DNA of 64,000 nucleotides from Clavelina lepadiformis (Eukaryota > Chordata > Ascidiacea > Aplousobranchia > Clavelinidae): positions 13,401,820-13,465,819 of the forward strand of contig NC_135248.1 in the NCBI RefSeq assembly GCF_947623445.1. Direction: 5' to 3'. The notes beneath the pieces were generated by a model. That model was not told the origin of the DNA. It ran no database searches and worked only from the letters and a program-made list of their open reading frames with translations. The position numbers and the translations under genes were made by a program. The number at the start of each line of letters is the position of its first letter. The stretch's first letter is position 1. This document shows positions 1-64,000 of the stretch, piece by piece.

Positions 1-833
1 TACAAGAGTATTTTTGATCTGGCCGCGTAACCTTTATAACGAAAAATTGAAACTTGGCTGACTTAGTGTTTGACTGAGCTAGGTTCTTGACATATTCCGC
101 GCGCCCACCATCACATCGCGCAGCGACGCAATCTATTTAGTCCACAGGCACCTATCAGGTGAGATGAAACGTGTCGCAGTCTTGCCGGCATTTTTTTCCT
201 TTTTCCGGTGTGATTGCGTAACTGGTTATTTAAGCGTGTCCGATCCATTCGGGTCAGAGTGTGACTATTTCACCGCAAGTAAGTCACGCAGTTCGTCGTT
301 ATAGACAGGTGGTTAGGTTAGGAGAATAGGTAGGTTATACAAACAGTTCATTTTACCTGTTTAGGGTTTTCAAGTTAGATTTACATTAAAAGGTAGACTT
401 AGCTAAGTTTTGAAGTAGATTACTACTTTAACATAAGTTAACAAGAAACTTATTGAAAACAAGCTTCGAACGTGCGGGTTTTTTAGGTGAAATAGTGATG
501 AGCTTAATGCAGCACCAGCCAAACAGGTTAGATTGCTTTTTATGCCAATGAAGCGTAAGCGGTTTAAGGAAATATTTGTCAGATGTTGTTCAATTAAAGT
601 GCCGTATGTTATTTAGTGTTTCCGTTGTGGCAAGACAGCTTTTTGGTTTGAGTGTGACGAAAGTAGACGAATTCCATTATTGGCAACAGGCAAAACTTTG
701 TCAACGTCGATTTAGTTGCTTTTATGGCATTTGTCAGCTTTGGAGTGAAGTGCAGGAATCACAATCATTTTGAAATGTATATTGTCAAACGACAGTTGCC
801 TTTACTGCGACAAATTTACGGACAACAAGTAGC

Positions 834-1122
834 TACATCGCTTCCCGAAGTAATAACTACTTAATCTTTCATTTGATTTCATGAACAAAGCGACTTCCGC
901 AGCAAGTACTGAATCATTAATATGGGAAATGTATTATACCAAGTCCATATGATGAAGAATTTTCGTTTACATCGAAATTACATTTCCTTTACATCGCTTC
1001 CCGAATTAACAATTAATCGGGTTCTTTAATTTTATGAACAAAGCGACTTCCGCGGCTTGTTCTGAAGCATTTATATGGGAGATTTATTATACCAAGTTAG
1101 TAGGATAAAGAATTTTCTTTTG
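834..1122. repeat. Diverged tandem duplication, two copies of about 135 bp
   Basis: The block starting ACATCGCTTCCCGAA at 834 recurs at 991. Both copies share GAACAAAGCGACTTCCGC, then TATGGGA, TTATTATACCAAGT and AAGAATTTTC in the same order. The period is about 157 bp. The copies differ by substitutions and small indels, so the duplication is not recent. No function is visible. Confidence 0.75.
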
Positions 1123-1923
1123 CGTTTATGGCGTTTGCATTTAGGGATGCGATTTCTAAAAGAATATATGCTTTCACCACTGTGGTGTTATAGAATACTC
1201 TGCTTGCCTTTCTGCAATGCAAACCGTTGGAGACAATACAATACTAAGAGCATTGTAAAAAAAACGTTAGATGTGCTCTACGGCAAAAACATTTCATATC
1301 GTGCAAACTTAATTGTCTTCTTACTAGTTGATTGTCAGGGACTTGGGTTGTAAAGGACTCATTCACTGCGAGTGTTTACCTTTAATCGGTGATGAAAACG
1401 ACCTGATGCGCGATTTGTGGAAAAGCAAACAATGACTCGGCAGAAAAATAATGTGTTTGAAGCATGATGCCGGTTTTAGCTCTTTTAGTTTTTTCTCTTT
1501 CTTTAGCTCTTTTGTCTCTTTTAGCTGCAGCGCAAGTCAAGCTTTTTGATTAATTCGTTTCATCTGTCTGACACGTAAAAGTTTGCTGACGCAGGTGGTC
1601 GCGGACGTGTTAGCAACTCCGGTATAATTACAGTATCACAACTATAAGACAGGAAATTTAGGCAAGGCCTCGAGGGCAAAAATGTGCATTACGGTTACGC
1701 AATCTAAGAAATATGGGATTTTATCACCATGAAACCCACTAGATAAACAATTTCTAAGTTCGGCAAGTATCGTAACTATTATCGTGTGAAGTATGGCATT
1801 TAGCGTTAAATCTCAACCTATATGCCTTTGGTTTGAGAAGAGCGTTTTACCGCAATTTGTTCAGCTTTCTACTTCACATGTAATTGACATGTTGAATAAA
1901 TGTTTATGGCAATAGTTTCAATG

Positions 1924-1930
1924 TATAAAT
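1924..1930 (+). promoter_or_regulatory. Putative TATA box of the first GST gene
   Basis: TATAAAT lies 44 bp before the ATG at 1974, which would give a very short leader. Just upstream of the ATG, TTTACTTTCACAG (about 1938-1950) also looks like a 3' splice acceptor, so a spliced or trans-spliced leader is an alternative. The position is suggestive only. Confidence 0.35.
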
Positions 1931-1973
1931 CACAAAATTTACTTTCACAGCTGGCGACAAACTTTAAGGCAAG

Positions 1974-2654
1974 ATGTCGAAAATAACTGTTGGTTACTGG
2001 GATATCAGGGCTCTTGCTGAACCCATTCGTTTAATGTTGGAGTATTGTGGAGCAGATTACGAAGACAAAAGATATCAACTAAGGGGGGAACTACCTAATA
2101 TAGATAGAAGTGATTGGCTTGACGTCAAATTTAAGCTCGGATTGGATTTTCCAAATTTACCTTATCTTATCGATGGTGACGTCAAAATGACGCAACAATG
2201 GGCGATTATGAAATATCTTGCCAGAAAATACGGAAACCTCATTCCAAAGACCGAAGAAGAGAGGAGGAGATGCGACATGACACAAGAAGATATTCGAGAC
2301 CTCGGTTCCGCGTTCATACGATTGATCTCCACTCCTGGAAGCTTTGAAGATGCGAAAAAGAATTTTCTTGAGGAAACTGTTCCTAAGCATCTCGAAGCCT
2401 TCGAGAAGTTTCTCTCAGACAAAGATTGGATGGCCGGTGCCACTCTCACCTACGTTGATTTCGAAATCTGCGAACGTCTCGACGTGTTGACTGAGATGAA
2501 GCCGGATTGCCTGGATAAATATCCAAATATGAAGAAGTACAAGGAAAGTTTCTTTGCACTCGACAAGATAGCAGCATATCGTAGCTCTGAGAGATTCAAG
2601 GAATACCCGATATTTGCTCAAGTTGCCAAGTGGGGGTACAAGAAGGAAAATTAG
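1974..2654 (+). CDS. Mu-class glutathione S-transferase (copy 1), intronless
   Basis: Cytosolic GST of 226 aa that conjugates glutathione to electrophiles in phase II detoxification; family members are dimers. The N-terminal thioredoxin-like domain (about 1-84) carries the mu-class GYWDIR segment with the catalytic Tyr, the LPYLIDGD loop with the cis-proline, and QQWAI, the glutathione gamma-glutamyl contact (Gln; usually QSNAI in vertebrates). The helical C-terminal domain (about 90-218) contains TYVDF, the N-capping box. The length is normal for the class. Vertebrate mu genes have several introns; this one has none, which suggests ancient retroposition or intron loss followed by local amplification. 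It is tail to tail with copy 2 at 4311-4991, and resemblance between the two is confined to the coding sequence. The ATG matches the start of the related copies. Confidence 0.93.
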   Translation: MSKITVGYWDIRALAEPIRLMLEYCGADYEDKRYQLRGELPNIDRSDWLDVKFKLGLDFPNLPYLIDGDVKMTQQWAIMKYLARKYGNLIPKTEEERRRCDMTQEDIRDLGSAFIRLISTPGSFEDAKKNFLEETVPKHLEAFEKFLSDKDWMAGATLTYVDFEICERLDVLTEMKPDCLDKYPNMKKYKESFFALDKIAAYRSSERFKEYPIFAQVAKWGYKKEN

Positions 2655-2984
2655 ACAATGAATATTGTATCGCCTTGCACTCACAATCTCACACGCTAAA
2701 CTATAATACATATCAATTAATTTTTACTGACTTACCAGTTACTTTTCACCGGACAAAAGTAGCCTACATTTGCTACACATTTGATTTGCTTTTTTTCTCT
2801 AATTATATTAAACTTGTCTGTTGATACTGAACTACAGCTGTAAAATTAGAGGAGGTGTAAGTTGGTGACTGACCGTTGGTTTAACATTAACTTAGCAAAT
2901 GATCGGCGAGATTTGCTACCAACGGTTTTGGTTTAAATTCACTCCGTTAAAATAACTCCACAACGTAGTTCTTGATATAAGTTC

Positions 2985-3086
2985 CATGTTATACTTATAC
3001 CACGTTATACTTTTACCACGTTATACTTATACCACGTTATACTTATATGTACGTTATACATTCCTTTATACCACGTTATACTTTAT
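2985..3086. repeat. Minisatellite with 16-bp unit CACGTTATACTTATAC
   Basis: About six imperfect tandem units. The first four are regular 16-mers starting at 2985, 3001, 3017 and 3033; the last two are lengthened by insertions. It lies 330 bp downstream of the GST stop codon. No coding or regulatory role is evident. Confidence 0.9.
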
Positions 3087-3505
3087 CTGTCGTTAAACAG
3101 CTGATTGCTACGCATCCTGTTGACTAAATTGCCTGTCACGTTTAGTCTGCAGATAACCCTACGCACAAATCAGATACCTCACAAAATATGGAAATTGATT
3201 TTTCAACTTAGCCAATAAAGTACAAATTGTTTATATGACAAATAAATAATTAACAATTAGTGTGGAAACAAACCGCTGCATTGTTTTAGACACATCATCG
3301 ACGAAAAGGGAGTAATTACAAGACAGCTGTTTAATAAAGTACCAAGTTAAGCGAAAGAAGCATCGTTTACTTGCTCTTTACATTATTTCTCGTTTTGCGC
3401 GTGATGAAAGGACTGGTCATATTTCTTAAAACAACTTGTTTCAGGCTCTTTGCTATGATCTCTTTTAGGTTGAAGAATCTCTCCACGTTGGCCTACTTTT
3501 TAAGT

Positions 3506-3660
3506 TTAATGCTTTTCTGAGCAATCTGACGTCAATACTTTGATGACGTCAAACACCTCGCAGAAGTAGAATTCGACGTAGGTCATTTCATCTCCGATCA
3601 TCCAATGAGAACTCTCGATGAATTTCCAAAGTTTAAAAAATTTCGCCGAAGTATTTATTC
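3506..3660 (-). pseudogene. GST relic (C-terminal domain fragment)
   Basis: Read on the minus strand, one frame gives SSHWMIGDEMTYVEF, then FCEVFDVIKVLTSDC, aligning with SRWIIGDKLTYVDF...CEALDVIQLMTSDC of the broken GST at 6880-7555. The upstream part (AAATACTTCGGCGAAA) is still similar in DNA but out of frame, and a stop follows soon after the last match. The N-terminal half is absent. It is closer to the divergent copy 3 than to copies 1 and 2, so at least two GST lineages amplified here. Confidence 0.8.
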
Positions 3661-4310
3661 AAAAGTTTTTTAAATGCTGTAACTGCATGTATATATTACA
3701 GATAAGCAAACTTGATCCAAAGCAACGAATACCCAATAATTTCAAGCGAAAGATTTGTAAAGTAAATTAGTAACGAAAAAAGGGGCCACACTGTCACTAT
3801 CACAACAATGTAGCACTACTATATATTTTTTTAATATTTTGTTTTAGTATTACATAAAGTATTACAAAGTATATTATACAGTAGTATTACATAGAGATAA
3901 AGTACATTATACAGTACTACATGCACAAAGAGTAGCCTGATATTACGGCTTCATCGTCAAAAATATTGTCTTTGTAATGATCACAATGTACTGATGATTA
4001 CAAGACAGAATTTTGTCCAGGAATGAAATTTTCTAACAAAGATAGTGCCAAAACCGAAAACTCTCTTTGGTAAAAAATCGCTTTTTATTTTTGACGAAGC
4101 TCGCTTTTATGTTAAATTTTATACCGACAGAAAATCAACACTCTCAGTTGCTTTAATTATTGTATTTAAGTTTCATTAACATGGATCAATATTAGTTGTA
4201 AAAGATGCGATTTGAAGCTTGTCATTTATGCTGTAATCTTCGTAAAGTAAATTCTAGTAAATTACATTGGTACAGGTTACTGTAAAGCGTGTTTGCGCAC
4301 ATCAATTTGA

Positions 4311-4991
4311 TTAATTTTCCTTCTTGTATCCCCACTTGGCCATTTTGACAAAGATTGGGTATTCCTTGAATCTCTCCGTGCTACGATATGCTGCTATCTT
4401 GTCGAGTGCAAAGAACCTTTCCTTGTACTTCTTCACATTCAGATATTTATCCAGGCAATCCGATTGCATCTCAGTCAACACGTCGAGGCGTTCACAGATC
4501 TCGAAATCAACGTAGGTGAGAGTGGCACCGGCCATCCAATCTTTGTCTGAGAGAAACTTCTCGAAGGCTTCGAGATGCTTAGGAACAGTTTCCTCAAGAA
4601 AATTCTTTTTCGCATCTTCAAAGCTTCCAGGAGTGGAGATCAATCGTATGAACGCGGAACCGAGGTCTCGAATATCTTCTTGTGTCATGTCGCATCTCCT
4701 CGTCTCTTCCTCAGTCTTTGGGATGAGATTTCCGTACTTTCTGGCAAGATATTTCATAATCGCCCATTGTTGTGTCATCTTGACGTCACCATCGATAAGA
4801 TAAGGTAAATTTGGAAAATCCAATCCGAGTTTAAACTTGACGACAAGCCAATCACTTCTATCTACATTAGGTAGTTCCCCCCTTAGTTGATATCTTCTGT
4901 CTTCGTAATCTGCTCCACAATATTCCAAAATCAATCGGATGGGTTCAGCCAGAGCCCTGATATCCCAGTAACCAACACTTATTTTCGACAT
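4311..4991 (-). CDS. Mu-class glutathione S-transferase (copy 2), intronless
   Basis: Intact 226-aa GST with the same architecture as copy 1: GYWDIR with the catalytic Tyr near residue 8, LPYLIDGD, QQWAI and TYVDF. It differs from copy 1 at only a small number of residues, for example LILEY for LMLEY and a VKM C-terminal variant near 217-220. It is convergent with copy 1 at a distance of 1.66 kb, so the coding regions form a long inverted repeat. The sequences before the ATG and after the stop share no obvious similarity with copy 1, which fits retroposition or old duplication with purifying selection on the coding part. No TATA box is obvious upstream of the ATG. Confidence 0.93.
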   Translation of the reverse strand: MSKISVGYWDIRALAEPIRLILEYCGADYEDRRYQLRGELPNVDRSDWLVVKFKLGLDFPNLPYLIDGDVKMTQQWAIMKYLARKYGNLIPKTEEETRRCDMTQEDIRDLGSAFIRLISTPGSFEDAKKNFLEETVPKHLEAFEKFLSDKDWMAGATLTYVDFEICERLDVLTEMQSDCLDKYLNVKKYKERFFALDKIAAYRSTERFKEYPIFVKMAKWGYKKEN

Positions 4992-6879
4992 TTTACGTTG
5001 AACTATCTTATGCTAATCCACCTGTGGTCGTACGATGTGATTGTGAACTTAATTCAACTGCAGCAAAACGTTATGTTTACAACTTTAAATAAAAAAGACG
5101 CTGAAATCTGTTGCAGTTTCATAAATTAAAAGCGCCTAGCCCTAAACCAACTGTACGCTCAACCTAACAACACCTTTTGTCAAACGCAACAATTTAACTG
5201 GCATCACAGCAGAAACAACGAGCGAGCGAAGAGCGTCAGCAAGTTTTATTTGAAAGAATAAAAGAATGTGGTTACGCTTTTGCCGAACCATTGTTTGCCT
5301 TTCAACGTATCACTTACCGGTTCGCTTTCATCGTTTCCTGAGCTCAACCAGGCGGTGAAAGAGTTCTTATATAACCGTCCAACCATCTGTGAAAAAGTGA
5401 ATCAAATCTGAACAACGCTTGCAGTTCAAAAAGCCTTGTTTTATGTCGAACTTGTAAGCTAAAGGCGGACCAAAATGTTTTAAACATTGAAGTTAGTAAA
5501 TTGTCATTATCGTCATTGTAGCGATGTAAATTTCGAACAACGAGATTACCGACACCCGAGCATAATACCATATCATTTGCGGAAAAGAAGGAATTGTTAC
5601 ATTTAATGCCGGCAAAAATATAGAAAATGGTCTAATTCCAAATTTTATTACGTCACATTTCCATTAAGACTTTTATAAAACCTTTGATGTTCGCTTCCTG
5701 CTGATTTGAAGAACAGTAGGAATCTGGTAAATGGTTCAATTGCTTCCAGCATTGACATCTATAACAGCAACACGTATCACTACGTGGTTAGCAATCAACC
5801 GTTCTTAAATGGGCAAGTTCTTGAAGCTTCAAGCTAAATTGGACCTTGACAAGTTCATCGCTTACCTCGGTGGCAGAAAGGAATCTGCTTCAGACGTCAC
5901 CGTCGACCAGCATTGCTGGCGCTCAGTCAAAACCTTGAAAGAATTCTGAGTTTTTAACCGAATAAATTACTACTGAAATGCGTCGTTTACACTTCAATGA
6001 CCATGAAGCGATAGGAAGGGGAACAGTTTATATCGCTGTTGCTGAAAACCAGCTTTGTACTCGCGCACAGAGAAAAACTTAAGATGACAGATGATTAACT
6101 TGATGCATTTTGAAAAATGTTTGCGGTTTGCGAGATGCCTTGGGCGGTATACGACTTCGTGCTATGCTTGTCTATTGCTAAACACACTGCTTTATATAGG
6201 GCAAAGTCATGTCAGACAGTCAGACTGATTGCGTTAGAAATTCGCCCGGGTAAGCATTGCACATACAGCACCAAGTAAACTATTTCACGGAAGCTGGTTG
6301 CTGAATAATTGCACGTATTAGCAAACTAGTTAGTAGCTGCCAATTTGGAAATACGTAAAACGTGACAAAGACAAATGTATAGCTTACAAAAAACATGCCC
6401 TATAAGTGAAAGTTGGTCATCTTTGTTAATTCAAAGTCTCTATCATTTGTTACATGAATAGAGAAGGCGACGTAAAAGAAAGAAAAAAAAGTAAAAATGA
6501 TAAAAAGAAAAAAAAATACTAAAAGGTGACGTAAGAACAGAACGACCTGAAGTTAATGAAGGTACTCTACAAGGCCTACGTCAGGCCTACGTCATGTTAA
6601 CGAGGCGATTCCAAGTCAGTTAAACCCAGGACGACTCAGCCAACACCTGTGGGCTGAATAGTCCTTGCGTTGTACTGTCCTGTGTTTAATCTTCCTGTTT
6701 TGAACTTTCCCTGGTTTCAATTGACCATCCCTGGTACATGCTATTTGCAGGCATTCCGGGATGGCGGCTTTACGTGCACACACTAATTGCCTTTGACTAC
6801 ATTTTACGCATTTTTAAGAGAATCTCGTTATCAATTTATGAGTTTTATAACTTAGAACGGTTATTTATCTTTTGACAAC
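4992..6879. other. Intergenic region between GST copies 2 and 3
   Basis: No gene recognised. A 46-codon open frame at 5809-5949 (starts MGKFLKLQAKL) has reasonable composition but no family match and no splice support. An A-rich simple stretch lies near 6475-6525. Nothing else stands out. Confidence 0.55.
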
Positions 6880-7555
6880 ATGACAAAACTGATTCTTGGT
6901 TACTGGGGTATCGGAAGCCTGGGACAGCGAATACGTTACATGCTAGAGTACCTTGGTGTTGAATATGAAGATAAAAGATATGAATTGTCTGGCGAGCACC
7001 CTAACGTTGATGGTAGTTCTTGGTTTGACGTAAAGCCTCAAATGAATCTGGATTTCCCAAATATACATCATCGACGGTGACGTCAGAATGACGCAGACTT
7101 AGGCGATTTTGAAGTATCTCGTTCGGAAACACGCAATACTTTGCCCAGAAACTGAAGAGGAGATTCGAAGTTGTGACGTGTTAGAGAAAGTGGGGAGAGA
7201 CCTGGGAATGCCCTTCTATACTCTTTGTTACACTCACGACGGTTTTGACGACGCAAAGAAGAAATACTTCGGCGAAACTATTCCAAAGTTGCTGGACTTG
7301 CTGGAAAAATTTCTTGGCTGTTCTCGTTGGATTATCGGAGATAAACTGACCTACGTCGATTTCTGCTTTTGCGAGGCCCTTGACGTCATCCAATTAATGA
7401 CGTCAGATTGTTTGGACAAGCATCAAGGTATCAAAAAGTACGTGGAGCGATTCTACGCCTTGGATAAGATTTCAGCGTACAGGCAGTCAGATCGATTCAA
7501 GAAATGGCCCATTTCGTCATCATACGCAAACTGGGGAACGAAATGTGAAGACTGA
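6880..7555 (+). pseudogene. Mu-class GST (copy 3), broken by a frameshift and a nonsense codon
   Basis: The N-terminal frame (6880-7080) starts MTKLILGYWGIGSLG, keeping the catalytic Tyr, and runs to DFPNI. A small deletion near 7060 then shifts the frame. In the restored register an in-frame TAG at 7100-7102 replaces the Trp codon of the usual QQWAI motif. Downstream the frame is open to 7555 and is clearly GST C-terminal domain (KLTYVDFCFCE, ending near GTKCED). This is the most divergent full-length GST of the window. Two independent lesions make a functional enzyme unlikely. A sequencing error could explain one lesion but hardly both. Confidence 0.9.
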
Positions 7556-8192
7556 ACCCAATCATTCTGAAAGTTCATAATAATTCTTGTAATTGTTGGT
7601 GCTAGTGGTTTGTGTGCTGATATTATGATCATGCATAGGTTATATTTCAATGACGAATCAATAAGAGCAACAAAATTCTGCAAAATTGACTAACACAGAA
7701 ACGGTTTTCAACTTATGAAAAGTGTTGACAGGTGTAGTATAGAATTAGTCCACGACGATAAAATCGAAATCTAAAACCTAAATTATAAAAATTATCACAG
7801 GGGAACTACCTAGTGTAGAACCAAATCAATGGCCTGATTTCAAGGGTTGATTAAAATTTGAAAACTTGTCATATCCCATGGGTGATGACGCCAAAATGAC
7901 AAAACATTGAGCAAATGTGAAGTATCCTGTTTGATATTTCGGTCACTTTTTTGAAGAATAAAGTAGAAGTGTAGCAAGAAGCGGCGTGGTACAAAAGTTT
8001 GTTACTGATTCACTGATTGATCTCTTGCACAGCATGAGATGTTATTTATATTTACATGTTATTTATTTACAAGTTATTTATACATTTACATACAAATTGA
8101 GCCTTGGAAATTGAAAGCCTCAAAAATAATAATAGGAATATTTGGACGAAACAGTTCTCTGAATTCAACCGATCCATCACAAAAAACGATAC
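7556..8192. other. Spacer before unit A
   Basis: Contains only the GST relic at 7800-7960. A 120-codon open frame that starts at 8039 and runs into the unit shows no family resemblance. Confidence 0.5.
7800..7960 (+). pseudogene. GST relic (N-terminal domain fragment)
   Basis: One frame reads GELPSVEPNQWPDFKG, stop, LKFENLSYPMGDDAKMTKH, stop, ANVKYPV. It aligns with GELPNVDRSDWL...LDFPNLPYLIDGDVKMTQQWAIMKYLA of the intact GSTs. At least three stop codons interrupt it. It sits just left of unit A, where units B and C carry a complete GST, so it may be the decayed GST of that unit. Confidence 0.8.
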
Positions 8193-8490
8193 ATCCTTGC
8201 CGCTGCGTCTGTTTTAACTACGCTAACCTATGTATCTATTTTTGGGCACTAGGGAAATTTCGGTTGGTTGTGTGTGAAACAAGTAGTCAAATAACGGCAA
8301 CACTACCTGTAATGTTGTTCCGTTTATGCGGGGCTGTTTTTTCACGACATGTTTTAATTTTGGTTCATCAATTTAAGCATTTTTGCCGCAAAAGGCGTTA
8401 ACATAGTGACATCATAATACAAATCGTGGTTTAATTAATGTTGGTTTAACGCTAAGACATGGTAACTTTACAGCCAATCACCTGTATAAC

Positions 8491-8843
8491 CAGGGTTGCC
8501 ATACCGTCCTTATTTCTAAGATTTGTCCTTATTTTAAAGGTCTGTGTCTTGGAAAATATGATTGTCCTTTTTTCTAAGAAATGTCCTTATTTTCACTTTC
8601 GTCCTTATTTTTACGGCGGAGGTGGGCACTTTTTTCCTTATTTTGGGCATTTTGTCACCTTTACGATACCATTTTGTACCAAAGAGATGCCAAAATTATG
8701 AACATGCATATAGTGTCTTGTTTTTATTTTTTTTTATTTTAGGAACATTGGTTGCTTTCTCTTGTTGTACACTGTTTAAGGTTGTATTCCTCGTTCATTT
8801 TCTAGGCGTCCTTATTTTTCAGTTGAGACTGATGGCAAGTTGG
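8491..8843. mobile_element. hAT-like non-autonomous element, private to unit A
   Basis: The left end CAGGGTTGCCAT and right end ATGGCAAGTTGG are imperfect terminal inverted repeats. GTATAAC flanks both sides (8484-8490 and 8844-8850). Units B and C have the uninterrupted CCTGTATAACGCCAATT at about 36070 and 60532, a natural empty site. The interior repeats GTCCTTATTTT many times. It has no transposase frame. Confidence 0.8.
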
Positions 8844-8906
8844 GTATAACGCTAATTTCATTTCTTGGATATGACTCTATTGTCACATCAACACGAGGAA
8901 GCAACC

Positions 8907-8970
8907 ATGGACAATGATGACGTAATCGCCAACGACTAATGCCATCACTATTGCCAATCCACCATTGTGG
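8907..8970 (+). pseudogene. Broken copy of an orphan first exon (unit A)
   Basis: Homologous to the 18-codon exons at 36133-36186 and 60596-60649. Here an extra A creates a stop (GAC TAA) after ten codons, and the GT donor and about 0.45 kb of following sequence are missing. Confidence 0.6.
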
Positions 8971-9111
8971 ATGTTATAGCTTTGAAACCCGATCTGTATT
9001 TCAATTGTGTGGCAGCTGCCCAACCAAGATATATTTCATGTACACTTGTTGCATGCTTGTGACTGTGATTGCAAAAAAGACTTATATTCAAAAGAGATTA
9101 TAGGCTTAAGC

Positions 9112-9358
9112 CAGCGGTTCTTGACCGGTGGGAAATTTTGCATGTTCAGGTGGGAAATAATTAACAACTTTTTATTTTTTTTTACACAAAAATCATACTC
9201 TCGAAAAAAATGTTGCTGTAAATAAACACATTATACGTTATTTACTGTGTAATACTCATTTTACAGTGTAGCCACTGCCCAATTGCCCTAACGGGGAGAA
9301 TTTGGGTTTGGTAGTTGGCATAAATTGGAAAGAAAATTAATAAAGTTAAGAACCGCAG
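9112..9358. mobile_element. hAT-like MITE with CAGCGGTTCTT ends (unit A)
   Basis: Terminal inverted repeats CAGCGGTTCTTGACC and AGTTAAGAACCGCAG, with 8-bp flanks GCTTAAGC and GCCTAGAC. It is orthologous to 37038-37293 and 61575-61783, so the insertion predates the duplications. No open reading frame. Confidence 0.8.
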
Positions 9359-9905
9359 GCCTAGACTAACCTCGCCAAGCAAATTTATCAACTATTTTTG
9401 TGAGTACAGCCTATGTGCAAGATTCATTTTTACAAACATGAAATAAAGACCTAACTATACCTGGGAAAAAACAAACAGAAAATGCAAAAAAAGCTTAGTA
9501 TCATCCAAGCATTGCAAATGAGGTAGTCTGCAAACCACGGTACATTCCACATCGAGGAATCGTGCTTGTAAAGACGTAAATTTTGACATGCATCGAAGCC
9601 TCGATTCTTTGTTTTTTTATTATAAATCGGCGTGATGATAAAAATTTGATGATGCACATTGATAAACCTTGTGCGTGCAGCTGCCACACTTTCCACTATG
9701 GACGTAAATTAAGCCAAAGATTTTCAAACCAGACTACATTTTGGGCTTTTTTTGGCAAGATCTTGGGTACAACATGCATAATATAAGTTTTAACGTTCAT
9801 GATAAGCTGATCAACCACCAACATGTTACAGATGTAAAGTTGTTTGCCAAATGTGTAGTATCTTGGTTGAAGTGTATTTTACGAAAATCCTTGGAATAAG
9901 AGAGA

Positions 9906-12900
9906 ATGCACCAAGAAGAAGAACCAGGAGATTTTCAACTTACCCATAATCCTTCTCATGGGAATATTGACCAATCGCAACCAATAGATGCAGCACAACA
10001 AGAACAACATCGCCATGGTAATTAGCTACTGGATAATGTGTTGTATTGTTGCAAGTTTGTTTGCGTTGTATAAATGTTCTGTACTCAACGACATCAATTT
10101 TAGTAAATCACAAAGTGAAAAATTTTAATTTGCAGATACGTTTTTTTCTTGGTGCTTTTAAGTTTTAATACTTTTAAATCGCTGCTAAAATGTTTTTGTG
10201 TGTTTTAATGTTTGGTTCGAAAATTTCATTTTTTCCCTATTTCTGATTGCCTCACAACACATTTATCAAAACAAATTTTAATTGAGGTACATATTCTGAT
10301 GATATTTTGCAAGCTTTTTTTTCAAGCTTCCCTCTCTTTCATTATACAAAGATATATGAGTTATTGCACGTAATAGCATGTTATATTTTGACATTACACA
10401 TGAAATAATCTGCTTACCGTATATATGCGAGTATAGGTCGACGCCTACTTTTTTTGCTGAAAATCATAGATATTTTGTTCTTTCATGTATAAGTCGATTT
10501 GATTGTTCACCCAAGTATTGGCATCGACACACTGTAAGAAAATTTCAAGGATAGGTGAGAGTTCACCACTAAGTGAACTTTTTAGCCTAGCTTGCCAGTA
10601 CTTGTGTAGCGACTGCTAACTATAAACCTCAGCAGCACTTCTTTAGGACAAACCTACAAAGAACTCGTGTGACGCAAGTCATATTCGTCTCGTGCGTGCA
10701 AGCGTCACGTGATATTTGTCTTGTGCAAGCGGCAGGCATGCGAGTTGTTGTAAAGTTATTTATACAAAATGGCCAGTAAGCGCAATAAATTCTCGGTTCA
10801 AATTTATTTTTGCGTCAGTCATCGTGCTGTCGGCTGTTCTTGGAGGTTTTACTTTGGCTTGTACCTTGCATAGGTCAACCCCTGCTTTTTGAGGTGAAAA
10901 TCAGTTGCAAAAATCTCGACTTATACTCGAGTATATACGGTAGCTCGCTAAGATGCCGACAACAAGCAATTACACAAACAACCACCTCCAAATACTGTTA
11001 CAGAAAGCAGCTGATTAAATTATTAATTGTTTTAAAAAATTAATCAATTAATTAAATAACTAACTTTAAAAATTAACTTTCTTAAAAACATTAAGTTGGA
11101 GAGAGATTGCAAGAGATGGATCTTCAAGATGAAGGAAGTCAACCTGTGGCAAGAACTGAGGATGTAGGAAGTCAACAACTTGCTCTTGCTGGTGAAGGAG
11201 TTGCTCAGATTGTAAGAGAACTTGCATCATCTGGTGGTGAGTCAAGATGTAACGTCACGTTGTTCTTTTCCATCAATTAAACCGATAGATGTATTTTGAT
11301 TCTTACGCACACAATGAAAATGCAAAAATAACCAATGTTGACAGAAAAAAATGGAAATTTCAGTTGGCACTGGGATATAACAAGACAAGTCACTTGTGGG
11401 TATTGCATAAGTGTGAACCCATAGACCTTACCAAACCACTTAAGCATGAAAATATATGTTATCGGACGTTCTGTTGCATGTATATATATTAAGGTCTGAA
11501 TTTGTCTTTATTCATTGCAGTAGCTGCAGGACCTATCAACATACATTTTGCCCCACAATTCGTACAGCAAACTCAGTTTCAAGACAACAGGCGCAACATG
11601 AACTTTGAGAATGTTGGCGGTGATGTTCATAATCCTGGTGGAGAAGTCTATGGAAATGTTGGCCAACCAGGAGGTGAGCTACATGTTATTTAAGAGTAAT
11701 TTGGAATTGGTTTCTATAAAATATTGTTTTTGTTGGAATGTTCACGGTGGCGTTCACAGTCCTGGTGGAAAAATCCACATAAAGATTTGCCAATCTGATG
11801 GTACTGTACTTGTTATTTTAGAGTAATATGACATAGCTGGGAGTTTTACAGAACTTGTTTAGCCATTAGGTATTTGTCACTAGCTGCTAGTTAATTGTTA
11901 GCTCTTAATTTTCAAGTTGTGTTGTTGAATGAAAACAAAAATACTTTTTATGGTCAAAGTTTCAGTGTTTGTTTTACGATCAAAATTACACTGTACACTA
12001 TCGTAATTACTATCTTTTTTAATTGCTTATTTGCATTAACAACTGATTCTCTTTTGCGTTATATCTTTCTGGTGATTATGTGGAAACTGCTGACATGATT
12101 ATGTTATGCTAATATTTGTGTTTGTCTATTCACTCTCAGAACCAACAATACAGAGAACTCCTGAAAATATCGCAGAACAACCAGGTTCTAGTCAAGCTCC
12201 TGTGCAAGGTGTGTGTGTGTGTGGTAGTCAAACATAGTGATAATGGCATTACTAAATCTTTGGTTATAAAAGTAACAAATTATAGAAGTCAGTCATTTAC
12301 TTGGCTTCATGTATGTAGCCATTAGTTTTATGAAAGTGCACAATCCAAATTAATATCATATTCTTTCACTGTATAATTGCTATAGCAAGTAACACCCATT
12401 AGTCAGAGCTGGGCACAAGCGTGCTCAAGATTGAGAGCTTTTTTGTAGTAGCAACCTCGAGAGCAAAGCTGTTTTCAAATTTGGAATGGAACCACAGGCG
12501 CACTTTTTAAAGATTTATCCGCTCGTTGCTCTTTTTTGTACAAATAATGCAGTGAATGCACAAAATGGTTGGATTGAAGTAAATTTTAAATTTTTCCTTC
12601 CTTTAACAAATGATTCTATGTAGTGAATAAAAATGACTACTTTGAGACTAAAGATGATAGAGAGACTCACACAGATGAACCAAGTTATCATCGATGTGTA
12701 ATAATTTGATTCACTTTGCCATTATTTTTATAACTTAACCATTGTACGCTTTGAAAGTGAATAATATTAAACTAATGGATGTCGACATCTATAATTATTA
12801 AAGTTCTTAATATTATTCTCAGCTATTAATCCTTTGTAGCATGTGTGACTAAAACAAAACTCATCAATATCAAATTCCATAAAATTTACATTTACAACAA

Positions 12901-15900
12901 ACCATGATAAGCAATTAATAGGCTACAGTTAGACACATGTTTTACAATGCAAATTTGCAACATATGAATGTGACTGGTTTTCAAAAACAAGCGGAACTGA
13001 GAATATTTTTAATTGCTAAAAAGAGTGGAAGCGTGAGCTGAAATACGACCGGCGATAGTTTTTTATAGAAAAGCAAAAGCACGAGCAATGCTTTTCTTTT
13101 CATCGACGAACAAAAACGTTGTTGCAACGTAGTCATTATGACTAAATGTTGCTAAAACATTATCGGAAGGTTGCAATTTATGATTAAATAAGACTTAAAG
13201 AATGAATGTCATACCAACGTCTTGGTGTTATTATTGCCCTCATGATTAATAGCCAATAACATATCACAACAATAGTATCTGAGTAACATATTATATTCAG
13301 CAACATGTTATGCCTTGTAAATGGCACATGACATTACTGAACTTCAATGAATGACACTCACTAAATAGCATGTCAGAATAGGAATAAGGCAAACATCAAA
13401 AAGCCTTAATATCATCAAACTTACTTAAATTTATTCTCAAGGAGTTATTACGTAATTACATTCGCCGTTTTCTCTGAATTGTTTCTAGAATATTTCGTGG
13501 TAATTGCATGATTTAAACTAAGCTAATGGTTGGCTAATATTCAATATTTATATATTCATTCAATATTCAATCAGTTATCAGCCCAATCCATTGAAATGTA
13601 ATCTAGCAATATCTAAATCTAACAATAATGATCAGCAATGCACAGCAAATTACAGTTAACCACTTGGTGTTTGTAAAATGAAATTAAGATTGCGTTGTAC
13701 ACACGGTGAATCAGTGCTCACCACAGCGTGAGTGACGCTCTTTTTAAACAGCTGTTGCCCAGCTCTGCATTTGCCCTTTAGTGTTGTATATATCTGGTGA
13801 TTATTTTGTGCTTTTATGCTAATATTTGTGTTTGTCTATTCATTCTTAGAGCCAACTATACAGGGAACTCCTCACACTATCGCAGAACAACCAGGTCCTA
13901 TTATTGCTCCTGTGCAAGGTGTGTGTGTGGTAGTCAAACATAATTAATACTTGAATATTGTAGCTATTTAATTATGATGTATGAAGTACTCAAATGATTA
14001 TTTTACAGGTTTGTTTGAGTTCTTTCAAATAGTTTATGAAGGTGGTCAACGACATTTTTTAGACAAATTTGTTAGTTTGTGAGGTCCAAAAGTTTGACAA
14101 TTGCTGTTCTAGAACCATTCATCAAAAAACTGTTTAACTTTTTGGTATAGTAGCTCAACAGTTTAAGCTACAGAATGCAAAATATGGCAACAAATTTTAA
14201 TATGCAGCTTTCTTTTCACGTAAATTTATATAAACAGATTTATTTTCTTTTATTTTAAAACTCGGCACATATACAAAGGTGCAGCCCAACCTGAGCCTCC
14301 CCATCAAAGACATCACCAAGATCGGGAAACTGGTGGCTGGCACGAAACTATCAGACAGACTGAAATAAAAGCTTTTGGTTTTACTATCAAAGGCATCTCA
14401 GCTATTACTTTAGCCGGTGGAGCTACTGCAGTTGCATTGATAGCCAGTTTGCGTGATCCAGTTGCTCGTGAAAAGTTGGCCAGTGCATTTGTTCCATTTG
14501 CTGCCGGGGCGGCTGGTGGTGCTGCTGCCAGCATTTTTGTAACCAAATATGGCCAGGGCAGTCTATTGGTAGAGGTAGTAACAAAAGGATCTGAAGCAGA
14601 AGCCAACTTACTCCAGGCATATTCGTCTGGAAAGATTAAGCAAGGTTTGATAGAGAACCACTGGCAAAAGGCTGGAGATCATCTCGAAGTTGAACTAACC
14701 TCCTACAAAGTTATCCGTGCAAGTGAAGAGGAATTTGAGGAGATCAGAAAAGAAGTTGAATCTCTGAAAGATTGTCACTTTCAGCAAAATGAAACTGAGG
14801 TATGACAAGTTGATTCATGTTTATTTTTACCTAGTAGCAAATTTATTATAAATAAGCAAAGTCATTCAAGCGTAGCATTTGTATCGGCAGAAGCTTTAAC
14901 CATTCAGATTAATTTTACGTTGATCGTTGATATTATTTTGTTTTATAAATGATATTTTTGTGCTGTATTATATCCAGAGTTGGGCAAAAGCGCGCTTCTT
15001 TTGTTAAGAGCAATCTTGATAGCGACGCTCTTTTTTTAAATTAGAAGCAGTATATAGTAAAATAAAAAAACGATATATGTGTTGGCACTCTAAAGGTTAA
15101 CTTCATTTTAGATTCTTCTACACTTACGATTCTTTGATTTTTTTACACTGTACATGCTTTTAGTTGCAATTTTATAAAATATTTTATGTCAGAAATTGTT
15201 GCTAAGCAGCACATGAAAGAAATTTTTGTTGTAAGAACTTTATGAGTAAGTAGCAAGTTGTTTTTACTTCAAGTAGTTTTTATTTTCATAATGACATTTC
15301 AATCATGAAATTTTTAAAATAAAGCATTATGTTCTAATGAATACAAGTTTTCCTGCTCTAGATCATCTTAAGTTCATCTTCAACCCTAAGAGATGATTCA
15401 AAAGTTATCACTCATTTGTATGCTTCAGAAACGAAGAAATTAGTTGTGGAAAAAGGTGAGAAAGTTTGTGGTGGTTTTGTGTTCCATTTTACAAATAAGA
15501 AAAACTTTAAGAACACTGCTAATTTTGCTTTGATCTTAACTAGGTTTATATTTATAAAATTAGTTCATGTTGCAGCTCAAAAATAAGGCAATCATAACTG
15601 TTTTCTTGTTTTAGAACATGGCAAGTTAGTGATTTCGTTAATTAACCGAGAAACCACTGAGTTAAAGACCGAAGAAACAGTAAGTAAATTTCATGTGGTA
15701 AGAATTTTTTGAAATCTTAAATGTGGACGTAATAAACATACCCAGTTAAACAAATAATGCAGCAGAAGCTTGTTACCTTAAAGTTAAAGATAAATCCTTG
15801 CAGCTTATTTTGCCATTTGCTGGAAAAAGCCGAGGTATTTTGAGTAACCAAAAATTTTGAGTTAGGGTACCGCATTATAACAATATTTACTTAGAATTTC

Positions 15901-16524
15901 AATGATTTAATTTGGCTGACCAAAGGGATTTTTAGCTGTTTGTACTGAAATCCTCAGACTCTGAAAAGTATAGTATTATTCCATTCACACTTTCAAAAAT
16001 GGTTTCATTTAAACAGCAATTATTTCTACAATTACAACAAAGTTTTATTATTAGTTTACCACAAAATCAACAGCAAAAGATAGCCTAGTTATTATAATAA
16101 ATAATGCAGTGAAAGCTTTATTTTAAAGCTGACCTGACCAGTAAATTTAAATGAATTTTGAATGAATTAATATTGAATTTTGAGCTGGTTTTCCTAGTTT
16201 GACACTTATCTAAGGAATTTTGTGCATACGATTGAAAGTTTTAAGTTAAGGAAATTGATTTAACAGGCATACTCCATTGTATTTAGAAGATTCCAGGTAG
16301 CATGTTATACTGAGATGGTAAAGGTTATGATTAATATTTATGTTATATTTTTGCTTACAAGTTTGCTGGTTCATTTTAGGTATTATATTTTACAGAAATT
16401 ATCATCCCCCAAAGAAGTCGACATCCCATTTTCATCAATTTCAAAAATGGATTCATCTAAACAAAAAAAGTTTCAAAAATTACCACGAACACCCAAACAA
16501 TTTGGTTCAGGTGCTATAGTTTAG
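9906..16524 (+). CDS. Gene 1, unit A: predicted TRADD-N-like membrane or adaptor protein, nine exons
   Basis: Predicted exons: 9906-10017, 11114-11236, 11521-11673, 12140-12208, 13850-13918, 14285-14799, 15362-15455, 15615-15679, 16396-16524. All junctions are GT/AG and phase-consistent, giving 442 aa. Residues 1-78 are Gln/Glu-rich. Exon 3 (79-129) contains INIHFAPQF and a Gly-rich repeat (GGDVHNPGGEVYGNVGQPG). Exons 4 and 5 are tandem duplicates (EPTIQ...EQPG...APVQ). Exon 6 (176-347) has two hydrophobic Gly/Ala-rich segments (207-232 and 241-263, glycine-zipper-like). These are followed at 266-345 by GSLLVEVVTKGSEAE...LLQAYSSGKI...YKVI..SEEEF, which I read as a TRADD-N-like domain known from invertebrate death-signalling proteins. 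Unit B has the same exon structure with few changes. The protein has no signal peptide and no NTPase domain. Function is inferred, possibly innate immune signalling. Exon 8 ends in phase 0, so it could also splice to 20646. Confidence 0.72.
10417..10940. mobile_element. TA-inserted MITE (unit A), intron 1
   Basis: Ends are CCGTATATATGCGAGTATAG and CTCGAGTATATACGG, inverted and flanked by TA (10415-10416 and 10941-10942). The orthologue in B is 38445-38873. Unit C has the empty TA site at 62931-62932. No coding capacity. The superfamily is uncertain; TA duplication fits Tc1/mariner-type or similar transposition. Confidence 0.8.
11735..11828 (+). repeat. Duplicated 3' part of exon 3, now intronic
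   Basis: The stretch GGTGGCGTTCACAGTCCTGGTGGA and its flank duplicate the end of exon 3 (GGCGGTGATGTTCATAATCCTGGTGGA) together with the donor and downstream bases (TTGTTATTTTAGAGTAAT vs ATGTTATTTAAGAGTAAT). No acceptor accompanies it, so it is probably a dead partial exon. Units B and C retain it. Confidence 0.6.
12404..13767. mobile_element. hAT-like element in the intron between duplicated exons 4 and 5 (unit A)
   Basis: Inverted ends CAGAGCTGGGCA and TGCCCAGCTCTG enclose 1.36 kb without transposase coding. Subterminal GAGC/GCTC words recur. Unit B has the orthologue at 40341-41727. A clear 8-bp target duplication was not seen. Confidence 0.65.
14975..15041. mobile_element. Truncated relative of the CAGAGCTGGGCA element (unit A)
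   Basis: CAGAGTTGGGCAAAAGCGCGC followed by GACGCTCTTTTTTT matches the two ends of the 12404-13767 element with most of the interior missing. It lies in intron 6 and is conserved in B at 44227. Confidence 0.5.
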
Positions 16525-16652
16525 TTGAATTATATTTACATCATGTCAAGAGATTATTTATATTAAACACAGTTGATGACTGCATACAAACTGGATGTTC
16601 AAATAGATATACAAAGTTTTGAAATAATTCTGTGATATATCCCTTGATATAC

Positions 16653-16735
16653 CAGTGCTCTTCAACCTGGGTACACCGCAACAGCCAATGGGGTGCTTGA
16701 GTGCAAAGGGGTGAACCGGGTCCACCAATGATTTT
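16653..16735. mobile_element. hAT-like terminal relic downstream of gene 1 (unit A)
   Basis: CAGTGCTCTTCAACCTGGG resembles the common CAGTGGTTCTCAACC terminus of hAT elements. The opposite end was not found. It is shared with unit B at about 45973. Confidence 0.4.
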
Positions 16736-16782
16736 TCATTGTGTTGTTTACAGGCGGATTACGAATAATGCTTCGTAGACGC

Positions 16783-16837
16783 TGTAGTGTCCGTATTAGT
16801 CATTCTTTTTGAGCGTGCTACACGAACGAGTGTTACA
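16783..16837 (+). repeat. 5' LTR, internally deleted (55 bp)
   Basis: Matches the first 17 bases (to GTATTAG) and the last 38 or so bases of the 3' LTR. The roughly 75 bp between them, including AATAAA, is missing. Confidence 0.88.
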
Positions 16838-16838
16838 C

Positions 16839-16853
16839 TGGCGACGAGGAAAA
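16839..16853 (+). other. Putative primer-binding site
   Basis: TGGCGACGAGGAAAA begins two bases after the 5' LTR, the expected place for the tRNA primer site. The tRNA was not identified. Confidence 0.55.
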
Positions 16854-16896
16854 TATCCTACGATAGGCTAAAAGGAAAAGTAGCCTAACCAAAGAA

Positions 16897-19422
16897 ATGG
16901 AGTTAAGTAAGTTCGATCTGACTACATTCGATTGTGAGAGTCCTGGTGCTAGTTCTCGCTGGACTAAGTGGAAAAGGTCGTTTGAAGTGTACGCGGAAGC
17001 CAGAAATGTTACCAGTCAAAAGCAGAAACGCAGTCTTTTATTACACTGTGGAGGAGCTGCATTACAAGGTATTTTCTTTACCTTGGAAGGTGATGACCTC
17101 TCAAAATATGATGAAGCTGTGGGTGCTTTAACCAACTATTTTCAGCCGTTGACGAACGTACCATATGAAAGACATCTATTTAGAGGTACAGTGCAAGGAA
17201 AGTCGGAAACAGTTGAGCAGTTCATTACCAGGCTGAAACAAAGAGCGGAAACCTGCGACTTTGCCGATGAAGATGACCAAATCAGGGACCAAGTTGTAGA
17301 CAAATGCTTATCGAACCGGCTACGGCAAAAGTTTCTAGAAAAGGGAAAACGTCTTTCTCTGAAGGTTCTCAGGGAAATAGCTATGGCCTATGAGACAGCC
17401 GAAACGCAAGTATCGACATTTTCATCGCCAGCAGTAGAAGTAGACAGAATTAAAGACTTTGGAAGGAGTGCTGGGAAGCCGTACAGGAGCTCAACTTACG
17501 GGGAAGAATCGTATTCTAGTAGGCCTAGAAGACCAGGAAAATGCTACAGGTGTGGACGGGAAGGTCACATAGGAAAAGACCCAAAATGTCCAGCCAAACA
17601 AAGGGAGTGTCGCAGATGTGGGAACATGGGTCACTTTGCTGTTTGCTGCAAAATGGACAGGAATCCAAGACGAAAAAACAGTGCCAGCTTACGTCAAATC
17701 CAAGACGCAGATGCTGAAGGACCAGAATATCTGTTCAAGTTAAAAATGAATGACCGTGGTAGTAAAGCCAAAATTCAAGTTGGCGGGGTGAAAATGGAAC
17801 TGATCATTGACTCAGGAGCATCTTGCAATGTGATAAACCATACGTTGTGGGAACATTTGAAATCGAGATCGATAAAATGTAAGTGTTATTTTACTGATAG
17901 GAAAATTTACGCTTATGGTAGCGATAAACCATTGAAGGTGGTTGGTGCTTTCCAAGCTGGTGTGAACATTCCGGGGAAAACTCTACCAGCTGTAGAATTC
18001 TTGGTGATTGAAGGAGATGGAGAAGCTCTTCTCGGAAAGCAGACTGCAACAGATCTTGGCATTCTCTCAATTAAAGCAGATATTAACTGTATCTCGACTG
18101 ACGAGTTATTACGGAAGTATGATTCCTGCTTTGAAGGGATTGGAAAGCTGAGAGATTTCCAGTTAAAGATACCCATTGACAAAAATGTCACTCCTGTGTG
18201 TCAACCTCTACGTCGTGTTCCTTACCACATTCGTGACCGGTTAACCAAGAAGCTGAAGGAACTGGAATCCCTTGATATCATTGAAAAGGTTAGTGGATAT
18301 ACACCTTGGGTGTCACCAGTAATTGTTGTGCCAAAAGCAGATGAGGACATTCGCCTTTGTTTGGATATGCGGCAAGCTAATAAAGCTGTAAAACGGAAAA
18401 GACATCCAATACCAACCATTGATGAAGTCCTACAAGACATGAACCAATCTCAAATGTTTAGTAAGCTCGACATCAAATGGGCTTATCATCAAATTGAATT
18501 AGAACCTCAGTCTAGGGAAATAACAACATTTGTCACTCATGAAGGCTTATTTCGCTATAAAAGGCTCATGTTTGGGGTGAGCTGTGCACCTGAAATGTAT
18601 CAACGTGTGATGCAACAGACTCTGCAAGGATGCAAAGGACTGCAGAATATCTTGGATGACATCATTGTGTACGGAAGATGTAAAGAGGAGCATGATGAAA
18701 GACTGAAGGTCGTCCTGGCGCGGTTACTAGAAAGTGGACTTACCCTGAATCGAAAGAAGTGCCAGTTCAACATGTCAGAACTTACCTTTATGGGACATGT
18801 GCTGTCAACCCGAGGAATTGGACCGGAGAGCGTCAAGGTAAAAGCTGTGGCTGATGCGAGACCACCAAAGAATGCAAGCGAGGTGAGGAGTTTCCTGGGT
18901 CTCGTAAATTACAACGGACGATTTATACGAAATTTAGCCACTATAGCAGAACCAATACGCAGGCTAACTCGAAAAGGAGCTAGATTTGTATGGGGAAATG
19001 AACAAGACAAATCATTTAATGAGCTGAAAAATGAACTGTGTAATGCAAAGGTCTTGGCGTATTTTGATAAAAACTGTGAAACACAAGTAATGGCAGATGC
19101 CAGCCCTTTTGGACTCGGTGGAGTGCTTATACAAGAGCAACGGGGTCAAAAGCGTATCATAAGTTATGCAAGTCGAACACTATCTCAAATAGAGCGGAAA
19201 TATTCGCAGACGGAGAAGGAAGCTTTGGCTTTGGTATGGGCATGTGAAAGGTTCCATGCGTACCTATACGGTTCGGATTTTCAATTGGTAACGGACCATA
19301 AACCGCTTGAATTTTTATTTTCTCCACGTTCTAAACCCAGTGCAAGAATAGAACGATGGGTTCTCAGACTGCAATTTTATATGCCGAATTTAAACAAAAG
19401 GGGAAAGACTATGCAGATTTAA
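16897..19422 (+). CDS. Retrotransposon Gag-Pol polyprotein, lacking integrase
   Basis: Single frame of 841 codons. Gag is about residues 1-200. Two Cys/His knuckles follow at about 216-255 (CYRCGREGH, then CRRCGNMGHFAVCC); the first has unusual spacing before its last Cys. The aspartic protease has DSGAS at about 305. Reverse transcriptase spans about 430-640 with the LDDIIVYG catalytic Asp pair near 587. RNase H starts near 720 (MADASPFGLGG) with TDHKPLEFLF. The frame ends abruptly after RWVLRLQFY, where a deletion junction joins it to an out-of-frame integrase remnant. The arrangement resembles the Mag-like/K02A2.6-type Ty3/gypsy lineage. The coding part up to the junction is otherwise undamaged, so the insertion is young. 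Confidence 0.93.
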   Translation: MELSKFDLTTFDCESPGASSRWTKWKRSFEVYAEARNVTSQKQKRSLLLHCGGAALQGIFFTLEGDDLSKYDEAVGALTNYFQPLTNVPYERHLFRGTVQGKSETVEQFITRLKQRAETCDFADEDDQIRDQVVDKCLSNRLRQKFLEKGKRLSLKVLREIAMAYETAETQVSTFSSPAVEVDRIKDFGRSAGKPYRSSTYGEESYSSRPRRPGKCYRCGREGHIGKDPKCPAKQRECRRCGNMGHFAVCCKMDRNPRRKNSASLRQIQDADAEGPEYLFKLKMNDRGSKAKIQVGGVKMELIIDSGASCNVINHTLWEHLKSRSIKCKCYFTDRKIYAYGSDKPLKVVGAFQAGVNIPGKTLPAVEFLVIEGDGEALLGKQTATDLGILSIKADINCISTDELLRKYDSCFEGIGKLRDFQLKIPIDKNVTPVCQPLRRVPYHIRDRLTKKLKELESLDIIEKVSGYTPWVSPVIVVPKADEDIRLCLDMRQANKAVKRKRHPIPTIDEVLQDMNQSQMFSKLDIKWAYHQIELEPQSREITTFVTHEGLFRYKRLMFGVSCAPEMYQRVMQQTLQGCKGLQNILDDIIVYGRCKEEHDERLKVVLARLLESGLTLNRKKCQFNMSELTFMGHVLSTRGIGPESVKVKAVADARPPKNASEVRSFLGLVNYNGRFIRNLATIAEPIRRLTRKGARFVWGNEQDKSFNELKNELCNAKVLAYFDKNCETQVMADASPFGLGGVLIQEQRGQKRIISYASRTLSQIERKYSQTEKEALALVWACERFHAYLYGSDFQLVTDHKPLEFLFSPRSKPSARIERWVLRLQFYMPNLNKRGKTMQI

Positions 19423-19784
19423 GACGATCTGCTGGGCATAGTGATGTTAAACCTGGGGACAGTGTGTTACTGAAACAAAATGTGCCACGTGATAAATTGT
19501 CTACTACATTCCATAAAGAACCTTTTGTTGTTGTAGAGAAACATGGAAACAGTGTTGTAGTTGATAATGCTGGAGTGCAATATAAACGTAATGTGACGCA
19601 TGTAAAGAAATTTAATTCTGATAATAATGATGCAATTGATTGTGGAAAAGGGGAAACACCGGAAACTCAATCCAGTGGTGAAATTACAAGTCGTGAAGTT
19701 ACTAAACCCTCTTTTAATCTACGGCCTCGTAACGACCTTAAGAAACCAGGGCGTTATGATGATTTTGTGCAATGTGTGTTTTGA
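19374..19784 (+). pseudogene. Integrase C-terminal remnant
   Basis: A different frame from the polyprotein. It encodes KGKDYADLRRSAGHSDVKPG, then DSVLLKQ and a tail typical of the integrase C-terminal domain and spacer. The zinc-binding and catalytic core domains that should separate RNase H from this piece are absent, and the junction also shifts the frame. Confidence 0.88.
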
Positions 19785-19877
19785 ATTTTGAATCTGTAAT
19801 GATCCTGTTTTATGCGCAGTGAACTGTGTTCTTTAATGTTAGCAAAACTTAGTAATAGGGAATTATACATTTGACAT

Positions 19878-19886
19878 GGGAGGAAA
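19878..19886 (+). other. Polypurine tract
   Basis: GGGAGGAAA immediately precedes the 3' LTR, as expected for the plus-strand primer. Confidence 0.75.
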
Positions 19887-20016
19887 TGTAGTGTCCGTAT
19901 TAGCGCCACCATGTGTTGATTATTAGTGTTATGTTGGAAACACTGCATTCTATGTTGCGTGCGACCTTGTGAATAAAGTCATTCTTTTTGAGCGTGCTAC
20001 ACGAACGAGTGTTACA
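19887..20016 (+). repeat. 3' LTR (130 bp)
   Basis: Runs from TGTAGTGTCC to GTGTTACA. Contains AATAAAG near 19971-19978 as a likely polyadenylation signal. Short for the class but complete relative to the 5' copy. Confidence 0.88.
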
Positions 20017-20389
20017 GACGCCGGATTACAAACAAATAAGTAGGTAATATCTTGAGACGCAAGAGTTAGTAAGCTTAAAACATGACACCCATCTAGAAGC
20101 CTACCATAGTGAATGAGTGAAAGTTTAGTAGCAATTGGTTATTTGAGCAAACACAGAAAAAGGAATATAGTACACGGTCGAGAGTGTTAGTTTTCTTTGC
20201 TTAAAATGTATCTGTGCAGATGTGCTACTTTGAATGAATATTTTTGTGTGGTAGTTTTAGGCCTTAAACCTGACACTGGGTATCCCATGTGAGGTCGGCA
20301 TATTTAGGCTCCTTGCCATCGTTCGTTTTTACAAGCGTACCTTCCAGTTTGGTTTCTATTTTCATTTTTGGTTTCAGAAAAAGACTGAA

Positions 20390-21020
20390 AGAGAGCAGAA
20401 AAAGAAAAGAGTGATCGTGTGCATATTCATGGCGAGTCGAGGCAAAATAGCATATATAACAAGATCGATGGTCCGATCGATCGATTTCGTCCTTTTTTAA
20501 AAACTTAGGTGTATGCATATTAGTATGGAATATGCATGTTGTACAGCAGGATGCTTGATGTAGGACATTGGTGGTATGAGCAGCATATTTTATTTTACTT
20601 ATGTGGATGCTATGTTTTAGACATGTAAATTACTGTTACCAACAGCACCAAATGCTGTTAGCAAACATGCACGAAATCCTCCATGTTGCATGGGAAGAGG
20701 CAACCTGTCATGGTAGGTATCACCATAAACTGATCTCAGCTTGCTATTGCAACGCTGACCTCGTCATACAGTTTTTTTCTTTCTGCTCTAAAACAAAACA
20801 CTATTTCTTGTAATTCTATTTTTTTTATCAGTTTTGATCATGCTTCTATACATCAACCTAGGACATGACAAAGCTTACTGCTTTGGGCAAAATAATGTCT
20901 ATTGTGCGAGAGCAGAAAAAACAGAAAGAGGGAAGAAACAGAAAAGAGTAACCGTGTGCAGATTCATGGTGAGGTCACGGCAAAATGGCAAATATAGCAA
21001 GATCAGTAACATTCCGTCTT
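20390..21020 (+). repeat. Local duplicate in and around gene 2 exon 1 (unit A)
   Basis: The block at about 20393-20470 (AAAAGAGTGATCGTGTGCA, ATTCATGGCGAG, GGCAAAATAGC) recurs at about 20933-21010 (AAAAGAGTAACCGTGTGCA, ATTCATGGTGAG, GGCAAAATGGC). The second copy lies in a frame reading KKQKRVTVCRFMVRSRQNGK that is also open in unit B. No splice sites clearly support it as an exon. Confidence 0.55.
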
Positions 21021-23828
21021 TTTTAAACCTTTGGTATGCGACTTATAGTTATTAGCTTCTGGCTTAAATTTTAAGGAAATTGAAATTTTTGTTTGTGTTG
21101 ATATATGCCACACTTGCGGTATATGTTAGTATACATTAGAGCAGTTTTACTTGAGTAAAGTTGACTCAAATACCATTTGTGTGGTACTCGAAAGTGCCCG
21201 GGTACTAATTTTCCAGTACTCAGGTGTACTTGATTGTTTTTAAAATACTTTAATTGGTTCGACACTTGTTTGTTAATCTTTATATTTGATTTGTTATTGC
21301 ATATTATCGTATATTGTGTACATCTTTCTTAAAGAGGTTTGTCAATCTATAAGCTGAAGCTACCGTCCGTTATGACCGGTCATCTATGCAACCTTTTTCG
21401 TGGCTACCTTTCGATCATTGTATTCACCTACTGTGTTTAAGATTGAAGGAATTAAAAGTCATCAATTCCGTCATCAGATCGTTAAAAATCATTTTTATAT
21501 TACAATAAAGTATTCAGTTGCCTATGCCACTTGCGGTCTGGTACTTGTACTCAAATATATTTAAACTAAGTACTTGTACTTGAGTACCAAAATTAGCATG
21601 TGCAATTAGCTCTGGTGTAAATATGTTTGTTTTGTGATTTTCAGAAGATTTCCAGCATAGAGAAATCATTCCTATATTGGAGAAGTATCACTACGGATAT
21701 CATGGAGGTAATACGTTTTTTAGCATGTTTTGTATAAATATATGTGAATTTTTTGGCTGAGTAGCTTATTTCAATGTGTCGATTTTGTTTTTGCAATACA
21801 TAGTTCCATAACTGACATATCATTTGCCAAGTGATAGATTGTGTTTTGTACAGTGGAGATAATTGTTGTTCTATGTGTGAATGAGCCAATGTGTAAAAAT
21901 GTCACACATATTTAGTTGTGTGACTTAAGCCTAATTGATAAAACTATACACAGTATTTGGTTTGATTTCTATGTTATGTGATGAACTATGTCATTTTAAA
22001 TATGCTGGTAATGAGTTTGCAGCTTAAGTCTATAGCTATATGGTATAAGAATCTTTTTTACTGTTTTAAACATGGTCATGATTTTTCACTGCTTGAGGTC
22101 TGGTTGCCGAGCTTGTGTTTATCCATTTTCATGTTACAGTCATGTTTTATATTTGCTGGCCTTGGTCCAATTTCGAACTGTTCACCTCAACCAATCAACA
22201 ACTTGCATAATTTGGTCTTTCATTTTAATTTTTTCTGTAAAAAATTTTGACTTTCTTACGATTTTGCGAGCCATGATTAACAGGGCACTTTATCAAGCTC
22301 CTTATTTTTTTGCCCTAGGCCTAGGCTCTGTGCTATTAGAACTGTAGCGTTGCTGCGATCATAATCGTGTTCACTTGTAACAACAGATAGGCCTGTGGTG
22401 GTAATTTCAATCTATGGTTAACTTTGTGTGTTGGGCGCCACAGTAAGACATAAAATGTGTTTTTGACATTTTCTTGTAACCAACTTGTAGCCTAGCCTAC
22501 ACCAGGTTCAAGTCACAGATAGGCCTACAGTTATTTAAATGTAAAACAAGTGAAAACGAAAGTTATGTTTGTTTAGGACGTGAGCCACTGGAATTGCTAC
22601 GTCTTTATGAACAAATTCATCAAATCAATGACGAGCAGCTCACCACGAATGCAGCGGAACTCTTCCCAGAAGTGCTGAGTTTATCCCCTATCAAGTTGAT
22701 AAAATCACAAATTGACTCGCTCCTGTTTATTCTCACTAAAGTTGAGAAACGCATCAAGTGGCTTCTTCTGCCCGACTGCTTTTCTAAACCAGAAGATGTC
22801 GGCCGATTATTTGAGGCAATTCAAGCAATGCCAGGGAAGGTTTGTTTATTTATTTTACTTTCTGCTTTTTCGTTCGTCTTCAACTTTGTTTACGAACTCG
22901 ATGTGTCGTAACAATGCGCCTTGGTTTTGCATGTGACGTCATAATTGTTTTTCCCGCTTTTAAGCAAACATGGTTTTTGAGATTCTGTGCGTTGTTGTTG
23001 GTCGGAATATTTTGTTTCAATTTATTTCAACGGGGCGTAATTTCCCCGCTCAAGTTTTATCGTTTAAATCGCTGATAGATCTGGAATGCGCAGTAAACCT
23101 GGCCGCTTAAAATTCGTTCGTTTTATTGAGAAAAATGGCAAAATTTGATCGGTTCAGTTTAGGCTAAAATCAGCAGCATCTGACCAAGATTTGGCCAGAA
23201 GCAAATTTCAAACTTTTACAAAAATAAAAATATTTTTGCGACTTTAATATCAAGTTTTATTTCTGCAACGAATATTCAATCGTGGTTTAAGTTGGTCGCT
23301 TAAAATTCCTTCTATTTTCCTCAAAATCCAAAAATTTGTTTTGGTCCAGTAGGCTACTGTAGGCCTAAGCTACCACCATGTTAGTTAGTTATTAATTAGT
23401 TAACACTAACCAGTTAACTTGTATGCGTTAAATATTAGGATATTAGTGTTTGTTATAACATCATGTTGTTGTTTAATTTTACAAACATTTTAACACTAGA
23501 TCGGAGGGCTTGATATCAGTGAAAACATAATCCCGAAGATACCTTCAAAATCCTTCTTCAACAAAATCGAGGATTGGCTGAATATGTGTGATTGCTTCCC
23601 TGATGATGACGCAACAGATGGGGTGCGTGATGCGAACCAATCAGAGATCGCTGAAATTCAACGAGTCCTTGACCAATTGGATGACTCGGTATTATTTATG
23701 TCTTGTTATGTTTGTGTGAAGTTGAACATTGCAGAGGAATTTAATCTCAAACTTTTAATTTATAGAAGTTGAAAGTTGTTGTTGGTCTGTGCGATGGTGA
23801 TTGGGTCGAACTCTGCTCACGAAAGTAA
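20667..23828 (+). CDS. Gene 2, unit A: short LRR protein, five exons
   Basis: Predicted exons: 20667-20712, 21645-21707, 22577-22839, 23500-23688, 23766-23828, all phase-consistent, giving 207 aa from MHEILHV. The first exon can also be read from an acceptor at 20646 in phase 0, which would let gene 1 exon 8 splice into it. Exons 3-5 encode about five ribonuclease-inhibitor-like LRRs: LSLSPIKL, IKWLLLPDC, IGGLDISENII, WLNMCDC and LKVVVGLC. RLFEAIQAMPGK is a typical helix-to-strand connection. The role is probably ligand or protein recognition. The stop TAA at 23826 corresponds to AAA in unit B, so this copy lacks the last six residues. No signal peptide or membrane span is seen. Confidence 0.65.
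21138..21614. mobile_element. Putative MITE with TACTTGAGTA inverted motifs (unit A)
   Basis: AGAGCAGTTTTACTTGAGTA at the left and TACTTGAGTACC...TTAGCTCTGG at the right are roughly inverted. It lies in gene 2 intron 1 and is conserved in B at about 47217-47707. The ends are uncertain. Confidence 0.35.
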
Positions 23829-23956
23829 AGTGACGTCTCCGTGTGACGTAATCATCTTCAAGCAAGAAATTGGTTTTACTTCGATAAATACCGTTTTTAA
23901 CATCGATTCCTTTACACAAAAGTAAGAGCGACCGAACGCGATTGTATTTTGTCAAT

Positions 23957-24030
23957 CGCGACCTGGTCGGGAATCGAACTCGGGACTTTTAGACAATGCA
24001 GTTCTCGTTTATCCTGATGCTCCACGCGAA
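23957..24030 (-). repeat. tRNA-like sequence (tRNA-derived repeat or degenerate tRNA), unit A
   Basis: On the minus strand GAGTTCGATTCCC resembles an internal B box, and GTGGAGCATCAGG lies where an A box belongs. Pairing of acceptor and T stems is imperfect, so a functional tRNA is unlikely. It starts 130 bp after the gene 2 stop codon. The copy at 50091-50154 keeps a better A box (TGGCGCATCAGG). Confidence 0.45.
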
Positions 24031-26126
24031 GTACTGCTAAAATGTGCTTAAAAGTGACTTATATCTGTATTAGCTTGCCTAGTTACGTAACAATTGTATT
24101 TGTTTGTCACATACGACTTAATTAATTTTGTAAACACCGTATATGGTTGTGCTATTTTGTTGTGATAATTTCGAGATTTCTTATCATAGAAACTTGTTCA
24201 TTGGTTTTTCTTTATAATTAATGTTGTTTTTTTATCACTGGCGATCAGTTTGATCTGTGGCGGTTGCCGCCATATCACCGCCACGTCATGTTTGTTGCTA
24301 TTTTCTTTGTTTTACCGATTTTTTTACATTCCTTAGTTAACGTTGATTGCTTTGCTTTGTATTCTGTTCATATTCTGTAAATCCATTCAGTCGTTTATTT
24401 GTTTCTTAAATTCAATGCAATTCTATTCTCCACGTGTTGGCCGATTGATGTCTGCGAATATGCTGCCGAGAAAGACACGCGACCTCACGATGAGTCAAGA
24501 AGAGTTTTTCGTGCTCTCAGATTTGAGTAGCTCTTGGTTCTGACAGCGGTCGAGAAAGCTCTGTGAGCCGTCGTTCAAGTCGGCTTTCACAATAGAAGAA
24601 TATTCGCTGGAGAATTCGCAGAGAGCATCATTGTCAATGGGCAGAGACGGCCACAGATGAACCAGACTAAGAGTTTATTCCTCTCACTCATTATGGTGAT
24701 ATTTGCAAAGGTTTGATGGTTAGCGGATCTGAGAGATTTTGTGGATCAAACAAATATATTTAACCGATAAACCGCTCCTGTTGATAAAACTACAGCCTTG
24801 ATTGTAAACTGACTACACTGTGAAGTTGTTTTGGGCGCCAAATTTTAGGGTGGCAAAATTTTGACTATTACAATAACAACACAACTAATGAAATATGTTT
24901 CCGCAAAAACATTTATTACCCTTTGAATAGAAAATTACGTACTATTTTCATACTGGCAAAGGACAAAGGCGCGATTTTTGGCGTGCACTGAAAGCTCAAT
25001 TTTGTTTATTTGTTACTATTTGGAGTTCAAACAACCAGCTTCTATTTATTTATTATAGGCCCAAACTGTATTGTTTATTTTTCACCATTAACTGTGCGGA
25101 GTGAAAATTAGAATTATAACCTTTGTAGTTGTAGCACAATAAAGCACATTCCCACGAACAATTAAAAAGAAGAAAAAAGTCGCAAGACCCAAGTGCTTAA
25201 AACTATAAAAAGATAAAAACGTTCGGCGCAAAAGTTTACAAAGCTCGTGCGTGCTGCTGCCACGTTTTCCATTATACTGCACTAGGTTATAAATGTTTTA
25301 CAGCATAATAAATCGAAAACTTAATCACAAACAATCAATGAATGAGGTAAAAGTAGCAAAGCTTTGAAGGCTTAAATCGAGCAAGATGATAACTATCCTG
25401 TGTTAACAGCAACAAATTTTTAGACTTAGAAAACGACGTTAAGTTTGATCAGCTTTATTAGCCCACCCCTGTATTATGCCTTAATTGAGTGTCCTAAACG
25501 CTATCACTGAAGTGTTTTTACTGAAACGTTTGTTTTGTAATACCAATAAACTTAGTTCACGCCAGTCCATATTTTTAATGTAGGTTATTTAATCTTTTAC
25601 AAAACTTTTGCTGCACAGAAGTCCATTAATTCTGGTTCGCTATCCCTCATATGCACTCAACGTGATTGCGATATTTCACACATTATATTGCTGTGATAAT
25701 GCAAAGTTATCAGAGTCTGCAATAGGTAGTTCGGTTATAACATTTTTCTGTCACTTTTATTTATGACGTTGTGATTTTTGCAATCATTTGATTAGTGTTG
25801 TATTTTTTCCCACGCTTCGTTGGCAGATTGGCCAAAATACTGATACGATTGGTGTTATATAACCTTGGTCTGTTTCTGTATGTTGTGTTTTCTCCTTCGG
25901 GCATTTGCGCTTTCTAGAAACGTGTACACGTCTCACTTGCAATAATTAGAGCCTTTTTGAGGAAACTATGACATTTTCGCATGACGCGAGCGAAGTATCT
26001 TACACGTGTCTCAGTTTGCCATAGCTTGTAGGTCATTTTGTTGGCTTTCATCAATTTCTAGTTTCTGTATCACTTGAAACACAAAAAGAGCGGCAGCGGG
26101 ATTTGTTAAAATAGGAAAAGTTAGCC
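24031..26126. other. Downstream part of unit A without a recognised gene
   Basis: A stretch around 24420-24650 is well conserved with unit B (about 50560-50810), and one short frame reads MSQEEFFVLSDLSSSW in A. In B, start and reading positions change, so coding status is unclear. From about 25195 unit A lacks some 270 bp present in B (51345-51620). Confidence 0.5.
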
Positions 26127-26540
26127 ATGGATAAAATAGCTTCACATCTGCATTTAGCAGTATGCAGCAAGCGCTACTTGGACAAAAAGACAGCTGTTCC
26201 AAGGTTTAATGCCTTCAACAGAGAAATGAACAAATGGCACAACTTCTTGCGCAATTCAAGCACTTCAAGCACTTGCACTTCAAGCGCAATTCGTAAATGC
26301 CGTGTAGGCCACAACCATGACAGTCCTACGCAGATAGGACAGCGACACTCCCGCCAGAGATTTCTTATTAGCCTGCAACATGAACTATGCAATCATCTCA
26401 GCTACGTTGATGAAAAAATTAGAGACGTCATCATCCAACACGATCCTCAGGCCGCCGTTCGATATCGATGTTTCTTGGCAAAACAGGGAAAGCGTTTAAT
26501 TCTTGCTGCTTATTTGCCGTCTGTTTCACACAGTCGGTAG
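26127..26540 (+). CDS. Unrecognised open frame, 137 codons (unit A)
   Basis: Starts MDKIASHLHLAVCSKRYLDK. The first 43 codons are conserved in unit B (52540) with mostly conservative changes. After that B contains about 150 bp of extra sequence and stops at 72 codons. In A the longer frame seems to arise because that segment is missing, so the C-terminal half may not be real. No family resemblance and no strong splice context. Confidence 0.3.
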   Translation: MDKIASHLHLAVCSKRYLDKKTAVPRFNAFNREMNKWHNFLRNSSTSSTCTSSAIRKCRVGHNHDSPTQIGQRHSRQRFLISLQHELCNHLSYVDEKIRDVIIQHDPQAAVRYRCFLAKQGKRLILAAYLPSVSHSR

Positions 26541-26598
26541 CCGGTACGAAACCCGAGACGACCGGGAACCGGTTTTTGTTAAGCCTGTCTGGCTCCAA

Positions 26599-28656
26599 CG
26601 TGGGTAGATACGTAATTGATTACGTAATTTTATTGTAACATTGTTACTGGTTGTACTACTACAGTATCGTTAAAGATTGAATTATAACTGTACTCGAATA
26701 TTTTTTAACCTAATACACGTTGCGCTTATGTTGATGCTTATTTTCTGCGATCTCTTGTTGTAACAGTGTTACTTGTTGTAGTACTATTGTATTATAGTTA
26801 AAGATTGAATTATAACTGTACTCGAATACTTTTTAACATATGACAGACTATAACTTGTACTCTATTGCCAAATTAGTATTCTGGAGTAACCAGAACTTAT
26901 CCTTGACATTTTAAACTGATTTGTGTGAATGTTCTCATTAAACTACCTGTCAAAGTATGTTTTGATTTGAAAACTCAAACTATTGTCTATCTTCCAACGG
27001 TCTTTGTCGTGAAAGCAACAACAACGATTTAAGCCTTGCATTGGCTGAAACATAAACTAACAACAGCTGGCATTTTTGCACAGTTTCTGTGATTTAACAG
27101 CGGATATATGTGCAGATATGTGTTCGCTTGGTCGGGTTTCTGCAAAATTGTGTTTCTGCGCAATCGTTTAAGAAATTATCTCGAAATTATTCTCGATACC
27201 ATCGATTGAAAAATTAAGTGATTTTCGATTAAAAAAAGAAATCAATTTGACGATTTAGCAATTAGGCTACATTTAGCTCATTGACCTTTGCGTTGTGTAA
27301 AAGTAGATGAAGTATATATCCTTCTAACGCCTGGCTTGGAAAATTGTTCAATTCCTAATGTCGCTGCCGTCAGAATACTCAATAGCAAGATATGAACAAC
27401 GCTTGTTCATGAATTCGGGCAACATAAGAAATCAAATAAACAAATGACAAATTTTGTGACAATGACAATCGGAGCTTGAACAAAGACACAGGTAAGCGTG
27501 GCTTGAGCAACTAGGAATCACCACCAACATTAAGTCGTGCAAGGAACATTCTTTAACAAAACTTCGGCTCCAGTTCAAGTTTAGTAAAACTCAAATTTCC
27601 CTTTTTAACTCTGGTTCGGATTTGCAACGACTGCTCAATTTTATTCCGTTTCGAGCTCAAGTTTACCAAACTTGATCATATATTAACTATAATACGTTTC
27701 ATTCTACCTTTAAACTACTTGCTCCGGTTTGATTGTTTTCCTCTTTAATAGTTTCGTCGTATACGCCCATTTTTAAAGTAGCACAAACTTATTTCAGGAA
27801 ATTCTATTGTTAACAAAGAGCTTTTACATTTACAAAGACAATTGATGCATTTGAGAAACACTTAAGTCAATACATTTAACACCGTTTTGGTAGTTACATG
27901 AACTATACCGGCAGAAAATGTATTTTCTCCTGTTCGAGTGCAAGTAAGTTTATTTTCTGTCAATGTTCAACTTTGTTTGGATTTTAGAGAAACTCTGTTA
28001 AGTTTTTGTTAAATTGCTGTTAAATTAAATTTTCTCAGTAAAGATAGGCCAGGCGTTGTAAAAAAGTTGTTTACGTGTTTTGTAGTAAAAACAACCGGAA
28101 CAGTCTTGCGAATGCGGAAACCGAGGACTTTTAACACATTTCCTGAACTTAAAATAATGCAAAACTACCGAGCGAAGAAATCTGTGTAACTATTTTCTGC
28201 ATTTTTGTGCAAACACTTGTGAAAGATTTGAACATTTATGTGCAACACAGAAATCGTTTACAACTTTATTGAAATGATAAACTGTTTGTAAAACTGCCTG
28301 AAATGGTAGTTATTAACACCACCACAAAACATTTGTAGTTTAGATAACTTGCTATTCTTGAAGCAGTGCTTAAGGAATAATCAAGAACCAATTATGTTTG
28401 CTGGGATATGTACTGTATCATTTTTTATCATTTCACTTGGATACTTTGGCCTACCAATGTGCAATTTTCGTTGTTAATAAATACCTATAAATAGATTTAT
28501 GTCATAGTGACTTCGCCAAATTGGCGACCTTAAATGAATCGACTTATAACCGATTTACGGCTAAATGTACATTTTTCTGTTACAAATATCTGTCTATATT
28601 TTGCATCTAAGTAACAATGTACAAATGTCAGATATCCACTAAAGCACTGAAGGCGT
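26599..28656. other. Single-copy spacer between unit A and the acetyltransferase
   Basis: Apart from a local tandem duplication at 26636-26840, no gene or recognisable repeat was seen. Confidence 0.55.
26636..26840. repeat. Diverged tandem duplication of about 90 bp
   Basis: TTAAAGATTGAATTATAACT followed by GTACTCGAATA and TTTTTAAC occurs twice, near 26671 and 26798. Each copy is preceded by a TTGTTAC/TTGTTGTA-rich stretch. The A/B homology ended just before. Confidence 0.75.
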
Positions 28657-29355
28657 CTAAGCAACCTGCTTGTAGAATGAAGTCATCGGAAGATGGGGCG
28701 GAACAATACGCTCCATGTCACCGCCACATCTGTTCAAGTAATCAGCGTAGTTTATTTCAGCAAACTTGGTATACTCGAGTTTGTTGAAGACCTTTTCCAT
28801 ATAAGCTCATGTGCTGGTTACAACCACATATTTACAACCCGTAACCGTGGCATTTTCCTCTCCTTTGAGCGTCAACTTCGTGGCTAAGCCGAGCCCGTTG
28901 TAATCGGGATGAATCGCAAACATTGACAACTGATATAACTTCTCATTTTTCAGAAACCTGGGGCTGCACCGACGAACAATGTCAAACATTCCCAGCATCT
29001 TGTAAAAGTTTGGTGGATACTGCGAGCTCTTGCTGACGCATTTGAACCGAAAAGCTTCTTCGGAACCGGAGGAAATCGCATCCAACGCCACCGCTGCCAA
29101 CTTCCCTGAGCGTTTGTCAATGACTCCAGTGCAAACTCCTTCCCTGAGCTTTGTAGCGACACGATCGTCATCAATCGCCATTACCTTCTCGCTTTTGTGC
29201 AAGCAGAACATTCGACGCAAAGGATTGAGCTCAGAATAATATTTCCAGATGAAATCTCTAACTTGGTTATGGTCGCGCACAGTCAGATGTCTCCATTGGT
29301 AACGGGTGTTCAAATTCAAAGATTTCTTCACGAGGGCCATTCTCATGAACTGCAC
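28657..29355 (-). CDS. GNAT-family N-acetyltransferase with an in-frame TGA
   Basis: Intronless frame starting MQFMRMALVKK (Met1, 4 and 6 are possible starts). GNAT fold: motif A is LSMFAIHPDYNGLGLATKL, the acetyl-CoA pyrophosphate loop, preceded by a long N-terminal half with DHNQVRDFIWKYY. It resembles invertebrate arylalkylamine/dopamine-type acetyltransferases. A TGA at 28807-28809 interrupts the frame after VVTST. The same frame then continues for 49 codons (AYMEKVFNKLEYTKFAEINY...) to a TAG at 28657, and this tail has the look of the normal GNAT C-terminus. Total length with the tail is about 231 aa, usual for the family. Possible explanations are a single nonsense mutation or allele, a sequencing error, or readthrough. 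The bases after TGA are GCT, not the efficient CTA readthrough context. Confidence 0.75.
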
Positions 29356-29567
29356 ATATCTGGCTTTTCTACAATTTAGTTTCTTAAAAAAAATAACTCT
29401 GGTTTAAAGTTTTCAGCCGAAACTTAATTTAACCATCTTTTTTCATGTTAAACCGGTAGTTTGCGCATACCAAATGGAAAAGAATTGCAACATTAAATTT
29501 TAACCAGTTTTTTGGTGAAATTTACCGATTTTTGTTGTGGTGTACGCACAAACAGTAACTTAATCAC

Positions 29568-30466
29568 TAGGGCAAGTTTTTGTTGCACTAAAAACGTGAG
29601 AAAGTTGCACTTAATTTTAACAAAAGTTGCAGTAAAAAGTTGCATTTATGCACAAGTTTTTAAAAGCATTACGGTATGAGATACTCGAAAGGATCCGTTG
29701 TATAACCCAATAGTTTAAGTATTGCAGGGTATTTGCTTGTTCCGTATCTTTCTTCGCTATATACAATCGATCTAGCATACATTTTTATGTTCTTTAGGTT
29801 TGAAACCTACATGACAGGGTTTCAGCTCCTGTAGAGCTGTCAAATTTGGCACTTTCCCATTTCATGGAGACCGCCGAAAATAACATTTTTTGCCGGTATG
29901 CAGCAAGAAAATAACGCAATGCGGAAATAATTTTCCGCAAAAAACCAAACAGCAAAGCCTTAACCCACTCCTCCCCCCAAAACAAGTCAAATACCAAACC
30001 CCAAACCCCGTAGGTCTGCAACTAACTAAGCTATCTCAACAAAAATTGACCTCGAAAGACTAACTTGGCCAGAAGCCAAGTCATTTCCACTTCTAATTTA
30101 GTTCGGGCACTGTCGTGCTTGGCTGGGGTTGTTAAACTTCTAGCTTGCAAGCCAAGTGTTGCGTCATAGACAACATTGAGATGCAGCTAATCCAACACAT
30201 ATCTCTTTGTTATGCAAAGCAAAGAGAATAGAAATATACTAGAAAAAGTTTTATAGCATGTTTTTTAAATCACTCCTTTACATTTTGCGCAATATTTAAT
30301 AAAAGTTGCAGTAAAAAGTTGCATGAAAAATCGAAAAAAGTTGCAAAAAGTTGCAATATAAAATTCCTACAAACAGCTTAAAACATCATACTACATAAAT
30401 TCTGAGTATTTAGGAAGCTGCCGGAAGCTGTAAAAAAAAGTTGCAAAAGTTGCAAAAATTGCCCTA
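29568..30466. mobile_element. hAT-like non-autonomous element rich in AGTTGCA
   Basis: Ends TAGGGCAAGTTTTTG and CAAAAATTGCCCTA are inverted. The 8-bp flanks TTAATCAC and CTAATCAC (29560-29567, 30467-30474) match at seven positions. AGTTGCA or its variants recur near both ends (about ten times), like subterminal transposase-binding repeats. No transposase frame. Confidence 0.85.
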
Positions 30467-30474
30467 CTAATCAC

Positions 30475-31463
30475 CTTCGAAAGCGTTTGCATTATATAAT
30501 GCGTCTATGTATCTCAATGGCTTGGTTGCAAAGTAAACAGCATATAAAGGTGTTTCACTCCTGGCTGCAAGTAATTCAAACCTGCCTGGTGTTATTATCT
30601 ATCATCACCTTTTCATTGCAATACCATAAAGAAATTTTCGTACTCTCTTTGACGAAACATTGCGCAGTGGACAAAGCAGATGTTGCCATCGTTACCACAA
30701 TAAACACGCGAATTAACGCTATAGAATTAAATGCTTGACTTTTTCATGTTTGTGAATCATTGTCGATCAGAAATAAATAGCTTTCATTATTTTCCTTATA
30801 TATTGTTCAAGTTAGCCGCGAGATGGATGAACTAAGGAAACGGTCGGTAAAAAACAATGTTTTTCTGCTTTGCTTGGCTTTTTTTTCAGAGATTATTGCT
30901 GGTCTCAATTTATAACTGAATCATCAAATGTGTTACTCGATTTTGCTTCAGTTGAAACGTTAAGTAACCTAAAAAAATACAATTAATCTTTTCCGGTGTA
31001 AAATGCTTGGTTTTCCAGAGGGCAACGATCAGCTGTAACTTCATCTGTGGGAGTGTAGGCTACAACATTGTTATTTTCTTCGCTGCCTAAATGGGTTCCA
31101 AACATTTCTACACGATGCACATGAAACAAGTGCCGTAGTCGTAAGATTGTCAATTTGTTTTCGTGATCAGAAAGAAAACATAACTATCATCATTACGTGA
31201 GTGACTGCGGAAACCTGATCCGGTCGACACATTTCCTCATCTGTAAAAAGCATAGAAATTGTGCAAACAGACAAGCTGTCGTTAGCTTATGGGTTAGTTA
31301 ACGCAAGGCGTAATATTGTAAAAGTCGTTGGTATCCCTTTCAAGCGGCAAACAGTTTCAGTATATTTTGTGCAGTGATCGTGTATGAAGATTACATGATG
31401 GGTTATATTGCTGGAGTAGTCTAATATAGAGCAGTTTACAAAGATAACAGTCAGTTTATTGCA
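30475..31463. other. Single-copy spacer
   Basis: No gene, repeat or element recognised. Confidence 0.5.
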
Positions 31464-31605
31464 GGTCTACCAGACGTGAATACAAGTCAACTGTTTGATA
31501 TCAAACTTAATTTTGGATTAGAATGCAGAACTGCTTCATCTCATGGTGACTGTACAATGACCCAACAGAGGGATTATAGAACTGTACTACGCCTGGAACC
31601 TAGCA
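31464..31605 (+). pseudogene. GST relic (middle of the N-terminal domain)
   Basis: The frame GLPDVNTSQLFDIKLNFGLE, then HGDCTMTQQRDYRTVLRL, aligns with GEPPNVDTSQWFDVKFKLGLE...DGDIKMTQQWAIMKYLAR of the GST at 57814. The catalytic Tyr region and the rest of the protein are absent. Confidence 0.8.
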
Positions 31606-31913
31606 ACTAAAAGTTTTGCGTTCTTTAAAGCAGCATGATTATCGTATTTGTATTTGAGTAACATGTGTGTATGTACAGGAGGGATTAGCTGACTGTATAT
31701 TATTTGACTATATCACTATGAAGATGGACTAAGCATATTGCCAAAAGTTAGTTATAAACCGTAATCCTATAAAATTAATAGCTTGGTATCGGAGCCGAGT
31801 CGATTCTTCACTCGAGCGAAGCAACTCAACCATCCTCAAAAAAATTAAACTCAAAATAAAACGTGCTCTACATATGTTATAGGATTGGTGGTTCAGAAAT
31901 TTGAAATAACATC

Positions 31914-32015
31914 ATGTCAAAAATAACTCTTGGTTACTGGGATATAAGAGCTTTGGGTGAACCCATCCGAATGATTTTAGAATATTGTGGAGCTGATTAC
32001 GACGACAAAAGATAA
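31914..32015 (+). pseudogene. GST relic (N-terminal 33 codons)
   Basis: Reads MSKITLGYWDIRALGEPIRM, then ILEYCGADYDDKR and stop, nearly identical to the start of the GST at 57814. Similarity ends at the stop. It lies downstream of the middle-domain relic, so the two pieces are in the wrong order for one decayed gene and are separate insertions or a rearrangement. Confidence 0.9.
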
Positions 32016-33212
32016 CATTAAACAACATTAAACTTAAACAAGTTCTTTGAAACCGGAGCGAACCGTATTTGCGCAAGTTTGCCGAACCTGAGCCCGTAAT
32101 AGACCAAATTGAAACATCAGATACAAACCTGGCCAGATTATCAGCTGATTATTGATCGTTGTCATTTGTCAACAATTGCTGCTGACAACGCTTCAGGCAT
32201 TTGGCAGCGCTGCCAATGTCATATTCTTCTTCGTTGACGGACAGTTATCAAATACAAACCAGAGCATTGTGGCACCGATGAAACGAAATTTCGTGAAACA
32301 TAACCCGGAGATGAATTTCTTAAAGATGCTACAACCACGCTAAAGCTATGCTACAACCACGACCTAAGCGATTGAACGATTTGAGAAAGATAGTCAGATA
32401 CACTAGACCAGTGTTTCCCAACCTTTTTTGGTGTCGGGGCCGAATATCAAACTTCTGAGTACGTATATGGAGCCGCATGAAAACACTCAAGCATTTATAA
32501 CGAAAATTATAAAGCATGAAAGGATGTACCAACGAATAGCAACATTAACAAGAAAAATAACACAAATTTTGACTAATTTTTAACTTTTTTTGACAAGTCA
32601 AAAAATAATCGCTTTAATTGTTATAAAAAATATTTTTTGTGGGATTTTCGGGAGTCAATGAAGGCCGAAAGAAGGCTAGCTTGGAGCCGCGGTTGGGAAG
32701 CACTGCACTAGATAATGACACTTGAGTAATGTATATCAGCAAGATCTTATACTAGACCTGGGAAGGAATTAGCAATTGTTCGTTTATGTTTTACAAACTA
32801 ATATCAGTTTAAAAAGATTTTTAAGTTATCTGTTTGCACTTTAACATTTCCAAACATGCGCGTTTTTGATAAAGACACCGTTATGGTGATTCTTTGATCT
32901 TTAAAATCATATCACATTTTAGCAGGTGGTTCGGCAAGACCACATCATGAAAAGTTGATAAAAATAACTTGTTATGGTTGCTTAAACGCTTCCACATCAA
33001 GATAGCCAAGGGCGTTGATGAAATGTGATTGCACGATATTCAAGCGTTCACAAGGAGGCAGCATAAACAATACCAGGCTGATGTTTATCAAAGCCAATTT
33101 TCAACCCCATGGGCTATAACCGGACGCCATTGCTGGATCTGTACAGCCTTTGTGACTGTTTTATGTTCTTGAATAGCTTCGGCGAGGCGTATGGTCAAGA
33201 CGTTGTATCTAG
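32016..33212. other. Spacer before unit B
   Basis: Contains the hAT-like element at 32409-32705. Nothing else was recognised. Confidence 0.5.
32409..32705. mobile_element. hAT-like MITE (297 bp)
   Basis: Ends CAGTGTTTCCCAACC and GGTTGGGAAGCACTG are inverted with one mismatch. The target duplications CACTAGAC and CACTAGAT (32401-32408, 32706-32713) agree at seven of eight bases. The ends are typical of hAT. No coding. Confidence 0.92.
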
Positions 33213-33356
33213 CATTTCTACTTGGCAAGACATAACACAGCGTCATGGCAGTTTAGTTACCTTGTGTTCGTCTTGTGTAGACTTTCAAAGAAAAGCTTTC
33301 TGTTGTAAAACAGGTGCTGTATTCATAGGTGGTTCAGTAAAGAAATTTAACTAAAG

Positions 33357-34034
33357 ATATCCAAACTAACTCTTGGTTATTGGGATATAGGGGCTTTGGG
33401 TGAACCCATCCGAATGATTTTAGAATATTGTGGAGTTGATTACGAAGACAAAAGATACCAAATGTTTGGGGAACCACCTAATGTAGACACAAGTCAATGG
33501 TTTGACGTCAAATTTAAGCTCGGATTGGAATTTCCAAACCTGCCATATCTCATCGATGGTGATATCAAAATGACGCAACAGTGGGCGATTATGAAGTATC
33601 TTGCCAGGAAATTTGGTAAACTTCTTCCGAAGAGTGAAGAGGAGACGAGAAGATGCGACATGGCACAAGAAGAGGAAAGGGATTTATGGATTGCAATTGT
33701 GCGCATGCTCTTCAGTCCTGATATCGTCGAAGCAAAAACGATATTTCTGGAGGAAACTGTTCCCAAGCAACTGGACGCTTTTGAGAAGTTTCTCTCAGAC
33801 AAAGATTGGATGGCCGGTGCCACTCTCACCTACGTTGATTTCGAGATCTGTAAACGCCTCGACGTGTTGACTGAGATGAAGTTAGATTGCCTGGATAAAT
33901 ATCCGAACATGAAGAAGTACAAGGAAAGGTTCTTTGCACTCGACAAGATAGCAGCATATCGTTGCTCTAACAGATTCAAGGAATATCCGATATTTGCTCA
34001 AGTTGCCAAATGGGGATTCAAAAAGGAAATTTAA
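33357..34034 (+). pseudogene. Mu-class GST (copy 4), start codon lost
   Basis: The frame is open for 225 codons and nearly identical to the GST at 57814, including QQWAI and TYVDF. At the start position, ATG of the related copies is ATA (33357-33359), and no in-frame ATG lies between it and the ATG in RMILEY. Starting there would remove the GYW segment with the catalytic Tyr. The otherwise clean frame means the loss is recent. Use of a non-AUG start or an upstream spliced exon cannot be excluded. The 5' flank is shared with unit C to about 33213. Confidence 0.85.
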
Positions 34035-35693
34035 CAAACTTCTGCAACGAAAAACATTAAATTTACTAAAAAGTATACAGACAAATATTAAATCTAACGT
34101 TTGTGCTAATGCGGCAAACGGCATAAATATTTATCAACGTGTTGGACAACTTCAATGTAAAAGAACGTATCATTAAATAAATAACCTACCATTACTGATA
34201 ACCTATTTTTCAGGCCTTTATCGGTTTCACTTCGCCGTATTTTCACGACGTAAGTTAAGTAGCTGTATCGGTAAAAATATTAAGCAGATGAATCAGTTGC
34301 AAAAGCGTAGGATAATCTTTTCAAACAAGGCGCTTTTTTGCAAGCAGAACTATTACTTTTGTGTTTTTGTAAAGAATAATAATACAAAGGAAATATCAAC
34401 TTGTGGTCAAGATTTCTAATTTAGAAAATTATAACTTTGGTTGTGACTTTATGGTGCATAGTTTATGTACTACCGTACTGCGGATATCAGCGATAATGTT
34501 ATTTCTCCGTCTAGTTAAACATTAAGTCCTTATGCTAAACCTTAATCTCCCCTTTTTGACGACACTCGTTTTCACAAAGTTATAACATAACTGAGTAGTA
34601 TAACTTAAATTATAGTTTAATTTATCATAACTTGTCTGTTTTACTTCTCTTGCTGCAACATTCTTCACAACATTCTTCACTTAACAGAAGTAAGCCTTAC
34701 CCGGACAGAATGATTCGAAAAAAATCCATTCCTCCACCTCTTAGTTCAAAGTATCAACTTTTCCGACTTTGTTGTAGGTTTTGTAACATTAAAAATGGCA
34801 AATGACCCAGCGTATATACGTTTCGAGTTCAAAAATTTTATATGTTACAGTTGTGTTTAGGAAAAGCTTGCAAGATTGGAAACTTAACTTTTAAAAAATA
34901 CAAATCTCATAAAAAACCTTAAAGACGATGTTTCTTCGATTAAGGTTCGATGAAAGCGCCCGAGTCTGACCAAACCAAACGTAAAATTAACAGTCTTAAG
35001 TAAAACATTTGTCGCTTGACTCCATCTGAATGCAGAATGTGTGTGCTTACCAGACTAAATCTCGTCCATTCGCTATATATTGACTATTTACAGCACAAGA
35101 CAAAATTTAAAATTGTTATAAATAAAAAGTGACCAATGTACAAGGAATAGGATACTACGTTTTTTTTCATTTTAACTGCAAGTATGAGAACGCCAACTAG
35201 CGAGAAGGCGGATTTTTTTAACGTCCTCTACAAACTTACCCTGGGTCATATTTGGTAGCGGAACAAATTTGGCGCGACACCGGTTTGGAAACGAAACGAT
35301 CTGAAAACGATTATGTCTTTCTGTTAACTTATTTACAAAAAAAGTTCAGAAATAATCTCTTCGTTGACTCAAAAATTAATAGCCTACATAGGGAAAACTC
35401 CCTGCAAATTTTGTGATTTTGATGCAATTTTATTCAAATCAACAATTTCCAAACATTTGAACTACTCTTGCACAGTAATACAAGTATCTTTATTCTTTTT
35501 TGGTTAGTTTTAGATTGGACTTGGAATATGGCAAAGACTACAACCGCATGATATGCAAGGTTGGGTTTTGTTCTGCGTGAGTGGTGTAGCTGACTATGCC
35601 AGGTAACCTTATTTAGTTATTTTTTGTTTCTTTCTCAGCCATACATTTTACTTTTCTTTAAAAATGCTTTTCTTGCAATATAGTCTACTTTGT
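34035..35693. other. GST 3' flank, unit B
   Basis: Collinear with 58492-60147 in unit C. No gene recognised. Confidence 0.55.
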
Positions 35694-36132
35694 CCCAGCC
35701 GCTGGGTCTGTTTTACCTGCGCTAGCCTATTTATCGATTTCTAGACGTCAAGGAAATTTCATTTGGTTGTATGTGAAACAAGTAGTCAAAGAGCGGCAAC
35801 ACTATCTGTAATGCTGCAATGGTTTTTTAACTGCAGTCAAGATATTTGAGGCTTACCAATCGTCTTGGCGACCTCAGCTTATAATTTGTCCCCTGTATGC
35901 GTGGGCGGTTTTTTCACGACATGTTTTAATTTTAGTTTAACAATTTTAGTTCAGCAATTTGAACATGTTCGCCATAAAAGACGTTACCATAGTGACATCA
36001 TAATGCAAATCGTGGCTTAATTAATCTTGGTTTAACTCTCAGAAATGGTAACGTTGTGGTCAATCACCTGTATAACGCCAATTGCATTTCTTGGATACGA
36101 CTCTATTGTCACATCCACACCAAGAAGCAACC

Positions 36133-36186
36133 ATGGCCAATTATGACGTAATCGCCAACGACTATGCCATCGCCATTGCTAAATGT
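36133..36186 (+). CDS. Orphan first-exon candidate (unit B)
   Basis: ATG in a good context (AACCATGG), then 18 codons reading MANYDVIANDYAIAIAKC, ending at a canonical donor GTAAGT in phase 0. It is preserved in unit C and broken in A. The YDVIADDYA pattern resembles the N-terminus of some SAM-dependent methyltransferases, but no downstream exon of such an enzyme was found before gene 1. It could be a remnant of a gene left behind by duplication, or the 5' exon of a longer gene 1 transcript. Confidence 0.35.
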
Positions 36187-36837
36187 GTAAGTCAAAAACT
36201 TACATGATTCACTACTGTGGTTTGTTTTTTGTAAAACTTGATTCAAAATGGTAAATGTAAGATACAACGTATAAACAGTTGATTAAGACTACAATAAAAA
36301 AGTTTGTTTCTTGTAAGTTTGATGTCGATGTATCTGACGAAATGAAAAAATATTTCGGTAAACTCCCCATGTGCTTCTTTCTCAGTTTTCTCATCACATC
36401 CAGTATCCTACTAAATGTGTGATGTTGTGAGGATCATTGCTCTGTTGTTCCTGTTTAAACTCTTTGAAGCACATATCCTGATAAACGAAAACAATTGTGG
36501 TTGCTTTTAAACTTTTGAAGATACAAGAGCTCTTACTGTTCAACTTAAAACGACTTGGCTTAAAGTGATTCACTTCGCTTTAATAACCTTTACTTCTAAA
36601 ATATGATTTGCGGCCTTGCGCTAGTTACGGTACCGTGGATGTTACAGCTTAAAAACTCTATCTGTATGTTACTCGATCCCGATCCGTATATCGATTTTGT
36701 GGCGGCTGCACACCCAAGATCCAAGATATATTTCATGTACACTTTTTGCATGCTTGACTTTATATAAACCTTAACTTGAGGGCCAAAAATAGCTGCTTAA
36801 TACTGCTGGACTTTGATTGTAAAAATGTACGTATTCA

Positions 36838-37008
36838 CAGAGGTGGGCAGTCTGTACTTTGAAATAATCACTGCGAAAAGTACCGAGTACCGGGACTGAC
36901 AGAAATTTCTTGAAAAAAATAATTGGGTACAGAGATTCGGTACTTTTGCGAAAAAGTACAGCGGTACAGTAATTCGGTATTATATTATTGCGGTACTGCC
37001 CACCTATA
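36838..37008. mobile_element. hAT-like element with GAGGTGGGCAG ends (unit B, internally deleted)
   Basis: Ends CAGAGGTGGGCAG and CTGCCCACCTATA are inverted, flanked by CGTATTCA and TGTATTTA. The longer orthologue is at 61131-61545. Unit A has the uninterrupted site near 9083. Confidence 0.82.
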
Positions 37009-37037
37009 TGTATTTAAAAGCGATTATAGGCCTAGGC

Positions 37038-37293
37038 CAGCGGTTCTTAACCGGTGGGAAATTTTGCATGTTCAGGTGGGAAATAATTAACACTTACAGG
37101 CCTATATCTTTTTTACACAAAAATCATAATCTCGAAAGAAGTTTTATTGTAAATAAACACAGATTATACTTTACTTATTGTTTTTACTTTTACTTTACAA
37201 GCGTAGCCACTGCCCAATCGCCCGAAGGGAGGGAATTCGGGTTCGGTAGTTGTCATAACTCGGAAAATAGATGAAAAAGGTTAAGAACCACAG
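37038..37293. mobile_element. hAT-like MITE with CAGCGGTTCTT ends (unit B)
   Basis: Inverted ends CAGCGGTTCTTAACC and GGTTAAGAACCACAG, target duplications GCCTAGGC and GCCTAGAC. Orthologous to 9112-9358 and 61575-61783. Confidence 0.88.
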
Positions 37294-37935
37294 GCCTAGA
37301 CTAACCTCGCCAGGCAAATTTATCAACTATTTTTGTGAGTGTGGCCTATGGGCAAGATTTTTTTTACAAACATGCTTTGTGCAAAACATGAAATAAAGAC
37401 ATAATTGTAGCAGGGAAAACGCCAAAAGAAAATGTACAAAAAAGCGTTTAGTATCATCCAAGCATTACAAATGAGCCAGTCTACAGACCACATTGCCTTC
37501 CACGTTAGTCTTGACTGGAAAGTGTGGAATTTTTCTTCGAGAAATCGTGTGTGCAAGATCGAAATTTTGGCGTGTATTGAAGCCTCAATTTTGTTTGTTT
37601 ATCTATTATATATCAGCGTTCAATCAACCATCTTTTCATTATACCACATTATAAATAGGCGTGAAGATAAAAATTTGGTGGTGCACATTGATAAACCTCA
37701 TGTGTGCAGCTACCACACTTTCCATTATGGACGTGAGTCACGCCGAAGATTTTCAAACCCGACTGCATTTTTTGGCCTTTTTTGACAAGATCTTGGGTGC
37801 ACCCTGCGTAGCATAAGTTTTAACGTTCGTGATAAACTGATCACCTACCAACATGTTACAGATGTAAAGATATTTGCCAAATATGTAGTATCCTGGTTGA
37901 AATGCCTTCTATGAAAATCCTTGGAATATGAGAGA

Positions 37936-40900
37936 ATGAACCAAGAAGAAGAACCAGGAGATTTTCAACTTACCCATAATCCTTCGCATGGGAATGTTGA
38001 CCAATCGCAACCAATAGATGCAGCACAACAAGAACAACATCGCCATGGTAATTAGCTACTGGGTAATGTGTTGTATTGTTGCAAGTTTGTTTGCATTGTA
38101 TAAATGTTCTGTACTCAACGGCGTCAATTTTAGTAAATCACAAAGTGAAAAATTTTAATTTGCAGATACGTTTTTTTCTTGGTGCTTTTAAGTTTTAATA
38201 CTTTTAAATCGCCGCTAACCTGTTTTTGTGGGTTTTTATATTTGGTGCAAAAATTTCATTTTTCTCTATTTTTGATTGCCTCATAAAACACTTATTAAAA
38301 CAAATTTTAATTGAGGTTCATATTCTGATGAAATTTTGCACGCTTTTTTTTCAAGCTTCCCTCTCTTTCATTATACAAAGATATATGAGTTATTGCACGT
38401 AATAGCATGTTATATTTTGATATCACACATGAAATAATCTGCTTACCGTATATACTCGAGTATAGGTCGACCACTATATTTTTGCTGAAAATTAGAGATA
38501 TTTTTTTCTCTCGTGTATAAGTCGATTTTGTCGTTCACCTAAGTATTGGCATCGACATACTGTAAGAAAATTTCAAGGATAGGTGAGAGTTCACCACTAA
38601 GTGAACTTTTGAGGCCTAGCTTGCCGGTACTTGTGTAGCGACTGCTAACTGTAAACTTCAGCAGCACGCGTGTGAATTGTTGTATAGTTATTTAAACGAA
38701 ATGGCCAGTAAGCGCAATAAATTCACGGTTCAAATTCATGAATGCATCAATCACCGTCCTGTCGGCTGGACTTGGAGGTTTTACTTTGGTTTGTTCCTTG
38801 CATAGGTCAACCCCTGCTTTTTGAGGTGAAAATCAGCTGCGAAAATCTCGACCCATACCCCCAGTATATACGGTAGCTCGCTAAGTTTCCAACAACAGGC
38901 AATTTCATAAACAACCACCTCCAAACACTGTTACAGAAAGCAGCTGATTAAATTATTTCTTTTAAAATATTAATCAATTAATTAAATAACTAACTTTAAA
39001 AATAATTTTCTTAAAAACATTAAGTTGAAGGGAGATTGCAAGAGATGGATCTTCAAGATGAAGGAAGTCAACCTGTGGCAAGAACTGAGGATGTAGAAAG
39101 TCAACAACTTGCTCTTGCTGGGGAAGAAGTTGTTCAGATTGTAAGAGAACTTACATCATCTGGTGGTGAGTCAAGATGTAACGTCACGGTGTTTTTTTCC
39201 ATCAATTAAACCGATAGATGTACTTTGATTCTTACGCACACAATAAAAATGCAAAAATAACAAATGTTGACAGAAAAAAATGGAAATTTTAGTTGGCACT
39301 GGGATATAACAAGACAAGTCACTCACTCACTCGTGGGTATTGCATAAGTGTGAACCCAGAGACCTTACTAGGCCACTTGAACATGAAAATATATGTTATC
39401 GGACGTTCTGTTGCATGTATATATCTTAAGGTCTGAATTTGTCTTTATTCATTGCAGTAGCTGCAGGACCTATCAACATACATTTTGCCCCACAATTCGT
39501 ACAGCAAACTCAGTTTCAAGACAACAGGCGCAACATGAACTTTGAGAATGTTGGCGGTGATGTTCATAATCCTGGTGGAGAAGTCTATGGAAATGTTGGC
39601 CAACCAGGAGGTGAGCTACATGTTATTTAAGAGTAATTTGGAATTGGTTTCTATAAAATGTTGTTTTTGTTGGAATGTTGACGGTGGCGTTCACAGTCCT
39701 GGTGGAAAAATCCACATAAAGATTTGCCAATCTGATGGTACTGTACTTGTTATTTTAGAGTAATATGACATAGCTGGGAGTTTTACAGAACTTGTTTAGC
39801 CATTAGGTATTTGTCACTAGCTGCTAGTTAATTGTTAGCTCTTAATTTTCAAGTTATATTGTTGAATGGAAACAAAAATACTTTTTATGGTCAAAGTTTC
39901 AGTGTTTATTTTACGATCAAAATTACACTGTACACTATCGTAATTACTATCTTTTTTAATTGTTTATTTGCATTAACAACTGATTCTCTTTTGCGTTATA
40001 TCTTTCTGGTGATTATGTGGAAACTGCTGGCATGATTATGTTATTCTAATATTTGTGTTTGTCTATTCACTCTTAGAACCAACAATACAGAGAACTCCTG
40101 AAAATATCGCAGAACAACCAGGTTCTAGTCAAGCTCCTGTGCAAGGTGTGTGTGTGTGTGGTAGTCAAACATAGTGATAATGGCATTACTAAATCTTTGG
40201 TTATAAAAGTAACAAATTATAGAAGTCAGTCATTTACTTGGCTTCATGTATGTAGCCATTAATTTTATGAAAGTGCACAATCCAAATTAATATCATATTC
40301 TTTCACTGTATAATTGCTATAGCAAGTAACACCCATTAGTCAGAGCTGGGCACAAGCGTGCTCAAGATTGAGAGCTTTTTTGTAGGAGCAACCTCGAGAG
40401 CAAAGCTGTTTTCAAATTTGGAACGGAACCACAGGCGTACTTTTTTTATGAATTATCCGCTCCTCGCTCTTTTTTGTACAAATAATGCTGTGAATGCACA
40501 AAATGGTTGGATTAAAGTAAATTTTAAGTTTTTCTTTCCTTTTACACATGATTCTATGCAGTGAATAAAAATGACTACTTTGAGACTAAAGATGACAGAG
40601 AGACTCACACAGATGAACCAAGTTATCATCGATGTGTAATAATTTGATTCACTTTGCCATTATTTTTATAACTTAACCATTGTATGCTTTAAAAGTGAAT
40701 AATATTAAACTAATGGATGTCGACACCTATAATTCTTGAAAGTTCTTAATACTATGCTCATCTATTAATCCTTTGTAGCATGTGTGACTAAAACAAAACT
40801 TATCAATATCAAATGTTATAAAATTTACATTTACAACAAACCATGATAAGCAATTAATAGGCTACAGTTAGACACATGTTTTACAATGCAAATTTGCATC

Positions 40901-42278
40901 ATATGAATGCGACTGGTTTTCAAAAACAGGCCGGACTGAGAATATTTTTAATTGCTAAAAAAGAGTGGAAGAGTGAGCGGAAATACGAGTGACGATAGTT
41001 TTTTATAGAAGAGCAAAACCACAAGCAATGCTCTTCTTTTCATCGACGAGCAAAAACGTTGTTGCAACGTAGTCATATTGACTAAATGTGTCTAAAACAT
41101 TATCGGAAGGTTGCAATTTATGATTAAATAAGACTTAAAGAATGATTGTCATACCAACGTCTTGGTGTTATTATTGCCCTCATGATTAATAGCCAATAAC
41201 ATATCACAACAATAGTGTCTGAGTAACATATTATATTCAACATGTTATGCCTTGTAAATGGCACATGACATGACCGAACTTCAGTGAATGACACACGCTA
41301 AATAGCATGTCAGAATAGGAATAAGGCAAACATCAAAAAGCCTTAATATCATCAAACTTACTTAAATTTATTCTCAAGGAGTTATTACGTAATTACATTC
41401 GCCGTTTTCTCTGAATTGTTTCTAGAATATTTCGTGGTAATTGCATGATTTAAACTAAGCTAATGGTTGGCTAATATTCAAGTTGCAATCAGCCAATATT
41501 CAATACTTACATATTCATTCAATATTCAATCAGTTATCAGCCCAATCCATTGAAATGTAATCTAGCAATATCTAAATCTAACAATAATGATCAGCAATGC
41601 ACAGCAAATTACAGTTAACCACTTGGTGTTTGTAAAATGAGATTAAGATTGCGTGGTACACCCGGTGAATCAGTGCTCACCACAGCGTGAGCGACGCTCT
41701 TTTTAAAACAGCTGTTACCCAGCTCTACATTTGCCCTTTAGTGTTGTATATATCTGGTGATTATGTTGTGCTTTTATACTAATATTTGTGTTTGTCTATT
41801 CATTCTTAGAGCCAACTATACAGGGAACTCCTCACACTATCGCAGAACAACCAGGTCCTATTATTGCTCCTGTGCAAGGTGTGTGTGTGGTAGTCAAACA
41901 TAATTAATACTTGAATAAAGTAGCTATTTAATTATGATGTATGAAGTACTCAAATGATTATTTTACAAGTTTGTTTGAGTTCTTTCAAATACAGTACTTC
42001 CTCGATTATCCGGTCAAGTTGGGTCAATATTTTCAAAAATCTGACCGGATAAGCAAAAAAAACGGATAATTGAATTTGTATTTTTACCGAGCACGCACGC
42101 AAATCGCCGCCATGGGCCTGACACTCGCTATGGGACGAAGCCTCGATCAGAAGGACTCGGGCGATCCGCGACGCGCGCAAGACGAATTCTATACGCCACA
42201 ATTCCGGAGCGCTCCAAAAGCGACCGGATTCGGCGATGGGCTCATCCCGCTTCACTCGCCATTACTGAGGGAATCCTT

Positions 42279-42325
<47 letters not shown>

Positions 42326-42965
42326 AGTCTCGTCCGACCTCAGGCCGAAATGTAAGAGACGTCACACGTGCCGAGGATCGACGACGTTCGCGATCGATCG
42401 CGGCGACTTGGCGAAACGAGGACACCTCTTCGAGGTCGATCCGCCGCCGCCGCGCTCTCCGATCGCGTGCCGGACCCTTGCTGACTTCGACGGGACGGCG
42501 GAGACACAGGTCTCTGTCCGACTCCGCATTCGCCCGGGCGACGGGCGCGCCGGGATTGCTTTTCAGACGACCCTGAGGCGGGCGTGGTTCCGGGATTAAC
42601 CCGAGGCCGTAATTCGCGTTCAGAACGTCGATGCTCAATGTGTCCTGTAATTCACACTAATTCATGCAGCTAGCTGCGTCCTTCATCGACTCGCGAGCCG
42701 AGTGATCCACCGCCAAGAGCCATCATCGTTTATCGTTTCAGCTTCTACGAAGCAGTCACAGGTTTGAATGTGAGCGCCGAGCGGACGATCTGACGACCGT
42801 CACTTGAAACCGCGGGGGTACTCGACGCCCGTGAAAGACTTGTGCCTTGTCGAGCGCCTCAACGGGCGCGTCTTGACCTCGACAAGCGCGAGAGGCGGCC
42901 GGTTTTCCGGCGACGCCGCCGCAGCTCGAGCGGGAGCCTCCGTTCGTTTCGATAATGATCCTTCT

Positions 42966-43010
<45 letters not shown>

Positions 43011-45844
43011 AATGATCAAGTTAGATCGTCTTTTCGGACACCGGTTCGGCCGTTGCCAGCCGCTCCGGGTCCAATCGGAGGACCTCACTAAACCATTCAA
43101 TCGGTAGTAGCTACGGCGGCGGTTCAACGTCAATTGAAAAATAAAAACCAGAGTAATCTCACGCATATGATAGTTGCAAGTGCAATCATGCGAAGTAAAA
43201 CGACCTCCCAAAGTCATTGATCACTCGGCCGGATAATCGAATGCCGGTTAAACGAGGTACGGATAATCGAGGAAGTACTGTAGTTTATGAAGGTGGTCAA
43301 CGACATTTTTTAGACAAGTTTGTTAGTTTGTGAGGTCCAAAAGTTTGACAATTACTGTTCTAGAACCATTCATCAAAAAACTGTTTAACTCTTTGGTATA
43401 ATAGCTCAACAGTTTAAGCTACAGAATGCAAAATATGGCAACAAATTTTTATATGCAGCTTTCTTTTCACATAAATTTATATAAACAGATTTATTTTCTT
43501 TTATTTTTAATACTCGGCACATATACAAAGGTGCAGCCCAACATGAGTCTCCTCGCCAAAGACATCACCAAGATCGGGAAACTGGTGGCTGGCACGAAAC
43601 TATCAGACAGGCTGAAATAAAAGTTTTTGGTTTTACTATCAAAGGCATTCCAGCCATTACTTTAGCCGGTGGAGCTACTACAGTTGCATTGATAGCCAGT
43701 TTGCGTGATCCAGTTGCTCGTGAAAAGTTGGCCAGTGCATTTGTTCCATTTGCTGCCGGGGCGGCTGGTGGTGCTGCTGCCAGCATTTTTGTAACCAAAT
43801 ATGGCCAGGGCAGTCTATTGGTAGAGGTAGTAACAAAAGGATCTGAAGCAGAAGCCAACTTACTCCAGGCATATTCGTCTGGAAAGATTAAGCAAGGTTT
43901 GATAGAGAACCACTGGCAAAAGGCTGGAGATGATCTCACAGTTGAACTGACCTCCTACAAAGTTATCCGTGCAAGTGAAGAGGAATTTGAGGAGATCAGA
44001 AAAGAAGTTGAATCTCTGAAAGATTGTCACTTTCAGCAAAATGAAACTGAGGTATGACAAGTTGATTCATGTTTATTTTTACCTAGTAACAAATTTATTA
44101 TAAATAAGCAAAGTCATTCAAGCGTAGCATTTGTATCGGCAGAAGCTTTAACCATTCAGATTAATTTTACGTTGATCGTTGATATTATTTTGTTTTATAA
44201 ATGATATTTTTGTGCTGTATTATATCCAGAGTTGGGCAAAAGCGCGCTTCTTTTGTTAAGAGCAATCTTGATAGTGACACTCTTTTTTTAAATTAGAAGC
44301 AGTATATAGTAAAATAAAAAAACGATATATGTGTTGGCACTCTAAAGGTTAACTTCATTTTAGATTCTTCTATACTTACAATTCTTTGATTTTTTTACAC
44401 TCTACATGCTTTTAATTGCAATTTTATAAAATATTTTATGTCAGAAATTGTTGCTAAGCAGCACATGAAAGAAATTTTTGTTGTAAGAACTTTATGAGTA
44501 AGTAGCAAGTTGTTTTTACTTCAAGTAGTTTTTATTTTCATAATGACATTTCAATCATGAAATTTTTAAAATAAAGCATCATGTTCTAATGAATACAAGT
44601 TTTCCTGCTCTAGATCATCTTAAGTTCATCTTCAACCCTAAGAGATGATTCAAAAGTTATCACTCATTTGTATGCTTCAGAAACGAAGAAATTAGTCGTG
44701 GAAAAAGGTGAGAAAGTTTGTGGTGGTTTTGTGTTCCATTTTACAAATAAGAAAAACTTTAAGAACACTGCTAATTTTGCTTTGATCTTAACTAGGTTTA
44801 TATTTATAAAATTAGTTCATGTTGCAGCTCAAAAATAAGGCAATCATAACTGTTTGCTTGTTTTAGAACATGGCAAGTTAGTGATTTCGTTAATTAACCG
44901 AAAAACCACTGAGTTAAAGACCGAAGAAACGGTAAGTAAATGTCATATTTCGTATTATGCTGCATCCGAATGCGGCATCTTGTTTAATGTTCAAGAAACG
45001 ATAAGTAAATTCATGTGGTAAGAATTTTTTGAAATCTTAAATGTGGACGTAATAAACATACCCAGTTAAACAAATAATGCAGCAGAAGCTTGTTACTTTA
45101 AAGTTAAAGATAAATCCTTGCAGCTTATTTTGCCATTTCCTGGAAAAAGCCGAGGTATTTTGAGTAACCAAAAATTTTGAGTTAGGGTACCGCATTATAA
45201 CAATATTTACTTAGAAGTTCAATGATTTAATTTGGCTGACCAAAGGGATTTTTAGTTGTTTGTACTGAAATCCTCAGACTCTGAAAAGTATAGTATTATT
45301 CCATTCACACTTTCAAAAATGGTTTCATTTAAACAGCAATTATTTCTACAATTACAACCAAGTTTTGTTCTTAGTTTACAACTAAATCAATAGCAAAAGA
45401 TAGCCTAGTTATTATAATAAATAGTGCAGTGAAAGCTTTATTTTAAAGCTGACCTGACCAGTAAATTTAAATGAATTTTGAATGAATTAATATTGAATTT
45501 TGAGCTGGTTTTCCTAGTTTGACACTTATCTAAGGAATTTTGTGCATACGATTGAAAGTTTTAAGTTAAGGAAATTGATTTAACAGGTATACTCCATTAT
45601 ATGTAGAAGATTCCAGGTAGCATGTTATACTGAGATGGTAAAGGTTATGATTAATATTTATGTTATATTTTTGCTTACAAGTTTGCTGGTTCATTTTAGG
45701 TATTATATTTTACAGAAATTATCATCCCCCAAAGAAGTCGACATCCCATTTTCATCAATTTCAAAAATGGATTCATCTAAACAAAAACAATTTCAAAAAT
45801 TACCACGAACACCCAAACAATTTGGTTCAGGTGCTATAGTTTAG
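37936..45844 (+). CDS. Gene 1, unit B: TRADD-N-like protein, nine exons
   Basis: Exons: 37936-38047, 39043-39165, 39458-39610, 40077-40145, 41810-41878, 43537-44051, 44614-44707, 44867-44931, 45716-45844. It has the same exon lengths and phases as unit A and also encodes 442 aa. Exons 3, 4, 5 and 7 encode identical protein to A. Changes are few and mainly in exon 2 and the His/Gln-rich start of exon 6. The hydrophobic Gly/Ala segments and the GSLLVEVV TRADD-N-like region are preserved. Intron 5 carries the 1.3-kb rDNA transposon without disturbing splice sites. Two full copies with identical structure support this as a real gene. Confidence 0.75.
38445..38873. mobile_element. TA-inserted MITE (unit B), intron 1
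   Basis: Ends CCGTATATACTCGAGTATAG and CCAGTATATACGG with flanking TA. Orthologous to 10417-10940 but about 95 bp shorter inside. The empty site is at 62931 in C. Confidence 0.8.
40341..41727. mobile_element. hAT-like element between exons 4 and 5 (unit B)
   Basis: Orthologue of 12404-13767 with the same CAGAGCTGGGCA left end and a right end carrying point changes (ACCCAGCTCTA). Confidence 0.65.
42090..42347 (-). rRNA. 28S rRNA 5' fragment inside the transposon
   Basis: The minus strand starts with GGTCGGACGAGACTACCCGC, followed by TGAATTTAAGCATATTACTA and the D1 region. The rest of 28S is absent, so this cannot yield a ribosomal RNA. The inner border is approximate. Confidence 0.9.
42348..42565 (-). 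other. ITS2 spacer of the captured rDNA
   Basis: GC-rich sequence between 28S and 5.8S, placed by its neighbours. Confidence 0.8.
42566..42721 (-). rRNA. 5.8S rRNA, complete but mutated
   Basis: The minus strand contains GGTGGATCACTCGGCTCG, CGATGAAGGACGCAGC and ACAGGACACATTGAGCATCG. The near-universal GATGAAGAACGCAGC has one change, and GCGAGAATTA is GCATGAATTA, so this is probably a decaying copy. Confidence 0.9.
42722..42952 (-). other. ITS1 spacer of the captured rDNA
   Basis: GC-rich spacer between 18S and 5.8S. Confidence 0.8.
42953..43125 (-). rRNA. 18S rRNA 3' fragment inside the transposon
   Basis: The minus strand ends with GTAACAAGGTTTCCGTAGGT and GAACCTGCAGAAGGATCATT, the 18S 3' terminus. 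Upstream, TACTACCGATTGAATGGTTT is clear. The match fades at about 43110-43125, the junction with transposon sequence. Confidence 0.92.
44227..44293. mobile_element. Truncated CAGAGCTGGGCA-type element (unit B)
   Basis: Orthologue of 14975-15041 in intron 6. Confidence 0.5.
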
Positions 45845-46097
45845 TAGAATTATATTTACAGTATGTCAAGAGATTATTTGTATTACATACAGTTGATGAC
45901 TGCATACAGACTGGATGTTCAAATAGATATACAAAGTTTTGAAATAATTCTGTGATATATCCCTTGATATACCAGTGCTCTTCAACCTGGGTACACCGCA
46001 ACAGCCAAAGGGGTGCTTGAGTGCGAAGGGGTGAACCGGGTCCACCAATGATTTTTCATTGTGTTGTTTACAGGCGGATTACGAATAATGCTTCGTA

Positions 46098-46102
46098 GAC
46101 GC
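46098..46102. other. Empty target site of the unit A retrotransposon
   Basis: A single GACGC within CTTCGTAGACGCCGGATTAT, where unit A has the retrotransposon between two GACGC copies. Confidence 0.92.
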
Positions 46103-46757
46103 CGGATTATGAACAAATAAGTAGGCAATATCTTGAGACGCAAGAGTTAGTAAGCTTAAAACATGACACCCATCTAGAAGCCTACCATAGTGAATGAGTG
46201 AAAGTTTAGAGGCAATTGGTTATTTGAGCAAACACAGAAAAAGGAATAAAGTAGGCGGGCGAGAGTGTTAGTTTTATTTGCTTAAAATGAATCTGTGCAG
46301 ATGTGCTACTTTAAATGAATGTTTTTGTGTGATAGGTTCAGGCCCACGTTGCTCGGTTTTAGGCCCTAAACCTGACACTGGGTATCCCATGTGAGGTCGG
46401 CATATTTAGGCCCCTTGCCATTGTTCGTTTTTACATGCGTACCTTCCAGTTTGGTTTCTACTTTCATTTTTGGTTTCAGAAAAATACTGAAAGAAAGCAG
46501 AAAAAGAAAAGAGTGATCATGTGCATATTCATGATGAGGCGAGGCAAAATAGCATATATAACAAGATCGATGGTATTTCAACCTTTTTCAAAAACTTAGA
46601 TGTATGCATATTGGTATGGAATATGCATATTGTACAGCAGAATGTATGATGTAGGACATTGGTGGTATGAGCAGCATATTTTATTTTACTTATGTGGCAT
46701 CTATGTTTTAGACATGTAAATTGCTGTTACCAACAGCAACAAATTCTGTTAGCAAAC

Positions 46758-49700
46758 ATGCACGAAATCCTCCATGTTGCATGGGGACAGGCAACCTCTC
46801 ATGGTAGGTCTCACCATAAACTGATCTCAGCTTGCTATTGCAACGCTGACCTCGTCATACAGGTTTTTTTCTTTCTGCTCTAAAACAAAACACTATTTCT
46901 TGTAATTCTATTTTTTGTTCATGCTTCTATACATCAACCTTGGACATGACAAAGCTTACTGCTCCAGGCAAAATAATGTCCATTGTGCGAAATCAGAAAA
47001 GACAGAAAGAGGGAAGAAACAGAAAAGAGTAACTGTCTGCATATTCATGGTGAGGTCACGGCAAAATGGCAAATATAGCAAGATCAGTAACATTCCGTCT
47101 TTTTTAGCCTTTGTTGTGCATCTAATAGTTATTAGTTTCTGGCCTAAATTTTAAGGAAATTGAAAGTATTATTTGTTTTGATATATGCAACACTTGCGGT
47201 ATATGTTAGTATAAACTAGAGCAGTTTTACTTGAGTAAAGTTGACTCAAATACCATTTGTGTGGTACTTAAAAGTGACCGGGTACTAATTTTCCATTACT
47301 CAGGTGTACTTGATTGCTTTTAAAATACTTGAATTGGTTCGATACTTGTTTGTCAATCTTTATATTTGATTTGTTATTGCATATTATCATACATTGCATA
47401 CATTTTTCTTAAATAGGTTTGTCAATCTATAAGCTTAAGCTACTGTCCGTTATGACCGGTCATCCATGCAACCTTATTTCGTTGCTACCTTTCGATCATT
47501 ACATTCACCTACTGTGTTTAAGATTGAAGGAATTAAAAATCATCAATTCCGTCATCAGATCGTTAAAAATCATTTTTATATTACAATAAAGTACTCAGTT
47601 GCCTATGCTGAGTACTTGCCACTTGGTCTGGTACTTCTCCTCAAATATTTTTAAACTAAGTACTTGTACTTGAGAACCAAAATTATCACGTGCAAATAGC
47701 TCTGGTGTAAATATGTTTGTTTTGTGATTTTCAGAAGATTTCCAGCACAGAGAAATCATTCGCAGATTGGAGAAGTATCAGTACGGATCTCATGGAGGTA
47801 ATACGTTTTTTGGCATGTTTTATATAAATATATGTGAATTTTTTGTAGCTTATTTCAATATGTTGATATTGTTTTTGCAATACATAGTTCCATAACTGAC
47901 ATATCATTTGCCAAGTGATAGATTCTGTTTTGTACAGCTGAGATAATTGTTGTTCTATGTGTGAATGAACCCATGTGTAACAATGTCACACATATTTAGT
48001 TGTGTTACTTAAACTTAATTGATAAAACTATACACAGTACTTGGTTTGATTTCTGTGTTATGCAATGAACTATGTCATTTTAAATATGCTGGTAATGAGT
48101 TTGCAGCTTAAATTTTTTGCTACATGGTATTAGAATTTTTTTTTACTGATTTAGACATGGTCTTGATTTTTCACTTCTTGGGGTGTGGTTGCCGAGCTTG
48201 TCTTTATGCATTTTCATGTTACAGTTGTGTTTTATATTTGCTGGTCTTGCTAGAATTTCGAACTGTTCACCTCAACCAATCAACAACACACATAATTTAG
48301 TCTTTCATTTTAATTTTTTCTGTAAAAAATTTTGACTTTCTTACAATTTTGCGAGCGATGGTTAACAGGGCACTTTATCAAGCTCCTTATTTTTTTGCCC
48401 TAGGCCTAGGCTCTGTGCTATTAGAACTGTAGCGTTGCTGCGATCAAGTTCTTGTTCACAAGTTATTGTTCACAAGTTAGTGTTCAGTTAGTGTTAGTGT
48501 AGCTGCAAATATGCTTGTAAAGGTAATTTAAATCTACGTTTAACTTTGAGTTTTTGGCGCCACAGTAAGTCATAAAATATGTTTTTTACATTTGCTTGTA
48601 ACCAACTTGTAGCCTAGCCTACACCAGGTTCAAGTCACAGATAGGCCTACAGTTATTTAAATGTAAAACAAGTGAAAACGAAAGTTATGTTTGTTTAGAA
48701 CATGAGGCACTGGAATTGCTGCGTGTTTATGAACAAATTCGTCTAATCAATGACGAGCAACTCACCACGAATGCAGCGGAACTCTTCCCAGAAAGGCTGT
48801 GGTTAGTCGATATCAAGTTGACAGAATCACAAATTGACTCGTTCCTGTTTATTCTCACTAAAGTTGAGAAACGCATCGAGTGGCTTTATCTGATCAACTG
48901 CTTTTCTAAACCAGAAGATGTCGGCCGATTATTTGAGGCAATTCAAGCAATGCCAGGAAAGGTTTGTTTATTTATTTTACTTTCTGCTTTTTCGTTCGTC
49001 TTCAACTTTGTTTACGAACTCGATGTGTCGTAACAATGCGCCTCTGTTTTTCATGTGACGTCATAATAGTTTTTCCCGCTTTTAAGCAAACATGGTTTGT
49101 TGAGATTCTGTGCGTTGTTGTTGGTCGGAATATTTTGTTTTAATTTGTTTCAACGGGGCGTAATTTCACCGCGCAAGTTTTACTGTTTAAATCGCTGATA
49201 GATCTGGAATGCGCAGTAAACCTGGCCGCTTAAAATTCGTTCGTTTTATTGAGAAAAATGGCAAAATTTGATCGGTTCAGTTTAGGCTAAAATCATCAGC
49301 ATCTGACCAAGGTTTGGCCAGAAGCAAATTTCAAATTTTTACAAAAGTAAAAATATTTTTGCGACTTTAATATCAAGTTTTATTTCTGCAACAAATACTC
49401 AATTGTGGTTTAAGTTGGTCGCTTAAAATTCCTTCTGCTTTTCTCAAAATCCAGAAATTTGTGTTTGCTCCAGTAGGCTACTGTAGGCCTAAGCTACCAC
49501 CGTGCTAGTTAGTTATTAATTAGTTAACACTAACCAGTTAACTTGTATGAGTTAAATAATAGGATATTAGTCTTTGTTATAACACCATGTTGTAGTTTAA
49601 TTTTACAAACATTTTAACTCTAGATCAGATGGCTTGATATCAGTTACAACATAATCCCGAAGATTCCTTCAAAATCCTTCTTCAACAAAATCGAGGTTAG

Positions 49701-49970
49701 GCTGTATATGCGGAATTGCTTCCCTGATGATGACGCAACACATGGGAAGCGGGATGCGAACCAATCAGAAATCGATGAAATTCAACGAGTCCTTGACCAA
49801 TTGAATGACTCGGTATTATTTATGTCTTGTTATGTTTGTGTGAAGTTGAACATTGCAGAGGAATTTAATCTCAAACTTTTAATTTACAGGAGTTGGAGGT
49901 TGATCTTGGTCGGTGCGATGGTAAATGGGTCATACTCATTTCGCGAAAGAAAAGTGACATCTACGTGTGA
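46758..49970 (+). CDS. Gene 2, unit B: short LRR protein, five exons
   Basis: Exons: 46758-46803, 47735-47797, 48699-48961, 49624-49812, 49890-49970, giving 213 aa. The LRR strands read RLWLVDIKL, IEWLYLINC, IRWLDISYNII, VRLYMRNC and LEVDLGRC; the third (LDISYNIIPKIPS) is a textbook LRR. The C-terminus is six residues longer than in A because AAA replaces the TAA of A. Compared with A, substitutions cluster at the x positions of the LxLxx(N/C) strands, while helices such as EDVGRLFEAIQAMPGK are unchanged. The first exon can also start at an acceptor at 46737 in phase 0 after gene 1 exon 8. Confidence 0.68.
47217..47707. mobile_element. Putative MITE with TACTTGAG motifs (unit B)
   Basis: Orthologue of 21138-21614 in gene 2 intron 1. 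Ends uncertain. Confidence 0.35.
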
Positions 49971-51447
49971 CGTAGTCATCTTCAAGCAAAAAGTTGACTT
50001 TACTTCGATAAATACCGTTCTTAAAATCGATTCATTTACACTAAAGTGAGAGCGACCGACCGCGATTATATTTTGTCAATCGCGACCTGGTCGGGAATCG
50101 AACTCGGGATTTTTAGACAATGCACTTCTCGTTTATCCTGATGCGCCACGCGAAGAACTGTTGAAATGTTGCTTAAAAGTAACTTATATTTGTATTAGCT
50201 TGCATAGTTACGTAACAATTGTATTTGCTTGTCACATACGATTTAATTGATTTTGTAAACACTGCATATGGTTGTGCTATTTTGTTGTGATAATTTCCAG
50301 ATTTCTTATCATAGAAACTTGTTCATTGGTTTTTCTGGATAATTAATGTTGTTTTTCTATCACTGGCGATCAATTTGATCTGTTGCGGTTGGCGCCATGT
50401 CACCGCCACGTTATGTTAGTTACTACTTCCTTTAATTGCTTTGTGTTAACGAATTTTTTACATTCCTTAGTTAATTAACGTTGATTACTTTGCTTTATAT
50501 TCTGTTCACCGTTTGTCGATTTATTCAGTCGTTCATTTGTTTCTTAAATTCAATACAATTCTATTCCCCACGTGTTGGCCGATTGATGTCTGCGAATGTG
50601 CTGCCGAGATAGACACGCGACCTCATGATAAGTCAAGAAGAGTTTTTCGTGCTCTCAGACTTGAGTAGCTCTTGGTTCTGACAGCGGTCGAGAAAGCTCT
50701 GTGAGCCGTCGTCCAAGTCGGCTTTCACAATAGAAGAATATTCGCTGGAGAATGCGCAGAGAGCATCGTTGTCAATGGGCAGAGACGGCCACAGATGAAC
50801 CAGACTAAGAGTTTATTGCTCTCACTCATTATGGTGATATTTGCAAAGGTTTGATGGTTAGCAGACCTGAGAGATTTTGTGGATCAAACAAATCTATTTA
50901 ACCGATAAACCGCTCTTGTTGATAAAACTACAGCCTTGATTGTAAACTGACTACACTGTGAAGTTGTTTTGGGCACCAAATTTTAAGGTGGCAAAATTTT
51001 ACCTATTACAATAACAACACAACTAATGAAATATGTTTCCGCAAAAACATTTATTACCCTTTGAATAGAAAATTACGTATTATTTTCATACTGGCAAAGG
51101 ACGAAGGCGTGAATTTTAGCGTGATGGCGTGCACTGAAAGCTATATTTTGTTTATTTATTACTGTTTGGCGTTCAAACAACCAGCTTTTATTTATTTATT
51201 TATTATAGGCCTAAATGTATTGTTTATTTTTCACCATTAACCGTGCAGAGTGAAAATTAGAATTATAAATTTTGTAGTTGTAGCACAATAAAACACATTC
51301 CCACGAACAATGAAAAGAAGAAAAAAGTCGCAAGACCCAAGTGCTTAAAACATGCAAAACAGCAAAAACAGAACTGCGCTACAAAATGGTAAGTTAACAT
51401 TGCCACCAAACCTACAAAATAGTTTCTAAGTTTATTAACAAATTTAG
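49971..51447. other. Downstream part of unit B
   Basis: Collinear with unit A 23850-25195. Holds the tRNA-like repeat (50091-50154). No gene recognised. Confidence 0.5.
50091..50154 (-). repeat. tRNA-like sequence, unit B
   Basis: The minus strand has an A-box-like TGGCGCATCAGG and a B-box-like GAGTTCGATTCCC at roughly tRNA spacing. Stems are imperfect. Orthologous to 23957-24030. Confidence 0.45.
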
Positions 51448-51651
51448 AACCGCAATATCACAAATAACGAAAAAACTACGCTATTGCAATATTTAAAAGA
51501 CATGTTCCCTGACATTAAAAACACGGATGTTAACAGCCGAAATAAATATATGAAGTCACATGGTTTGATTAAAATGACAATGAGTATCTTAAGTGAACAA
51601 AAGTGGATGGTTAAAGGGAGTGAAGATAAAAACGTTCGTCGTAAAAACTGA
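51448..51651 (+). CDS. Unrecognised coding-like exon, 67 codons (unit B; mostly absent from A)
   Basis: An open frame follows a possible acceptor (AAATTTAG) and reads NRNITNNEKTTLLQYLKDMF, then PDIKNTDVNSRNKYMK and onward, ending in TGA. Its composition (charged, helix-forming, few rare residues) is more protein-like than the surrounding AT-rich frames. A phase-0 donor (AAAATG/GTAAGT near 51390) could supply an upstream exon. Unit A lacks most of it, so it is either a deletion in A or an insertion in B. No family match. Confidence 0.3.
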   Translation, partial: NRNITNNEKTTLLQYLKDMFPDIKNTDVNSRNKYMKSHGLIKMTMSILSEQKWMVKGSEDKNVRRKN

Positions 51652-52539
51652 CAAATCTTGTGCGTGCTGCTGCCACGTTTTCCACTACTGCACTAGGTTA
51701 TAAATGTTTTACAGCATAATAAATCAAAAACTTAATCACAAAAAATCAATGAATGAGGTAAAAGTAGCAAAACTTTGAGGGCTTAAATCGAGCAAGATGA
51801 TAACTATGCTGTGTTAACAGCAACAAATTTTGGACTTAAAAAGCGACGTTGAATTCGATCAGCCTTATAAGCCCACCCCTGTATTATACCGTAATTGAGT
51901 GCCCTAAACGCTATCACTGAAGTGTTTTTAGTGAATCGTTTGTTTTATTATATCAATAAACTTAGTTCACGTCAGTCCACATTTGTAATGTAGGTTATTT
52001 AATCTTTTACAAAACTTTTGCCGCACAAAAGTCCATTCCGGTTCGCTATCCCTCATATGCACTCAACGTACTTGCGATATTTCACACATTATTGCTGTGA
52101 TAATGCAAAGTTATCAGAGTCTGCAGTAGGTAGTTCGGTTATAATATTTTTCTGTCACTTTTATTTATGACGTTGTGATTTTTGCAATCATTTGATTAGT
52201 GTTGTCTTTTTTTCCACGCTTCGTTTCAACAACAGATTGGCCAAAATACTGATACGATTGGTGTTATATAACCTTGGTTTGTTTCTGTATGTTGTGTTTT
52301 CTGCCTCGGGCATTTGCGCTTTCTAGAAACGTGTACACGTCTCACTTGCAATAATTAATTAGAGCCTTTTTGAGGAAACTATGACATTTTCGCATGACGC
52401 GAGCGAAGTATCCTCCACCTGTCTCAGTTTGCCATAGCTTGTAGGTCATTTTGTTGGCTGTCATCAATTTCTAGTTTCTGTACCACTTGAAACACAAAAA
52501 GTGCGGCAGCGGGATTTGTTAAAATAGGAAAAGTTAGCC

Positions 52540-52758
52540 ATGGATAAAATAGCTTCACATCTGCATTTAGCAGTATGCAGCAAGCGCTACTTGGACAAAA
52601 AGACTGCTGTTCCAAGGTTTAGTGCCTTCAAAAGAAAAATGAACAAATGGCACATCTTCTTGCAGAGGTTCGAGCAATCGCATGGACATTACAACGTCAT
52701 TTACATTTACAAGTTTGTTTATCGTTTTAAGTTAGTTCGAAATCTACGCAATTCCTGA
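52540..52758 (+). CDS. Unrecognised open frame, 72 codons (unit B)
   Basis: Shares its first 43 codons with the frame at 26127 in unit A (MDKIASHLHLAVCSKRYLDK and onward), then diverges in a segment missing from A. No recognised domain. It could be one exon of a gene otherwise not visible. Confidence 0.3.
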   Translation: MDKIASHLHLAVCSKRYLDKKTAVPRFSAFKRKMNKWHIFLQRFEQSHGHYNVIYIYKFVYRFKLVRNLRNS

Positions 52759-53170
52759 AAATTTGTTGGGTGACAAAACCGTAGTCGATAATGATAATAT
52801 GGAATCACCGGAAAGCTTTCGTTGCACTTCAAGCGCAATTCGTAAATGCCATGTAGACTACAACCATGACAGTCATACGCAGACAGGACCAGCGACACTC
52901 CGCAAGACCGCCAGAGATTTCTGATTTGCCTACAAAATGAACTATGCAATCATCTCAGCTACGTTGATGAAAAAATTAGAGACGTCATCATCCAACACGA
53001 TTCTCAGGCCGCCGTTCGATATCGATGTTTCTTGGCAAAACAGGGAAAACGTTTAATTCTTGCTGCTTATTTGCCGTCTGTTTCACAGAGTCGTTAGCCG
53101 GTACGAAACCCGAGACCGCCGGAAACCGGTTTTTATTAAGCCTGTCTGGCTCCAACGTATGGCCGAGTAC

Positions 53171-53507
53171 CAGTGCTGTAACCAAGTCATTTTTAGGACT
53201 CGAGTCAAGTCATTTGGGAAGTTGACTTAAGTCAAGTCGAGTCAAGTTACTGATTGGATCAAGTCAAGTTAAAATATAATGCAAGTCAAATCAAGTCATG
53301 TCATTGGCTGTACCTTTAACCTATCGTTCGCAATGAAATCAAATATCTGTAATTCAGTTAGTCAATAAATTAACAACCAAGATTGAATGACTCGGTCAAC
53401 TTAATTTCCGAGACTCGAGTCAAGTCAAGTCATTTCAAGCATTGATTCGAGTCAAGTCAAGTATTTTAAAAACGTGACTCGAGTCGACTCAAGTCATTAC
53501 AGCACTG
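53171..53507. mobile_element. hAT-like MITE rich in AGTCAAGTC
   Basis: Ends CAGTGCTGTAAC and ATTACAGCACTG are inverted. Flanks CCGAGTAC and CTGAGCAC match at six of eight positions. The interior has many CTCGAGTCAAGTC words near both ends. It lies exactly at the right edge of unit B. Confidence 0.85.
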
Positions 53508-54590
53508 CTGAGCACATTGATGAGTTATACTCATACGCATGAAGATCAAGCGCATAGCGTATTAACACTAAACTTTATCTTTTTGCTTAACGACTTTACT
53601 TGAATTTACTTTTTCGACTTTTACACTTTAAAGTGAAACGATTAGTGTTGTACAACCTTAATGTGCTTTTCGCAAGTTGGGTTTCCTCCCTCGGGAAGTA
53701 GTGTTTTCGGGTAATGTTTAGGCCTACACAGTTACACACCTCTTGTAGACGTTATAGCCATTTTGAGTATGGCATTTTCCATGTCGCAAGCAAGTCTATC
53801 TTTAGTGAGTTTGGTTTTGGTAGTTGGTTATATTATAGTTTTATGTTGACCACGTCTATGTTTACATATGTTTCTGTGTGTTTTATGCGTATAATGTTTC
53901 CAGCGTGCTTCGTTTTGCGTACTGTATTTTTTATTTTTGACCATTTACTTTGCGGATAAAAAAATAATAAAATGTTTCGTATCCAAATTTATTTATATCC
54001 ATTTTGAACGTTTACACTGTTTACAGCGTTCAGCAAAAAAGAACGACGAGTGAATAAACGGGTTGTAAAAAGAGCGTTGCCCTTAAGATCAGTTTAAAAA
54101 AATTTGCTAAAGCTTGTGCCCAGACCTGGCCACGATTATGAAAAGGTTGAAAAAACCCTGGCCAAGATGCAAATGAAATATGGGTTTCGAATTTCAAAAT
54201 ACTAAATACGTGATTGCCTATGTAGCGCAATATACGCTGATACAGCAGTATATACGACGTATTCCCAGCTTTTAATTTTATGAATAGATACAGCGTAGGA
54301 TTTAGTTTGTAACCGTGAATTGCAAGTGTATAGAAGCATTAATAAGAATAGGCTATATCCGAGGGAAAATCGCACCATTTAACAGCAGGTTACTAATAAA
54401 GCTATGCTTTATTCATTTAACTTTCATTTCATTTATTTATCATTGACGACATTATTTGATTTTTTTGGTATTATCTACTACGCATTCTATTGCTAAACTC
54501 ACTTCTCGAACAAGACAAATTTACCCTCAGTGGTAAATTTGCAGCTGGTAAAAAACTGTTGTTATAATATCTCTGTAACTTATCCGGGAG
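53508..54590. other. Single-copy spacer
   Basis: No gene or repeat recognised. Confidence 0.5.
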
Positions 54591-55095
54591 CACGACATAT
54601 GGCCGCGGGAAAGTGGCCGCGAACAAACTCACCGGGGTCAACTGAACGTGACGTAAATTGACCGCAGACAAACTGACTGTGACATAAACTGGCCGGCGAT
54701 CAAATTAACCGTCGATAAATTGGCCGGCGATCAAATTAACCGGCGACAAATTGGCCGTCAAAAGGTCAAAATTTTAAACTCGGTAGTATATGATATGTAA
54801 AGTAAATATTTGTTTGTAACTATTTCCTTTGTTTTTAACAAAATTGTTTTTTATTTCAATACACATTGAAACGTTTATTGAAATAAACAGAAGTGACTAG
54901 ATAGTGAATTAGAATTTTGACCTTTTGACGGCCAATTTGTCGTCGGTTAATTTGATCGCCGGCCAATTTATCGACGGTTAATTTGATCGCCGGCCAGTTT
55001 ATGTCACAGTCAGTTTGTCTGCGGTCAATTTACGTCACGTTCAGTTGACCCCGGTGAGTTTGTTCGCGGCCACTTTCCCGCGGCCATATGTCGTG
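54591..55095. mobile_element. Foldback element: near-perfect 505-bp palindrome
   Basis: Arms 54591-54774 and 54912-55095 (about 184 bp each) are reverse complements with about one internal mismatch, separated by a 137-bp AT-rich spacer. The arms begin CACGACATATGGCCGCGGG and contain internal direct repeats of GGCCGGCGATCAAATTAACC. No clear target duplication is seen and there is no coding. The arm identity implies recent origin or ongoing correction. Confidence 0.93.
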
Positions 55096-55375
55096 GAACC
55101 CTTCACCAATCATTGAGTAAGCGCTTGTTCCCGCCCAAAGCAAGAAGAATGTGATCACACGAGCGACGATAGACGAGAACGAATTCAAACCGATGACTAC
55201 ACCAGCGCCAAGACGGGAAACATAAACTAGGTCTATGCGTAGAACTTACATAGATGTAGACTTCTAATACTTAAATAAACTAAAATTGACAAAAAGAACG
55301 AAGTACAAAGGTCTTCATATATTATTTGCCGACTTTGTAGTTTTTTCAAGCAAAATAAATTTTACTCGCCACTCC

Positions 55376-55520
55376 GCGCTTCGCGGCTTTATCTTCTTAG
55401 ACTGGGCCCGATAGTAGTGGAGATTGTCTAAGCATCCAGCTGGTTTGAACCAGCAACCTATTGTTTGCGGTTCGTTGGCATTTTTACCAAGCCAGGGCAC
55501 ATTCCCACCCATCCGGGTAT
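55376..55520 (-). repeat. tRNA-derived repeat (SINE-like)
   Basis: The minus strand has CCTGGCTTGGTA in the A-box place and GCTGGTTCAAACC in the B-box place, followed by a non-tRNA body with the hairpin CCGCGAAGCGCGG. No poly(A) or target duplication was established. Confidence 0.35.
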
Positions 55521-55932
55521 TTTTTCTTGTATGAATCGAGAATAAACTCAAATTATACTTTTTAACATTTTTGAAGCTCTCTGTTGAGGTTTAGTTTATC
55601 CGTCGCGAATCAATGAGATCCAGAGGATCGGTTGGAAAACAAGTTTTGTGTTTCAAGTGGCCTTCACCACTGTGAGTGAACAAGTTGCAATTAGAAAAGC
55701 GTGGAATGAGAATTAACATGGATTTCAAATTATTTCGCTCGCAAAGTCAACGTGTAAGTTGAGGCTTATGGCCTTCAGTTTGCTTAGAGTGGCTTTCGGC
55801 CAGGTATCGAACTTGGCACCTATAGCATCGAGTGCCATTTCGAAGGACAGGAGCTACGAAGTGACACCTGTAAACATCGATAGATTAACCCTTTTAACCA
55901 TGAGTCAGGTGATGGTTCTTGAACAAAGGAAA

Positions 55933-56014
55933 GGTGAAGGACAGGGATTCGAACCCGGAACCCATTGCACCAAATATAAATCTGCTGCGCTCGAGCTACG
56001 CAACGGTGTCATCC
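55933..56014 (-). repeat. tRNA-derived sequence with intact A and B boxes
   Basis: The minus strand contains GTAGCTCGAGCGCAGCAG and GGGTTCGAATCCC, the two internal Pol III promoter boxes. The T stem pairs in four of five positions, but the D loop is too short for a normal tRNA. Probably a SINE head or tRNA pseudogene. Confidence 0.45.
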
Positions 56015-57251
56015 TACAAAGTTAAAATGTTATATAACGATCGAAAGAATCGGTCAAAATCAGTCAAAACTAAAAATAAAGGCACTTTAAATGGCGAAGA
56101 TAATTATGTAGTTCGTGCCATCATGGGCAGAGATTGAAGAAAAGCAACAATATCGTCATCATATCGCTCAGACAAAGCACGTCATAGATCTGAGGTATAG
56201 CTTCAAAAGATCTGAATGACGTCGATAAAGAGTTGTTGTTTTTGACCGTAAGAACTTCATAAATTCCTAGTTGAGATACGGTTGCCTCTATCGCCATCAA
56301 GAGGCAAATTAAATCAAGTTAATTTTTATGCAGTGAATCGAGTGCATTTAAGGCAAACGTAATTACCTCGATTATAGTATCGGGCGAGTGGACGCTATAA
56401 ATAAAACTGCATTCTGTTTGCTGCTATGGTGTTTATTTCTTTGCTGGCAATCTAATCGATAACTAAGTGCGCATCGAATGGCATTTACTTATTGATGTAA
56501 ATGGAGCAAATAAATTTCACGGTCAGAAGAGAGGAACTCATCATCCGACAAAAACGATCAAAGACAGATATCCAATGCGACAATTTGTGAACATTGCTTC
56601 AATCGTAAAAAGTCATAGTGACGTCATGCTTAACAACAACCTAAAACGCCATAGAACTACCATTCCATAAAATGCAATCAAAAAAACATGATTCAAGCAT
56701 TTTTAACAGAGGCCCAAAATAAAGACTAGAATTTTTGGTCTAAAAACCCTTTTAACTACTTCCATGTTAAGTTTTAACATAGATCTGCACGTGACCTAGG
56801 ACATTGAAGCACGCAAACTGCTAGGGTAATTCCCAGGCTAGATAACAACACCAGCCTGGCTGCCTTTTGATTGGTCTAAACAGGTTATTTAAGCGTGACG
56901 TTGAATGTCAAAAAAATCATGGAGATCTTAGTTTAAGTGGTTGACGCCTCCTAAAACAAAGGTAAAGTTGCCTAATTTGAACCGCATTTTGTCAAGTTTT
57001 AAAATCAACTCTTAAAGAAACATTCTTATAAATGTTGTTCTCACAACTTGAATGGCTGTCTTAACTAGGCAAACCAGCATGCACAATCTGGGTGAAGAAT
57101 CTTGCATAATATACTACGTCTTTTTTTTCTCTTCTGCCAAGAACCACTTTAGATCAACATTTTTAACGTTAGTAAAAAGTTATTAAACACTATTGCAGAC
57201 CATAAACAAAAACTTTATTAAGCAAAGAAATACAATCGGTAATAGCAATGG

Positions 57252-57429
57252 TTATTTACTGTGCAAAATCTCAATTCTGGAACGTCCATGGTTGCAAAGT
57301 ATGTCAGCTTTACCATCGGCGTTTGCGTCGAGAAGAATGACCTCATCACTGGCGCCGGTGCAAAAATAAGATTCGAAAACCGCGTCTGCATCGAAGTTTG
57401 CCTTTTCGGACAACTTGACTGACAACAAC
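57252..57429 (-). CDS. Orphan last exon with an FG-GAP/VCBS-like motif
   Basis: On the minus strand a strong acceptor (CTTCTTCTTTTTCTACAG) precedes 59 codons that end at TAA. They include LLDANADGKADILCNHG, the Asp-rich calcium-binding loop seen in FG-GAP/VCBS repeats, followed by RSRIEILHSK. Upstream exons would lie at higher coordinates, but that DNA is unit C, so the rest of the gene seems to have been cut off by the duplication or lies far away. It could be a functional 3' exon or a relic. Confidence 0.42.
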
Positions 57430-57813
57430 CTGTAGAAAAAGAAGAAGTACTGCAGTAATCTGAAAATATTTTTAAAGTAAGTTAGTAGTAAACGTCCCAT
57501 AAGCTCTACAGTGGAAACAAACAAACACACAGCTCCAGTGAACGACACGACGCTAACATTATAATCGTGAAATAATTAGAAACATGATTTCATAGAAATT
57601 ACTGCGGCGGCTTAAGAGCGCCAAAATATGAAATACATAATGGCCGCTACACGCCAACCAAAACTTTAGCTTTTCTACTTGGCAAGACATAGCACAGCGT
57701 CATGGCAGTTTAGTTACCTTGTGTTCGTCTTGTGTAGACCTTCAAAGAAAAGCTTTCTGTTGTAAAACAGGTGCTGTATTCATAGGTGGTTCAGTAAAAA
57801 AATTTAACAAAAG

Positions 57814-58491
57814 ATGTCCCAAATAACTCTTGGATATTGGGATATAAGAGCTTTGGGTGAACCCATCCGAATGATTTTAGAATATTGTGGAGCTGATTAC
57901 GAAGAGAAAAGATACCAAATGTTTGGGGATCCACCTAATGTAGACACAAGTCAATGGTTTGACGTCAAATTTAAGCTCGGATTGGAATTTCCAAACCTGC
58001 CATATCTCATCGATGGTGATATCAAAATGACGCAACAGTGGGCGATTATGAAGTATCTCGCCAGGAAATTTGGTAAACTTCTTCCGAAGAGTGAAGAGGA
58101 GACGAGAAGATGCGACATGGCACAAGAAGAGGAAAGGGATTTATGGATTGCAATTGTGCGCATGCTCTTCAGTCCTGATATCGTCGAAGCAAAAACGATA
58201 TTTCTGGAGGAAACTGTTCCCAAGCAACTGGAAGCTTTTGAGAAGTTTCTCTCCGACAAAGATTGGATGGCCGGTGCCACTCTCACCTACGTTGATTTCG
58301 AGATCTGTGAACGCCTCGATATGTTGACTGAGATGAAGTCGGATTGCCTGGATAAATATCCGAATGTGAAGAAGTACAAGGAAAGATTCTTTGCACTCGA
58401 CAAGATAGCAGCATATCGTCGCTCTGAGAGGTTCAAGGAATACCCGATATTTGCTCAAGTTGCCAAATGGGGATTCAAAAAGGAAATTTAA
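57814..58491 (+). CDS. Mu-class glutathione S-transferase (copy 5), intact, intronless
   Basis: A 225-aa GST: GYWDIRALGEPIRM with the catalytic Tyr, LPYLIDGDIKMTQQW, and the C-terminal domain with DWMAGATLTYVDF and KEYPIFAQVAKWGFKK. The start ATG is present, unlike its near-identical partner at 33357. It is about as divergent from copies 1 and 2 as expected for a separate subgroup (MFGDPPNVDTSQW instead of LRGELPNIDRSDW). The flanks are shared with unit B on both sides, so it belongs to the duplicated unit rather than being a fresh retrocopy. It probably conjugates glutathione to electrophiles in the cytosol. Confidence 0.94.
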   Translation: MSQITLGYWDIRALGEPIRMILEYCGADYEEKRYQMFGDPPNVDTSQWFDVKFKLGLEFPNLPYLIDGDIKMTQQWAIMKYLARKFGKLLPKSEEETRRCDMAQEEERDLWIAIVRMLFSPDIVEAKTIFLEETVPKQLEAFEKFLSDKDWMAGATLTYVDFEICERLDMLTEMKSDCLDKYPNVKKYKERFFALDKIAAYRRSERFKEYPIFAQVAKWGFKKEI

Positions 58492-60147
58492 CAAACTTCT
58501 GCAACGAAAAACATTAAATTTACTAAAAAGTATACCGACAAATATTAAATCTAACGTTTGTGCTAATGCGGCAAACGGCATAAATATTTATCAACGTGTT
58601 GGACAACTTCAATGTAAAAGAACGTATCATTAAATAAATAACCTACCATTACTGATAACCTACTTTTCAGGCCTTTATCGGTTTCACTTCGCCGTATTTT
58701 TACGACGTAAGTTAAGTAGCTGTATCGGTAAAAATATTAAGCAGATAAATCAGTTGCAAAAGCGTAGGATAATCTTTTCAAACAAGGCGCTTTTTTGCAA
58801 GCAGAACAATTACTTTTGTGTTTTTGTAAAGAATAATAATACAAAGGAAATATCAACTTGTGGTGAAGATTTCTAATTTAGAAAATTATAACTTTGGTTG
58901 TGACTTTATGGTGCTTAGTTCATGTACTACCGTACTGCGGATATCAGCGATAATGTTATTTCTCCGTCAAGTTAAACATTAAGTCCTTATGCTAAACCTT
59001 AATCTCCCATTTTTGACGACACTCATTTTCACAAGGTTATAACATAACAGAGTAGTATAACTTAAGTTACAGTTTAATTTATCATGACTTGTCTGTTTTA
59101 CTTCTCTTGCTGCAACATTCTTCACAACTTTCAATTAACAGAAGTAAGCCTTGCCCGGACAGAATGATTCGAAAATCCATTCCTCCACCTCTTAGTTCAA
59201 AGTATCAACTTTTCCGACTTTGTTGTAGGTTTTGTAACATTGAAAATGGCAAATGACCCAGCGTATATACGTATCAAGTTCAAAAATTTAGATGTTACCG
59301 TTGTGTTTAGGAAAAGCTTGCAAGATTGGAAACTTAACTTTTAAAAAATACAAATCTCATAAAAAACCTTAAAAACAATGTTGCTTCGGTTAAGGTGCTA
59401 TGAAAGCGCCCGAGTCTGACTAAACCAAACCTAAAATTAACAGTCTTAAGTAAAACAATTGTCGCTTGACTCCATCTGACTGCAGAATGTGTGTGCTTAT
59501 CAGACTAAAGTTCGTACATTCGCTACATATTGACTATTTACAGCACAAGACAAAGTTTAAAATTGTTATAAATAAAAAGTGACCAATGTACAAGGAACAA
59601 GATACTACGTATTTTCCTTTTAACTGCAAGTATGAGAACGCCAACTAGCGAGAAGACGGATTTTTTTAACGTCCTCTACAAACTTACCCTGGGTCATATT
59701 TGGTAGCGGAACAAATTCGGCGCGACACCGGTTTGGAAACGAAACGATCTGAAAACGATTAACATAAAAACGATTATGTCTTTCTATTAACTTATTTACA
59801 AAAAAAGTTCAGAAATAATCTCTTCGTTGACTCAAAAATTTAAATATGGAAAAAATTCCCTGCAAATTATGTGATTTTGATGCAATTTTATTCAAATCAA
59901 AATTTTCCAAACATTTGAACTACTCTTGCACAGTAATACAAGTATATTTATTCTTTTTTGGTTAGTTTTAGATTGGACTTGGAATATGGCAAAGACTACA
60001 ACCGCATGATATACAAGGTTGGGTTTTTTTCTGCGTTAGTGGTGTAGCTGACTATGCCAGGTAACCTTATTTAGTTATTTTTGGTTTCTGTCTCAGCCAT
60101 ACATTTTACTTTTCTTTAAAAATGCTTTTCTTGCAATATAGTCTACT
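58492..60147. other. GST 3' flank, unit C
   Basis: Collinear with 34035-35693. No gene recognised. Confidence 0.55.
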
Positions 60148-60595
60148 TTGTCCCAGCCGCTGGGTCTGTTTTACCTGCGCTAGCCTATTTATCGATTTCT
60201 AGGCGTCAGGGAAAATACATTTGGTTGTATGTGAAACAAGTAGTCAAAGAACGACAACACTATCAGTTATGCTGCAATGACCAGTTGTTTAACTGCAGTC
60301 AAGATATTTGAGGCTTACCAATCGTCTTGGCGACCTCAGCTTATAATTTGTCCCCTGTATGCGTGGGCGGTTTTTTCATTATCATGTTTTAATTTTGGTT
60401 TAACAATTTTATTTCAGCAATTTGAACATGTTCGCCATAAAAGACGTTACCATAGTGACATCATAATGCAAATCGTGGCTTAATTAACCTTGGTTTAACT
60501 CTCAGAAATGGTAACGTTGTGGCCAATCACCTGTATAACGCCAATTGCATTTCTTGGATACGACTCTATTGTCACATCCACACCAGGAAGCAACC

Positions 60596-60649
60596 ATGGC
60601 CAATTATGACGTAATCGCCGACGACTATGCCATCGCCATTGCTAAATGT
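60596..60649 (+). CDS. Orphan first-exon candidate (unit C)
   Basis: Same as 36133-36186: MANYDVIADDYAIAIAKC then GTAAGT. One residue (N to D) differs from B. Confidence 0.35.
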
Positions 60650-61130
60650 GTAAGTCAGAAACTTACATGATTCACTACTGTGGTTTTTTTTATGTAAAAC
60701 TTGATTCAAAATGGTAAATGTAAGATCCAAAGTATAAACAGTTGATTAAGACTCCAATAAAAAAGTTTGTTTCTTGTAAGTTTGATGTCGATGTATCTGA
60801 CAAAATGAAAAAACATTTCGGTAAACCCCCCATGCGCTTCTTTCTCAGTTTTCTCATCCAGTATCCTACTGAATGATTGAAGTTGTGAGGATCATTGCTC
60901 TGTTTTTCCTGTTTAAACTCTTTGAAGCACATATCCTGATAAACGAAAATAACTGTGGTTGCTTTTAAACTTTTGAAGATACAAGAGCTCTTACTGTTCA
61001 ACTTAAAACGACTTGGCTTAAAGTGATTCACTTAGCTTTAATAACCTTTAGGCTACTTCCAAAATATGATTTGCGGCCTTGCGCTAGTTACGGTATCGTG
61101 GATGTTACAGCTTATAAATGTACGTATTCA

Positions 61131-61545
61131 CAGAGGTGGGCAGTCGGTACTTTAAAAGTAGCGTCGGTACCGGTACTTGGCAAAAAATGTACCGACGGTC
61201 AGTAGTTCGGTACCGGTACTTTTCGTGTAAAAAATGCTGCAGCAAATGCAATATTTGCCGCGGTAACGTTTAATCCAGGTCAAAACATATAAGACGTTAC
61301 TCTTTCGCAATTTTACTTGATATTTCAAGATTAAAAACGATCAACAGATTCTACAAATGGTATTAAGGATTAATTAACATGTCTTTTTGAACATATACTT
61401 GTTAAAATTTAATCACGCGAAAAGTACCGGGACCGACGGAAATTTCTTTAAAAAAATAATTTGATACAGAGATTGGGTACTTTTGCGAAAAAGTACTGCG
61501 GTACAGTAATTCGGTGTTATATTACTGCGGTACTGCCCACCTATG
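61131..61545. mobile_element. hAT-like element with GAGGTGGGCAG ends (unit C, longer copy)
   Basis: Ends CAGAGGTGGGCAG and CTGCCCACCTATG; flanks CGTATTCA and CGGATTTA. Repeated GGTACCGGTACTT and GTACCG words near the ends. It contains about 245 bp missing from the copy in B. Confidence 0.82.
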
Positions 61546-61574
61546 CGGATTTAAAAGAGATTATAGGCATAGGC

Positions 61575-61783
61575 CAGCGGTTCTTAACCAGTGGGAAATA
61601 ATTAACACTTATATATCTTTTTTACACAAAAAATTTTTGGTGTAAATATATACAGATTATACGTTACTTATTGTTTGATACCCATTTTGCAGTGTAGCCG
61701 CTGCCCAATCACCCCAAGGGGGGAATTTGGGTTTGGTAATTGGCATAAATTGGAAAACAAATGAAAAAGGTTAAGAACCGCAG
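61575..61783. mobile_element. hAT-like MITE with CAGCGGTTCTT ends (unit C)
   Basis: Inverted ends CAGCGGTTCTTAACC and GGTTAAGAACCGCAG, flanks GCATAGGC and GCCTAGAC. Confidence 0.82.
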
Positions 61784-62445
61784 GCCTAGACTAACCTTGC
61801 CAGGCAATTTATCGACTGTTTTTGTGAGTGCAGCCTATGGGCAAGATTTTTTGACAAAAATGCTTTGCACAAAACACAAAATAAAGACATAATTATAGCA
61901 GGGCAAAAGCCTAAAAAATGTGCAAAAAACGTTTAGTATCATCCAAGCATTACAAATCAACCTGTCTACAGACCACATTCCGTCTGCATTCCGCGTGAAT
62001 CTTGACTGGAAAGTATGGAATTTTTTTTGGAGATGCCATAATGATATAATGAAATCGTGTGTGCAAGATCGAAAATTTGGCGTTTATCGAAGCCTCAATT
62101 TTGTTTGTTTATCTATTATATGTCAGCGTTCAAACAACCATGTTTTCATTTTACCACATTATAAATCGGCGTGAAGATAAAAATTTTGTGGTGCACATTG
62201 ATAAACCTCATGCGTGCAGCTGCCACACTTTCCATTATGGACGTGAGTTACGCCGAAGATTTTCAGACCCGACTGCATTTGTTGGCCTTTTTTGACAAGA
62301 TCTTGGGTGCACCCTGCATAATATAAGTTTTAACGTTCGTGATTAACTGATCATCTACCAACATGTTACAGATGTAAAGATATTTGCCAAATGTGTAGTA
62401 TCTTGGTTGAAATGCCTTCTATGAAAATCCTTGGAATATGAGAGA

Positions 62446-63631
62446 ATGGACCAAGAAGAAGAACCAGAAAATTTTCAACTTACCCATAATTTTTCTCATG
62501 AGAATGTTGACCAATCGCAACCCGTAGATGCAGCACAAGAAGAACAACATCGCCATGGTAATTAGCTGCTGGGTAATGTGTTGTATTGTTGCAAGTTTGT
62601 TTGCATTGTATAAATGTTCTGTACTCAAAGACATGAAAGTGAAAAAAATAAATTTGCAGATACGTTTGTTTTCTTGGTGCTTTTAAGTTTTAATACTTTT
62701 AAATTGCTGCTAATTTGGTTTTGTGTGTTTTAATGTTTGTTGCAAAAATTTCATTTTTTTTCTCTATTTTTGATTGCCTTACAAAACAGATTTTAATTGT
62801 AGTTCTTATACAACCGAAATTTGGCAAGCTTTTTATTCAAACCTCCCTTTGTTTTATTATACAAATGATATGTGAATTATTGCACGTAATTGCTTGTTAT
62901 ATTTTGGCATCACACATAAAATAATCTGCTTAGCTCCCAAGTTGTCAACAACAAGCAATTACATAAACAACTTCCTCCAAACACTGTTACAGAAAGCAGC
63001 TGATTAAATTATTAATTGTATTAAAAGTTATTTAATTAAATTAAACAGCTAACTTAAAATTAATTTTCTTAAAAAAACATGAAGTTGAAGAGAGATTGCA
63101 AGAGATGGATCTTCAAGATGAGGGAAGTCAACCTGTGGCAAGAACTGAGGATGTAGAAAGTCAACAACTTGCTCATGTTGGTCAGCTTCTAAGAGAAGTT
63201 AAATCATCTGGTGGTGAGTGAAGATGTAACGTCACAGTGTTCTTTTCCATCAGTTAAACCGATAGATGCATTTTGATTCTTACACATATGATCAAAATCC
63301 CCAACTAACAAATGTTGACCGAAAAAATTGGCACTAGCATATGGCAAGATAAGTCACTCATGGGTACAGCATAAGTGTGAGCCTAGTTACCTTAGCAGAC
63401 TACTTAAACAACAGTATATGTGTAATCAAACATACTGTCGCTTATTTTTAAGTTAAAATTTGTCTTTATTCCTTGCAGTAGCTGCAGGACCTATCAACAT
63501 ACATTTTGTTCCACGATACATACGGCAAACTCAGTTTCAAGACAGCAGGCGTAACATGATCTTTGAAAGTGGTTGTGGTAATATTAACGCCCCTGGTGGA
63601 GAAATCTATGGAAATGTTGGCCAACCAGGAG
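62446..63631 (+). CDS. Gene 1, unit C: first three exons (partial)
   Basis: Exons 62446-62557, 63103-63213 and 63479-63631, in the same phases as A and B. Exon 2 is 12 nt shorter (frame kept). Exon 3 reads INIHFVPRYIRQTQFQ, then NINAPGGEIYGNVGQPG, clearly diverged from the A/B version, which is identical between A and B. The TRADD-N-like exon and the rest lie beyond the window. Intron 1 lacks the TA-inserted MITE. Confidence 0.7.
62931..62932. other. Empty TA site of the intron 1 MITE
   Basis: ATAATCTGCTTAGCTC is uninterrupted here; A and B carry the CCGTATATA element between the two TA copies. Confidence 0.85.
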
Positions 63632-64000
63632 GTGAGCTACATGTTATTTAAGAGTAATTTGGAATTGGTTTCTATAAAATGTTGTTTTTGTTGGAATGTT
63701 GACGGTGGTGTTCACAGTCCTGGTGGTGGTGGAAAAATTCATTTCCTGGAAATATTTGCCAATCTGATGGTTCATGTTATTACAGAGTATTATAATATAG
63801 CTGGGGTTTTTACAGAACTTTTTTCGCCATTAGGCAGTTGTCACTAGCTGCTTGCTGATGTTGTTGAATGGAAACAAAAGTACTTTTTAGAATCAAAATT
63901 TCAGTGTTTGTTTTGCAATCAAAATTACACTGTACACTATCTTATTTTAAAACTTTTTGAATTGTTTATTTGCATTTAACAACTGACTGTCTTTAGCGTT
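63632..64000. other. Gene 1 intron 3, unit C, to window end
   Basis: Includes the duplicated partial exon 3 (near 63700-63790), here with an extra GGTGGT. No further exon before the end. Confidence 0.6.

Follow-up and report, generated by a model that had tools for sequence, protein, structure and literature searches.

This locus raises the question of whether duplicated leucine-rich repeat (LRR) genes of Clavelina lepadiformis, an ascidian of the order Aplousobranchia and thus a chordate from the vertebrates' sister group, are diversifying at the exposed positions of their LRR strands, as the initial annotation had proposed from two copies, and what kind of protein carries the variable surface. 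The window, the whole stretch of DNA analysed here, comprises 64,000 nt (C9:13401820-13465819) of a 209 Mb genome in 95 contigs; the published assembly of this species is described as 210.1 Mb, mostly in 9 chromosomal pseudomolecules (PMC10884593). No published account of this family was found by title and abstract opening among the top-ranked literature matches, which covered few subscription journals.

Gene structure and the copies compared

We identified two open gene units in the window, A and B, and a third that begins near its edge, all on the forward strand. Units A and B each have 13 exons separated by GT-AG introns and encode proteins of 639 and 645 aa whose spliced translations are free of internal stops, the N-terminal exons being placed from database protein models P0001 to P0003 (tblastn), P0013 and P0018. 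For unit B, tblastn with P0001/P0003 locates exon 1 (37936..38047), with the start codon and an acidic N-terminus, and exon 2 (39025..39165); tblastn also places exon 3 (39458..39610), with a glycine-rich NVGG/PGGE motif, and exon 4 (40077..40145), an EPTIQ linker cassette in phase 1-1. Protein models give a further phase 1-1 EPTIQ cassette as exon 5 (41810..41878), and exons 7 (44614..44707), 8 (44867..44931) and 9 (45716..45830); exon 6 (43531..44051), with two hydrophobic Gly/Ala-rich segments, comes from the P0013 and P0018 models. Exon 10 (47735..47797), bounded by GT-AG, lies just before the LRRs. The hypervariable exons 11 (48699..48961; LRR1 and LRR2), 12 (49624..49812; LRR3 and LRR4) and 13 (49890..49970; a terminal strand pair and the stop) rest on their boundaries, copy alignment and codon models, and the last intron (49813..49889), 77 nt long and open in the exon-12 frame, was assessed in the divergence scan.

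Unit A repeats this structure, with exons 1 to 4 at 9906..10017, 11096..11236, 11521..11673 and 12140..12208 (tblastn), and exons 5 to 9 at 13850..13918, 14279..14799 (the hydrophobic domain), 15362..15455, 15615..15679 and 16396..16510 (protein models). Its exon 10 (21645..21707) is again bounded by GT-AG, and boundaries and copy alignment define exons 11 (22577..22839; LRR1-2), 12 (23500..23688; LRR3-4) and 13 (23766..23828; terminal strands), with a stop 18 nt before that of B. The third unit shows exons 1 to 3 (62446..63630), a 100% match to residues 1-131 of P0003 (LOC143470294), and its LRR end lies beyond the window edge, in locus L009.

The initial annotation had described a five-exon LRR gene. 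Its five blocks with splice-like GT-AG boundaries were recovered at the same coordinates (B 46758-49970; A 20667-23828), as the 3' end of the 13-exon gene; its exons 2, 3, 4 and 5, to which we refer below as LRR-end exons, are full-gene exons 10, 11, 12 and 13. Its exon 1 (46758..46803, forward strand) is absent from every database model matching the region, and is probably no exon. What had been taken for a separate gene 1 is exon 6 of the LRR gene in the P0013 and P0018 models, and the two-gene model was rejected because in database models three exons missing from that annotation link exon 6 with the LRR exons; exon 6 as an alternative last exon was dropped, since the models continue from it to the LRR exons. 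Isoform names X1, X2 and X3 on the source records suggest, by naming custom, transcript support.

The two segments of exon 6 reach Kyte-Doolittle peaks of 1.73 and 1.69, and the P0008 and P0009 models terminate inside this exon. The N-terminus of unit B, its start codon taken from gene models, is hydrophilic (maximum Kyte-Doolittle -0.91) and has no signal peptide by hydropathy; with the two hydrophobic segments, this makes a cytosolic or membrane-attached protein likely for the window type. A TRADD-N identity for exon 6, considered in the light of PMC8195603, obtained no support, with no Pfam match and a single PDB sequence row at E 5. NACHT was not found in the window gene type, by Pfam on the proteins and by the genome NACHT places.

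Matches to the LRR protein number at least 153 in the genome, with 150 of 288 candidates scored. LRR-end exon 3 occurs with at least 55% identity at no fewer than 34 places, besides fragments: C9 has 33 of them in a 1.8 Mb cluster (12.6-14.4 Mb), and C8 has one. We analysed 28 of the 34 places, leaving out five others and a diverged second LRR set inside L045. The reading frame is intact in most of these copies; L031 and L029 carry frameshifts, L050 has altered exons, the last two exons of L025 and L042 were not seen in the stretch examined, and L027 and L028 are a near-identical pair. LRR-end exons 3-5 are contiguous in the germline in 26 of the 28 copies, and the LRR-end exon lengths are nearly constant. 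Rows were excluded for frameshift, indel, rearranged or shifted start, near-duplicate pairing or a cut at the locus end, giving 22 rows for exon 3 (excluding L025, L027, L028, L029, L040 and L050), 23 of 26 for exon 4 (excluding L028, L029 and L031) and 19 of 26 for exon 5 (excluding L024, L027, L028, L029, L037, L044 and L050); the joint codon test used 17 copies and the divergence scan 15.

Diversifying selection on the LRR strand face

Our recount of codons changed between A and B reproduced the nonsynonymous and synonymous numbers of the initial annotation in LRR-end exons 2 (4/1), 4 (12/3) and 5 (8/1), and gave 16/3 in place of 17/3 for exon 3; its discounted exon 1 gives 3/0. Fourteen codons carry two or more changes, in keeping with the several noted before, and intron 3 is identical between A and B over its first 82 bases, where the first 80 bp had been described as almost identical. 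Such raw counts overstate the case, since roughly three in four sites are nonsynonymous; the LRR exons of the A-B pair alone give pN 0.116 and pS 0.094, a ratio of 1.23 that is not decisive as proof of selection.

With 17 copies, pN/pS rises to 1.72 over all LRR codons. At 27 x positions, taken from the xxLxLxx motif once variability was visible, pN is 0.409 and pS 0.081 (ratio about 5), versus pN 0.043 and pS 0.057 elsewhere. Divergence across 15 copies is 0.082, 0.090 and 0.146 in LRR-end exons 3, 4 and 5, and 0.045 and 0.010 in introns 3 and 4. Relative to the larger intervening intron the exons are two to three times as divergent, and the 77-nt intron 4 has diverged less than the exons, intron 3 and the flanks. 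The x-position pN is about nine times the divergence of intron 3.

Codon models M0, M1a and M2a were fitted with our own implementation, not PAML, on fixed FastTree trees with one scale parameter, and site posteriors were obtained by empirical Bayes with the parameters at their fitted values. The likelihood ratio statistic of M2a against M1a is 497.9 on the noncoding-sequence tree and 423.7 on the all-sequence tree, and 233.7, 138.5 and 69.5 for exons 3, 4 and 5 each on its own tree; 15 null simulation sets, of which ten gave every codon its own tree, yielded 0 to 20.1. About 20% of codons fall at omega 14-16 under M2a. As controls, exon 6 of the same gene gives pN/pS 0.46 (five copies), and the neighbouring GST copies in the window give 0.24 (four copies). 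The data support diversifying selection on the predicted outward face of the LRR strands, and the signal is unusually clear, given the copy number, a near-neutral intron within the module and low-ratio same-gene controls.

The selected codons lie where the differences between A and B had been placed, at 23 of 26 x positions versus 9 of 144 others (the codon-model and entropy counts use a slightly different set of 26). The related claim that helical and core residues do not change nearly stands, the exceptions being those nine codons, and three or four of the 32 selected codons that fall in predicted helices. Rather than being scattered over buried sites, 18 of the 32 lie in predicted strands, which total 36 of 176 residues. 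The framework is almost invariant, and 24 of the 26 x positions show 4-9 residue kinds, the remaining two showing 2 (22, 23 and 19 rows for exons 3, 4 and 5). Entropy reaches at least 1.5 bits at 19 of 26 x positions versus 6 of 144 others, and pairs of copies have a median of 18 differences among the 26 x residues and 14 among 139 others. For the 31 most variable codons, chosen by us, mean entropy at codon positions 1, 2 and 3 is 1.10, 0.93 and 0.31 bits, and for the other 139 it is 0.11, 0.10 and 0.14 bits. Tryptophan accounts for 7.3% of the residues at x positions and 0.3% of those elsewhere.

Alternating strand-helix repeats with a conserved LxL core place the domain in the NLR/ribonuclease-inhibitor class of LRRs, the predicted fold matching both ribonuclease inhibitor and NLRs. 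Foldseek with the P0013 model gave no match at E 0.001 or better, its top row being the NLRP1 LRR (E 0.017). Conversion from one distant paralogue as the source of the exon differences is contradicted by the distribution of variants: each of the five variable blocks has 20-22 forms among 22 copies, and every one of the 22 carries a unique set.

One LRR module behind several N-termini

The LRR module follows at least three N-terminal types in the C9 cluster. Identity among C9 copies is about 87-95% over a stretch that starts roughly 110-150 bp 5' of LRR-end exon 3 and continues past the stop, and upstream of the module similarity between groups vanishes. Type I is that of the window, with its glycine-rich motif and two-segment hydrophobic domain. 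Type II, with an IRE1-like kinase and RNase-like part, comprises P0011, P0012, P0015, P0017, P0020, P0025 and P0027, P0022 being a type II protein without the front part. Type III has a long N-terminus (P0019, P0021, P0023 and P0026), for which Pfam gave no match in P0021 and P0023, the two scanned. P0010 resembles type III with two terminal LRR sets; the P0011 and P0012 models likewise have two sets each.

Residues 38-426 of P0015, the one type II protein compared, match both domains of human IRE1 (phmmer, E 1.4e-34), with a Pfam Pkinase match at E 1.3e-41. Its RN..EH stretch aligns with RNKKHH of IRE1, and the residue opposite the Tyr of RTYKGG is not Tyr. The Pfam KEN family found no match in P0015 or P0011, and its model hits a single locus in the whole genome, on C4 at 5.5 Mb. 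By likeness to IRE1, the type II sister proteins have a putative kinase plus KEN RNase architecture with predicted RNase catalysis. The closest kinase and RNase-part exons among the scored matches (127 of 267 candidates) lie on C9 at 13.8-14.4 Mb, and more divergent ones, at about 41-67% identity, lie near 23.9 Mb on C4, near 2.8 Mb on C2 and on C6. AF2 models were good for the LRR part alone and poor for the kinase and exon-6 parts (pLDDT about 23-46 for exon 6), probably because the alignments are shallow (17 and 19 sequences).

Intron 3 divergence is 0.074 between N-terminal types and 0.065 within them. The module tree requires 6 changes of N-terminal type versus 9.8 when types are shuffled (4 of 1000 shuffles as low), where clean clades, one per type, would need 2; the 3' flank tree alone requires 8 versus 9.8 (122 of 1000 as low). 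The module trees, of low support, thus group the types beyond chance and uncleanly, and no significant sign of recombination came from a near/far incompatibility test (P 0.24 for noncoding sequence, 0.054 for the whole module). This pattern suggests module exchange between N-terminal types, presumably by ectopic recombination, in a family whose types are not randomly mixed. Between A and B, pS is 0.033 in the first nine exons and 0.094 in the last four (P about 0.013, with one count rounded), and the two gene halves may therefore differ in history.

A bolder reading, which we find on balance doubtful, is that a single hypervariable cassette of three LRR exons, about 1.75 kb long, has been exchanged among unlike effector chassis in a chordate germline repertoire. 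The chassis would, just as tentatively, be the membrane-domain protein, the IRE1-like kinase-RNase and the long third N-terminus, with an older NACHT kinship. Specificities evolved on one chassis would then be reusable on another, and one recognition module across effector types would offer a testable model of repertoire building without somatic rearrangement.

The NACHT kinship concerns C4, where at least 61 close copies of a homologous two-exon module lie at 0.29-3.5 Mb (150 of 233 candidates scored). For 49 of the 61, a same-strand NACHT match lies no more than 20 kb upstream (median 8.65 kb), versus 18.5 expected and a maximum of 32 in 2000 random placements, and from this position we infer that NACHT and LRR module belong to one protein. 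Against the single C4 copy that was read, unit B is 37% identical in LRR-end exon 3 and 58% identical in exon 4. C9 has none of the 97 NACHT places scored out of 137 candidates, and Pfam found no NACHT in P0010, P0011, P0013, P0014, P0015, P0018, P0021, P0023 or P0024. In the C9 genes, therefore, the LRR end is NLR-like and the NLR switch is absent. Ascidian NLRC proteins are described in a 2024 survey as NACHT-LRRs or NACHT only, with no CARD (PMC11508797).

Function, alternatives and known systems

We consider it probable, at roughly two in three, that these genes form a germline-encoded repertoire of probably intracellular immune receptors, each joining a variable LRR face to an N-terminal effector; pattern, fold and relatives point to the immune role. 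Each protein would have as its C-terminal part an arc of five LRR units, NLR/ribonuclease-inhibitor in type, with a framework held nearly constant as selection keeps replacing the outward xxLxLxx strand residues, as expected of receptors touching fast-changing ligands. The face would most likely bind a variable ligand, probably an intracellular pathogen or viral protein, and binding would be passed on to the N-terminal part: in the window type, the glycine-rich motif and two-segment hydrophobic domain, and in neighbouring genes the IRE1-like kinase with its RNase-like part or the long third N-terminus. IRE1 and RNase L act through pairing of their kinase-RNase parts, and a ligand-driven pairing of this kind in type II would cut RNA.

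An allorecognition or self-incompatibility repertoire, whose face would read polymorphic self ligands rather than pathogens in a colonial animal, is the best-surviving alternative, and we judge it unlikely. The relevant part of PMC7344649 describes aplousobranchs as colonial, with one family partly solitary, and lists Clavelinidae as not studied for fusion or allorecognition; fungal het-d and het-e offer a precedent for diversified repeats in such use (PMC1805685, in part). Seven of the proteins belong to a second Clavelina contig (6,623,624 bases; source individual not stated). Two of these have near counterparts: P0017 and L034 are separated by one difference in the 26 x positions and three in the 140 others, P0001 and L040 by four and five. 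For the second-contig LRR ends P0010, P0013 and P0019 the comparison yielded no close counterpart, the nearest copy differing at 13-18 of 26 x positions (P0010 from L035 at 18 of 26 x and only 3 of 140 other residues), which would favour allorecognition; the lack of counterparts is provisional, because five of the 34 places lie outside the comparison and some may exist there. The cytosolic-looking proteins, RNase-like sister type and NLR relatives suit pathogen sensing at least equally, and an allorecognition system of some 34 copies that lacks one dominant polymorphic locus would be unusual.

About as little credence goes to diversifying selection with a non-immune cause, whether mobile-element conflict, gamete interaction or coevolution with a partner resembling an RNase or RNase inhibitor. 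The kinase and RNase-like sister type would suit the last of these, as would the match of the LRR fold to ribonuclease inhibitor. The features examined for other purposes showed no tie to gametes or mobile elements, and many near-identical chassis with unlike faces better fit a recognition repertoire.

Far less probable is that targeted codon hypermutation (retroelement-type, deaminase or cassette-conversion), not selection, supplied the diversity. Changes are packed into few codons with third positions nearly fixed, and adjacent introns are very similar, as such a process might leave them; yet with the variable codons pooled, all four bases occur at their first and second positions with no A-only pattern, the 20-22 different blocks per LRR in 22 copies reveal no small donor set, and selection for amino-acid change explains the codon-position pattern. 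Relaxed constraint or decay of duplicates, for which the broken copies L031, L029 and L050 and the missing last two exons of L025 and L042 might speak, can be set aside, since relaxation cannot outrun the neutral rate and x-position pN does so about ninefold, beside a conserved framework and two window copies open over 13 exons.

Under the immune-receptor reading, the family invites comparison with several known systems. Fungal NWD proteins (het-d, het-e) contain NACHT, and their repeats are WD rather than LRR. As in the Clavelina family, their repeat domain diversifies under selection at a few surface positions, and members exchange repeats (PMC1805685, in part). WD-repeat number is highly variable in the same account, in contrast to the near-constant exon lengths in Clavelina, though P0010 to P0012 have two LRR sets. 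Fungal NLRs at large have varied N-terminal effectors (PMC9815663, in part). Animal NLRs, including the C4 cluster, have homologous LRR exons of the same fold class, whereas the C9 genes have no detected NACHT.

In plant hvNLRs, too, the variable, positively selected residues occupy the strand face of the LRR, the LxxLxLxx core is kept, and exposed aromatics such as Trp occur. Their entropy level is given as 1.5 bits or more (PMC8226289, in part); high-entropy selected strand-face residues, which mark hv-type recognition LRRs, were found here among paralogues, not alleles, in animal genes with five repeats and no NACHT found. Hypervariable LRR faces are well known in plants, and to our knowledge there are few animal cases this clean.

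Lamprey VLRs also vary on the LRR strand face, and VLR-A is one of two weak PDB sequence matches of the unit B LRR protein (E 0.42). VLRs are secreted or GPI-anchored and somatically assembled, whereas most Clavelina copies are complete in the germline at the LRR end, and unit B lacks a signal peptide by hydropathy. With IRE1 and RNase L, finally, the sister genes share a kinase and RNase-like part. The sensor is a hypervariable LRR in place of the luminal domain of IRE1 or the ankyrin domain of RNase L, and a hypervariable face joined to an effector of this kind would be a new coupling of recognition to RNA decay.

A conserved 77-nt intron at the LRR end

In both of the 13-exon LRR receptor genes of the window, units A and B, the last exon is preceded by an intron of 77 nt (23689-23765 in unit A, 49813-49889 in unit B). 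Its divergence (p 0.012) is lower than that of the rest of the LRR module shared by copies on contig C9, compared with 0.045 in intron 3, the larger intron between LRR exons. The frame of the preceding exon stays open through the intron in all 21 of the 77-nt copies examined, and four C. lepadiformis database protein models (P0004, P0006, P0022 and P0023) read through it. The first 48 nt are still approximately 80-85% alike in one homologous NLR copy on contig C4. Possible explanations are a C-terminus generated by intron retention, or a splicing element. On C4 itself, about 60 NACHT-LRR-like loci, including L051, were found among the matches scored in a single stretch at 0.29-3.5 Mb, so that this ascidian has a large cluster of NLR-like loci.

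GST genes and a near-identical receptor pair

GST genes, which we take to be of class Mu, alternate with the receptor units in the window (1968-2654, 4311-5012, 7103-7555, 33351-34034 and 57808-58491), and several are uninterrupted frames. Four of these genes gave a pN/pS of 0.24. Genome-wide, we identified 49 GST matches, counting fragments, the majority at 12.7-13.5 Mb on C9. Two C9 copies of the LRR end, L027 (12.957 Mb) and L028 (12.887 Mb), are almost identical and lie approximately 69.6 kb apart; GST matches are likewise paired at close to this spacing (approximately 69.2 kb). Either a large segment was duplicated recently or the duplicate arose in the assembly.

Insertions and the exon 3 motif in units A and B

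A minus-strand fragment of ribosomal DNA is inserted in unit B (41992-43280) and absent from unit A; it includes the 3' end of the SSU (42961-43123, minus) and a full-length 5.8S match (42568-42721, minus). Between its exons 9 and 10, unit A has an inserted reading frame of 851 aa (16867-19422), labelled Gypsy-like by eye and absent from unit B. The glycine-rich NVGGDVHNPGGEVYGNV motif of exon 3 (39458-39610 in unit B) shows zero codon differences between the two units, and may resemble an amyloid-like signalling motif.
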